Assembly (NCBI GenBank): GCA_035578155.1
Contig: JAPWDM010000021.1
Span: 496,001-560,000 of the forward strand
Reading direction: 5' to 3'
Length of the DNA: 64,000 nt
Source: Brachynemurus nebulosus
Lineage: Eukaryota; Arthropoda; Insecta; Neuroptera; Myrmeleontidae
Under the pieces are notes generated by a model. It did not search any database. It had not been told where the DNA came from and worked only from the letters and a program-made list of their open reading frames with translations. The translations under genes and the position numbers were made by a program. Positions 1 through 64,000 of this stretch are shown here, one piece after another (position 1 is the stretch's first letter; each line of letters opens with the position of its first letter).

Positions 1-1586
1 AGTGATTATTGTATTTCGCCAGTTAATAAATTTTTAATAATGTACCTGTTTTTTTCTTTTTTTTTAATCTATACTTAATAAAACATTTTTTAAAAGAAAA
101 ACCGATCTTTTTATTCACACCCATCCCTACATAAAAAATAAATCAAATTAATTTTTAATGTTATACCTTAAACATGGTGCGAATGTAAAAATTCACATAA
201 TTTTAAATATACGATCACTATGAGTAGAAAAAGTTAGTTTGTATTCATAGGTAGATTTTTGCTAGCTTGTAATTTTTAGAAAAATGTATTATTCTGTAGA
301 TGTATTTTTATTTTAATTTGTGTATGATAAAATACACAAATTAAAATACACAATTAGTTACATTTATACGGTACAAAAATAAAAAATCGATATATAAAAC
401 TTGTATGATCTATACAGTACTCTGTTAAAAGTACGGGTTTCTACACCGTTAAAAAACATATTTTTTTACAATATCAATATATTGTAAAAAAATCATATTT
501 CTTAATATTTTTAAAACTGAATATGTAATATCAAGAATTTAAAACAGTTTTGAAACATTAATTTCTCCTCATAATATTTTTTAGTCTTAAATTAATAGCA
601 CAATGTTCCATATATTTTAAGAAAATTTTTCTTTTAATATTTTATAACTTATCTAAAAAATTTATAGCTATTTTTATCAAAAAATTTATTACTTGCTATT
701 GTTTAAAAAATTAGTTAAATATATCTATAGGTATTAAGTGACCCCTAGTTTTTGTGAAAGACGGTAGTAATAGCAATTCATCTTAAATACGAAATTATTT
801 TATCAATGCTAAATAAGCGTTTTTTTTCTCATATTATCATACTCCAATATATTGTATATTATTATAATTTATAAAAATGTGTTTTATTTATTAAAAAATT
901 TAGCAAAATTTTAAATAATATCGCGTCAAAATAATATTCAGAAGTCAATAAAAGACAATAGCAGTAAATTTATTAAGATAACTATAAATAAATATTAATC
1001 TAATGTTGAAATATTTATTAACAAATAGTACTGCTTAGTAGAAAATTAGGCACCTATTGTTTTGTTTTCAAATTTACCTTTTTGCAATTAAAGAAAATTT
1101 TAGTAACTATCGATACCTATATAAAACGATACCCATAAAAGACAAGCATGCTCTGATCTCAACAATTTTTTCCCCTGTTAAATTCGTATGTTCTTACTTC
1201 GCTGAAACTTATATAATAGTTATAGCAAGCTAGGTAGGTATTGAATAAGTATTTTTTGTTTATTAATTTATTGATGATAGAGAAAAAAAATTTATGTTTT
1301 TATAGACAGTGAAATACTTTTAAACTATTTTTTGCAGTTTAATTTTGTAAAAACACCTAAAAATTATCAGTCACAGACAAATATTTCTAAGCAAACGAAT
1401 TGAAAATGTAATTTTATATCATAAGAATAAATGCGTATATATAGGGTGGACAGTAAATAACTCTCATAATTTTTAAAGAGCGGATGAAAACTTTAATTTT
1501 GGATTACGAAATTTTATTTTTTTTTTCCGGAGTTAAGCTGCATTCAATTAATTAACCCTTTCCTGCACAGCAGTTTTAGATCATTA
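1..1586 (+). repeat. Left arm of a 1.59 kb terminal inverted repeat
   Basis: This arm is the reverse complement of 3642-5228. Every stretch I compared matched, and the only difference I found is one base in a poly-T tract near position 60, so the two copies are young or kept identical. Pairing ends sharply at 1586/3642. The arm already pairs at window base 1, so the true outer end may lie upstream of the window. It is AT-rich, holds short local hairpins (about 310-355 and 460-495) and no credible coding region. Between this arm and the C2H2 gene (1587-1984) I see nothing. Confidence 0.95.
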
Positions 1587-1984
1587 CTGTGCAAACGATA
1601 CTTCAAATTAGCAAATCATTAATAATATGGATGAATACTTACTGGCAAGAATTACATAGTTTACACATATGTTCTATCGCATCAGAATGTTAATAGGACA
1701 ATGCGATTTAATTGCCTATATTCAGGAGCAAGCAAAAACATTACCTATTTTAATAGCTTAGAAAATACACATTACATAGTTCGTTGTAAGAACAATCATT
1801 TCGGTGATCTTTTTTAACGAATTACTAGAATTAAGGACTGTGGTATGTAAGAAATAACAACACTCACATAATTTTAAAATAATTAACATATAGCTATTGG
1901 AAAAGTTACAAAGATTTTTTTAACAACTTATTAAATGCTGATAGCTTATTTTAATATCTCCTATAGGGTCTTAAGTATAACCCT

Positions 1985-3085
1985 TCACCCGAAATTTTTT
2001 TCATCACCATCGTTGGCGACTGTATTCTCGTCATCATCAGCTTCTCCTTCGCTCGCAGTATCTTCGCTATCGCTAGCAGATGTTTTTTCATCATTTGATA
2101 TATACTTTAACACTGGCTCAATAATATCATGCTTTTCCAATTCCCTAGTTATTGAGATAATCCGCTTTCCAATGTCACTTTCCTTTAAATTATTAAAATG
2201 ACTTCGTTTTTTCTCGTTTTCGATATAATCCGCGAAGCTGGGATTTATAATATGACTCCTTTCCATTAAATTGCACACAGTATTAACCATTTCTTCTCCA
2301 ATTTGTGTCTGAGTCGCTAAACTTCTTAGTTCATCAACTAAATGGTTCGGGTCATCAAAATATTCTTCTTCTTCATCAACAGGTTTCGAATGGCCATTAT
2401 GAAGGTTAGCATTTTCATCATCATATTTGAAACGTTTAGCTCCGCCATTTGTTGAGTTAGATGTCGAAGGTTGTTCCTTTTCTCCTGAATTTTTATTTTC
2501 TTGTTCTTCATCCTTTGCGCATGCGTTCTGAAGCTCTTTGACCATTAATATGTCTAGAGCAGTTTGTAAGAGACCAGCCATCTTTGGAGTAAAACTTGTT
2601 TCTTTGTAGTTATCAGGCGATGGTAAATGCTTTTGTTCATCAGATCGATTATCTTCATCATTCGCCGATTGTAGAATATTATGCGAGTTTTTTAAAGCGT
2701 GGAATTTACGTCTGATTGCTTCTGCTGCAGCCATCATACTTTCATTAAAAGTATTCAAGTTTCTTTTAGATAGATCTGTATCATCTTCCTGCTGATTTTG
2801 AAATACTGGTGCTTTATCTTCCTTTTCTTCATTTCTTGCTTCAAAACTATATTCGGTTTCATTATCATCATTTTCATCATTAGATTTTGACGATTCACTT
2901 TGTATCCTGTTCTCCGCGCTGTTCACTTGTGTCCCATTATTTACCGTGGTATATTCAAACTGATTATTTGCGATCTGGTCATTATTGTTTGTTTGATGTT
3001 CCTGAGCATGCACTCTTCTTTTCATATGACGTAAAAGAGAACTTCTCCGCGAAAATGTCTTGTCACAACGTATACAATTAAACAT
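1985..3085 (-). CDS. Single-C2H2-finger acidic protein, 366 aa, between long inverted repeats
   Basis: An intact reading frame starts at an ATG (3085) and ends in TGA. Residues 4-26 form one C2H2 zinc finger (Cys4, Cys7, His20, His26, spacing C-x2-C-x12-H-x5-H) at the extreme N-terminus. The remainder is low-complexity and rich in Asp, Glu, Asn and Ser, with a more ordered, helical-looking block near residues 255-330. The C-terminus is a strongly acidic tail. The finger implies DNA binding; I see no DDE, reverse transcriptase or other transposition domain. It is the only gene between the two 1.59 kb inverted arms, and a minisatellite lies just upstream of its start. It could be the sole gene of a foldback-type element or a host gene captured between repeats. 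I do not recognise the family. Confidence 0.7.
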   Translation of the reverse strand: MFNCIRCDKTFSRRSSLLRHMKRRVHAQEHQTNNNDQIANNQFEYTTVNNGTQVNSAENRIQSESSKSNDENDDNETEYSFEARNEEKEDKAPVFQNQQEDDTDLSKRNLNTFNESMMAAAEAIRRKFHALKNSHNILQSANDEDNRSDEQKHLPSPDNYKETSFTPKMAGLLQTALDILMVKELQNACAKDEEQENKNSGEKEQPSTSNSTNGGAKRFKYDDENANLHNGHSKPVDEEEEYFDDPNHLVDELRSLATQTQIGEEMVNTVCNLMERSHIINPSFADYIENEKKRSHFNNLKESDIGKRIISITRELEKHDIIEPVLKYISNDEKTSASDSEDTASEGEADDDENTVANDGDEKNFG

Positions 3086-3186
3086 TTTGATAGATGTGAA
3101 TAGTTCGATTTATAACATAACACTGATTACTTTTTATATCGACATGATCTTATATAGTACAACCAGAGCAGAATTGACGTAAAGTA

Positions 3187-3640
3187 ATGACACCAAAATG
3201 CACCAAAGGTGCACCAAATGACACCAAAATGCGCCGAAATGACACCAAACTGCACCAAAATGACACCAAATGCACCAAAGGTGCACCAAATGACACCAAA
3301 CTGCACCAAAATGACACCAAATGCACCAAAGGTGCACCAAATGACACCAAAGGTGCACCAAATGACACCAAAATGCACCTAAATGACACCAAATGACACC
3401 AAACTGCACCAAATGACACCAAAATGCACCAAAATGCACCAGAATGCACCAAAATGACTCCAAAATGCACCAAAGGTGCGCCAAATGACACCAAAATGCA
3501 CCAAAATGACACCAAAATGCACCAAACTGCACCAAAGGTGCACCAAAATGGCACCAAACTGCACCAAATGACACCAAAATGCACCAAAGGTGCGCCAAAT
3601 GACACCAAAATGCACCAAAATGACACCAAAATGCACCAAA
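3187..3640. repeat. Minisatellite of alternating TGACACCAAA / TGCACCAAA units
   Basis: About 450 bp consist of 9-10 bp units of two types, TGACACCAAA and TGCACCAAA, in irregular order, with occasional joining motifs such as GGTGCACC. All six frames are open here, giving Cys/Trp/His/Phe-rich or Thr/Lys-rich repeat peptides that I regard as artefacts. The array lies between the C2H2 gene's 5' end (3085) and the right inverted arm (3642), that is, in the promoter region of that gene. Confidence 0.95.
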
Positions 3641-3641
3641 C

Positions 3642-5228
3642 TAATGATCTAAAACTGCTGTGCAGGAAAGGGTTAATTAATTGAATGCAGCTTAACTCCG
3701 GAAAAAAAAAATAAAATTTCGTAATCCAAAATTAAAGTTTTCATCCGCTCTTTAAAAATTATGAGAGTTATTTACTGTCCACCCTATATATACGCATTTA
3801 TTCTTATGATATAAAATTACATTTTCAATTCGTTTGCTTAGAAATATTTGTCTGTGACTGATAATTTTTAGGTGTTTTTACAAAATTAAACTGCAAAAAA
3901 TAGTTTAAAAGTATTTCACTGTCTATAAAAACATAAATTTTTTTTCTCTATCATCAATAAATTAATAAACAAAAAATACTTATTCAATACCTACCTAGCT
4001 TGCTATAACTATTATATAAGTTTCAGCGAAGTAAGAACATACGAATTTAACAGGGGAAAAAATTGTTGAGATCAGAGCATGCTTGTCTTTTATGGGTATC
4101 GTTTTATATAGGTATCGATAGTTACTAAAATTTTCTTTAATTGCAAAAAGGTAAATTTGAAAACAAAACAATAGGTGCCTAATTTTCTACTAAGCAGTAC
4201 TATTTGTTAATAAATATTTCAACATTAGATTAATATTTATTTATAGTTATCTTAATAAATTTACTGCTATTGTCTTTTATTGACTTCTGAATATTATTTT
4301 GACGCGATATTATTTAAAATTTTGCTAAATTTTTTAATAAATAAAACACATTTTTATAAATTATAATAATATACAATATATTGGAGTATGATAATATGAG
4401 AAAAAAAACGCTTATTTAGCATTGATAAAATAATTTCGTATTTAAGATGAATTGCTATTACTACCGTCTTTCACAAAAACTAGGGGTCACTTAATACCTA
4501 TAGATATATTTAACTAATTTTTTAAACAATAGCAAGTAATAAATTTTTTGATAAAAATAGCTATAAATTTTTTAGATAAGTTATAAAATATTAAAAGAAA
4601 AATTTTCTTAAAATATATGGAACATTGTGCTATTAATTTAAGACTAAAAAATATTATGAGGAGAAATTAATGTTTCAAAACTGTTTTAAATTCTTGATAT
4701 TACATATTCAGTTTTAAAAATATTAAGAAATATGATTTTTTTACAATATATTGATATTGTAAAAAAATATGTTTTTTAACGGTGTAGAAACCCGTACTTT
4801 TAACAGAGTACTGTATAGATCATACAAGTTTTATATATCGATTTTTTATTTTTGTACCGTATAAATGTAACTAATTGTGTATTTTAATTTGTGTATTTTA
4901 TCATACACAAATTAAAATAAAAATACATCTACAGAATAATACATTTTTCTAAAAATTACAAGCTAGCAAAAATCTACCTATGAATACAAACTAACTTTTT
5001 CTACTCATAGTGATCGTATATTTAAAATTATGTGAATTTTTACATTCGCACCATGTTTAAGGTATAACATTAAAAATTAATTTGATTTATTTTTTATGTA
5101 GGGATGGGTGTGAATAAAAAGATCGGTTTTTCTTTTAAAAAATGTTTTATTAAGTATAGATTAAAAAAAAAAGAAAAAAACAGGTACATTATTAAAAATT
5201 TATTAACTGGCGAAATACAATAATCACT
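3642..5228 (-). repeat. Right arm of the 1.59 kb terminal inverted repeat
   Basis: Reverse complement of 1-1586. Positions pair as i + j = 5229 near the outer end and 5228 further in, because of a single-base difference in a homopolymer. The outer end cannot be fixed because the partner arm starts at the window edge. The unit is therefore at least 5.2 kb long, with over 60% of it in the arms. This is the geometry of foldback-type elements, but an assembly artefact must be excluded. Confidence 0.93.
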
Positions 5229-5424
5229 TTTTATTATGTAAACATGATTTTTTACGAAAATACTGAATTTTTTGTTATTTAATTTTAGAAACAGAAAATA
5301 CAAAATATAATAAATACAAAATTTACTGAACATATCAAATAAAGTTTATAACATATTGCTGTCGTTTGTTGTCAGTTGTATTTGTCTTTGAGTTATTAAT
5401 ATAGAATTTCGAAGATTGAATTTA

Positions 5425-5814
5425 TTACTCTTCATTAGGTCCTAAATTATTACCATTAATTTCACTCTCGTCACTTATAAACCCTGAGTTACTGCTGTTT
5501 TCATCCTCACCACTCACAAATCCTAAATCACTTTCACTTTCACTTATAGAGTCTTCATCTCTATTAATTTCCTCCCACCTTCGACGTAAATGCAATATTA
5601 TCACTAAATCAGCGTCAGTATATCGACGCCTTAATTGCTCGATTGTAAGTTCACGATCATAATATTCATGCCATATACGTCTTTGCATCGTAATACTTAC
5701 ATCTAATCTGCTGTCTATATATATATTTTCGATAGCGCTGGAAAAGGAATAAATTGATTCAAAGGAATCCTCGGAATCGATGGAGTCGTTATCACTTAAA
5801 TCGTTAACGTTCAT
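5425..5814 (-). CDS. Small acidic protein, 129 aa, function unknown
   Basis: The frame starts at ATG (5814) and ends at a TAA (5425). Both termini are rich in Ser, Asp and Glu. The middle (about residues 42-85) is basic and helical-looking, with clusters of Arg. A good 3' splice site lies 14 bases upstream of the ATG, so a leader exon is likely. This supports a transcribed gene rather than chance. I recognise no domain. Such acidic/basic small proteins are sometimes second genes of transposons, and the neighbouring inverted repeat is only 200 bp away, but I have no direct evidence linking them. Confidence 0.5.
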   Translation of the reverse strand: MNVNDLSDNDSIDSEDSFESIYSFSSAIENIYIDSRLDVSITMQRRIWHEYYDRELTIEQLRRRYTDADLVIILHLRRRWEEINRDEDSISESESDLGFVSGEDENSSNSGFISDESEINGNNLGPNEE

Positions 5815-5825
5815 TTTAGTGCTAC

Positions 5826-5893
5826 CTGAAAAGATTTTATAACATTATTTTCAGTCAAAAAAAAAAAATTTATATTAGCTGAATTCTACTTAC
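5826..5893 (-). other. Probable 68 bp intron in the leader of the small acidic gene
   Basis: Read on the minus strand, a GGTAAGTA donor at about 5894 and a TTTTCAG acceptor at 5826 bound a 68 bp AT-rich segment with a poly-T tract. Both match insect consensus splice sites. The downstream exon would place the ATG 12 bases into its start. Confidence 0.5.
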
Positions 5894-5899
5894 CACCAA

Positions 5900-7300
5900 A
5901 TAATGTAGTATCTATTTTTTATTAATTCTTTACAGGCTAATATTATTTTCTGATTGAGTAATACTATATAACAATACTAAAATAATTCAAAATAACAATT
6001 AAAAAAACTAACCTATGCAGTTAATACAAAAAATATTTAAAACTATACTAAATATTAACATACGACTAGGTCGATACAAAATCTTGTAAAAAATGATTAA
6101 GTTGAAAAAACCGAAATCAGTATATAAATTAGTTCGCTATATAAATATCGGAGGAAATAAAATGATATTCTCATATAGAAATTGCTGAGCCTGCATAAAC
6201 AAGTACGTTGGAATTTTTTTCGTTAAAGAGAATACTATACCTACCATTGCATAAAATTATAACATATGTAATTAAAAAATATGTCTTGCGACTGTATTGC
6301 CATATGTAATACATTGAACGTAAAATTCTATTACTGTGCTAACATATGATTATCAATCCACAACATTTCGCGGCCAAGGACATTTAGTCTGCTTACATTA
6401 TAACAAATAAAATATTTTAATAACACATACATACGTACTAATGCACCGTAACATCTCGCGTCCTTTGGAATCGAAGTAGTAGCAATATGAGCATTTCGGG
6501 ACCACCTCCCCACCTCCCGATTTTTTGAGCGATTCACTAACTGAAATTGACAATTTTTACTATAATTAACTCTTTTTGTAACTTGATAGTGACGTCAGCT
6601 GACAATTTAAGCCTGTTTTCAGATAAAAATATTATAAAATTATGAAAGCAAGGCCATCTTTTAATGGCTAGTTTAACTATCAAAAAAAAAAAGGTTTTCG
6701 ATGCAATCTATTGACAATTTTTCAAACTTACACACAGGAATCCAGACTAGCAACGCCATCTAGTAGCGAATTCACAGGCTCGAAGGTGGCTGCGCCATCT
6801 ATTAGGGAAATTCTTAGGTTAGAAAAATTTTGTTAGGTTACACCAAATTTCCTTAGGTTCTCTTAGGCTGGATCAAGTTCCACTAGGCTAGAAAAAAATT
6901 TTGCTCCACCCACCGCCGCAGGCTTCTAGAACCCACATAGGTTACCTACCACCTGCCGAGGTCGCTCAAAAAGTTGGATGGAGGGATGGAGGATCCCAAA
7001 CCGGCCAAAACCTACTACTGAAACGTTTAGATTAAGTATGAATTTAAGTCTCTTTCGTGATGATTTGATTTAACAAACGATGAAGATTTTAATTAACAAA
7101 CACAAGCTCAACTGCCCTAAAATTACTTGATATTAAAGAAGACCAATTGATATTAAATTTTAATGGCACATACCTCAGACACCAAAAAAGTACATATGAA
7201 TACCAAAAAAAAACATACTCAAGATAAAAAAAAAAAAAAAAAAAACATCTGTGTAAGTCTTTCACAATCTGTGCCACGACGACGTTTATTATTTACTTTG
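5900..7300. other. Spacer without a recognised gene
   Basis: AT-rich sequence with no supported gene. A 68-codon frame at 6331-6537 on the minus strand has no recognisable features. The stretch 6790-6900 holds several loosely repeated TTAGGTT/TTAGGCT phrases. Poly-A or poly-T runs occur near 6680 and 7230. Confidence 0.5.
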
Positions 7301-7746
7301 TAGACCAAGAGCTGGCTGCAAAAAAGCTGGCCGATAGAGTTACCGAATTAAATGTTTCTAAAAAGTTAGTACTTACCTTGACAAGAACTAAAGTCGTTGT
7401 GTGTCTGGGCGCAATTGGGGCACAAGTTTACTATGGGGCCCTCTTCGCAAAATTTTTTGTACTGTAACTGTACCAATGAGGTAACCGCTCGAAACTAGTC
7501 CTAAAATTTAGTATGCATAGAGTAAAAAAATAATAAATTGGTGTGCTTCTTTAAATGTTGTGCTAGGGTCTTGGCACACCATTTTTTTTTTTTTTTTTAT
7601 TTTATTATTTTTTTTTTTTTTTTTGTATGCCTCGCGGTACCTATCGAGTTACCGCTTCAAATTAAAACAAAATAAAAGATTAAATATTGTGTTTTTAAAA
7701 AATAATTGTGTGCCATGTCTGTCCCGGTGCCTACCATCTGGCACAC
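7301..7746 (+). repeat. Left terminal inverted repeat of the 9.5 kb element
   Basis: It matches the reverse complement of 16352-16765 with scattered substitutions and different homopolymer lengths. Both arms share motifs such as TAGACCAAGA at the outer end and CCATCTGGCACAC at the inner end. The arm has internal GGTGTGC/GCACACC inversions. Similarity seems to continue outward in degraded form to about 7258/16807, so the true terminus may lie slightly further out. Confidence 0.9.
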
Positions 7747-8965
7747 AACTTTCTATTTCTCAAAAGCTTTTGCCATTATTATTTGTATATGTATTCAGAA
7801 TCAAATAGATGAATATTAAGATACACCGTAACGGTCATATAATTGTATTGTACTAGTTGATTTATACCCAAACATTAAAGTAGGTGCAACAATAATAATT
7901 TCTGAACACAATTAAAGTCAAATATATTTGGATTTGGGCAAAGAATATATAATACGTGTTTTGATCAGTTTGTCACGTTTTAGCTCTTATGTCAAGTATG
8001 CAATATAAATAATTACTTAATTGGTGTATATGCAACGTAATTACTTTATTGATCTTCCGGTTTGACCTTATCTATTTATTCTCAGACCTCTTCGCAGTTT
8101 TTTTAAATTATTGTTTATTTAAAAAAAAAATAAACAAACAACCACCAAACAGCTATATTTTTAGAATGTAGCAAATTCAACTGGGAAAAATAATGTTTGG
8201 TAAAACTTTCATATCTATTATTTATTGTAAAACAAATTGGTTATTGGGCAATAAATTTTAGGTCTATAACAAATGTCATAAAACAGCAACCCGTTTAACT
8301 CTGTTGACACATTTCAATTGTTAGAGCTTTTCTTGTGCAGTGTAGGTTGTGTGCTCTGTGGAGTGTTTTACAATTTTTGTATTTACTTATTTTTTTTTTT
8401 TAATTAAAATTCCTACGTAATTATAAAAATGAAGGTGTGCTTCTTATGTGGTGAAAGTAAAAATTTGGTAGACTTTAAAGAAGATTCTTTCGAAAAGTGG
8501 AAACGAATGAAAATGTTTCGTGAAAAAAAACAATTTAAGTATCACGACATTAAATTTCCTGAAACAATGAGTGGTGCTGGGTACCATATGGAATGTTATA
8601 GAAAATTCGTTGTATTAAAGGAAAAATATAAAGAAGAATATGAAAAGATGTCCCAGCATGCAAATGTAAGTATAATTATAAAACTACCTATAATTACTCA
8701 TTAACAATTATATGTAGGTGCACTGTTATTTTCATTCATGGGTCTATTACTTTTGCATAAAACTAGGACTATATTTTCTTAAAAATATAAAAAATTTCTA
8801 ATTATTCAATAATTTTTACATTTTACAAAACGTAATATAATTTTAAGGCCAGCTTACTCCAAACAATTTTGAAAAAATCGAAATTTTTTTTTCATAAATT
8901 GCTACTGTATACTCGTAGAAATAATATAGAATTAGTCCTGAAGGTCAGCAAGACCGAGAAGCAGG

Positions 8966-8973
8966 TATAAAAG
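8966..8973 (+). promoter_or_regulatory. TATA box of the MULE transposase
   Basis: TATAAAAG lies about 120 bp inside the left terminal repeat and 188 bp upstream of the transposase ATG (9161). The following 150 bp is noticeably GC-richer than its surroundings, as expected of a leader carried by the element. Confidence 0.55.
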
Positions 8974-9160
8974 AGTGAGAAGCGCTGCGGTAAATCCGGC
9001 CGCTCGAACGCCTTCGGTAGCGGAAGCTGCTGCGTGCTTCACAGTTAGAGAGCGTCCTTCGTATATAATATACGGCAGTACTAGTGAAAGTCTCGGCAGT
9101 ACTACTACAGTCATCGCACGTGTCGGTAAATTTTTCGTCTGTGTGCTCTCAAAATTTATC

Positions 9161-10981
9161 ATGGACAAAAAAAGAAAAAGTGGTATCCCACATAGATCAG
9201 GAAGAAGGAGTTTTTTGGGTAATCAACATACTTCAAATGATGATACAGAACAAACCAGTGTTGCTGCAAAAAAACTGAAAAACGCCGATCCTCAAGTTGA
9301 AGTGAAAATCCATCCGTTGCTGACTTACGTAATCGTTCAGTGGTCTGTATTTGCTACATTGCAACAGAGAGTTGTTTGTGCAAAGTGCAATAAAAAAGTG
9401 GAATTTGCAAAAAGTGTCGAAAAAGGATTAGGTGTTGAGTTACAAATTATCTGTGATTGTGAGGAGAGTGAACCAATCCCTTCATCTCCAAAAATCAAAA
9501 ATGGTTATGAAGTAAACAGAAGAATAGTTTATGCAATGCGCTTATTAGGAGTTGGATTTTATGGCTTATTGAATTTTTGTGGAGTGATGGATATCTCAGC
9601 AACTGCATTGAGTATAACTGGCTATTATAAATGCATAGAGCAAGTTTATATTGCATTGAAGGCTGTTAGTGAAATGGTTTTCAAAAAAGCTGCTAAAGAA
9701 GAGCAAGAAAAGAATATAGAGAGAGGATTACCCGAAGATAGGCTTACTGTTTCGGGCGATGGTTCCTGGCCAAAAAGAGGATTCACAGCTTTACTCGGTA
9801 TTGTTAGTTTGATCGGCAAGTATACGAACAAAGTCATAGATGTCATAGTAAAATCGAAGATTTGCCAAGCATGCGATAACTATTCAAAAAAATTCCCCGA
9901 AAATACGCCAGAGTTCGATGCTTGGTTTACCGAACATTGTGAAGCAGGCAATTGCACAAGGGATCATGATGGTAGTGCCGGTCTTATAGAAGTTGAAGGA
10001 GTGGAAGAGATGTTTCGGAGGTCTGTGGAGCAGTACGGTGTTATGTATGAATATTATATCGGCGACGGTGACTCTAAAACTTTCAAGAGACTCGAAGAAT
10101 CTGAACCGTACGGCGAGGCTGTCAAAATAAAGAAAAAAGCATGTGTTTTACACGTAGGCAAGAGTATATATAGACGTGGTAAAGAAGCCAAAAAAAACCA
10201 TGCAAAAATAAAGAAAGCTCTGGAAGCGCAAAAAAAAAGAGAGGCACTAGAAAGAGGTGAAGAAGTACCCAAAAAAAAGAAGGCTCAAAAAAGCAAACAA
10301 CCTGTCGTAAAATCTTTAAAATTTACTGAAGCGCAACTGTCGCTCTTATCTAGCTATTTTAAAAAAGCTGTGCTTACTCATCCCGATTCTGTGCCAGACA
10401 TGAAGAATGCAATTCTAGCCTCATTGTATCACAAGTGTTCCACCGATGCTAAGCCACAACACCAGTATTGTCCAGCCGGAGCAGATTCATGGTGCGCCTA
10501 TCAAAAGGCAGTAGCTACAAAACAGAGTTACAACCATCCTCCAGCTTTCGATCAGGAAATTCAAGATCTTTTACAGCCAATTTATGAAGAACTAACCGAC
10601 GAAAAGTTACTCGAGAGATGTTTAGGGGCTAATACGCAAAACAATAACGAAAGTTACAACTCATGTGTTTGGAACATAGCCCCTAAACATAAGTTTGTTG
10701 GGAAAAAAACGCTTGAAATTGCTGCTCTCAGTGCTGCTTGCATTTTCAATGAAGGGCTTTTACCCATATTAAAAGTAATGGAAGTTATGGGTGTCAGAAT
10801 CGGCCCGGAAGCAAGGCACTTTGCTGATAGGGCCAACAACAGACGTGTTGATCGAGCTGAGCTAGAAGCTACTGAAGTGTCTAAGGAACATAGAACTGCT
10901 TTGAGAAATGCAAGAATTCTTCAGAATGATGCTTACGAAGACCAGGAGGGAGTTGTGTATGAAGCTGGAATGGATATGTGA
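9161..10981 (+). CDS. Mutator-like DDE transposase, 606 aa, intact
   Basis: I chose ATG 9161 because the upstream in-frame extension starts at GTG and lies in the leader. The N-terminus is Lys/Arg-rich (nuclear localisation). Cysteine pairs at residues 73/76 and near 100 suggest a zinc ribbon. Catalytic candidates are Asp200 in SGDGSWPKRGF, Asp302 or Asp304 in GDGDSKTF, and Glu497 in NNNESYNS, an arrangement I associate with the insect Mutator-like transposase domain. A cluster His-Asp plus paired cysteines (KSKICQACDNY, AGNCTRDHDG) lies between the first two acids, and a Lys-rich stretch follows residue 320. No stop or frameshift is seen, so the protein may be functional. It would cut and paste its own element by recognising the 22 bp ends. 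Confidence 0.88.
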   Translation: MDKKRKSGIPHRSGRRSFLGNQHTSNDDTEQTSVAAKKLKNADPQVEVKIHPLLTYVIVQWSVFATLQQRVVCAKCNKKVEFAKSVEKGLGVELQIICDCEESEPIPSSPKIKNGYEVNRRIVYAMRLLGVGFYGLLNFCGVMDISATALSITGYYKCIEQVYIALKAVSEMVFKKAAKEEQEKNIERGLPEDRLTVSGDGSWPKRGFTALLGIVSLIGKYTNKVIDVIVKSKICQACDNYSKKFPENTPEFDAWFTEHCEAGNCTRDHDGSAGLIEVEGVEEMFRRSVEQYGVMYEYYIGDGDSKTFKRLEESEPYGEAVKIKKKACVLHVGKSIYRRGKEAKKNHAKIKKALEAQKKREALERGEEVPKKKKAQKSKQPVVKSLKFTEAQLSLLSSYFKKAVLTHPDSVPDMKNAILASLYHKCSTDAKPQHQYCPAGADSWCAYQKAVATKQSYNHPPAFDQEIQDLLQPIYEELTDEKLLERCLGANTQNNNESYNSCVWNIAPKHKFVGKKTLEIAALSAACIFNEGLLPILKVMEVMGVRIGPEARHFADRANNRRVDRAELEATEVSKEHRTALRNARILQNDAYEDQEGVVYEAGMDM

Positions 10982-11130
10982 GTAAAATTCACTTTTTTTA
11001 CAATTTTTCACGAATAAAAACTTTGAACTGATTTTTCTCCGGACCACGTTTTTTCGCATGAATGACACTCTCATTTCAAAACTATTGCACTTATCGATAT
11101 GAACCAAACGGCATTTTACTCTTTAGATGT

Positions 11131-11285
11131 CTGGCTATGGCCTCAAGCAGAACCAGAAATATTCATTATTATTTAAAAAAGTTATAAACAATTAAAAGTG
11201 AAAAAAAAGCGTAAAAAAATTCAAAAGTCCGCCATTTTGTTTTTTTTCATTGAAAATGTTTCATTCTGCTTGAGGCCATAGCCAG
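11131..11285. repeat. Hairpin with 22 bp arms in the MULE 3' region
   Basis: CTGGCTATGGCCTCAAGCAG at 11131-11150 pairs with its complement ending at 11285, across a 111 bp spacer. It could be a subterminal binding site, a 3' transcript structure or a small nested miniature element; I cannot tell which. Confidence 0.8.
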
Positions 11286-14200
11286 TGCGATATAGAACAT
11301 GAAACCGTTTTGTTTTTTGCTTTCAGATAATTCTTTTCCAAGAAATGATGTCATCCATCAACGAATCAGATGAGTTTCAGCAGCCATTTTCAGGACCGCC
11401 ATTTTGAAAAAAAAAAGAAAAATTTTTTTTCAAGTAATTTGATATATGTGCTTTCATATGTAAAATAATTGAGTACTCAACATGTTTTGTACTATAAATA
11501 AAATGTATTGAAAAAAATAACGTTTTTTGGAGTAAGCTGGCCTTAAATTTGTTAACAAATAAAGAAATTTTCCCATATTGACCGAGCTAATAAGGAGACT
11601 TGTTAAATAAATTAATGAGAAACTTTTATTCAGTTGCTTTTTCTTGTGTATAAACAAAAATTTTCGATTTTTCCATTACTAACAAAATATATTCACAACT
11701 GTGTATATAATTTACAAATATGATGTAATTTTTAGAATTTGCCGAGCACCTCTGGGTCACAGAAGGATCATGAAGAACAAAGCCAGGACGATGAAAATGA
11801 ACCTGAAGATATTGCAGACTCCTAGCTTGGTTAGTAAACTATTTTATTTATATATGCATATAATTTTTCCAACCGTTTTTTAAACTTATGAAATTTGTAA
11901 GCTTGATATAATTATAATAGGTAATAATATTAATTATCAAAAAAAAAAAATATATATTTAAAAAAAATTTGTTTCTTGCAAAAATATATTTATATTCATA
12001 AATGTAAAAATATTTTTTCAATAAAAGTTTATATTATTTATATCTTTATACAGATTGAAGAAAATACACCAATCATTGAAGAAGATACGTAAGACGATAC
12101 ATTTCATTTCGAATCAACTTCTATGAAGGAACCGTGTATTTTTTGTGAACAAAATCGCAAAAAAGTGAGGACAAAAAATATAGTATTATCTCTATGTACC
12201 TCTCCCGAGATAATAGATAAAACGAGAGAACAGGCAACAATCATTGGTGACGAGAAATTAATTGAAAAATTAAGTAAGCTAACTTATTTTTATTATTACC
12301 ATAAAATTTGTAAAACTAATTTTGTCAAAAAATACGAAATATGTCTCGAAAAAGAAAAACCCGAAACCGAATGGCATATTGTCAGACAGTGGCATAAAAA
12401 AACGTTTCAGGTTTTCGTGAGATCAGACACCGAAATAATTAAAAATGAAAAAATTTATTTTTTAACGGATTTATATTGCCGGTACAAAATGATATTTTTA
12501 GAAATAAATATCAATTGTACCATAAATGATATTAAAGGATATACATCGGACAAGTTACAAGAGAAATTATTAAATACATATGGCGATAAAATAACGATTT
12601 TTAGTTCTCCATCTTATGATTCAAAAAGATTAGTTTTTAAAAAAAACTTAAAAATAAACTTATGTATCAGTCAGTTGTATATCAGAATGCTGAAAAATGT
12701 AGATTCGAAAATGTGGCATACGAAATTAGAAACTCGGTAAAATCCTTAAAAACCAAAAACGTTTCGAATGAAAGAGATGTCAACAGTATTATTGAAGGAG
12801 AATGCCACATTCCTGAATTACTTTTTGAATTTATATGCAATTTAATTCAAGGACCTGATACCAGACGGAAAAGGTCTGAGGAAGACTTCATAAAAATCAG
12901 ATCTTTATGCTCTGACATTATTTACATTATAAGTAAAGGTCGCATAAAACCTTCCAAACATTTAAAATTGGGTTTAGCATTAAAATCATTAACTAGCAGT
13001 AGGAAAGTATTGACGATGCTAAACAGATGTGGGCATACTATTAATTACACATTAGCTGAGGAATTAGAAACAGAAGTTGCCTATTCTTCTATTCATAAAA
13101 GTCGGTTAATTCCCTCTGGTATCAGTGTTGTTAGCCATTTAAGTACACATATTGCCTTTGATAATTACGACCGTTTCATTGAAACTTGATCCGGTAAAGA
13201 TACTTTGCACGATACAGTTGGTATTATTTACCAATTTGCTCAAAAGGATAATGATATTAGTAATAATGATGAAATTCCACCGCAACCTGAATCTAAAATT
13301 GTTGCAACTAATGAATCGCTTAAACAATCGAATCATCCATCTAGTAGTCCTTTAAGTAGTAATAATAACAAAACATCAAAAAAAGACGAAAGTTAGAAGA
13401 GATTACTCACGACATACAACCATATTATGATAAACCGTCTGCAAAAACAAATTTGATGCCATACAATGAAATGATTGAAATTCTTCAAAGTTTTCGTACG
13501 CATAAAGTGTGCTCAGATAAAAAAAAATATCATATGGGCTCTATCCATATTTCACATACCTTCCACTCCAATGTGGACTGGTTTTAACAATAAAATAACC
13601 CTTGACAATAGTAAGAGACAAATTGTAGATTATTTGCCTCAAATTAATTATTCTCCCACTTCATATACAATAGTTCATGAGATAATGATCAGAGCATTAA
13701 GAATCGCTGAAGAATGCCATCAAGAAAATATAATTATGACATATGATTTAGCTATTGCGAAGATGGCAATGCAAATTCAACTAACCGAAAAACCAAAATT
13801 TGATGCTTTATGCATTAACCTTGGAGCATTTCATATAGAAATGGCTTTTTTTAAAGCCCTCGGTAAATATATAGACTCATCGGGAATCATTGATGTACTT
13901 ATTCAATTCGAAGCTTTAGCTCAAGGTTCTTGTAATGGCTTTATCGATGGAAAGCATTTTAATGTAAATCGTTTAATGTAAACGATTACACCCACTGTTA
14001 TCGGCGGCCCTTCATACATTACGTATAAAAGAATTTTTATGTGAATATGATGTAGATAAAAATATTCTAGTAGAAGATTTGAACAATATTACAAAAAATC
14101 CTCTAGAAAATAATAAACCTATAACCGTTAACCCCTCGTTAGATATTGTCATAACTGATTATTTAAATTATGCACAATTAACTTTAAGTGGCGTGCACGG

Positions 14201-16351
14201 TAAAACTGCTCAGTTTTATATGCAGTACATACATTTTGTAAATTTATTTTTTTCACTTTCACGTAGCATTAGAAATAGCCATTTTGAGTTATATGTAGTT
14301 AGTTTGTATGAATTGTCAAATTTAGTTTTTGGTATGAACCAAACAAACTATGCTAGGTGGACCATTTATTATGTAAATAATTTATTACATTTAAAGAAAA
14401 ATAATTCACCATTATTAGAAGAATTTAAGAACGGAGCATTTGGTGTCAAAAGAACGAATAATAATTTCTCTTGGGCGCCAGTTGATTTAATTTTAGAACA
14501 AACCATTAACGCTGATGCAGCCAATTCTCTAACAGGAATAAGTCATTTTACAAATTCTATTACTGCAAGACAACGTTGGGCATTAAGTCATAGTATAAGA
14601 ACAAAAATCATATCTGCAGTTTTACAAGACTTAGGAATGACTGATGAGAATGATTCCATAAAAGAATTAGATTCACATAGAATAATTAAAGATCGTAGAT
14701 GCTTGGAAATAATAATTGATACTATAAATAGAAATATTAATCCATTTAGTAAAGAAATTGATGGCGGTTATTTATTTAATAGCATAACCGATCGGGCTGC
14801 GTCTGATGAAACTGCTTATTTTTTACTAAATGTCAATATTGATGAGAACAGATTTGAGACAACTATAAAACAAAATATCATTAAGAATTTTGCATCAGAA
14901 TGTTTAAAAAAAACACAGAAAAGTAAAGATGGTAATAGACAAGTAGTAATTGCGATGGAGCGTAATATTTTTGGTCGATTATTGGCGATTGCTTTAGAGA
15001 AGAAAATAGATATGGCACAATGCTTATCATATCCATTATCACCAGCTCCACCTGCTCTGGTCCAGTGTACTGGTGGAATGCATAAAACCGATAAGTCTGC
15101 TTTAACAAAAATATTACGCTCTTCAATTGACCATATACCACCAACCCGAATTGATATTGATTTGATTGATGGATTCTACTGTCTGTATCACTTAGGTCCT
15201 GCAATTCCTTTAACATTCAATAAAATAGCAGAACTAATATTGTCAAAAATTTGCAATACCACAGCGTCCGAAATTCATATTATTTTTGATCAATATTTTA
15301 CTCCTTCTATTAAAAGCATAAAAAGATATAACCGTAATGAAATTTATACACCTTATACAATATTAGGGCCATCACAAAAAAGGCCGAACGATTTTTACAA
15401 AGCTTTGAAGAACATTAAATTCAAAGAAGCTTTAGTTGCTTTTCTTACAGAATATTGGAGTGATAATAGTTTGGCACCATTTTTGCGTAATAAAAAGATA
15501 TATATTACAAATAAAAATCAATGTTTTTCTTTTCAAATTGTTAATGGTTCTATAAAAAAACTGTTGAGCAAAAGAGTTAGTTAGTTAGTTAGACCATTTA
15601 AAAAGTTAAAAAGAAATCTACGAGTACAAAAAGTATTCGCTAATTTAAACAGTATTGAAGCAATTGATAATTTTACAAGTATGGAAATATTACAAGAATA
15701 TACTTGTAGACTTTACGGAATTAATTGTAGAAGTGTAAATGATGCTAGGTTATTAATATTTCAAGACAAATTTGCATCAACGTCTGTCGCAGAATATTTT
15801 ATAAAAAATGTTAAAATGTTTGATTCCTCGCAAATTCCGCTATGTTGGAAATCTCTAAAAGATTTTGCGAACCATCTATGTTACATCAATGTGGCAAAAT
15901 GGGACGGAAAAAAATTGCATCAAGTTCTCATCAGAACAGTGTGGATGGGTCGCTGATGATAATAAAATTGAACCACTTTGATTCGAGGGTGACCCAACAC
16001 CTCTTCTAGTTGAGGATATTGTAAAGACAGAGCTTGAAAACTTTGATAATGATGAAACTGATCACGATAATGGGGATTATGATGACGATCATAACGAAAA
16101 TAATAACGATGATCATGATATCAGATAATAATAATTTGTATGTTTTCTATGTTTTATGTGTAATTTTAGGTATGTAAATTTTGTACATGAAAAAATTGTT
16201 AAATATTGATTATATTATGTATTCAAACGTAAAAAATATCCAATAAAATAAATAATTTTTTTCTTTTAAACCAGTACGATTACTTATAATAATTCATTTA
16301 TTCCTTAATACTCCTGTAATAAGTTGTATCGATAAAAGCATAAAGTACTGA

Positions 16352-16765
16352 GTGTGCCAGATGGTAAGCACCGGAACAGACGTGGCACACAATTATTTTT
16401 TAAAAACACAATATTTAAACTTTTATTTTGTTTTAATTTGAAGCGGTAACTCGATAGGTACAGCGAGGCATACAAGAAAAAAAATGGTGTGCCAAGACCC
16501 TAGCACAACATTTAAAGGGGCACACCAATTATTCTTTTTTTACTCTATGCATACTAAATTTTAGGACTAATTTCAAGCGGTTACCTCATTGGTACAGTTA
16601 CAGTACAAAAAATTTTCCGAAGAGGGCCCCATAGTAAACTTGTGTCCCAATTGCGCCCAGGCACACAACGACTTTAGTTGTTGTCAAGGTAAGTACTAAC
16701 TTTTTAGAAACATTTAATTCGGTAACTCTATCGGTGCAGCTTTTTTGCAGCCAGTTCTTGGTCTA
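16352..16765 (-). repeat. Right terminal inverted repeat of the 9.5 kb element
   Basis: Reverse complement of 7301-7746 with scattered mismatches and shorter T/A runs than the left arm. It begins about 220 bp beyond the end of the decayed gene's reading frame. Confidence 0.9.
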
Positions 16766-16863
16766 TTGGTAGAGCTTTGGTAAATAAAATGATGCCACAA
16801 TTATGAAGCAAATGTTACAAAATCCCCACCTTGGGTCTCTGTTATATTAAAACAATATATTCG

Positions 16864-17100
16864 TTGTAAATCGTGGATTTCGTGATGCTGTCGACTTTGT
16901 TTGTGAAGATTACAATATTTTTCTACCATCATTCAGAGGAAACCGCGCTTGACTATCCATTGATGAAGCTAACATGTCTAAGCATATTGCAGGAACCCAA
17001 TGGATATTTGAAACTGTCCATAGTAAAACTGCCCAGAAGTATAGTGAACTGCATCACAGTTTATTAGATAAAAAGAGACACTGCACAAAAAAGATTAAAT
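16864..17100 (+). pseudogene. Harbinger-like (DDE_Tnp_4) transposase fragment
   Basis: In one frame this reads VVNRGFRDAVDF, then a stop, then phrases ending in an acidic catalytic segment (TQWIFETVHSK). The spacing recalls the RGFRD...RW.VE.VNG segment of PIF/Harbinger DDE transposases, known to me from family memory. An in-frame TGA interrupts it and no ends are seen. It is a short 3'-half relic. Confidence 0.5.
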
Positions 17101-17198
17101 AAAACACTTAATACCTCACTGTAATTACTTATATAGGTAGGTAAGGAGATAAGTCTACAGGATATGCTTGTTTAATCAAACAAAATAAATAACGCATG

Positions 17199-17500
17199 AC
17201 ACTGGAGACTAAAGAACGTTTGATCCCAGAATTCAAAAGTTTGTGGATGGGTATTCGAGAAAATACAATAACGTTATAATAACATGTTCAAAATTGGAGA
17301 AAACGACAACTAATTTCTATATGGACTTTTTAAGAAACTGTTTGAAGCCCTATGTAAAAAAAAAACAGTTTTTACTTAAAACTAATTCTTGGGAAGGACC
17401 AACAAAGCCTCAGCTTTACGGCGAAGTGTTTCAAGATGACAAAGAAATGCCTACCTACACTTATCAAATTATACCTCCGAAGTGTACGCCATTGATTTAA
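17199..17500 (+). pseudogene. DDE-type transposase fragment
   Basis: The frame contains NNVIITCSKLEKTT, a Ser-Trp-containing segment (TNSWEGPTKPQLY) and IPPKCTPLI. In relatives I remember, LDSWGGQT and IPPKCTPLVQP surround catalytic acids. Here the Asp before Ser-Trp is Asn and the C-terminal part is missing, so it is non-functional. Family assignment beyond 'DDE superfamily' is uncertain. Confidence 0.4.
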
Positions 17501-17503
17501 ATC

Positions 17504-19600
17504 GCCATCGTTAAATTATGCGATAAATATTTTATGCAAATAGTTGCTGCAGAAACAGAAAAGGAGAAAACAAAACTTCAACAGGAATCAAAGTTACATC
17601 ATCGTAAAGCTGAAAAAGCCTATTCTTCTTTAGCTTCTGACACTGAAGTTGCTAGAAGTAATGAAGCTTTTGTGGTATTATGCGTTGATTTACAACAAGT
17701 AATATTTACTCCAAATTTGAGTCATTCGGATATTTACTACCAACGGCAATACTCAAATTATAATTTAGCCATACACAACATGGGTACTTCTGGTGCTACA
17801 ATATGTTATTGGCACGAGAGTATTGACAAACGAGGATCAGCTGAAGTAGTTTCATATATTTCGAAATATATTTTGACAAACTATAAGCCACTCAGTTCTC
17901 ATGAATCACAAAAATTAATTATATGGTCTGACCGATGTACTGGTCAAAATAACAACTGAAAGATGATTTCTTTGTGTCATTATCTTATATCATTAAAATT
18001 TTTCAGTGAAGTTAACCAAAAATTTTTAACTACTGGGCACAGTTTTCTACCGAAATTTTGTGGTTATAGAAAAAAGTAAAAATACGAGCACTCTTTATAT
18101 TCCGGAACATGTAATTGACTTGTTAGCAAAAGATAATCCATCAAACCCTTTTGAAGTACCGTAATTGCGGGTTACTTGAGCCCTGTGGTGTAACTTGAGC
18201 CCAAAACGGAAAAAGTATTATTTTCTGTTTTGTGCTTATATTAGCCAGTAGTAGAAGTAAATTAGATGTTTAGCTAATAGGGGAACAGCAGTAGGTTTAC
18301 GGTGTTTAAGTTTAGGTAGTTCTGAAAATTGACACTAGAGGTGAGGCAAGTGTTGTTTACTCTCTGTTTGAAATTGATGTTTTGTTACGTTGCTAATTTT
18401 TGACTGTAAAAATAATTGTGGTAGCCTACAAAGGAAGATAAATGTATAATTTTAATATTTTGTTCATTACTAAACTAAATTCAGATATGTTCATATGCCA
18501 ACCATTTCGTTAATTTTTTAAATTAAGGTTTTGATAAATCAGTAAAATAATTTTAAAATTAGGGTAACTTGAGCCCATTACAACTTTGGTATAAAATAGT
18601 GCAAAATTATAGCAGAAATTCCCAAAAGTCCTAAACCGTTGGACAAGTTCGTTAACCAGGCACGTCCGATGTCCAAAACATGTTATTTTTGGAAATTTTC
18701 ATGAAAAAATTAACTTTTTTCCAAAATTTCTCCTTATTCAAAAATTTTTACACTATTGAAACGAGGAGAAAAAATCACACAAAAAAGGTCTTTAAACTAT
18801 TATTCTATGTCAACTAGTTTCCGAGAAAAACTAATTTTTGTAAACGGAAATTCGCTACGTTATGCAGGATGCTGCGATAAGAGTATTGAATAAATAAAAT
18901 TCCTTATATGTTTATACAATGTTTTAATTAGTAACCAACATCCTACATGGTCTCAAACTGTTTTCAAATGAAAATTACCTGGAAATTTAGGTTTGGGCTC
19001 AAGTAACCCGATCTTGACTTAAGGTTAACTTGAGCCCAAAATCTAAAAGGCTATAAAATTTATGAGCCATAAGAAAAAGATCCATATTATATAATAAACT
19101 AACCGTAGTCATATACAAATTAATATACTGAATTTCCTATCCCAAATAAATATAACAGTTACGCTCAATTTTTGAAATTATCAGATGATTTGCAAATCTG
19201 GGCTCAAGTAACCCACAATTACGGTAATACTTATGGAAAACGAATTTGTTGATTTCACAAAAATTGATTTGAATAGCAAGTCAAATTTTCAAAAATCCTA
19301 ATTGTAAAATAAGTGAAGCGAGATGGTTACAAATAACTGCAGATAATTCAACTGCCTTACGGTTAAGAAAAACTCAGAATACTATGGAAAATTGGACTGT
19401 ATTTGAATTACTGAAAAGACCAAGAGGTAGAAATGCAAGGGTAGAAGCTATTTACCATATCATTAAATCCTTATAATTTAAATAAGTTAGATATTGGAAA
19501 AATACCAATATCTGCTGTAAAAAAGAATCACTTGCTTAAAATGATTGATTATCTACCAAATAATTGCCAAGAATTTTATATAAACTTGTTAAGCGAATAA
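17504..19600 (+). pseudogene. Broken DDE-like gene split by a TA-flanked miniature element
   Basis: The open part 17534-17959 contains LCVDLQQV, YYQRQYSNYN, AIHNMGTSGA and IIWSDRCTGQNNN. I recall these blocks from an abundant uncharacterised insect family with a DDE/RNase H-like pattern. After an in-frame stop the same family continues (LISLKFFSEVNQKFLTTGHS) to 18158, where a 1,066 bp element intervenes. Coding similarity resumes after 19226 (ARWLQITADNSTALRLRKT and onward to about 19600). The upstream part is missing. Host gene and insertion are both decayed, though the insertion ends remain sharp. Confidence 0.6.
18159..19224. mobile_element. Tc1/mariner-type miniature element, 1,066 bp, TA duplication
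   Basis: Ends CCGTAATTGCGGGTTACTTG and its complement (one mismatch) are flanked by TA at 18157-18158 and 19225-19226. There is no coding capacity. The terminal phrase GGGTTACTTGAGCCC recurs inside the element in both orientations (about 18563, 18993, 19024), so it probably carries repeated transposase-binding sites. It interrupts the gene at 17504-19600. Confidence 0.88.
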
Positions 19601-19779
19601 ACTTTGACTAAAATTTGATTGGAATTTGGGTATTTTCCACTTTATAATATTTTTCGTTTTGTACTTTTTTTCTAATAAAATTTTTCTAATAAGAAATTTA
19701 TTTATTTATTTATTATAATAATAAATTAGACTTAGGTTAATTCAAAAACGTTGCAAATATAACAATTTGTTCAGCAACA

Positions 19780-22700
19780 ATTCAGGGAAAAAATGTTGTA
19801 AGTGTGTATATGGGCTTTTTCATTTAAAAGCAGCAAACATGGAAAAGTCAAAGTTTCAGATTTGTTTCATATTCACGTTATTTTATCTATCAAAAGCCCT
19901 GAGTCAGAATATGACACCAGTTGGCCCAAATTAACATTCGTTCCCGAGATATTTAGGTCACAAAATTGAAGCAAATAGCATAGTTTTTTGTAACATTTTT
20001 GAAAAAATTGTTATAACTTTAAAACGGTTAGCTGAAATTTCATGAAAATTGGTACGCAAAATGGAGAAATATCGTAGTATAGGTTGAAATCGAAAAAACT
20101 TTTTTTTATTGTATAGTTTCACCCATCCACCCCCTCAAAATAGTCCAACTTTGGACAGCCCTGGATCAAAAGGGCCTTAACGTATTTAAGTGATTTTGGT
20201 TTCATTTTATGCAAAAATTTATGCTCTTTCCAAATATGAAAAGAAACGGGTGGGCTTTTGATGGCTTCATTGTGAAAATCAAGAAAAACTGACAGGTTGT
20301 GTTAACGGAGTACTATATACTATGATAAATAATACACTTACTAGAGAAATGTAACAAAAAAACCGATTTATAGTTTCATTAGTGTTTGGATATGTTAATC
20401 TTTGTGACAACTTAAATAACAGTTACTGTTTTTTTTGTCGGGAAATTGTTCAAAAGGGTGTAATCACCCCTTAAAAAATTAAAGTAATAAAATTTCTCAA
20501 ATTTTTTTTTTTTAAATTAGTAAAAAATTTGCATTAATTTTAACGTAAATTTAAATTTACGTTAATTTTATGAAATTGTCAATCTTGGTATTGCGTCAAC
20601 AGTGGTAGTAGGGAGTTAAATTTTAAGAGTAGAAGTTAAAACAGGGTTAATCCAACAGAAATCACCCAACTATATCATTCAACATTTTTGATTTTCCTAA
20701 TTTTTTTACTAGTATTCACAATAGGTAAGTGTAAAACGAAAATTAAAAATTTTTTAGACTTGCACTTCCTTTTAGTTGCCATTTTGAGTTTAATTTGGGA
20801 GCGTTTCTGACTGAAGACAAATATTGCTTAGATGTAGGTATATATAATTATTTTTATTTGTCCGAAGATTGTTCAGAGGTGTTTAATCACCCCCTAAAAA
20901 ATTAAAGTAGTAACAAAATCGCTCAAATTTCTTTTTAAAATTAGTACAAAAATTTACATGGGCTCTACAGTTAATTTTAGAAAATTATGAGTTTTGGTAT
21001 TGCATCAACAGTGGTAGCAAAGGGTTAAATTGTAAAGGTAAAAATTATAACAGCCATAAACAAATTTTCAATTTTTGCGAATTATTACTGTAATTCAATA
21101 ACAATAATTATTATATAAAATTATATGTACATACCATTATGTTACTGTAATTTAACTTTTTAAAATGATAAAGACGAAGAGTACTGTGGTACCACTAACC
21201 CCGTATTTGAAGTGGATTTAAAAAAATGGAAATTTCTTATGGCAACAATTGTTTTCGAAACTTCTGGCCCCCCCATGCCCTGTTTAAAAGATTACAAAAT
21301 AGTAAATACTGACAGTATAAAGACTAAGGAATTGTACAAAAGTGACCGTTGCTTTTGATGGATAAAATAACGTGAATATGAAACAAATCTGAAACCTTGA
21401 CTTTTCCATGTTTGCTGCTTTTAAATGAAAAAGCCCATATATGGCGAAGAATGTTTAACTTTGTCAAATTTTCACTTAAATATTAAAAAATTCTTTTTCA
21501 CAAACTAGTTTTCGGTTTCTTAAACCATCCAATTCAGAGTTTACCTGAGGATGGTTTAAAAAACCGAAAACTAGTTTGTGAAAAAGTATTTTTCAATATT
21601 TAAGTGAAAATTGACAAAGTTAAACATTCTTCGCCATATATAAAATTATCAGCTAAAATTAGATAACGTAAATCGATTACATAATTTTTACCTTCTATTA
21701 ATTTGAAAATTATTCAAAAATACTTTAAGAAACTTTTTTTGTCATTACATGAAGTTATCTGCATGTGATAAAACCTACCTTTTGTTTATAATTAGTAATT
21801 ACAAGTCAAAAAGTGAAATAAATTTTTGTTATTCCAAAATGGGAACGTTCTGACAATTTAATATTTGGTAAGTAATTTTTTTTTTCTTTTAGGGATCTGC
21901 CTCTAAAATCAAAAACTTTAGTTGGGCGTAAGTGTAAGTCTAGAAGAATTTACACTTATCTATTATTGGTGAATAACTAGTAAAAAAATTAAGAAAATAA
22001 AAAATGTTGAATAATATAACTGGGTAGTTTCTACTGGATTGACCCTGTTTTAACTTTTACTCTTAAAATTTAACTCCCTGCTACCATTGTTGACCCAATA
22101 CCAAGGCTGACAATTTCCTAAAATTAACATAGAGCCAATGCAAACTTTTTACTCATTTAAAAAAAAATTGAGAAATTTTATTACTTTAATTTTTTAGAGG
22201 GTGATTACACCCTTTTGAACAATTTCCCGACAAATAAAACAGTAACTGTTATTTAAGTGTCACAAAGATTAACATATCCAAACATTAATGAAATAAATCT
22301 GAGCGATTTTGTTATTACTTTAATTTTTTAGGCGGTGATTAAACACCTCTGAACAATTTTCGGACAAATAAAAATAATTATATATACCTACATCTAAGCA
22401 ATACTTGTCTTCAGTCAGAAACGCTCCCAAATTAAACTCAAAATGGCAACTAAAAGGAAGTGTAAGTCTAAAAAATTTTTAATTTTCGTTTTACACTTAC
22501 CTATTGTGAATACTAGTAAAAAAATTAGGAAAATCAAAAATGTTGAATGATATAGTTGGGTGATTTCTGTTGGATTAACCCTGTTTTAACTTCTACTCTT
22601 AAAATTTAACCCCCTACTACCACTGTTGACGCAATACCAAGATTGAAAATTTCATAAAATTAACGTAAATTTAAATTTACGTTAAAATTAATGCAAATTT

Positions 22701-23455
22701 TTTACTAATTTAAAAAAAAAATTTGAGAAATTTTATTACTTTAATTTTTTAAGGGGTGATTACACCCTTTTGAACAATTTCCCGACAAATAAAACAGTAA
22801 CTGTTATTTAAGTTGTCACAAAGATTAACATATCCAAACATTAACATATCCAAACATTAATGAAACTATAAATCGGTTTTTTTGTTACATTTCTCTAGTA
22901 AGTGTATTATTTATCATAGTATATAGTACTCCGTTAACACAACCTGTCAGTTTTTCTTGATTTTCACAATGAAGCCATCAAAAGCCCACCCGTTTCTTTT
23001 CATATTTGGAAAGAGCATAAATTTTTGCATAAAATGAAACCAAAATCACTTAAATACGTTAAGGCCCTTTTGGTCCAGGGCTGTCCAAAGTTGGACTATT
23101 TTGAGGGGGTGGATGGGTGAAACTATACAATAAAAAAAAGTTTTTTCGATTTCAACCTATACTACGATATTTCTCCATTTTGCGTACCAATTTTCATGAA
23201 ATTTCAGCTAGCCGTTTTAAAGTTATAACAATTTTTTCAAAAAAGTTACAAAAAACTATGCTATTTGCTTCAATTTTGTGACCTAAATATCTCGGGAACG
23301 AATGTTAATTTGGGCCAACTGGTGTCATATTCTGACTCAGGGCTTTTGATAGATAAAATAACGTGAATATGAAACAAATCTGAAACTTTGACTTTTCCAT
23401 GTTTGCTGCTTTTAAATGAAAAAGCCCATATGTAACATTTTTCCACTGAAATATT
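19780..23455. mobile_element. 3.7 kb imperfect palindrome (foldback-type element)
   Basis: The arms 19780-21440 and 21643-23455 are inverted copies; for example TGGGCTTTTTCATTTAAAAG at 19811 pairs with its complement ending at 23428. Each arm contains two diverged direct copies of an internal unit with the conserved phrase GGTGTAATCACCCC or its complement. A third copy of the terminal repeat lies at about 21335-21436, so the left arm alone may be a 1.6 kb element with about 100 bp ends. No coding capacity is seen. I found no convincing target duplication. Confidence 0.8.
21437..21642. repeat. Perfect-looking hairpin at the centre of the palindrome
   Basis: Arms of roughly 95 bp, running inward from ATATGGCGAAGAATG, pair across a spacer of about 18 bp. 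It sits where the two big arms meet, next to the internal third copy of the terminal repeat. It may be an independent miniature element or the recombination joint that formed the palindrome. Confidence 0.85.
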
Positions 23456-24427
23456 TTCATAAATACTAATATCGGTCAAACTTGCATGTATTTCTAAATT
23501 ACAAAAAACCAAAAAAAGTTCAATCGAAAACCATGCTATAGTTGTCACGGATTAAAAGACAAACACAAGTAGCCACTGAGAAGGAATTTGAATACTTTTG
23601 TTTCGAGACAGTTGATTACACTGTAAAACAATAAGCAAAAAAAAAATAATAATAATAATACATTCACGAAGTTTAATGAATAAAACTAAAACAGAAACAT
23701 ATAAGAGTGACAATGCCAGACGATGATTCTTATCGTGACCGCTAATCGATGAATGCCTAAATGTGATCAATCATCTGAGAAATTTCCTGAATTACAAACT
23801 AGCTTATTTTCTTCTACACTTTATTGCTTGCTGATTTGATTTGTGTTCTAAATTTTCTTTATACTAAGAAATGGCTGTTCCACTATACACTTCTAGGTTG
23901 TCTGATATTGGATTGTACGTGGTAAGTAGATTTACACAGTAGTGGATTTGCCAACAGGCTGAGTAGGCTGGAACCTAATGCGGTAGATTTTAGGGGCGGC
24001 AAAATTTAGAATTTGAAGTTTCTTTTTTCATTTTGCTCGTCACTTACTTTTAAAAAAAAAATTGTTAAAAAGTTATTAAGAAATTTTCTTTCAATTTTGG
24101 GATAAAGCAGGGGCCGCATTCTTCACGGAGCCTAGAACGGCACTTAGGGTCAAACCCCCACTGGACTTCCACCAAACAATTTCTTGAAATACAGTTAGAC
24201 CATGACATCTGAAATAAAATAAACGAAAATTTAATTACTACAAGCGAGGCAAATAATTCAAAATCTTATTAAAATAGTAAGACAGATTTTTTACAAATTT
24301 TTAATGTGCTTTTTTAATTCGACTATCGACGATACTGGGTAAAAAAATACCACAACATATGGACTAAATTAATACGAAAGAAAATTTTTAAAAAATTCTG
24401 ACGATAATTCAATGAAACATGGTAAAT
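23456..24427. other. Spacer without a recognised gene
   Basis: AT-rich sequence. A phrase around 23940-24010 (GGCTGAGTAGGCTGGAACCT... followed by GGGGCGGCAAAATT) resembles a widespread insect repeat from memory, but I cannot name it. No supported reading frame. Confidence 0.4.
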
Positions 24428-24570
24428 TTTGTAAATTCATCCGTAGCCGATCTACTTCCAGTATAAATAGTACACGATAAATGAGACATAAAGAAAATTT
24501 AAAGTAAATTCATCCGTAGCCGATCTATTTCCGTTACAAATAACACACGATAAATAAGACATTAAGATTC
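24428..24570. repeat. Tandem duplication, two units of about 74 bp
   Basis: The phrase TTCATCCGTAGCCGATCTA occurs twice about 74 bp apart, each followed by a related tail containing ACACGATAAAT(G/A)AGACAT. The copies have diverged by several substitutions. Confidence 0.85.
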
Positions 24571-25597
24571 ATTATTTCGTTTAATTTATCGGTGATATAC
24601 AAAACGATGCAGAATCATCTATCATTTAACATATTTCAAACTCAAGTGATTCCTATGAAATTTTTTTTCTGACACCCATCTTTAACAACACACAAAATTT
24701 AAGAAGCCCAGAGCTGGCCTTTTATGTACAGGAATTTTACTATATTTTTTCAATAGGTTCATATTTTGTGGGTATAATAAACTGACACTGTTGTAAACTG
24801 TTATGTCTTGTGAAAATTAAGTTTTGGCGGTATTCCTATGTGACGCGTAGAATTTTAAGCTTATTTCAGGATTTTTTTCTGTGTAAAAATGAAATACAAA
24901 CTTTTCAATTTTTATATATGTTCTTAATCTTTTTAATGTTTTATATGCATCTTACACTGTACAAAAAAAATTTTCTTACTCAGTTTTACAATGCTTTATG
25001 TTTTTTGAGGCTAAAATAGACTCCTCAAAAAAAACATGACTGGGTGATGGTGGGCAGTAAACTTACATTTGTAATGATCTAAAATGAAAAAATCAACCGT
25101 ATTCTTGTTTTATGAATTTGTCTCTATCGTTCGAACTAGGATTAAACATTTGTTTTAATAGATAATAAAATGGAGGAGTTTTAAAAAAAATTTCAAAAAA
25201 TGTGATTTTTTCATTGAAAAACGAAAAAAAAAATAAGAAATTATTATTAAAAATAAATTATTCTAGTGTGTAGAATAACCTGTTAAAATTATAGCCCGAT
25301 CGGTTTATTAGAATTTCGTGTCTACTGACCACCGGTCAAAAAATGTAGTTTCTAGAAAAACTTGTTTAAAGTTTTAATAACAAATTTTTCATAATATATA
25401 TCATAATTATGGAAAAATAGTTTCAGAAAAAATATATACTTACTGATTTACTTACTTACAGCACTATAAGTTTTAAAATAAAAATTGATTGAAGAAAGAT
25501 GTACAGGTTATAATCAGTAACGTAAATGAATATTTTACAAGAGAGCGCGATAATAAAGGTGCTGTTAGATTTTCTTATTTATAACTTTGCATTCTAG
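24571..25597. other. Spacer without a recognised gene
   Basis: AT-rich, with frames shorter than 70 codons and no recognisable domains. I see no inverted ends or clear repeats apart from poly-A/T tracts. Confidence 0.4.
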
Positions 25598-27610
25598 AGA
25601 ACTGCAGAAGCTTGTAAAGTAAGTGAATACCGTGTAACTATGACAAAAAAAAGTTGCGGAAGTATTTGCAAGTGGTATGCCATTGTCTTTTCCACCAAGA
25701 AAAAGGCATCGTACTAGCCCGAAATCTAAAGATGTGAACGATTTTGTCAAAGATACAGTTATACGGTTAATTTATGAATTGCACGTAAAAAGTATAAATG
25801 TGTACAATGTGTATAAGTAGTTTTAATTTTCCTAATATTTATAATTTTGTTGTTAGTTTTACCGGTGACGTTAACTAAACTGGTTAAATAATTAAAGGAA
25901 AGGGAAATTTTTTCTTTCTTAAAAACCAGTTTATGGAATTTATTGAAAAGTTTAGATTTTACGAATTCAAAAGACAATCCGACGCGTGGATTAGTAGAAT
26001 CGAAGCGAATTGCAGCAGAACGATGTCATTTTTTGCGACAATATTTTAAACTGAAAAAAGAAAATAACAATTTTGTATACCAGGATGAAACTTGGATCTT
26101 CGCTCGTGGTTATTAAAATAAAACCTAGCACGATAACAATATAGAAACTTTACCGAAAAAGCCAATAGGAGAAGGAAAAAGGTAAAAAATATTTATTTAT
26201 TTTTTTAAATTTAGTTCGTAGAAACCGAGTTTATTTTTGCAAAATAAGGTTTGTTTCAACTACCTCTTTTTGGATTGTACATGAAAGATTTGTGAATCGT
26301 TGTCTGTTCAAGTTCGTACTGTGAATTGTGCACTGAAAAATAAAAAAAAGTCTATAGTTGAAATGGTTTTAGGCACAAGTAAATGTCAAAAATGTCAAAT
26401 TTTATTGCACCATTATAGTTCCGAAATTTCAGAAAAAGATTTGCAGTGGATAATGGATAAAAATATTTTTGTTAAGAAAAAGTACGCCTAAAATACTTTA
26501 TTATTAAGAATTACATTTCGAAATTATTAGCAAAAATTTTGCCAGTAGTTCTCATTTCTTCGTCTTTGGCCGTTAATTTCAAATTTTACTTGATCTTCGT
26601 CATATCTGCTTTAAAGAAATTACTATCCCACTCAATACCACTCATTTTAAATTTTGTTCTATATATTTATTTAAAATTATACAAAAAGTACTGAATAACT
26701 TTATCACTAATAATAATAAATTTTTAAATTTTAGCGTTCTATTAAGCAGTACGATCCAAACGATACCGACTCTTGGCTGTGTATCGAATTGATGATACAC
26801 TGAATTGATTACCATATAATCAAAAATAAGTTGAAACGTTACATGTGTTGTGTCATGCACTGTCAAAAGAGAGCTTGAAACACATTTTTTATACTGCGCA
26901 AGCGGGAAACCATATAACGTATGGTTTTTTAAGGAGTTGAAACAAATCTATAATTTAAGCGTCATTTTGATAGTTTACTGGCTTAGATATGATCTATTAC
27001 AACCAAGAGCGTATATAAGGGAATGGTCATGGGGACGTAATACCCCGCCCCCTGAATAAAACTTCATTCAAATTTTATTCTGATTTATCTGACCTCATCA
27101 AGTTTACTAAAATTTTTCATGATTTAAAAATTGTAATTAAAATGGTAGAGTAATTAAACTGGAAACGAATTACAGGTTTTCGAACTAGTTTTCCGTTCAT
27201 TTTTATCAAAATTAGGCACGTAGGATCACTAGAAAAAATACTTTTACCAAATCAGTCACATTTATAAAAGCAATTGGGTCATTTTGATAAGACAGAAAAA
27301 TGAAATGTTCACACCCAAATTACCTTAAAAGTAGATGCGTAAGATGCTAATCAAAAATTAAGTGAGATCACTATTCTGGAATTTTAAAAATTTGATTTAC
27401 GTAAAGTACACTGAAACTTATTCGAAATTCAATAGAGAATCAATAATGTTCGCTGCTTCTTTTGAAATTTTAAAGTTGATATTACCATCTTTACAATTTA
27501 CACCAGCTTGGATCATAACAGCTTACCAAATTTAAAATCCAAGCCGTTTACGAAATGTTGCTTGATCAAACCATCGTGAGATACGCTACGTAATTATTAC
27601 TAGCCTTTAA

Positions 27611-27722
27611 CGCTCGAAAGGCTCCGCTGAGGGGACATGTATTAATGCTATAAAAATCGAAAGGCTCCGCTGAGGGGACATGTATTAGTGTTATAAAAAT
27701 CGAAAGGCTCCGCTGAAGGGAT
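27611..27722. repeat. Subterminal 48 bp tandem repeat, about 2.3 copies
   Basis: Units begin CGAAAGGCTCCGCTGAGGGG and end in TATAAAAAT. The second and third copies differ by a few bases. They start within the left terminus of the piggyBac element and may be repeated transposase-binding sites. Confidence 0.9.
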
Positions 27723-28091
27723 ATTCTGTTATTTCAAATAAACAGCAACGTGTATAGAATATATTTATTTGCCTTTGTATTTGGCCTTGGGTCGTAGCCG
27801 ATTGGTTCAAGCATCACCACGTTGTGCGTACTTACGTTATGTGTGTTGTGTACATTGTGTGTTTATTCCTTTGTGCGCCGTAGTTCAAATAAATAAGTTC
27901 TGTTGATTTCATTTCAAAACTTTTGATTTCATTTTCATTTGCATAATATTTGAATTTTACGAACATAAAGCTGTAGTGTACTGAGTGTACTGTATAAAAA
28001 ATATACGTATATTTATTTTTCAGTAAAAAAGTACCATGGAAAATCAAGTTTCTAGTAGTGACGATGAGTTTGACTTTGAGTTACATAATGT

Positions 28092-29141
28092 TAGTAGTGA
28101 GACGAATATATTAGTATTCGTTAAGATATCACTAATATTTACAGATATTAGATATTACTAATATCAGATATTCAGATATTATAATACTACGATATTATCC
28201 TCGAATGGGAATGTGAACGAAAAAAAGTATTAGTATGAATATATCAACAATATTATAATATATTAGTATGAATATAGCAACATATTAGTAAAGTAACGAA
28301 AACGATATGTACATGCATATAATATATTCTGTGAACGATATAAAAACCTTTACATATACACCGACACACCTATGCATACAAATATAATCCGTATCAACCT
28401 CAGTTCTTAGCAAAGGGAGATAACTATATTAAACTAAGGTAATGTACGAATGAGATAAATATATGTAAAAATATATGTGTGAGGATTTTTGAATTGTTCT
28501 TGATTTTTGCCTTTTAATTTTGTTAAGTAATTAATAAATGAATTAAAGTTACAGGGGAAAAATTAATTTTGTATCCATTATAATACTTCATTAAAAAAAA
28601 TCTTAATAGAACAGCTACTGGTTTTATTAAAAAAATATCTAGACATTATTACACAAAATGTTAAATCCTTTTTCCATTTAGGCAAAGAAATTCAAAATTT
28701 AATTCTAAGAGTTGTTACTAGAGATCTTTGATTAAACCTCAAGGCTACAAAAATTTATTTATAAAATTACCTAATGTAAGGCATTTTATACTCATAAAAT
28801 TTTACGTAAATTTTTTAATTTAAAAAAAAAATTATTTGTTGAAAATACGTTATAAGCATTACTATGTACATATAGGTATTTATGATATTAAGTACATATT
28901 ATATTCATATAACGAATACAACGAATACGTAAGTATCTACAACACAATACATATTATGTATTAGTGGTATTAGTTAAGGAATACATAATATCATACATAT
29001 CTACGATATCGAAAATATTACGTATTAGTATAGAATACAGATATTAGTAATATTTGGTATCGCTTAAGATATTATAATACCGTCAAACGAATATATTCAT
29101 ATTAGGTAATATTCATAAATATTCGTATTAACCCATCACTA
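28092..29141. mobile_element. Non-autonomous hAT-type element, 1,050 bp
   Basis: An 8 bp duplication CATAATGT flanks it (28084-28091 and 29142-29149). The right end read inward starts TAGTGATGGG, typical of hAT ends, while the left end (TAGTAGTGAGACG) is diverged. The interior consists of many ATATTAGTAT-type short inversions without coding capacity. Its removal restores the piggyBac reading frame. Confidence 0.85.
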
Positions 29142-29943
29142 CATAATGTAAGTGTTAATAGCACAAATGAACATACCGATTCTAACAATCATAGTGACTA
29201 TAGTAATAATTTTGACAATAGCTCTGATAATAGTAATGTAGTTCCTACTAAACGAAGAAGACCTCGACAACTATCAACAAGTAGTGATGAAGAAAGCAAC
29301 ATTTCCAACGAAAATGATAATGAAGGTGACGATGAATGGGAAGATATTGTAGGTGAGGATAGTTGCATACCAAATATACCCTTTTCAACATTTCCAAAAA
29401 AGCCCGGACCACAAATTTCACGAAACATCACTGAACCGATAAAGTACTTTCGACTATTTTTTACAGATGAATTGATAAACGATATCATAAAGAATACAAA
29501 CGCATATGCTGTTGGTTATCAAGAATTGTCTAAACGATCTATTTGGAATACTTGGGAAAATGTAACTAAAAAAGAATTTCTAGCTTTCATTGTTGTGATT
29601 CTCAATATGGGTACGATGCCCTTAAGTCATAAACAAGAATATGGGCCACTAGTGAAGTCAGTTATATTCCTTTTTATGGGAACACATTTACAAGAGATAG
29701 ATTTAATCAAATTTTTTGGATGCTACATTTGAAACAAACACCATCCAACGATAAAAGTTTAAAAACACGTTTACAAAAAGCCAGCTCTTTTCTTGAATAC
29801 ATAAATGATAAATTTTCCGAATATTGTATACCAAACGGGTGTATCAGTGTCGACGAATCTGTTGTAAAATTTAAGGGGAAAATTAGCTTCATAACGTATA
29901 ATCCCAACAAACCCACCAAATGGGGCATTAGAATTTATATACT

Positions 29944-30070
<127 letters not shown>

Positions 30071-30584
30071 ATTCTCCCTTATCATGGAAGCTTATCTTCG
30101 GAAAAATTAAGTTTGACTGCTAGGATACCGTTAACGTTGTACAAAATGTTGTTAGACAAAGTTCCTACTGGACAAGGATTTCACATGTTTACTAACAGAT
30201 ACTACACAATTATTAGCACGAGAATTATTAAAACTAAAATGTTATTTGACAGGTACAATAAAAACAAATAGAAAAGGTTTATCTGTACAAATAAAGAAAC
30301 CAAAATTTATTACAACTAAAAAGACAATGTTTTGCCGCAAAAATAACATTTTACTAGCTACCTGGAAAGACAAACGTGTTGTAACATTACTTACAAGGAG
30401 AGGGCACGACCTCGGAAATTGACTTTGGGATGGGATTTCGCAGGATTATAATCCCTTAGAAGATTAATCAATTGTGAAAATATAAAGACCCATTGGCCAG
30501 TCAACTTCGAGAAAAACGCTTTTAAAATTCTAGCTTCATTTACTGTATGTTTATATATGAGATATTTGAATCTCAAATCAACAG

Positions 30585-30671
30585 TTACCGTAGCTCAGTC
30601 GATAGCGGGGTATCTCTATAGTAAGCTGTCATAGTGGCAACGAGGGCACGGGTTCGATTCCGACTTCAAGT
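30585..30671 (+). other. tRNA-like segment with A and B boxes in the left arm
   Basis: TAGCTCAGTCGATAGCGGGG resembles an A box / D arm, and GGTTCGATTCC at 30651-30661 is a perfect B box. The T stem pairs at only two positions and no acceptor stem forms, so this is not a functional tRNA gene. It looks like a SINE-type RNA polymerase III promoter embedded in the transposon arm. Confidence 0.6.
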
Positions 30672-30905
30672 AATTTTTTTTTTATTTTGTTAATTAAATA
30701 TTAAAATTAATAAATTTCAAAAATAAATAATTTTTTTTTTCTTTTTTTTTTTATAATAATTTTCTGGCGTTTTTAACATCGAGGTTTTTACGCCATTATA
30801 TCATAAAGACATGGTAAAAATCGATACAGTCTATGTTATAAAGTTTTTTTTTTTTTTTACTAAAAATATCACTTTTTCATTATAGCACTAATAACACATT
30901 CTGTT

Positions 30906-33900
30906 TTACACATAGTTATATAGATTACACATTTTGAGATAATTAATTACTTTTTCCGTAGTTGTCTTTTCGTCTGTTAAGATGCTCTCCAAGTTTTGCG
31001 GTAGATTTAGTTGACGGCGATATTGTTCGTACTGGATACAATTTGTAAGGATATGGTTAACGGTTAGTGAATAGCGACAGGAATTGCATATAGGACGAGG
31101 TGATTTGTTAATTAAATACTTATGGGTTAGAGATGTATGTCCTATACGTAACCTTGTTAATATTATTTCATTTTTCCTGTTTGAGGCAATTGGATGTTTT
31201 CTTTGTGCTGTAGTAGGTTTACATTGTAGTAATTTAGATCCCGTAGACGTATTTTGCCATTGTTCGTCCCACTTGTTTTGTAATTTCTTTTTAATACTTA
31301 TTCTTAAGTCTCCATTGTATATTTCACGTAATATTATTCCATTTCTGGCTGCGTTTTTGGCGGCTAAGTCTGCTCTTTCGTTGTATTCAATTTCTGCATG
31401 CCCTGGTATCCACATGTATTTAATGGTTTTTTGATATTGAAAACTATTTAATCTAATTTCGTTGATTATATTATTTTTGGATTCTTTTTTTGATGTTATG
31501 GCTTTAAGTGCACTTAATGAGTCACTACAAATTATAAATTCATTATGATCAGATTTAGCGTCAATATATTTTAAAGCTTGGTTTATTGCAATAATTTCCG
31601 CGGTGTAATTGTTGTTAATGTTATTTAACTTGAATAAATGTTCTTCATTATTTATAACGAATGCGCTACCAGAATTCTCTCCGTTATATGATCCATCCGT
31701 AAAGATGAATACGGCGTTGTTGTAAGTGTTTTTGATCTGATAAAATTCATTTTTGTATAGTTGATTAGGTGTATTTTGGTTATATCATCAATCATCTCTA
31801 TATTTTCAGATATCCAATGTGGCTTTATGAGTTGAGGTCTGAATTTAAAAATATCATTGATAATATTATGTTGCATATCTATATTTTCAAATATTTGCTT
31901 TACTTGAAGTGCTACTGTTTTTGGATATTGTTGGGAGGTCATGAATTTGTGTTCGTAGCATATTTTAGTTATTTTCTGATAATTTATATGGTCTTTATTT
32001 TTTCCTACTTTTGTTGCATAATTTAAGATTAGTAGTTGTCTTCTTATCTTAAGGGGTGGTTCGGCAGCTTCACATAATATACTATCAACTGGACTTGTTC
32101 TATAGGCCCCAATTGCAATTCTGCAGCTTTAATTATGTATACTATCTAGTCTTTTTAATGTACGATGTTTAGCTGTATTATATATAATAGATCCATAATC
32201 AATTATAGTTCTGATCAATGTTCTGTATAATCGAATTAGTATTAATCTATTTGACCCCCATTGTTTAGTAGCAATTGTTTTTATTACATTTAGTCTATTA
32301 ATACATTTATTTTTTATATGATCAATATGAAAGTTCCACGATAATTTCGTATCCCAAACAAGTCCCAGATATTTTAGACGGTGTGTTCTTTCAATTGGTT
32401 CATTGTTGATTGTAAAGTTAAAAACATTTTGTTCGTTATGTTTCTTTGAAAAAATTATAAATTTAGTTTTTGTTGATGAAAATTTAGTTCCATTTCTATT
32501 TGACCATTTTTGTAAGTTTAATAGAGTTTTTTGTAGCGTATTTTGAATTAAACGGTTGTTTGAAGATCTAACATAAATTGCTATGTCATCTGCATATAAG
32601 CTAATCTTTGTCAGTTGATCAATACTATTCACAATGTCATTAATGGCTATGTTAAATAATAGCGTATTCAATACTGATCCTTGTGGGATCCCATTATTTA
32701 TTGTTTTTATACTGGATGTCTTGTTATTAATTTTAACGCTTATTTTACGATCACTAAGAAAATTTTCAATATAGAGCGGTAAGTTTTGTTCGAATCCCCA
32801 TATTTCTAGTTGTTTTAATATTTTCCTTCTCCAGATCGTATCATACGCCTTTTCCATGTCTAAGAAAATGGCAATAAGTTGTTCGTTACATATAAAAGCG
32901 TGTTTAATTTCTGTGTCCATTATCACCAAACTGTCTAGTGTTGATCTGTTCGGATAGAAGCCATTTTGAAAATTGGTAATTAGGGCCTTCGATTCTAGAC
33001 ACCACATTAGTCGTCTTGCTACCATTTTCTCTAAAATTTTGCCAAGATTGTCTGTTAATGAGATGGGTCTGTAATTTTTGATTAGAAATTTAGATTTTTG
33101 TGGTTTAATTACGGGTACGATTTGAGCCATTTTCCATTCTTCTGGTATGCTATGATTATTCCAAATATAGTTGTATAAGGACAGTAAATATATTTTTGCA
33201 TTTTTGTGTAGGTTTTGTATCATCTTGTTGTGAATTAAATCAGTCGCCTGTCGCAGTGTTTGTTTTTAAACAGCTTAGTGTGTCGTTTAATTCTTCAATT
33301 GTGAAGGGTTGATTATAGAGCTGGTTGGTACTTGTTTTTGAAAGTTTATTGGGATATTTTCTTGTTCAACTTTGAATCTGTTAAAGTCTTCGCTAAATTT
33401 ATGTTGTTTCTTATCTTTTGATAGTATTCCACAAATTTATTAGAAATAATTTCATCATCTGTTATAATATCATTGTTAATCTTAATTGCATTAATGCTTG
33501 TATAATTAAATTTGTTATCTATTTTTTTAATTTGATCCCATAGTTTTTTTTGAGGTGTATCGCTGTTGATGGTTTCTAAGAATTGGAGCCATGATTCTTT
33601 TTTCTTTTCATTTATTATTCTTCGAGCGGTAGCTCGCAGTTTCTTAAATTGTATAAGATCCTCTATATTTTTGGATCTCATATAGATTTTTAGGGCTCGT
33701 TTTCTTGCTTTTATTGCGTTTGCAATTTGACTACACCACCAAGGTACTTTGTATTTAAAATTTTTATAGTGTATTATTGGAATACTTTTTTCGGCTGCAT
33801 TGTTTATAACGTCTATTAAATATTTATATTTCGTGTTTAAGTCTTCTAAGTTATTTTCAGGTTGTATATTCGTTAATTCTTGATAGATGTTCCAATTAGC

Positions 33901-34623
33901 TTCTTTAATTTTCCAAATTTTGCATTCTTCCTTAGTGTTTTCTGTTTCATTTAACATTATTTTTAGGGGAAAATGGTCACTGAAACATAGATCGTGATGC
34001 GTTTCCCAAGAGAGTTTTGTAGCGAGGTTGGCTGTACAAAATGTTAAGTCTATTATTGATGTATTTCCTGTTGCGATATTTAAATGTGTGGGTTCACCAG
34101 AGTTTAGGATAATCATTTCGTCATTATTATGTAAAAAATTTTCTATGATTTTTCCTCTTGGGTTAGTGTAATTACTTCCCCATAAAGTATTGTGTCCATT
34201 TACATCAGCCATAATTAAAAATGGTTTAGGTAGTTGTTGTACTAGATTTTGTAGTTTTTTAGTATGGATTAACTCATGATGAGATAAGTATAATGAGCAA
34301 GTTGTAATGAAACTTGAGTTAAGTTTAACTTTTACTGCTATTGCTGGTAATTCTGTGTTAATGGCAATTTGCTCAGAATAAATATTGTTTTTTACGAATA
34401 ATGCAACTCCATCAGATGCGATATTATTTAGTATGTAATCTTTTCTATAGCATTCATAGTTTTTGAATTTGCATATGGTATCTGGTTTTAATCTAGTTTC
34501 TTGAATTCCAATTACTATAGGGTCAAATTTAGATATTAAATGAGTTAATTCATTTCGTTTGGATAAAACTCCATTGGGGTTCCACTGTAATATGATTTGA
34601 TTTTTATTAGTGTTAGTATTCAT
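30906..34623 (-). pseudogene. LINE ORF2: AP-endonuclease, reverse transcriptase, RNase H
   Basis: The frame opens at ATG 34623. The endonuclease (34623-33346) shows WNPNGV, QETRL, ADVNGHNTLWGS and SDHFPL. The reverse transcriptase (33223-32129) shows NYRPISLT, FLDMEKAYD, GIPQGSVL and SLYADDIA with the catalytic YADD. RNase H (about 31740-30906) shows FTDGSYNG, YTAEIIAI, ICSDSLSA and NERADLAA, so all four catalytic acids are present. A C-terminal Cys-x2-Cys...His...Cys pattern follows (CNSCRY...HILTNC). Defects: frameshifts between 33346 and 33223 (two) and near 31740, and an in-frame TAA near 32129. A recent, lightly damaged copy. Confidence 0.88.
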
Positions 34624-34746
34624 TATCAGATGAATGCGTTTCTATATTTTGGTTATCAGAAATTATAATATTTTTTATTTTGGTGAATCTACTTTTGATT
34701 GTTGTATTTTCTAGAGTAGGGTAAAGGTGATCCAAAAGATGATATA

Positions 34747-37602
34747 GGGGAGATCCTTGTACCTTGGGACACCTTGTACCTCGGGATAAGCCCATAATTT
34801 GATAACCAATGTATTGTAAAGTGATTAGTAGTGACATCTAGTGAGTATTTGACATAAATATTCAAAACACACGCAGTGAAGTTGGCCATTTTGACTCGTT
34901 TGTTTTATATGCAACGTTTTGTGATTTTTGTAGTGTGTTTTTTTTTTGTAATCTGTATAAATTATCATTTTACTCGAAGTATTTTGAGGTGAGTAAATGA
35001 TTAAAGATACAAATAGTTATTATACACATTCGTAACTATTTATTTTGACGTATATCACTGTATTTCCCTAATTAAAAAATATAACCATACTTTATTATAT
35101 GCAATTGAAATTTGTACCTTGGGACAGCAAATTTTTTGTACCTTGGGACTGTCCCAAGGTACAAGACATTGCTTTTTTACAGTGATTTATAGGTAAGTTT
35201 GTTTTCAATATTTGTTTTTATTTATCCAGATGCCGCGAAGTAAGAACAAAGTCACCCGGCCAAAACCCAAAGAAGAAAACGTCAAAAATGCTATTAAAAT
35301 GGTCACTGACAAACGTTGTTCCATTCGAAAAGCAGCCAAAGAGTATAATATCTCAAAATCTTTATTAGGTCGATACGTGAAGTCAAACAAAGAAAACTAC
35401 AATGTTGACATCGCATATAAACCCAAGAATGATATCAAGAGAGTATTTAGCGATGACGAAGAGCAATTGGTTGCATATTGCGTAAAGGCATCCAAACTTC
35501 ATTACGGAATATGTAAAGAAGATTTTTTAAAATTAGCACACGAATATGCAGTCATTTTAAAAAAAAATCATATCCAAGTGCATGGGACACAAATAAAAGA
35601 GCTGGTAAAACATTTTTTGAGTATTTTATTAAACGGCATCCAAATTTAAGTTTGCGAAAACCAGAATCAACCAGTTTAGCTCGTGCTACTGCATTTAATA
35701 AAGCAAATGTCGCTCAGTTTTTTGAAAAATACAAGGATCTGGTGATGAAATACAATTTTACTAGCGAAAAGATCTTTAACGTAGACGAATCTGGATTGTC
35801 GACCGTACACACACCATTGAAAGTTTTAGCGCAGAAAGGATTGAAACAAGTTGGGAATATTACATCAGGAGAGAGAGGTAATAATATCACAGTTATTGCA
35901 TGCGTCAACGCGCTTGGAAATTCTGTCCCTCCTTGTATGATTTTCCCTAGAGTACACTTCCGAAACCATATGATTAATGGTGCTCCTCTTGAGACTTTGG
36001 GACTCGCAACTCGCAATGGGTGGTCTAATAGTGAACAATTTGAGAAATTCCTAAACCACTTTATTAAACATGTAAGACCGAATAATGAAAACAAAGTGCT
36101 CCTGTTAATGGATAATCATGAGAGTCACCTCTCCATTAAAATAATAGAGTTGGCCAAGGCAAATGGTATAGTAATGCTCACTTTCCCTCCACACACAAGC
36201 CATAAATTACAGCCGTTAGACAGAACCGTCTTTGGTCCGCTCAAAAGGTATTATAACAAAGCTTGTAATGATTGGCTTCTGCAACATCCTGGAAATCCTA
36301 TCACTATATATAATGTTGCCGAATGCTTTGGAACTGCTTTCCCACTAGCATTTTCACCATCCAACATTCAAAATGGATTTAAAGTTGCAGGAATATGGCC
36401 AATCAATGACAATATTTTTGATGAAAGTGAGTTCCTGAGCTCATTTGTTACCGACAGACCTCTGATAGATGATGGTGAAGTTGTGCACACATCAGACTCT
36501 CAGTTGAATGTAGTTGATCCACAACCTAATATTGCTTTGAGTGGATCATCCAAACCTGTTGATATTGAACAACACAATGATAATACTCAAGTTGCTATAG
36601 AGTCTCCAAAACCATCAACATCGACTGCTGGTAAAGAAGAAGCCAAAAATATTCCACTATCACCTGAAGCCATTCGTCCTTTCCCAAAAGCTCCACCACG
36701 TAAAAATAAAACTACTCGAAACAGGAAAGGTAGAACTAGAGTATTAACCGATTCGCCTGAAAAACAAGAACTGGAGCTATTGGCAGCCAAAAAACGGAAA
36801 AATAAAACAAACAAAAAGACTGAATCTGTTAAGAAGCAAATTTTCAAGAAAAAAGTAGAAGTAGCTCAGAGAATAAAGTAAAATTGATTTCAGAGAGTGT
36901 TGTAGACCAAAATAATTGTGTGGAGTGCGGTGAAAATTATTTTCCCACTTCAAGCTCTGAAAATTATATCCAGTGCGTAACATGCAGATTTTGGGTGCAC
37001 GGGGATTGCACCTGTTTTGATAATTATTTCCAAAAATGTGGTATTAAGGCTAAAAATAGTAAGAGTGTTTTAGAATAATGGAAAATTTTGTATTGCATTT
37101 TTTTTTTTTTTTTTAAATAGCAAGTGTTAATAAATGTAGAAATTTTCAGAAGAAGATTCTTTTTTGTTATTATTTAATAAAATTTGTTTTTTAGATATCA
37201 GAGATGAAAAACTGTAAAATAAGAGAAATATTGTTTGAGAATAAAGTTTTTTTTTATAATAAAAATGATTGCAAGTAAAACCAAACAATTATTTTTATTG
37301 CTCATTAAAAAAATATAATATATATTTTTCTTTCAGGGCTTAAAATGTCTTGCATAGTTTGTCCCAAGGTACAACCATTGATGTCCCAAGGTACAAGCTG
37401 TGATTGTACCTTGGGACAAATATCTTCGATTATTTAATTTAAGTTTTCACAAAAATGAAACACAATATCGTGATATATTGTATCACAATATTAAGATGTT
37501 ATTGTGTGCTTAGAGAATTTTCAATTTTCGAAGTCATACATCAATTTTTACTCAAGTTATGAAGCTTTAGACGAAACTGTCCCAAGGTACAAGGATCTCC
37601 CC
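34747..37602 (+). mobile_element. pogo-type DNA transposon, 2,856 bp, TA duplication
   Basis: Ends GGGGAGATCCTTGTACCTTG match exactly in inverted orientation and are flanked by TA at 34745-34746 and 37603-37604. The phrase TTGTACCTTGGGACA recurs subterminally in both arms (about 34763, 35116, 35140, 37361, 37389, 37411), probably transposase-binding sites. It carries one transposase gene with two frame breaks. Sharp identical ends suggest that it is among the youngest insertions of the nest. Confidence 0.93.
35230..37078 (+). pseudogene. pogo-like transposase (psq HTH, DDE_1, Cys-rich tail), frameshifted
   Basis: ATG 35230 opens MPRSKNKVTRPK; upstream in-frame codons lack an ATG. A pipsqueak-type helix-turn-helix (CSIRKAAKEYNISKSLLGRY) is followed by a CENP-B-like region. 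One frameshift near 35578 separates this from the DDE_1 domain (35652-36881): NVDESGLS, LLLMDNHESH and LQPLDRTVFGPLK, with 35 residues between the last two Asp. A basic linker follows. After a stop at 36879 the frame changes into a Cys/His-rich PHD-like tail (CVECGENYF, CVTCRFWVHGDC). Catalytic residues are intact, so the damage is slight. Confidence 0.88.
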
Positions 37603-39805
37603 TACTTGTAAAATATTATTATTAGAATATTGTTTTGTTATTGACAGAATTTCATCATTTGATTTCTTCTTTGTATCTTTTATGTATTGTTTTAATTTGT
37701 CGTAATCAAAAATATATTCGTCTTGATGAGTATCCAAGATTGTTTTTGTTGGGGATAACATTTCTTCGATTGGCATTTTCGTATTTGTATATTTTAACAT
37801 TGACGTTTGTTGTTGTTTATAATCATCTGCTTTTCTAATATCGGTATCTAATATAATTCTTTTCAAATCTAATTTATTTGAATTTTCTGTTGTATCCGTT
37901 GAGCCTGTTGAAGTTCTTGATCGTTTTATCTTGCGTTTTCTGTTGTCTTGATTTGCATTTTTTTCGGAGCGTTCTTTGTTTATTTCAATGGATGTAGCAT
38001 TTGGATCTTCATCACTAATAAAGTCAGATGATTTTTCTTTATCTAGTTCTTCTTCAATATATTCGGTTTCTATCATTTGTATTTCTTCACTTGTTTCTGA
38101 TTTAGATGTACTTGGTATATTTTCTTCGGCGGAATTGATACATTTTTCGTTCATGATAGACATGTTCGATGTTGATTCTTTATGTTGTAATTCGGTAGTC
38201 ATTGTAAGATTACCTTCATCATTAACATTTTCTTCAATGGTGAGTGGACAATTATTTTGTGGCCTATGTTATGACATCTGAAGCATTTTTCTTGAGCAAA
38301 ATCAATAAAAAATCTGTAATCGTCATCTTCATAGTTGATTAAGAAAGATGCTGGTAGTATGCTTTCTTCAGTAATGTCGGCGTAAACTTGTCGATTGAAA
38401 CTCGATATGTGTTTAAATTTATCGATATTCATGCCGGCATTCATGAACGTTATGTTGGAGGCCAATTCAAGTTTTAAACCATTGATAAGAGCAGTTTCTA
38501 TTTCGCTATGTGGGACAATTGGGCTGCCCCCAGATATAATAATACGTTTTGCTGTTGATATTAGTCGCCTTATTGGTATATTTTGATTGCAAACTACTAT
38601 GTGGTCATATTTGTTTATTACTTCATCCACTGTTTGTTTCGAGTTAAGAAAAACACTGATACGATTGTGAGAAATTCTTTCTCTGAATAATATTTTTTCT
38701 GGTCCTATTAGATTTCCTAATACAGTAATATATTCTTTAATTAGGATCCCTGGGAATGGGGATAAAATAATTGCTTGTTCTTTCTTAGGAAAATTTGGGT
38801 TGGCCATACTGTTTTGAGATGCTATTTCTGCAAAAGTTTTTGGTTTTCCACTGCTTGTTGGTAACATGTTTTGTGCGAAGATGTTGACAGGTTTGACTGT
38901 AGTTGATGTTTTGATTTGACTGTTTTGAGTTTGTTGTTGTATTTTATTTGACATATTAGATTTAGCTTGAGGATTAGTTGATTTTTGATTAGTTGTATTT
39001 ATACTATTTAAATTATCCATTTTAGTGTGAACAGTAATAATTATATTAAATATTTTAATTAATGCCCACTACCGCTTGTATTTGCAGTAGCGAGCTGTGT
39101 TTTTTTTATATCACTTGTTTATTTAAATTAATTGGTGTTTTCAAAAAATTATATAACAGATATGTGTAATAATTAAAAACACTCGCACAACAATTACACG
39201 TCTGCACTAGTCAATATCCTAATCCTTTCTCAAATAATTATTTCTAACAATAAATATCATAAATTAAAATGTAATTGTATTTTTTCTTAATTCGTAACCA
39301 TTTACTTAATAATTTTTTAATAAGTATCTGACTTTTCTTAGATAGGTATGTAAATAATAAAACTATCAAAACCATTTTTTAATTAAAAAAATTAAGAATT
39401 TTATTTATTATAAATTATAATTATATGCAAGTACCGGAATGATAATTTTTATAAAAACATTCAAAATAGAAAATATTTTCGCATCTTGCACAGTTGATAA
39501 ATGATGATTTTGTACACCAACATTATCATTTGAAACGATTTGGGATTCCCTTTAACATAAATAATTAACAGTAAATTTTAATTGCTACAAACTTTTCATT
39601 GTGACTAGGGTACAAATTTTGATCTGACTGTAAAAATACCTGAAGGTAACGCCTAACGGTAAATCTACTGAATAGCCCCTTATTACAAGCACACAAATAT
39701 TTTACAATTACATTTTAATTTATGATATTTATTGTTAGAAATAATTATTTATTTTTGAAATTTATTAATTTTAATATTTAATTAACAAAATAAAAAAAAA
39801 ATTAC

Positions 39806-39893
39806 TTGAAGTCGGAATCGAACCCGTGCCCTCGTTGCCACTATGACAGCTTACCATAGAGATACCCCGCTATCGACTGAGCTACGGTAACTG
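39806..39893 (-). other. tRNA-like segment, inverted copy in the right arm
   Basis: Reverse complement of 30585-30671 with one or two substitutions. The B box lies at 39814-39824. Having the same pol III-like promoter in both arms means that any transcripts would run toward each other through the element. Confidence 0.6.
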
Positions 39894-39934
39894 TTGATTT
39901 GAGATTCAAATATCTCATATATAAATATACAGTA

Positions 39935-40793
39935 AGGTAAAAGACCCGGTAATTGACCCTGGCCCAGTTTCTGAACTTTTCAACTTTGTTATAAATTAAT
40001 AAAAAAACTATATTTTAAATAAGAAAAAAAATAAATTCTTAATTTAAAGTAATCTATTCTGTGTCTAATGAACAGCAATTTAAAAAGTTTAGAATATATT
40101 AACTAAATAAAAAAAAATTTTTAAGTTTAAAATGTGTGTAAACACTATTTTTTTGGTAGTTTCTTAACAGTTTATGTTACAAAGTACTCATTTTGATTTG
40201 TGCAATATTCATCATGTAAGTATGAAAACTTAATTAAAAATATATGAGCAGGTTAATATTTGTTTAAAATTTATTTTAAAATATTTATAAAATACCTTAG
40301 AATGATTTTTATTATTGAAATATGAGGGTCAATTACTAGGCTCACTTCTAAAGTGGTATGGCCCAGTTAAATTCTAACCAGTTTTTGTTAGTTATTTTGT
40401 TATTTATAGTTATCTTCGATTAGTTTTTGTTATTTTTCATAACGTATTACATTAAACATTCATTTTTATCAATAAAAAATTATTTATAAATTAAATTTTA
40501 AAAAACTGTATTTTTAAATTTAAGGATCAGAAACTAGGCCACTGTCAGGGTCAGAAACTGTCACATGAGAAATTTTGAAGGTCAGAAACTGGGTCCTTTT
40601 TGTCAATTTTTAAAACATTAATTTAAATTATTAATTCAATTCAAATAATTATTTTACTTGTATGGCTTTATTTTGAAAGCCATAAACTAGTTGATAAAAT
40701 TATTAATTGTCTCTTAAGTTGAAACTTATATTTATTACTGTCGTTTAACCTCAGCCGTCACTCTTAAAAGGTCAGAAACTAGGCCCGTTACCT
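39935..40793. mobile_element. TA-flanked miniature element, 859 bp, in the right arm
   Basis: TA at 39933-39934 and 40794-40795. The ends read AGGTAA...TTACCT, with subterminal GACCCGG and GGCCCG and repeated internal phrases such as GGTCAGAAACTAGGCC. Removing it restores perfect pairing of the two arms of the host element. No coding capacity. The Tc1/mariner superfamily is inferred from the TA duplication. Confidence 0.85.
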
Positions 40794-42537
40794 TAAATGA
40801 AGCTAGAAACTTAAAAGCGTTTTTCTCGAAATTGACTGGCCAATGGGTCTTTATATTTTCACAATTGATTAATCTTCTAAGGGACTATAATCCTGCGAAA
40901 TCCCATCCCAAAGTCAATTTCCGAGGTCGTGCCCTCTCCTTGTTAGTACTAAGAACAAAGCAGGGGTACAAAATGTCAGCAGAATAATACGCGGTGGTCA
41001 CGTTGAAGAAATTCACAAACCCAATGTGGTTTTAGACTATACTAAATACATGAGAGGCGTCGATCGAGCAGACCATTACGCTGCTTCTTATTGCTTTTTG
41101 CGGAAAAGCCTTCAATGGTGGCGAAAGTTGTTCTTTTGGGGATTGAAGATTTGTGCAGTTAATTCTTACATTTTATATAAATATGCAAAGAAAAAACGAA
41201 TAACCCTTAAATCGTTTACAATTTGTTCAGAAGTTAGTTATACAACTAAGAGGTGATTTTGATTGAAAAGGAAACCCCAGGGACAACATAACACGTCTGA
41301 AATGGAAAAGCGACTTGATGGAAAACTGCATATTTTACGTTCTGGAAACAAAAAAGATTGCCGGGTATGTTCCAATAGGAAACAAGTTGGAGGACGTAAA
41401 CCAACTACAACATATTGCTCAATATGTCCTGATAATCCTTCACCACACCTAGGGGATTGTTTTGAAAAATTTCATACCATGAAAAATTATAAAAATTAAT
41501 TCATACATGTAGGTTCACCAATAAAGTACTTCAGTCAATATCTTGAGTTTTATTCTTCACGTTTACAGGTATTTATATATCTCTTTCTTGTTATGAACGT
41601 AATGCAATAATTTGACCGAAATACGTCGATCCGCTGGTATATAGTATAAAAATTTTTATCGAGCGTTAAGAGTTAGTTTAGATTTTGTAACATTTTTACG
41701 CATTTTGTAACTGCATGCATGAGAATTGCATTGAAATCCAGTGTTTGTCGTCGAAGTTGTTAATTTTTGTAATTGTATTATTTTTGTTTAAATAAAAAAT
41801 AAACTAAATAATTTATTTACTCATTTAAAGATATATTATGGTTTATTGTGAAGGTAACGATGGTTTTGTCCCAAATGCATCGTTGATTTTTGCTTCGCAC
41901 TCAAAATCTGTCGATTATCACAACATGAATGCTGATACTTTTAAAAAATGGATTGTCGAAAAAGTTATCCCAAATTTACCGCCAAAAACAGTAATTATTA
42001 TGGAGAATGCAACGTACCATTCGAAACTATTAAAAAAACGCCCAACTTCGAATTGGACAAAATTAGAAATTAAAGAATATTTAATGAAAAATAATGTAGC
42101 CTTTGAAACAGATATGCTTAGAATGGAGTTACTACAATTAGCTAATGAAAAAGTAACCCAGGAGAAGAAATATAAAATAGACGAAATTATTAAAAGAGCA
42201 CGGACACAAAATTTTAAGACTGCTTCCACACCACCCACAATTTAATCCCATAGAAATGATATGGGGCAATGCAAAAGATTATTATAATAAAAATATTGAT
42301 CGAGAAGGGTTTGGCAACGCACACGTGCTGAATATGTGGCAGGAAGCACTAGACAGGATTAATAAAGAAACATGGCAAAACTGTGTCAGGCATGCTGAAG
42401 ATGCTATGCTTGAATGGTGGAATATAATTAAAAAATATGATGATATTCAGCCACCTGTCATTATATCAGTAAGTCAGTCCTCTGATGAGGATAGCGATGA
42501 TTCTGTTTTTTTTAGTGAAGATGAGGATAACTATTAA

Positions 42538-44083
42538 GAAGGGGATATTTGCAGTATCAAAAAAATACTTCGACACTATCGCTATAGAGTTGCTTCTTCT
42601 CCAATCAAACATATCTATAGAAATTACAAATTGCAATAGCAATTTTTTGTAATGTAAAATCTGAAAACAATAATGAATAGTTTGAACTATCAAAAAAACT
42701 TTATACAAATTTTTTTAAGAGAAAAATAAAAATAATAAAATCGACTTTAAAATAAAAATACTGAAAAGTATGAATTAATTACGCCATAATTTTCAAAATT
42801 AACTTAGTTATTAACTTATAAATAAATTTTCCAGAAACTTAAATCACTAGTCAAAGTAAAAAAAAAAAAAAAAAACAGCACTAGGTTAAGATGTGAACGA
42901 ATTTCTTTACCAGCCCATATTTTTCAATGAAATATGAAACATACTGTAAAACTGTTTAATATTTCAGTATTGTTGACACTTTATTGTTAATTCCAAGTAA
43001 TATCTAACAATCAAACGTAATAGATTTCAAACTGTTGACAGATACTCCAGTTACTATATATTAATGTTAAAATGTAAATGTTTTTACCGCTAGTATTAGG
43101 TGTCCGTTGGTAATGTTGGGGAATATTAAAGGAACCTAACTTTTAGTAACCATTACTTAAGCGAATTACACTATGATACGCGAATAAATAAATGGGAATA
43201 ATATTTCCAAATAGGATAAGTTCGCCCATTCGCGTACATTCGACGGATCTCCTTTATAAAAAATTTGAAAATAAGTATACTAACACACTAATAAACTCAA
43301 AAGTCATTTCTGCCAATACCTCAATGCATAAGAGGCACACACACATAGACAAGAGTTTTTTATGCGCAGTCCTTCGTGTTTAGAAAAAATAGTTAATCTC
43401 AGCTGTGCAACAAAGGAGTACGGACGTGCGAAATTTTAGTAAAAAAAAAATAGTGAGCAGCAGCGCGTTTCACGGTAATTGTTTTATGTGAAATTTAGGA
43501 TACATATTTGTTTTTAGACCTTAACAATGAAGAAAGAAATAAAAATAATAATGAATTTGTTTGATTTTTTTATTATTAACAGTTAGAACAAGGTGGACGT
43601 GAATTACTACACCAAATTTATAAATCTTCCACGTTGCGTCCGCAATGAACGCGAACTGGTCTATCTATCTTTTAGTTGGTTGTTTATTTTTATGTGATGA
43701 AATATGAAAGAAACATTGGGTTTGTTTATTTTAACATTATTATTACACATATTGTAATGACCAATTTGCGTCCACATTATTATAATTGTAGAAAAAGATA
43801 CAGATGTCGATAATCACACTTGGACGCAAACTATACCTTTAGTAGATACTATATAGTAGATTGCGTCCATCTTTTAATTAAATACAAATAAGAGCGTAAA
43901 TACATTTTTTTTTATTTTGCTTGCAAAAATAATTTAAAATGTATGGTAAATTGATTAAGACTTGAGTTTAGAAGTCTATTTCATTAGTACGTTACGGTGT
44001 TTTAACGGTGTTTTCATAGTACGTTACTTCAATTATTTTATATATAACATATTAATTATATAAATATATCTTGTTTCTCTTAG
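42538..44083. other. Spacer without a recognised gene
   Basis: AT-rich, with A-runs near 42860 and 43440. I see short scattered phrases such as TGCGTCC recurring between 43630 and 43870, but no convincing gene, terminal repeat or RNA gene. Confidence 0.4.
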
Positions 44084-44409
44084 AATAAGCCTATGGAATG
44101 TGACAAAGAAACTATCTCACCACCGTGGTGCCGCGACTAGTGAACCGCAGACAGTTCAACCGCGACAATTCAACCCCGACAGTCCAACCGACGACAGATC
44201 AACCTAACTACAGATTGACTGACGACAGATCAACCGACGACAATTCAACCTAATCACATTTTAACTGAAGACAATTTAACCGTTATACAATCTATTAACT
44301 AATAAGAACAAAATTATTTGAATTTCACCTAATAATGAAATTTGCCTCCCTTGAGGCTTGATACTAAATAAGTATTTATGTAGCCTCAAGGGCGACTCTT
44401 TACACAATT

Positions 44410-45188
44410 AAGGATATAGTATTTGGTTGGGTTGTGTTGGGTTTGGTTGAATTCGATTAATTTAGGTGTTGTTTGGTTAGGTTAGTCTGTTAAGTTGTAT
44501 TTGGTTACGTTAGGTTGGGTTTGTTTATAATTTGCTGAATTCGGTTGGTTTCGGCTGGTTTTGGTTGGGTTAGGTCGGATTTGTTTACAATTTGTTAATT
44601 TCGGTTACTTCACGTTGGGTTTGGTTAGGTTTATATATAATTTATTGAGTTCAGTTAGTTTAGGTTGAGTTTGATCAGTTAGGTTTTATTTGGTTGTGTT
44701 TGGTTAGATTAGGTTGGGTTTGTTTATAATTTGTTGAGTTCGGTTAGTTTAGGCTAGTTTTGGTTAGGTTAGGTTGGGTTTGTTTATAATTTATTGAGTT
44801 CGGTTAGTTCAGGTTGGGTTTGGTTATATTAGGTTGTTTTATATTAGGTTAGGATGAGTTTGTTTATAATCTGTTGAATTCAGTGAGCTCAGACTGGTTT
44901 TGGTTAGGTTAGGTTGGGTTTGTTTATAATTTACTGAGTTGGGTTGATTCAGGTTCGGTTTGGTTACGTTAGGTTGTATTAGGTTAGGTTAGGTTTATTT
45001 ATAATTTATTGAATTCGGTTAGTTTAGGTTGGGTTTGGTTAAGTCAGGTTTTATTTGGTTAAGTTGTGTTTGGTTAGGTTAGGTTGCTTTTATTTATGAT
45101 TTGTTGAGTTTGATTAGTTTAGGTTGGGTTTGGTTAGGTTAGATTTGTTTATAATTTATTGAGTTGGGTTAGTTCAGGTTGGATTTAG

Positions 45189-45190
<2 letters not shown>
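44410..45190. repeat. TTAGG-rich minisatellite, units of about 100 bp
   Basis: About eight diverged copies of a unit combining GGTTAGGTTAGGTTGGGTTT, TTTATAATTTGTTGAGTT and CGGTTAGTTTAGG. The GGTTA/TTAGG content resembles the insect telomere repeat (TTAGG)n, but the array is degenerate and lies inside a transposon. Confidence 0.9.

Positions 45191-45191
<1 letters not shown>

Positions 45192-45278
<87 letters not shown>
45192..45278. repeat. (TA)n microsatellite
   Basis: An uninterrupted run of TA, about 43 units, adjoining the minisatellite at the inner edge of the right arm of the 1,350 bp element. Confidence 0.97.
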
Positions 45279-45280
<2 letters not shown>

Positions 45281-47789
45281 TGTTAAGCAGTTAAAATGTC
45301 CTGTGGTTTAACTGTTCTTCGGTTCAAGTGTCATTTAGTTAAACTGTCGTGAGGTTGAATTGTTATCGGCTAATCTGTCGTTAGGTTGAATTGTCGTCGG
45401 TTGATCCGTCGTCGGTCGAACTGTAGCGGTTTAACTATCGCGGTTGAACTGTCCGCGGTTTACTTGTTACAGAACCCACCACCGTCGACTCGAAAAGTTT
45501 TAGAATGGCTACACAACATTTCTAACGAAATAAGTGCTACGTGTTCTTCTGTAGAATCCAATTCATCAACACTGCAAAGCCCACCAAGTTCATTACATAG
45601 TTGCATAGGCACACTGCGTGGAGAAAATGTTTATAATCTGCTCAAAACAACAGTAAAAGGGCAATTAGTTTTGGCACACTATGAGAAAAAGAAAAGATTA
45701 GACAGCAAAAAACAGCGGGATTTAACCCATTGCATTGTTGAGCACTTTATTGGAAGGAAAATCAAAATGACATACAAGGATATGGAACAGTGGTCAAATG
45801 CCAAAGAAGAATATTTTCGAACGGAAAAAGCAGTAAATTAATTTTATTTCTCATATCATTTTTCTAAAATGATTTTATTGCTTGGTGAATTTGCAGGGTT
45901 TCGAACCAGTTTTTTTTCGTCCCATTTCAAAACAGAAAGGAATTTCCGTTGTAATTACAGAAAAGTCGATTATTTTTGGTTTTCAATTTTAAGTAAAATT
46001 TAATAACTTTTTATCAGTTGTATATACATACTTAATATATCTATTTTCTTACTTCCTAAAAATTGTAATACATTCATATTTTATATTTAGTTTTGTTAAA
46101 ATTGATTTTTAATGTTATTGTTTATTTTCCAAAAGTACAATTTTAAAATTTGTATTTGAAGGTTATAAAATAAAATTTAACAGCAAATTTCAAATCCAGC
46201 TTAAACAATAACGACATAAGATTCGATTAACGATTTTTGAAAACAACAAATTATTCCAGTCAACGATTTTGCCACTTTATTGTTACCGTTTGGTTCAAAG
46301 CCCTGGTTTACATTTGAAACAATTTTGTTATAGGTATGCACACTTAAATTTGTATCCTTATTATTTAAATTTATTTCTATAGGAAACTTACTTTTAACCC
46401 AGAAAGGCGGGAAAAAGAAATCTGACCGGAAAATTGCATGCTCGATGGTGCAATTCTGAACAATCTTCAAGCTCTCAAAAAGTAGATAGTATAGACGACT
46501 CCGAATGTGAAGAAATATCGCAAACTAATAAAGGTAGGAATTTTTAATTAATTATAGTATCTGAAATTGTAAGAATATACTTACATTTTTAGACGAATTT
46601 TACGAAAAAAAAAAAAAAATGTTGTTTAATAAATAATTGTACACCCTGGTCAACTGTTCGAAGCTACTGGCAACAAACAAGAAACATAAGAACATCACAA
46701 TTAGCGAAAGACACAAAAATTCCGTTAGCAACGCTGTTAGAAGAATGGCCACGTTTTAATGATCCAAATGGATACGAATTAGTAAGAAACTTTTTAAATG
46801 TAGTTTGATGAATCAAACTGATAGATACATTTTGTTGCTTTTTTGCAGATTGATATCAATTTTCAAACATTGCATCCAGGCAAAGGAAACCTTTTATTTC
46901 TAAAATATAGCGATTTTCTTAATGGAATTGTACCATGTTTTCAACTAGAAATTAAATATAAAGCATCAAAGGAACTCTTAAAGCTTTTGAACAGCGAGGA
47001 GATATTAAAAGGTTAGTTTGAGATAGATAGTTAAAGATAAGTTGTGTTCGTATTGTAACAAAATTTTGTTTTATTTTTTAGATTTTAAAGATTGTATCAT
47101 AAGTTTACTTTTACATGTTGTTCTGCCATCGATCCGGTTAAGTAAAACCCATAAACCAACTATAGTCAATGCATAAGAAGATTTTATTTTACATATTCAT
47201 ATGGCTAATGATTTAATTCCAAAAATTAAGCAATTACAAAATGAATTTGCCGCACGTAAGGAAAAATTACAGCCAAAAATTATTGTAGCAGGACCTAAAT
47301 TAGAGAATACGAATTTTATGTTTTTTGTGACGAGATAAAATACAAATTGTGTACATTTAATAAGTGTACTGATGTAATTATAAAGTTATGCCATATGTAT
47401 AAAGTTGAATATTCTATGAAAAGTAAATTATTCAAGGAAAATTTAAAACCCAAGTTTCATAATCTTGTACATTATCCAAATATAATAAGGAAACTTGGTC
47501 CCATAAAGCTCTTATGGTGCTTCAGATTTGAAGCAGAACATCGTATCCATATAAACATTATGCGCAGAGTATCACATCCAGGTTCAATATTCCACTGACA
47601 CTTTGTACTAACTTTGTATTTTTTTCAACAAGAATATATATTAAGTGCTGTAAAAACAGATAACTTGCGAAAGGAAATCTACTTTGATTATTTACGTCTA
47701 AATGGAGATGATCTCAATTTATATACTAAAACTAATATAATACAGTTACTATATAATATAATACTAGAAAAATTCAAAGATTTTTGACA

Positions 47790-49331
47790 AGACCGACACT
47801 TTATCTTGCAAACAGATTGTAATGCGCTAATCTGGTTATTTAACACACCTCAAAAATTCAATAAAGTATCACGTTAGATATTAAAATTATCTCGCTTTAA
47901 CTTTACACCACAACATATTCGTGGAAAAGATAACGGTATATCCGACATTTTATCACGACTTTTTGATGAAAATAATTTTAATCAACCCGATAATTTAAAG
48001 TCTGACCTCCATATTGAACACTCTCTAAATATTGCCTGTACTGTAGATCCAAACTCATGTTCACCTTCTGATCTACCTTACACTAATTCATTACAAACTA
48101 TCAATAATTTGACCACAAATCAATATGGATTTTATTCTGTCAAATTATCACAGAAGAATGACCCTTTCTGTAATAACATTTATCAATCAATTAAAAATAA
48201 CATAAATGTTAAAAATTATTGCATTAAGGACGGTCTTCTTATGCATATTACAGGCAAAAGAAAACTTAAACGAATTGTACTATCACTATCACTTGTTCAA
48301 TATGTACTAAACTATTTTCATGATAGTAAGTTTAGTTCACATAAAGGTATTTAACAAACCTATCGTGATATTTCAAAATTATTCTATTTAAAAAATTTAT
48401 ACAATATTGTGAAGAATTACGTCAATCCGTATCGAATTTGTCAAACTTGCAAGCCATACAACGAAACTAATCTAATACAACCTCATAAAGAAAAATCCCC
48501 AAATATATGGGGAAAACTATATATAGATATTTCCGGCCCTCATATATTGAATAAAAGTGGTTCTTATAAATATATTTTCGTACTTTTAGATGATAAAACC
48601 AAGTATGCAATTGCGAAGCCAATAAAGAAAACAAACGCTCAGACTATCATCAATGTCTTACACAACATCTTCTTGGAATATGGGTATCCAGACATTTGTA
48701 TCTCTGACAATGGTTCCTGCTTCAAATCGTCAGCTTTCCAGAAGTACTTGTTCGACAACAGCATTAAATGTTACTACACTTCGCCATACCATCCTCAGTC
48801 AAATAAAGTCGAACGGATAAATTATAACATTAAGTATAAATTAGCCTCTATACTTAAACAGTACGCTAGGAACCATAACGTTTGGTCTGAACTTTTACCA
48901 TATGTAATGTTTGCTTATAATAATTCTTACAATATCGCAATTAAAACAACACCTAGCCTATTGTTTCTTAAAAGAAATCTTAAATTTCCTTTGATCTGAT
49001 ACATAATATATTTGATCTCATCAATTACGAAAAACCATTAAATAATAATCAGTTAAATAAAATTATAGATAAAATTAACAAGATCAAAAGGAGAAAATTG
49101 CCTAACCTTCCAAAAAAATCTAAATTTAAAATTAATGACTTAGTTTTACTTAAAAGTTTCACAAATAGAACCACATTAACCAATGAAAACAAATTCTCAC
49201 CAAAGTTGACAGGTCCTTTAAGGATTATTAAATTTACATCTACTGCATCAGTTATCTTAAACGATCTACAAACCGTAAAAAAATATAGGGCCAATATTGT
49301 AAATTTGAGACCATATCGAACTCGTGATTAG
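47790..49331 (+). pseudogene. Ty3/gypsy-type retroelement pol, 3' part only
   Basis: The visible order is the RNase H end (LQTDCNALIWLF, QHIRGKDNGISDILSR), a linker, an HHCC integrase finger (two His near 48325-48345, CQTC near 48430) and the integrase core with YIDISGP, ISDNGSCF and NKVERIN holding the three catalytic acids. A chromodomain-less basic C-terminal segment (49098-49331: KFKINDLVLLKS, SPKLTGPLRIIKF) follows. The order RNase H then integrase defines Ty3/gypsy. Gag, protease and reverse transcriptase are absent, so the copy is 5'-truncated. In-frame stops occur near 47877 and 48354 and a frame change after 48999. It seems to have landed in or next to the gene at 44084-47790. Confidence 0.82.
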
Positions 49332-49369
49332 TTTCATACGCATTCGCTCATTTTCTCCACCCCCCAACA

Positions 49370-50732
49370 TTGCCACGTCATCTTTGGATGACTATTGCAA
49401 AGTACTTACATAGATCTGCTAATCAAACATTTAATCAATATATCAATCTAGTGACATCTAGTGAAATAACATAAAACTTATTAAAATCACAGATAAGTAG
49501 ATTTCAACTCGATATGCTCTCAAATAATATGTTACGCTTGAATTTTGTTATTAAAGTGGCCACTCGTGGCGTTGTTGTATGGAACTTAAACCATAAAGTC
49601 TAGAATGTTCTAGAAAAGGTTTGATTATGTTTCAACTATGGAACATAAATCACTTTTAGTACGGAAGTCGCAATGGACATATGTAAGTTTTGATTCACTC
49701 TTAAATTTATTCTTTTTTGGGCTTACAAAGTAGTAATGTAGCACGTAATTATTCAAATTTATTATTTAAATTTAGAATATGTATTTTTGCAATTAATTAG
49801 ACGTCTCGTTTTATTTAAAATTTATTTCTATCCTGTAATGTAAAGATTTTGGCAATTATCAAAATTATACTTAATTGTTGACCAAATTGTTTCACGTTGT
49901 ATTCATTTGACACGTGGATTTGTTAATTTTTCTGTCAATCAGTTTAAGTATTTCATTGCATTTTTCATGTTTTACTTAATCTTTGGCTTAAATGTCCAAC
50001 GACGTCTAAATTAATTCGTAATTCAGGTTATAATTTTAAATTTTATTTATCCTTCGGCTTACATGCCCTACGTCTAAAATTAATTGATAGTTTAGTTAAT
50101 TAATTAATTTTATCATTTACTTTATTAATGTCAACGTTTAGTAAATTGTGTTCCATCCGAAATCCGTCCTCAAAGTCACGTGGAGTTCACACCTCATGGC
50201 AGGTGTATTAAATTTAAAATTTAACGTTGTAACTTTTCATTTAATAATATTGTAACCTTTTTTTGCTTAATAAGCTTGTAATGTTTTTATTTAGTATTTT
50301 GTAAAATTCAGCTCCACCCATTTAATTTTTATGAATTAACATTGTTCTGCTTCAAGGCCGTGTATTTGTAATGTATCATTTAGTTTGTTAAGTCGACAAG
50401 TACATTATGGTATCTCAGTCTCAGTTTGCATGTTATCGTTATGTCAGTCCGTTGTTCCATATTTCATTTAAGGTCTTAATCTTATCCTCTAATTTAGTGT
50501 ACTATAGTTTAGGTCAGTCTAATTCGACACCTTTAGGTTATGTTAATGTTAATTTTTCTTAGTCAGTTTTTTAATTGCATGGTAGTTTCTTTAACAAATA
50601 GTTGTAAGGTAGTTATACTGTTAGCCGCTCTCGTGGTCAGGCGCAGTGGACGTGTCCACTGTACAAATTTTATCTCAATAAATGTTAAAATTTTGTTAAG
50701 ATGAAATCTCTAGTTTTATTTACATTTTACAA
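49370..50732 (+). other. Possible 3' LTR or trailer of the gypsy-type element
   Basis: 1.36 kb of non-coding sequence follows the integrase gene and contains AATAAA at 50679, about 50 bp before a possible ...TTTTACA end. No second copy is in the window to prove an LTR, and I could not fix a TG start or polypurine tract. It may simply be flanking DNA. Confidence 0.25.
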
Positions 50733-51481
50733 TCACCGCATTAACATTGCCTAAGTCATACGCTTCCACCACATACTGCGCCGCTCTGAACCTCAAACCT
50801 TTACCCTTGCACATCATTTACCTCGCCAATAATTTATTTAATATTACCACACAAATATTATTTTTTATTTTTTGCCGCAACATATACAAAATTTTTTAAG
50901 AACCTGTTGTAATAAAATGTATTGATTCTTTTGATTAATAATTTAAAAAAAAAAATATATATTGCCTGCCTATGTTTCAATACGTATAACCCTCTTAAAT
51001 TAAAAAGACATTTTTCATTAAAAAAGAATACATTTTAAATTAAAAGGTATACCATTTTAGACTTAAAAGAAGTTCTTTTCAAGTTAAGAGGACTACCTTG
51101 TTTAAAAAGAATGTATTTTAAATTAAAGAGACTACGCTTTAAATTAAAAGGTTTTCGGCCTTATTAATGAGAAAAATAAAATCATACTAACACCATTTTT
51201 GCATTACACTGGAATCATTTTAGTAAAATCGTATTAATGAGCAAATGTCAAGTAAAAACTATGTTTTTGTATGTTATTAGTGTTTTGTCATATTAATGAG
51301 TCCACTTAAAATAATACTAAAACCATTTTAAGCTTAGTAGTATTTTAAAAATTAAAATCATTCTAATGTATGTTTTACACTATTTTAAACAGATACTGGC
51401 AGTTAATTTAACTATTTGATTCTGGTTTATAAATATTAGCTATTGGATTCTTGTTATTAAAATATAATAAACGTTATTAAA
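50733..51481. other. Upstream region of the Harbinger transposase
   Basis: AT-rich, with several related phrases of the type TTTTAAATTAAAAGG between 50990 and 51150, in direct and inverted form, possibly the degraded left end of the Harbinger element. No coding feature. Confidence 0.35.
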
Positions 51482-52537
51482 ATGGATGAATTTGATATAA
51501 ATGAAGAAATTTTCGAAGTGGAAGAAGTTAATTTACTGGGTGTGGAACGTAATCCAAAAATATATATGCTACGAGTAGATCCTTTGGAAACTCTTGATGA
51601 CGCCAATTTTAAGAAAAGGTATAGAATGACCAAAGACACTGCTCGTTATGTAATAAATTTAATCCGTAACGATGTGACTCCAATTGATGACAATCACGGA
51701 GGAAGAATTAATGCCTCTACTCAAATAATGGCTGTAATAAGATACTTGGCAAAAGGTTCATATGAACAAGATGTAGCCGATTATCATAGCTTATCACAGC
51801 CTACAATGAGTACAGCCATTAAAAAAGTAGTGACAGCGCTCGCTCAGTTACGACCGCAATTTATTCAGTTTCCCCAGCGAAACGAATTAAACGAAATAAA
51901 AATGGGGTTCTATGACATCGCCCATTGTCCGTCAACTGTAGGAGTAATCGATGGGACCCACATCAGAATTAAAAATCCTGGTGGAGAAATACCGGCCACA
52001 TTCTTAAATAGAAAAGGATTTTATTCCATAAATGTGCAAGTTGTGGCAGATCACAAACTCAGAATTCGGGACATCGTTGCTCGATGCCGCGGAAGTACTC
52101 ATGATTCACGAATATGGAACGAATCCTTATTAAAAAGACGTTTTGATGAAAGAAAAATAGACGGTATCCTTCTCGGGGACAGCGGTTACCCCTGTTCGCG
52201 AGCTATCTTGACGCCAGTTCGAGCCCCAAATACAGAAAGGGAACAAAGGTATAATAGAGCTCACATACAAACACGAAATGTAATTGAACGCGTATTCGGT
52301 GTTTGGAAAAATAAATTTCGCTGTTTGTTAAGAGGATTTGAAATAAATTTAGAAACTGCGAAAGCAGATGTAATTGTAACTGCTATATTACATAATATCA
52401 TAATAAATCACCGCCTCCAAAATGAGGATACTGATTCCGACGATAATCTCGGAGAGGATATGGAAAATGAAGATAATTTCAACTTCGAAGAAGACGAACA
52501 CAGAGATTTAGCTGGTCAAATTTATCGAAGAAATTAG
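51482..52537 (+). CDS. PIF/Harbinger transposase (HARBI1-like), 351 aa, intact
   Basis: ATG 51482 to TAG without interruption. The N-terminal half has a helix-turn-helix-like segment (SYEQDVADYHSLSQPTMSTA). The DDE_Tnp_4 core shows Asp in VIDGTHIRIKNP, Asp in LLGDSGYPCS and Glu in RNVIERVFGVWK, and a C-terminal helix with AILHNIIINH; the tail is very acidic. The length matches HARBI1-type proteins. Active Harbinger elements also need a Myb/SANT-like partner protein; the end of such a convergent gene lies just downstream on the minus strand (52626-52775) but is truncated. The gene is either from a recently damaged element or preserved by selection. Confidence 0.9.
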   Translation: MDEFDINEEIFEVEEVNLLGVERNPKIYMLRVDPLETLDDANFKKRYRMTKDTARYVINLIRNDVTPIDDNHGGRINASTQIMAVIRYLAKGSYEQDVADYHSLSQPTMSTAIKKVVTALAQLRPQFIQFPQRNELNEIKMGFYDIAHCPSTVGVIDGTHIRIKNPGGEIPATFLNRKGFYSINVQVVADHKLRIRDIVARCRGSTHDSRIWNESLLKRRFDERKIDGILLGDSGYPCSRAILTPVRAPNTEREQRYNRAHIQTRNVIERVFGVWKNKFRCLLRGFEINLETAKADVIVTAILHNIIINHRLQNEDTDSDDNLGEDMENEDNFNFEEDEHRDLAGQIYRRN

Positions 52538-52625
52538 ATAGAAAGAAATTTTTGAAATATTATTCAGAAAAATCAATAATTTTAATTTTCTTTAGTAATA
52601 ATTATTATTTTTATTAATAAATATT

Positions 52626-52775
52626 TTATACAATATTTTTTTCATTAAATAAAATTTTCATACGGGCTTCATGATATTCTTTTTCATTTTTCATCCTTAG
52701 CTCATGTAATTCTGCTGATTGATTCATTTGTTTCTCAATTCTAACTTTGTTCAATTCAAACATTCTTTCCTCGTA
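52626..52775 (-). pseudogene. Truncated Harbinger accessory (Myb/SANT-like) gene, C-terminal end
   Basis: The minus strand encodes a coiled-coil-like end (FELNKVRIEKQMNQ... HELRMKNEKEYHEA) and a stop at 52626, convergent with the transposase 90 bp away. This resembles the C-terminus of the second Harbinger protein. It is cut at about 52775, where the hAT element begins, and I see no continuation on the far side. Confidence 0.5.
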
Positions 52776-53160
52776 GGGGTGGCGATGGCCCGCTCACTAT
52801 CTCGCGCAGGCGCGCTTCGATGTCATACCCTGTTGCCATGGCGACCGCCGACCGTATGAAATGCTAAACTGTGATTGGCAGTGCGTGCGCCTGTGATTCT
52901 CTGTTTGCTTTATTCCTTATTCTCATAAGTCTCATCTCACCCGCCCACCTCGTTCGTTATACCTGCAGACAGACACTTTTTATAAGTTGTAGTGCGGTCG
53001 GATTTCAGAATACTGTGTCTTGTTTAGTGCGAGTGCGTGTTTTATTTAGAATTACTATCAAGTTCGTTTCACTTAAGATGGAAATGATGGAAAATGTGGT
53101 TCACGTTTTGATATCATAGTTTTCTCCTGTACTTTCGCTTTCTAAATAAAATAGCTCACA

Positions 53161-56100
53161 ATGAGTTCTTATAAACACAAATCTGGATCACAAAAAAGAA
53201 AAGAAAAAGAGGTGCGCGATTTAGAGGCTGCCAAAGGGCAAACATCTCTGAATAGGTTTATAAAAACAAAAACCCATACTGATAATGCTGAAACTACTGC
53301 GTCTGAGCCTGAAACTTCTGTTTTTTTATCTGAGACTGACACTGTTGATAGTCCCGTCCCTCGGGCCTCTCAACTAAATTGACATTACGAGAGCCTGATA
53401 ATGTGGATACTACCGTCCCCTTGGATCCCTCTACATCATCGACATTGACATTATTATGTGAGACTGATAATGTGAATACTACCGTCCCTTCGGGCCCCTC
53501 TACGTCATTGGCATTATGTAAATACTTCGATGTTGGAAGTCCTGATTTCAATATTGAAACAGACTTGAAAAAAACTCACGAAAAGCCGCCTACAGTTTTT
53601 CCATTGGACTCCAAGGGGGCCTCAATGCCAACTTTTATTTTTAAAAAGAAGTTAGTAAACGGGGAGAGTGTAGGGAGAGATTGGTTGGTTTGGAGCAAAA
53701 CCAAAGCAGCTCTATTTTGTTTACCATGTAAACTCTTCAGTCCGCTAGGTATTGGCAAAATGTCAAGCCTTGAATCAGATGAGGGATGGTCTGCAAGTCG
53801 AAATTGGCATAAGCTATATGCTAGAGTTCCTGAGCATGAAAAAAGTGAACTACACAAATCATGTTATGTACGATGGAAAACTGAGCAATTAAAACACGTT
53901 AAAGATAAATCCTTAAGTGACCTCCTCGATAAAAATATAAACCATGATCAACAATTGTGGCGTGGTCTACTTCGGCGCTTTCTTGATGTTACGCTTTTTC
54001 TTGCAGAGAGAGGGTTAGCTTTCCGAGGTGACAGTGACAAAATTGGCGATTGCACAAACGGCAATTTTCTCAGAATCCTAGAACTGCTAGCTAAATATGA
54101 CCCGCTTCTTCGTGACCACCTCCAAAAAGTACGTCACTCTCAAGAAACTGGAAACAAGCTACAAGTTTCTTACCTATCACCGAAAATTCAAAATGAATTC
54201 ATTGATGTGTGTGGATCAATTGTGCTGCAACATATTCTGAAGGAACGCGAAGAGGCCAAATATTCTGCTTTGATAGTCGACGCTACTCCAGACTCAGCTT
54301 ACAAGGAACAAACAGCGTTTTTGATTCGATACGTTCATATTTCCGACAAAGAACCTGACGACAGTGAACCAAAAGAACAGCTGTTCGAAATCCACGAACG
54401 CTTGCTCGCTTTTGTGGATTGCTCCAAGAAAACTGGAGAAGCGATATACGATCTTGTTAAAGCCACACTTTCTGAATTCAACATACCTTTGTCTGACTGC
54501 CGAGGACAAGGGTACGATAATGGTAGTAATATGAAAGGAATGTACAGGGGCGTACAAGCCAGATTATTGAACGATAACAACCTTGCCGTGTACTCTGCAT
54601 GTGCGTGTTGTAACGAGTAAACATCAACTATGGTTTTTATGCAACCAACACAACACATGCGTATTACCTTTTATATAACTTTGTTGGAAGTGGGAATTAA
54701 CGACATCTGTATGCCATTATCAATAATAACAGTCGTTAATAGTTTAGACTCACACACAACGACGGCGATGGTTGAAACTAAAGGCGTCGTTGTGGGTGAG
54801 GGGAGAGTAAGGTAATCGTATGTTGATTATATACTAATGTTCATGGGGGAGAGAACTCAATTAGGGTTTGGGGTTGTAAAGAGGATGAAGTACCTCTTAT
54901 ACAACAATTAAGCTGTGGGGCCTTAATTCGTTTCATTAAATAATTTAATTGTTGTCATCACCACAGCAGATTTTAATAAATAATTTTATTATTGTTGAAG
55001 TGTTTGTTTTTAATACTTTTCCTTATTTCAACATGAACAGTTACATAATACAGGGATACAGTATAACATAACGGATTTATTACATATCGAACCCACGTAC
55101 AAATATCTAACCGATTCATAACAATACCGCCGTCCACCCGAATCCGTTAGAGTGTCATTCCCTGAATCTTTGTGGAGAACAAGCAGCGACAAGTTGCCGT
55201 GAAGCGGACACGTTTTTTGGAGTAGTCCAAAAGCTGTATAATGTTTTTAGTTCAAGTCCTCAACGATGGGAAATTCTCCAGAAGAAAGTTGGCTGCTCAT
55301 TACATTCAACCTCACAGACTCGATGGTCTGCACGAGTGGAAAGTATTAAACCAATAGCTGCACATCTTCCGAGTTTAGTGGAAGCACTGGACGACGTTTT
55401 GCTTCTAAATTTATCGGCAGAGTGTAGAAGAGACGTAAAAGGACTCATAACATACCTGAGATCTTTTGACTGTTTGATTTTGGCATCAATATGGTTTAAA
55501 GTTTTGAAAACCATTGACATAGTCAACAAAGTTATACAAGCGCGTGGAGCGACGATTGAGGTGGTCAGTGAGAATCTAAAAGATTTAGTTAGTGAACTAC
55601 AGAAGCTGCGAAATGAAGGTTGGGAAAAGATTTGGAGTGAAGTGACAACTATAGCCAAAAATATTGGTTGGCCTGATCACTTAACAGAACAGTCGAAGAG
55701 AGTGAAAAAGCGAAAAAGGATGGCTGATGAGGATGTTAGTGACGAAGACACACAAGAGGTAGTCGATGAAAAGAAATTGTTTGAAAGAAATGTTTTCTGC
55801 GTCATTTTAGACCAGATAATTTCAGATCTGGATTTGAGGTTTCAGTCACTTAAAGACATTATTCAAGTTTTTTCAGTCCTTTTGGAATTTAGGTCTATGA
55901 CGGATGAAGATATCAAAAGCCAGGGACCTAGTTTCAAGATATCATGATGATTTACAAGAAGAATTAGTTGACGAAATTCAGAGCCTCAAGTTAATATATT
56001 CAACAAACTTTGGAAAAAAGACACTCAACCCATTAGAACTACTGAACCGTCTTCACAAGATAAACCTTTCCAACATGTTTCCAAATGTGTGTATCGCACT

Positions 56101-56317
56101 ACGAATTTTTTTGACCATTCCTGCAACTGTTGCAAGCGCGGAAAGATCGTTTTCGACTTTAAAAAGAGTTAAGAATGTTCTGCGATCTATAATGACGCAA
56201 CAGAGACTATCAAGCCTTGGTGTTCTGGCTGTGGAATCTCAAATAGCGAAAACCATCAACATGGATGATGCTATCAATGACTTCGCGGCCAGGAAAGCCA
56301 GAAAGAAAGGCCTGTAA
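53161..56317 (+). pseudogene. ZMYM1-like hAT transposase, broken by a solo LTR and frameshifts
   Basis: ATG 53161. A repetitive Thr/Ser/Asp N-terminal region has a frameshift near 53375. A TTF-type zinc finger follows (DWLVWSKTKAALFCLPCKLF), then a DUF4371-like domain and the hAT RNase H fold with ALIVDATPDSAY (first Asp) and GQGYDNGSNMKG (second Asp). At 54609-55151 an insert interrupts the frame; removing it joins YSACAC to HSLNLCGEQA. The remainder (55152-56317, frameshift near 55940) ends in the hAT dimerisation domain with IPATVASAERSFSTLKRV, containing the third acid. ZMYM1-like proteins in vertebrates are domesticated relatives; here it is a dead transposase. Confidence 0.85.
54609..55151. 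mobile_element. Probable solo LTR, 543 bp, with 4 bp duplication
   Basis: It starts TGTAACGAG and ends CCGTTAGA, close to the TG...CA and short inverted form of LTRs, and is flanked by GTGT (54605-54608, 55152-55155). It has no coding capacity. Removing it restores the transposase frame exactly, so the borders are reliable, but the LTR identity is an inference from terminus, length and duplication size. It is not from the same family as the gypsy fragment, as far as I can see. Confidence 0.65.
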
Positions 56318-56789
56318 TTTGCTGAATTTTTCAAATGAAGTCCGGATGCTCTCTATTTCCTCGTATTTTTATAAGGTATGTTTGGTTTTAAACTTATAAA
56401 TATTTTAATAACAGTATCAAATAATATAACAATAACAGTAAAAATATCTAAAGATAAATAATTTGTTTTTTAAACAAAAATATCATGTAGGCTTATTAAA
56501 AAGAATGTTTATACTTATATACTTATATTATTTTAATAGTGAATTCAGCGGATTTTGGTAATATTACAGACCATGAAATGTGAATAGCAATCGAAGGTAG
56601 GTGTAATAATACACAAAATCCGTAATATACTCTTTTAGTAGTTTGTAGTAAGTGAGTCCTCCTGTTCATTTAACCCACCAGCCGGCACTGATACCGGGAC
56701 ATGAAGGGGCCCGGCCTGATATCTTTACCAGGGCCCGCCAAAGCTGGGTACAGCCCTGCCAGATACTATACTGAAACTGGAATATCAGT

Positions 56790-57160
56790 GCAAAAAATTA
56801 GCGAAAATGTAAGGAGTAAGCGTCCGTGCAGTCCAAAACGCGATCAAGCGATTTGGTACACATAACACATTGAAGGATCTACCCGGTCGTGGCAGAAAAG
56901 TCAATGTGGCATGAAATCATCTCCTTTTTTCACTCTCGGGAATATAAATAGCGAAATTTACCGGAAGGAATGTCTCCAAAATCGTGTGTTACCACTCACC
57001 CGAAAACACAGAGGTCGGACACTATTTTGAATAAGCGATATACACGCGATACCTTGCGCTGGCATCGCGAGAACAATGTAGATTTTGTGGAAAAGGAGAT
57101 AAATCATCCAAATTGTCTGCAAATAAGGCCTACTGAAAAAAATTTTGGGTTTTGATGAGA
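56790..57160 (+). pseudogene. Tc1-like transposase relic
   Basis: 56806-56910 encodes a helix-turn-helix end (VRAVQNAIKRFG, DLPGRGRKVNV). A later segment (about 57060-57150) encodes NVDFVEKEINHPNCLQIRP, matching the C-terminal (N/P)PNxPQxRPIE segment of Tc1 transposases. The catalytic middle is deleted and frames change. Short and dead. Confidence 0.6.
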
Positions 57161-57195
57161 AGACGACTACGGAAGAAGGATAAGGGAGCCGATTC

Positions 57196-57890
57196 TATGC
57201 GTGGTTTTCTGCCAACTGACAGCAAAAAACATTTTTGGTTGAAAAATTCGACTTAAATGCATAATTCGAAGTCCAATTTCGGGAAAAAGGCTAGCCGTCT
57301 ATTTTCTGCTGGTATGACGTTTACTAGCTTATTAGAAATAACCAGCGAAAATTTGAACCAGATCCTATGCGTGGTTTTCTGGCAAATGACGGCAAAAAAT
57401 ATTTTTTGTTGAAAAATGCGCCATGAATACATGATTCGAAGTCCAATTTCGGGAAAACGGCTAGCCGTCTATTTTCTGCTGGTACGGCATTTTCTAGCTT
57501 ATTACATTAGTAATAACCAGCGAAAATTTGAACCAGATCCTATGCGTGGTTTTCTGGCAATAGACGGCCAAAAATTATTTTTGTGGAAATAAGCGCCCCT
57601 GATGCCTGATTCGAAGTCCAATTTCGAGAGAACGGCTACCCGTCTATTTTCTGCTGGTATGGCGTTTGCTACCCTATTATATTAGTAATAACCAATGAAA
57701 TTTTGAACCAGATCCTATGCGTGGTTTTCTGGCAATTGACGGCAAAATACATTTTTTGTTGAAAAATGCGACTTAAATACATGATGCAAAGTCCAATTTC
57801 GGGAAAACGGCTAGCCGTCTATTTTCTGCTGGTATGGCGTTTGCTAGCTTATTATATTAGTAACAACTAGCGAAATTTTGAACCAGTTAT
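57196..57890 (+). repeat. Left tandem array, four units of about 175 bp
   Basis: TATGCGTGGTTTTCTG starts copies at 57196, 57366, 57541 and 57716. Each contains AAGTCCAATTTCG, GGCTAGCCGTCTATTTTCTG and CCAGCGAAAATTTGAACCAG. Copies differ by about 5-15%. Confidence 0.95.
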
Positions 57891-57915
57891 TAAAAAAATG
57901 GTGGGACAAAATTAA

Positions 57916-58135
57916 CCCCTTTAGGACTAATGACGAGCTCAGCTCGTCATGCTAATTTTTAGAAAAAATTCAACTGACGAGTGTGCATTGTTTATATCGA
58001 TAACTGGAGGCTGTATAGTAAAGACCGGTCATACTGTAAATAAATTAAACAAAATGTACCACACTTGCAATTAAACTTATAGAGATATTAAATTTTTTAT
58101 CTAAAAAATTGGAATATGTGGCGGTACTAAACGGG
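57916..58135. mobile_element. piggyBac-type miniature element, 220 bp, TTAA duplication
   Basis: TTAA at 57912-57915 and 58136-58139. Ends CCCCTTTAGGACTAA and CCCGTTTAGTACCGC (reversed) match at most positions. A perfect subterminal palindrome TGACGAGCTCAGCTCGTCA lies at 57931-57949. No coding capacity. Confidence 0.88.
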
Positions 58136-58136
58136 T

Positions 58137-60889
58137 TAAGGGCTCGGTAATTGAAGGACTCAATCATAACGAAATAGACCAATCAGTATGTGACGAAAAA
58201 AATACTTCCGATTTTAACATGACATCGACATCATTTTTCATACATCGACGAAAAGATCGTATTTTATGGTACCAGCATCATTCTGAAATTCCTAATACGA
58301 CAATAAACCTAAATTGAAGAAATATTGGACAGATGAATTTAATTTTTATTTTAGTACTCTATATCCTATATGTGTTTTAAAATTTTTATATCATTATATC
58401 AATGGATTGTTTAAAAAATTTTCCTTTGAAAAAAGAAAATCGTTTGTTGGCGTTGCAGTGTGTAAACATATAAACTGTGCAAAATTTAAATTTTATGCTT
58501 TGGGACCTTTAGATGCTAGGGATGTTAAAATTTATGTTATTCAAAATGGAAATATCATTCATAAAAAGGGGGAACATCATCGCAGATTTAAAAAAGGGCC
58601 AGCACGAGAAAAATTATCGCAAGAGTTAATGTCTAAAACACTCACTGTCGTAAAATACGAACACTTCGCCAAAGGCAATTTTGATACAATGGCAGCTGGT
58701 AATTTCAACAATATTCCAAATACAAATATTTTAAAAACCATTTCCAGTCAAAATGTTAAGAAAAATGATTTACACACAAACGAGTTTATATATTTAATAA
58801 AATTAAAAGAAAAACTATGTAATGACTGGGAAGGGAATAATATTGAAGGCTATATTCAGTCTATGGGCTATGACCCATTTACCATTTACTTGCAAACCGA
58901 AGCCCAGTTGAAACATATTATCGAGCGGAGTAAGACTAAAAATATCTTTTTGTATTTCGATGCCACAGGTTCAGTTATAAAACGACCAGATTGGATAAGA
59001 AAAAGAATATATTATTACGTATTAATTTTAACAGAAAAGAAAAGTTCCCCCTTACCAGTTGCCGAATTTATCTCGTCCAGCCACAACGTTCCAACAATCT
59101 CGAACTTTTTATTTAATTTTGTATATCATTTAAGGAACCCCAAACAAACTCCTATTATAAAGAAAATTGAAGTTGATTTTAGTTTTGCATTAATTCAGTC
59201 TGTTTTAATAGCCTTTAATAAAATTGATTTGAGAAGTTATTTACAAATTATGTGAACCTTTGTACTTGAAGTTGGAACAGTTGACCATATAACTATAATT
59301 CATATTTGTTCGGCACATTTTTTGAAAAATGCAATTAATAAAATAAATAACAAAAAATAAAATTCTAAAGCAGTTATTTAAAAAAGTCGTAGCATTTTTG
59401 ATTAATTGCAATAGTATTAGTGTCGCAAATAAATACCTTCGTTCTGTTTATGTTGCTTTTGATTTAGAGAAAAGAGTACCTTTATTTAAAAAGTATTATG
59501 ATTGTATTATTTTATGTAGGAAGTTCGATATGGGAATTAAATTAAATGATATAAACGATTATGAAATAGACCGGCAAAATTCACTTAAATTCAGTTCTGC
59601 TTTTTACAAACATTTTTTAAATTTACATAAAATAGTGCAGGATGAAAACAAATCGTCTTACCGAAAAGATTTATATTATAATTCTAAATTTATTACCTTT
59701 TTAAATAGATTTGTTGCCCTATTTTCCACTTTGGTCCGGTATTGTTATAAAAAAATTTAATATAAATAGAGATACGAACGCCACAGTTGAAAACTGGTTT
59801 AAAATTGTGAAAAAAGATATTTTTAATAAAAAACTGCAACAAAAAGCACCTCGTTTCATTGATAGACTTAGTACGATTTTAAAAGGAAAATTAGTTGAAA
59901 AAAAAGTTGAAAATATAAAATGTGTTAATAATGAAAAACCGATTGTACCTAAAGATACCTATAATTATGAAATGATAGAAGAAAAATGGTTAAAACGTGA
60001 GAAAAACACAAAAGGATATTTTAAGACATTTTCAAAATATTGTCCTGATAACGAATTCGAATTAAAAAATATAACGCCATGGCAGTCATTAATTCCACAA
60101 ATTAAAAAACTCAAGTATAATATCTTAAATAATACGGTTGAATTAGTAAGTTTGAAAACATTATTCCCTGGTGAGTGGAATGACGACATAATTATTAATA
60201 CTTTTGTCACTATAAATGTGCATCTGGCACGGGAAAGGAGCTATTCTCTAATATCATTTGATCCCTTATTTATTACAAAATTAATGGCTGGTAATTTCAC
60301 TTTCGATAGCTGGACAAAGAAGAAAGACATTTTTGCAAATAAATTATGGCTACTACCGATTAATGTAAATCAAAATCATTGGGCATTAGGTGTTTTCGAT
60401 TTCAATAGTAAATTTATTACATATTTAGACTCAATGCACGGAACATTCCCAGCAGATATTTTATTACAATTAGTAAGATTTATAAGTTTTCAATATTTTA
60501 AAAAATATAACAGAAATATAGACTGGTTGCAGTGGAAATTAATTAATGCAGATGATATCCCTTCCCAAAAAATATCCGGGGGCAACTGTGGCGTTCATTT
60601 ATGTGTCTGGTCATATATATTATGTTCCTCTTCTGCCTTTGTATTTACTGAAGATGACATGTTAAATGCTAGAAAGTGGATATTGAATACATTATTAACT
60701 TACGAAAATTATGAGTTTTCATCCTGTACGGAAAATAATGTTAATGTATTATTAGAAGATAATTCCATAAGCGAAGACTTACCAACTTTTTTTAAAACTT
60801 TACCAAATTTTACGAAATGTAAAAAGCCCCCCGGATATACTTCAACAATTGAATATTGTAGCACGGTGTTAAAAAAACAGTACATGTAA
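58137..60889 (+). pseudogene. MULE-like DDE transposase fused to a Ulp1-type cysteine protease
   Basis: Coding similarity starts before 58314, with a frameshift near 58310. The DDE half has YFDATGSV (Asp, 58959), VDFSFALIQSVL (Asp, 59174), an IHICSAHFLKNAI His/Cys segment read through a TGA at 59253, and ATVENWFKIVKK (Glu, 59789). Frame breaks occur near 59355 and 59725. The C-terminal half (about 60290-60880) has the C48 protease set: His in NQNHWALGVFDF, Asp in TYLDSMHG (60428), Gln in IPSQKISGG and Cys in GNCGVHLCVW (60588). All four protease residues are present. In eukaryotes Ulp1-fold proteases cut SUMO-like tags; in transposons their role is unclear. The damaged frame says this copy is inactive. 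Confidence 0.75.
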
Positions 60890-61974
60890 ATCTATTAATC
60901 ATTTTCAGTTAATTCAGTTAAAAAAAAATATTTGAACCTTTTCATTTTATCTTTTCGTATCTAGTCAGCTGGTCTGACTAAATAATTTTAGTGTGTTTTA
61001 TCGTTTTTCGTCATTATACTATTAAGGTCCCTTTACACCCTTAGTAGTGTTTTATAGTTACTTATTTATTTATTTATTGTGGCCTTTTTTTACATATCTA
61101 ATTAGCTAGCTTGATTCAGTAATGTTAAGGTTTCACTGTTTTTGCTATTTATGTTAGCAGAGATACTTCACATTCGTATTAGTAAATTTTCAGAAAAAGG
61201 ACAATAAAATCCCGTTTAAATTTTTGCCTGATGTTAATTAAAGGAATCATAATGTGCCAATATCGCAGAAAATATACCGTCAACTGTTTTCTCGAAAATT
61301 TTACCGAAACTCGTACGGTTTATATGGGCTTGTTGAGGTACTCTGGTTCCTTATTTCAGGACTCCGTCGTAGCACACAACACTTTTCAAAAAGTAGACAT
61401 AATAATCAAGAAGTTCGGTCAACAAATAACAACTTAAAGAAATTTTTCTGATAAGCAATTAAGAAAAATTATAGTAAGAGTTCCATATATCCCTGCCCAG
61501 TTCTTTGTCCAATTCTTTGCTCAACTAACTGCTGATAAACTGACTGCATGTTTTCAATTCGTATATCCAACTGATTGAACCATACCGACTGAATCTTCCG
61601 AATTAACTGACCAATTTCTGTATTCAATGGGGCTTTCGAAATGCCATTTGCTGCATCTAATAAGAATGACGTAACCTATTGTTGTTGCCTTCTTGATGTT
61701 ACCTTCTGGAATGTGCTCGAATATTCCAGAAAATTCCATCCTTACATAGAAAAAATAAAATTGTAAAAAAAAAAAATAATCCGTACTAGGTAAATACAGC
61801 TGGGCAGGTAAATACGGTAGCAGGCAACGTGTTCGATAAGTACAGTGGAGCTCTTATAATCATCCCCTATAAAAACTTGCGTACGGTCGCTGTAGGAGTG
61901 TCAGGTCCCACCTCCAAGTTGCAAATCTTGTTGCCGAAAGTTCATCACGTCCCGTGATCTTAGTGTCAAGATAA
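60890..61974. other. 3' region of the DDE-Ulp1 element; small coiled-coil candidate on minus strand
   Basis: No clear gene. On the minus strand, about 61700-61490 reads as a helical peptide with heptad-like Leu/Ile/Val/Gln spacing (IRKIQSVWFNQLDIRIENM, then VYQQLVEQRIGQ) that lacks a clear start, so it may be the last exon of a second gene. A plus-strand frame at 61254-61451 has no recognisable content. Confidence 0.35.
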
Positions 61975-62461
61975 AATACAGGGCTAGCCGTTCTCCTGAA
62001 ATTTGACTTCAAATCATGTATCACAGGCGCTTATTTCCACAAAAATAATTTTTGGCCGTCTATTGCCAGAAAACCACGCATAGGATCTGGTACAAATTTT
62101 CGCTGGTTATTTACTAATGTAATAAGCTAGAAAACGCCGTACCAGCAGAAAATAGACGGCTAGCCGTTTTCCCGAAATTGGACTTCGAATTATGTATTTA
62201 AGTCGCATTTTTCAACAAAAAATATTTTTTGCCGTCAATTGCCAGAAAACCACGCATAGGATCTGGTTCAAACTTTCGCTGGTTATTACTAATATAAAAG
62301 GCTAGAAAACGCTATACCAGCAGAAAATAGACGGCTAGTCGTTCTCTCGAAACTGGACTTCGAATCAGGTATCAGAGGCGCTTATTTCCACAAAAATAAT
62401 TTTTGGCCGTCTATTGCCAGAAAACCACGCATAGAATCTGGTTCAAACTTTCGCTGATTAT
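61975..62461 (-). repeat. Right tandem array, inverted copy of the 175 bp units
   Basis: About three copies; the reverse complement carries the same GCGTGGTTTTCTGGCAA and GGCTAGCCGT phrases as 57196-57890. It ends abruptly at the TCTATATATC motif of the next repeat. Confidence 0.93.
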
Positions 62462-63100
62462 CTATATATCTATATATAGAAAGTGGTGTTAGTTACACTA
62501 CTTATAACTCAAGAACGGATGAACCGATTTGGCTGAAAATTGGTGGAGAGGTAGCTTAGAACCAGGAGAAACACATAGGATACTTTTTATCCCGTTCGAA
62601 CGCTTTTTCGTGAAGTCAGTATAAAACGTGGTATAACAAAAACGCATATGACATAAATCTGAAAATATACATACATACGTATGTTTGTTATTGACTTTTG
62701 TTTCCATAGTTTCAAAGTATGCATTGGCAAAAATTTAAACATCTTTTACAACTGACATAAATTAATAAAAAATTTTACTATTTATTTAAATAAATTTAAA
62801 TTTTACGAGTCGTGCGAGTCGTATGGCGAGCTGAGCGAAGCATTACCTGGAATTAACCTTTTATAGAATTTTGAATTGTTTAGCGAGCGAAGCGAAGCAC
62901 TTTATAGGCGAGTCATATGGCGACCGGAGCGAACCATTACCTGGAATTAACCTTCTAGGGGCATTCCATAAAAACAAAGACATAATGTCGAAACAATAAT
63001 TTTTTTTATAATTAATGTTTAGCACTTCAAATGTGTCCATAATATGAAGCCAGGTAATAGTCTATGCATATTTATATATTTTTTCAATAAAATCTATAAA
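62462..63100 (+). mobile_element. Helitron-like non-autonomous repeat (tentative)
   Basis: It starts TCTATATATCTATATATAG, compatible with a Helitron 5' TC end after an A. It also has the phrase ACGGATGAACCGATTTGGCT and a CATAGGATACTTTTTATCCC block that I remember from many insect non-autonomous repeats. A direct repeat GAGCGAA(G/C)CATTACCTGGAA follows. I could not identify the CTRR 3' end or hairpin, so the class and right border are uncertain. Confidence 0.35.
62821..62963. repeat. Direct repeat of about 40 bp, two copies
   Basis: Units containing GAGCGAAGCATTACCTGGAA and CATTACCTGGAATTAACCTT occur near 62830-62863 and 62925-62960, with GCGAG(C/T)-rich sequence between them (TAGCGAGCGAAGCGAAGCAC). 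Confidence 0.85.
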
Positions 63101-63162
63101 AGAAATGAGTAATAATTACGATTTGGGAGAATGGTCCGAAGAAAAAGTTTCAAAAGTATTAT

Positions 63163-64000
63163 ATGACAATGTTTCTCAAGGAGGCGTTTTTTGTTTTTAA
63201 GGAAAGCAAACCTAATTTCTCGACTGGTTTTTCAAAGTTTTGCAGTCTCCGGCCAAAGAATGTTCTCTTGATGAATGAGACCCCAGCATATCAGTGTTTA
63301 TGCAATACAAATGAAAATTTTATTTTGAAAATTAATGCATTGTCTCCCCAATACAATTACTCAAATGAGTTTTGGAAAAAAGTGCTATGCGATGACAGCC
63401 TTAATTCTCTTTGCTGGAGAAATCAATGTGAAATCTGTTCCGATGGAAAATTAATGATGCGGCCTAGTGAACCTGAAAAAAAGGTGGTATGGAAACAGTT
63501 GAAAAAAAATTCTGAAGGAAGACTTAACCTTGTTGTGAAGGAATCATATACAGGAGAACTTTTTGAGCTGATTATTGCTAACTTACCTGCAATGATGCTT
63601 CACGTTAATACCAAACGAATCCAACAAAAAGAATCTGAAAATGACAAATCTACTGATACAGACACAAGAATTTTGCAAATTGATTTTTCAATGAGTTACA
63701 ACTGTGAGTATCAAAATGAAAACGCTGTTCACAGCGGCTTCTTTTTATAATGGAAATTGTGAAACTGTCTTAATTTGTAGTGACACTCAAGACAAGGGAA
63801 AAGATACTGTCATGGTTTTTTTACACGAACTTTATGATCACATATTTAGAACAAGCGGAAAAATTAATCCTAAGAAAGAGGTTATCTGGAGTGATGGTCC
63901 ATCCTCTGAATTCAAAAATAAATATATGGTTAAAGTTCTGCAAAGTTTGTCTGAAAAGTATAAGAAAGAGTTTGCCTGGAAATACTTTGCAACTTCCCAT
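63163..64000 (+). pseudogene. Uncharacterised DDE-like gene, truncated by the window end
   Basis: The frame to 63750 contains SLRPKNVLLMNETPAYQCLC, a Cys-x2-Cys pair (NQCEICSDG) and LQIDFSMSYNCEYQNE (candidate first Asp). After a small deletion and frameshift near 63725 it continues with TAASFYNGNCETVLICSDT and VIWSDGPSSEFKNKY (candidate second Asp) to AWKYFATSH at the window edge. I recall this block order from an abundant insect family of hypothetical proteins. The first codon listed is the first open ATG; similarity may begin further upstream. Confidence 0.6.

Follow-up and report, generated by a model that had tools for sequence, protein, structure and literature searches.

What kind of element joins a DDE transposase to a Ulp1-type protease between mirror-image satellite arrays, and is it still alive at this locus of Brachynemurus nebulosus? 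The initial annotation of the window, that is, the whole 64,000-nucleotide stretch analyzed here, posited a gene of this kind flanked by inverted arms of four and three 175-bp units. The placement of DDE and C48 (Ulp1-type) parts between inverted arrays holds; the gene, however, is not intact, and the arrays occupy positions 57191-57886 and 61973-62461. The left arm remnant (57191..57886, forward strand; TRF score 986) comprises 4.0 tandem units, of types A, A, B and A according to the unit identity matrix, and the right one (61973..62461, reverse strand; TRF score 747), inverted and complementary to the left, comprises 2.8. One 351-nt pair between the arms is 93% complementary and another, of 184 nt, 96%; a 22-nt core of the unit has 7 matches at a chance expectation of 0.00. 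Adjoining the right array, and on that side only, lies the remnant of an inner, non-satellite inverted-repeat domain (61410..61972, unstranded, start approximate), which corresponds to the 576-bp inner repeat of the copy at C84.

The gene itself is split over three frames, all on the forward strand. An N-terminal coding remnant in a frame of its own (58105..58317), delineated from the ORF list, its translation and the comparison with protein P0020, resembles the intact protein from codon ~69-70 on; the alignment with the intact 1005-codon ORF described below starts only at codon ~70, the first ~69 codons being missing, and the alignment with the C84 copy begins at 58136. Frame 1 (58296..59255) encodes a C-C-H-H zinc-finger-like segment, the first D (FDATG) and the second D (EVDFSFALIQ), and ends in an in-frame TGA at 59253-59255, beyond which the same frame continues (59256..59357) with the CxxH motif (HICSAHF), whose C and H recur in every one of the 11 aligned proteins. 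The stretch from CxxH to the E motif lies in frame 2 (59347..59760; ORF list and translation), and frame 3 (59705..60889) carries the E motif (VENWFK), a linker, the C48 protease and a conserved C-terminal tail. The protease is recognized both by Pfam (PF02902, 2.9e-14) and, as SENP1, by PDB sequence search (2.1e-21); the SENP1 match covers 60134..60682 on the forward strand (frame residues 143-325), with the His codon near 60377 and the Cys codon near 60587. The DDE-type motifs and the complete C48 catalytic set that had been read from the sequence at the outset are thus indeed there. Long open stretches also persist, for example the 394-aa C48 frame, and might be taken as the mark of a domesticated or still working gene; yet the N-terminal truncation, the in-frame stop and the frame breaks near 59357 and 59705, probably with another near 58317, along with the similar divergence of the DDE and C48 parts (0.22 and 0.19), make such a gene hardly credible.

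The surroundings of the locus point the same way. The window copy, without the outer terminal domain of the complete element, is embedded in a segmental duplication of ~98-99% identity, and its frame-3 remnant has a 99% identical paralogue at C41. No target site duplication (TSD) was detected at the outer ends of the window arrays, either as an exact match of 8 bp or as one of 9-11 bp containing at most one mismatch; the truncated junctions, which the C41 duplicate shares, explain this. By eye, we take the left flank to be Tc1/mariner-like and the right one Helitron-like; the left flank piece has no Pfam match. Most probably, then, the locus in the window is what remains of a Mutator-like cut-and-paste DNA transposon with foldback architecture: a dead copy, both truncated and segmentally duplicated.

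So what does the complete element look like? A search for intact copies in the same genome was successful: there are two, of 21.1 and 27.6 kb, each with an uninterrupted 1005-codon ORF that fuses the MULE-like transposase and the C48 protease in one protein, as had been surmised from the broken gene, and the two ORFs differ at 4 of 3018 nucleotides. The complete copy that was covered end to end opens with a unique outer inverted repeat (~416 bp), whose first letters are ACGATGGTG; next come an arm of many tandem 175-bp units, a second, inner inverted repeat (~576 bp) and the ORF, after which the mirror image follows. In the C84 copy, the 576-bp inner repeats are 98.6% identical. Inverted satellite arms are accordingly a feature of the complete copies as well as of the window; the unit numbers of four and three, in contrast, describe a remnant, given that the arms of the intact copy that was covered end to end measure 4982 and 6455 bp (~28 and ~37 units).

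Pairing of the termini, among the 100 listed of 144, yields at least 32 elements (36 of the 100 are unpaired), and it is here that the TSDs appear: they are exact over 9 bp in 24 of 32 and over 8 bp in three, with none in five, compared with 0 of 992 in the mispaired control, in agreement with the 8-11 bp characteristic of Mutator-like elements. No gene match lies inside 28 of the 32, where gene-less means the absence of a C48 or DDE match except in the six elements covered end to end; the other four are the two intact copies, a degraded one at C41:9.98M and one at C123 with a 34-aa fragment. Each of the four gene-less elements followed along its whole length is a palindrome in which the inverted arrays meet directly. 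The arrays do, in the literal sense, occur independently of the gene, but they share its termini and mostly have TSDs, and hence look like non-autonomous derivatives rather than independent satellites. The element also has the marks of a foldback element, namely, long inverted termini that contain tandem repeats and members without the gene. Intact ORFs, defined termini, 8-9-bp TSDs, near-identical copies and gene-less palindromic derivatives thus all belong to this element. All these counts are lower bounds, 78 of 147 candidates having been scored in the DDE search and 31 of 790 in the array search.

Could the arrays nevertheless be ordinary satellite DNA that the transposon entered or merely adjoins? 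The 175-bp monomers, with their higher-order period of ~350 bp and at least 607 matches in the genome, resemble satellite DNA; however, all six elements covered end to end have their arrays, inverted, within the termini, with a TSD of 9 bp in five and of 8 bp in one, each array is enclosed by an outer and an inner inverted repeat, and the relatives L017, L018 and L019 have arms of different sequence at the same places, so that we regard this explanation as very improbable. The arms of related families are built of 162- and 164-bp units that differ in sequence. When one dimer each of the 175-, 162- and 164-bp units was compared, the best BLAST match reached only E 0.011 over 16 nt; among six unit alignments, shuffled sequences did as well as the two best in 5 and 6 cases of 200 and as well as the others in 30 to 162. 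No clear similarity among the units emerges, and a faint kinship is at most possible. No motif common to the satellite unit and the outer terminal domain was found, and one hit of the inner domain (3 of 300 shuffles) was set aside as a long gappy alignment.

Turning to the protein, D356, C475, H478 and E638 are invariant in the 11 aligned proteins and D431 is present in 10 of 11, with CxxH between the second D and E as in the MULE superfamily; the His-Asp-Gln-Cys set of C48, complete within the SENP fold, is likewise conserved in all 11. Gene-fragment capture is frequent in MULEs, and the KI-MULEs of plants carry a reversed ULP (PMC2528002, in the portion available), so one might suspect C48 of being a piece of host sequence picked up in this way, carried along like the passengers of Pack-MULEs and of no use to the element. 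This is very unlikely considering that C48 sits at the same place in all 11 aligned proteins, which, the copy of P0020 itself apart, are 24-32% identical to P0020, that its catalytic residues are invariant, and that its dN/dS is as low as that of the DDE part (0.13-0.16 for the two domains). The catalytic residues of the element are conserved, and both domains are under similar purifying selection. Among the 10 relative loci translated from the same genome, eight have both parts, in all eight cases in the same order and on the same strand, and the other two show the C48 part only, within the stretch covered; intact homologues with the domains as separate genes were not found among the loci examined. 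Some DDE matches, all of them partial, have no C48 match nearby (for instance, C74:17252908, C116:12944491 and C122:22619511). Pfam missed C48 in P0022 and, at E<=10, reported neither the MULE domain (PF10551) nor a PHD finger in P0020 or P0022; relatives have sub-cut-off matches to PF10551 (P0013, 0.0078; L097, 0.023) and a PHD finger (P0012; below the cut-off in P0011). The top Foldseek rows are for the protease only, DDE neighbours appearing in the VIA list. Remote relatives seem to carry other ubiquitin-type cysteine proteases, OTU in P0013 and USP-like boxes in three loci of the same genome. The profile search scored 7993 candidates; the 27 pattern matches in viral contigs included no relatives, and a C48-only database search, which requires shared 5-residue words, had none of its 1253 candidates at E<=0.001.

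How novel is this architecture? The initial impression that such an element was poorly described did not survive comparison with the literature, at least its accessible parts: Mutator transposases with Ulp1 domains had been reported from hydra and lancelet, as had a Ulp1-bearing Ginger1 from Hydra (PMC2836005), and the termini of Rehavkus-1_TC of Tribolium castaneum (Repbase; 9.5 kb) consist of TCsat23, a satellite of 164 bp that is mostly present as five and eight monomers (PMC10218199). Compared by description, Rehavkus-1_TC is likewise an arthropod MULE relative whose inverted termini are short tandem arrays of a ~160-bp satellite. The Rehavkus group, as tabulated, has a 9-bp TSD, one ORF and a PHD finger (PMC6446971, in part); the element described here shares the TSD length, the insect host, the single ORF and the satellite within inverted termini but, unlike Rehavkus, shows no PHD finger in P0020 or P0022, and its intact copies span 21 and 28 kb. 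The host is also marked as an insect by 86 matches to 7tm_6, a family typical of insects. The available text on Rehavkus in PMC6446971, PMC13359780 and PMC10218199 does not mention C48 or a protease, a silence that is no proof of its absence from Rehavkus. The animal Mutator and Ginger1 proteins are similar in having C48 within a DDE transposase; Ginger1 differs in its Gypsy-integrase-type core and TIRs of 44-270 bp, and for none of these are satellite arms described in the accessible part of PMC2836005. In the KAONASHI (KI) MULEs of plants, which also combine a MULE with a C48 protease, ULP is in reverse orientation to mudrA and TIRs are absent (PMC2528002, in part), whereas our element has one ORF, with both parts on the same strand, and its TIRs are very long. 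Tm1 of Meloidogyne (Mutator/Foldback) resembles our element in its Mutator-type (Phantom-like) transposase, foldback-type composite TIRs, 9-bp TSDs and gene-less classes but has an internal motif of ~14 bp instead of the 175-bp unit (PMC3169594, in part); 'protease' and 'ulp1' are absent from the main text of that paper. The Tetris and Galileo foldbacks of Drosophila share with it tandem repeats inside inverted termini (~220 bp in Tetris), gene-less copies and a link to satellite DNA, the difference being that a Tetris transposase was not found, going by the text available (PMC4079207), in which 'ulp1', 'protease' and 'peptidase' do not occur. As for SENP1, SENP2 and Ulp1 (peptidase family C48), to which relative P0015 is ~18-27% identical over the aligned fold, they are not fused to a transposase as C48 is here. 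The element is a Rehavkus-like, C48-fused MULE/foldback, filed only as Rehavkus-like given that no PHD finger was found in P0020 or P0022; it extends known kinds of transposons and founds no new one.

In functional terms, the DDE part would cut and join with a 9-bp stagger, and the N-terminal part would bind the ends or the arms. Unequal exchange could lengthen and shorten the arms, and gene-less palindromes would arise by internal deletion between them and subsequently move in trans. At the donor or target site, the C48 part would strip off SUMO-type marks, its likeliest substrates being SUMO-dependent silencing factors, and thus help the element evade chromatin silencing; desumoylation of the silencing machinery by the predicted protease is plausible. 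There is an appreciable, although less than even, chance that the protease targets not chromatin but SUMO-type marks on the transposase complex or on the DNA-repair machinery at the donor or target site. The fusion in a single polypeptide places the protease at the cut site, and a role in repair has been proposed for the Ulp1 and OTU domains of Ginger and Mutator transposases (PMC2836005, in part); the same conservation data fit this alternative, and sequence alone cannot separate it from evasion of silencing.

An inclusive scenario, speculative and rather unlikely as a whole, would take evasion of silencing further. The element would represent an insect MULE lineage with two linked inventions, namely, a SUMO-type protease borne by the transposase, through which SUMO-dependent silencing is disarmed locally, and arms in mirror image whose monomers (~160-175 bp) keep their length, near one nucleosome repeat, while their sequence is replaced between families. 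Disarming ubiquitin-type marks would be a recurrent need, as the OTU and USP-like proteases of remote relatives might suggest, and the palindromes without a gene would live on the system as hyperparasites and give rise to new satellites. One genome here provides two near-identical intact copies of a satellite-armed transposon along with dozens of relatives devoid of the gene, which brings three open questions within reach of a test. Why do SUMO or ubiquitin proteases form part of animal transposases? Do foldback arms serve as platforms for binding, or are they by-products? And how do satellite arrays form within transposons, and how does one array take the place of another from family to family? 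Were the protease an anti-silencing weapon, it would do in an animal what anti-silencing proteins like VANC, which is named in the accessible part of PMC6446971, do in plants, a correspondence in function only.

The window holds the remains of a gene in which a DDE transposase is joined to a Ulp1/SENP-type (C48) peptidase domain, spread over successive open reading stretches (58105-58317, 58296-59255, 59347-59760 and 59705-60889, from the ORF list and translation) that encode, in this order, YFDATG, EVDFSFALIQ, HICSAHF, VENWFK and the C48 domain (Pfam, 2.9e-14); a PDB sequence search with the latter gave SENP1 as the best relative (2.1e-21). On both sides of the gene a 175-bp unit forms inverted arrays, with 4.0 copies on the left and 2.8 on the right, for which a chance origin is excluded. 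The units are of two types, A and B, with 89-96% identity between like units, 81-86% between unlike full units and 76-84% between unlike units when the partial unit R3 is included. Read from the outside, the left array has the order A-A-B-A and the right one B-A-B. The gene is broken by one in-frame stop and by frame breaks, approximately the first 69 codons of the intact ORF have no counterpart at the locus, and no target site duplication (TSD) was found at the ends of this copy. Furthermore, window positions 55256-63110 match contig C41 at approximately 927-935 kb (segmental duplicate L011, approximately 926500-936400), in pieces of 98-99% identity on both sides of the element, and the two copies have the same flanks. 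Thus, the window copy is a fossil inside a duplicated locus. Given that the arms of the C41 duplicate consist of 7.0 and 6.8 units, array length was altered after the segmental duplication. By eye, the left boundary of the remnant (56952-57190) looks Tc1/mariner-like, with no confirmation from Pfam, and the right boundary (62466-62900) Helitron-like.

Elsewhere in the window, a long open frame at 8942-10978 matches Pfam 'Mutator' (PF20700, 1.2e-54), a transposase of a different kind from the C48-fused one; further transposase remnants lie at 51461-52534, 35517-36878 and 29106-29729 (Pfam DDE_Tnp_4, DDE_1 and DDE_Tnp_1_7) and at 55901-56314 (hAT dimerisation domain). Complex TTAGGTT-rich arrays at 44131-45462 are flanked by repeats of short units, CGACAGTTCAAC-like and GTTGAACTGTCG-like, that appear mutually inverted, and minus-strand ORFs of 168 and 193 aa run through a minisatellite at 3186-3640 (unit AATGCACCAA).

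So does an intact form of this element exist? The genome (960 Mb, 138 contigs; assigned to an insect on the basis of 86 matches to the 7tm_6 family) contains at least 41 C48-frame matches, the numbers of C48 and DDE gene matches being lower bounds, and the search for intact copies proposed in the initial annotation yielded two, on contigs C84 and C1, each with a 1005-codon ORF counted from the first ATG. The fused DDE/C48 gene claimed there is accordingly real as a single ORF in these two copies, whereas the window copy is broken across frames. Of the 3018 nt of the ORF, 4 distinguish the two copies, two of these changes being silent and two replacements; over 6.6 kb the copies diverge by 0.5%. 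The C84 copy (1763719-1784813; 21,095 bp) ends in ACGATGGTGTTTTTAGCAG and is flanked by the 9-bp repeat ACACCAAAT; an outer unique repeat of approximately 416 bp leads into a satellite arm of 4982 bp and then an inner inverted repeat, 576 bp long and 98.6% alike between its two copies. A stretch of approximately 4.2 kb with no open frame above 122 aa precedes the ORF, after which inner repeat, arm (here 6455 bp) and outer repeat return in mirror image. The inverted satellite arms first seen in the window thus recur here at far greater length. The C1 copy measures 27,569 bp between termini, with the TSD TAAGTTAAT.

The terminal 31-mer (up to 3 mismatches) has 144 matches in the genome, 70 forward and 74 reverse, and the reversed pattern, used as a control, has none. 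Pairing, which covered the 100 listed of the 144 termini, gave at least 32 elements of 1.6-27.6 kb (median approximately 6.1 kb) and 36 unpaired ends. The TSDs expected at the outer ends, absent from the window copy, are present in 27 of the 32 paired elements as exact repeats, 24 of them with 9 bp and 3 with 8 bp, and are missing from the other 5; mispaired flanks gave 8 bp or more in 0 of 992 cases and 6 bp or more in 5. Among the matches listed, 28 of the 32 have no C48 or DDE match, and the remaining four comprise the two intact copies, one degraded gene and one 34-aa fragment. In each of the four gene-less copies whose full length was read, the arrays abut directly, at points of the unit that, judged by eye, differ between copies, which fits the expectation of independent internal deletions. 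In their outer domains these copies are 99.3-100% identical to the intact C84 copy where the alignments are longer, and 96.8-99% identical in two short pieces that are cut off; the gene-less copies were therefore probably mobile in recent times, presumably in trans. Cut-and-paste movement is well supported by the termini and TSDs. The identification as a recently mobile foldback transposon of MULE type, similar to Rehavkus and represented in the window by a dead fragment, is likewise well supported; the roles of the protease and of the arms are ones that we infer.

Database searches yielded 19 homologous proteins, 14 in the first search and 5 more by profile. Eight of these, including the beetle proteins P0005 (Psylliodes) and P0011 (Pyrocoelia), are annotated with C48 in the Pfam column of the database itself, six of them being single proteins 1150-1270 aa long. 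P0006-P0009 and P0014 have no Pfam domain, nor do the short P0010 and P0017-P0019 (497-695 aa); P0012 has PHD and YqaJ, and P0013 OTU (8.5e-11). In an alignment of 11 transposase proteins, two being the near-identical intact copies, one of which encodes the 1005-aa protein P0020, D356, C475, H478 and E638 are present in all and D431 in 10. The complete C48 catalytic set that had been recognized in the window is borne out by His836, Asp853, Gln899 and Cys906, kept in 11/11, as is the Trp following the catalytic His. SENP/Ulp1 proteases have a lid Trp, and this position holds W in 8/11 and F, Y or V in the others. Most of the 11 show a C-C-H-H zinc-finger-like segment upstream of the DDE core (P0005 lacks the region, P0002 and P0004 the last His), which Pfam did not recognize in P0020 or P0022.

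Against sister-subfamily copies (C41:10.76M, C41:9.98M and C90, all broken; dS 0.53-0.61), the DDE part has a dN/dS of 0.15-0.16 in two copies and the C48 part 0.13-0.16 in three, and all aligned codons together give 0.14-0.19; the protease has therefore been retained about as strictly as the transposase. L014, a close copy (DDE dN/dS 0.36 at dS 0.04; C48 dS 0), is too recent to be informative on selection, and the values for the window, C41:0.93M and C2 copies (0.18-0.22 per domain) are older constraint mixed with decay.

Families of this genome that are approximately 30-40% identical share the layout. Of 10 translated relative loci, 8 show both DDE and C48, in constant order and strand. L017 (C1:88092500-88102400) has an intact 1119-codon ORF, encoding P0022, between inverted 162-bp satellite arms (at least 7 and at least 27 units, approximately 95% alike); the Pfam search of P0022 returned no C48, and the alignment suggests that the domain is present. 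L018 and L019 have 164-bp arms and one ORF with DDE and C48 motifs, L020 has 164-170-bp arms similar to those of L018, L021 a 165-bp array on one side only and L022 no array, the last two within the stretch examined. Comparison of the 175-, 162- and 164-bp units revealed no clear similarity. No C48 was found in the remote relatives L096 (C116:5.07M), L097 (C34:6.01M) and L099 (C74:22.09M), with ATG-started frames of 880, 964 and 1015 aa. In its stead, the C-termini have an NTC.FD..Q box (all three) and an IGHY box (L097 and L099), whose resemblance to ubiquitin hydrolases is no more than suggestive; L097 matches Pfam UCH below the cut-off (0.034), and the PDB profile matches are to USP15 and USP4 (0.026-0.31). 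At L098 (C65:2867900-2871000), a DDE remnant is in frame with sequence that looks LINE ORF1-like by eye, and an equal DDE match lies on the same contig at C65:2971644.

Hydra and lancelet Mutator transposases carry Ulp1 (PMC2836005), Rehavkus-1_TC has satellite within inverted termini (PMC10218199), and the Rehavkus MULE group combines PHD, 9-bp TSDs and minisatellite (PMC6446971); arthropod MULEs have been treated with Rehavkus as outgroup (PMC13359780). Searches of the last three texts found no mention of ulp1 or protease in any of them, of peptidase in PMC10218199 and PMC6446971, of transposase in PMC10218199 or of C48 in PMC13359780. KI-MULEs (PMC2528002, PMC6117577), Tm1 (PMC3169594) and Tetris (PMC4079207) have been treated elsewhere, and piRNA silencing involves a SUMO ligase (PMC7272611); further texts drawn on are PMC4438587 and PMC4455052. 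A PHD finger is tabulated for Rehavkus, whereas none was found in the present element; for this reason, and for want of a reference protein for comparison, we keep it out of Rehavkus proper. No satellite-armed transposon with a fused C48 was noticed among the papers listed, mostly open-access and exclusive of Repbase Reports; this is weak evidence of absence, and C48 may well be present in Rehavkus itself. Of the novelty initially claimed, both surprising halves, Ulp1 fusion and satellite termini, were separately known before. As a test system the element is well suited, given the combination of the two, the differences in arms between the families and the presence of intact copies.
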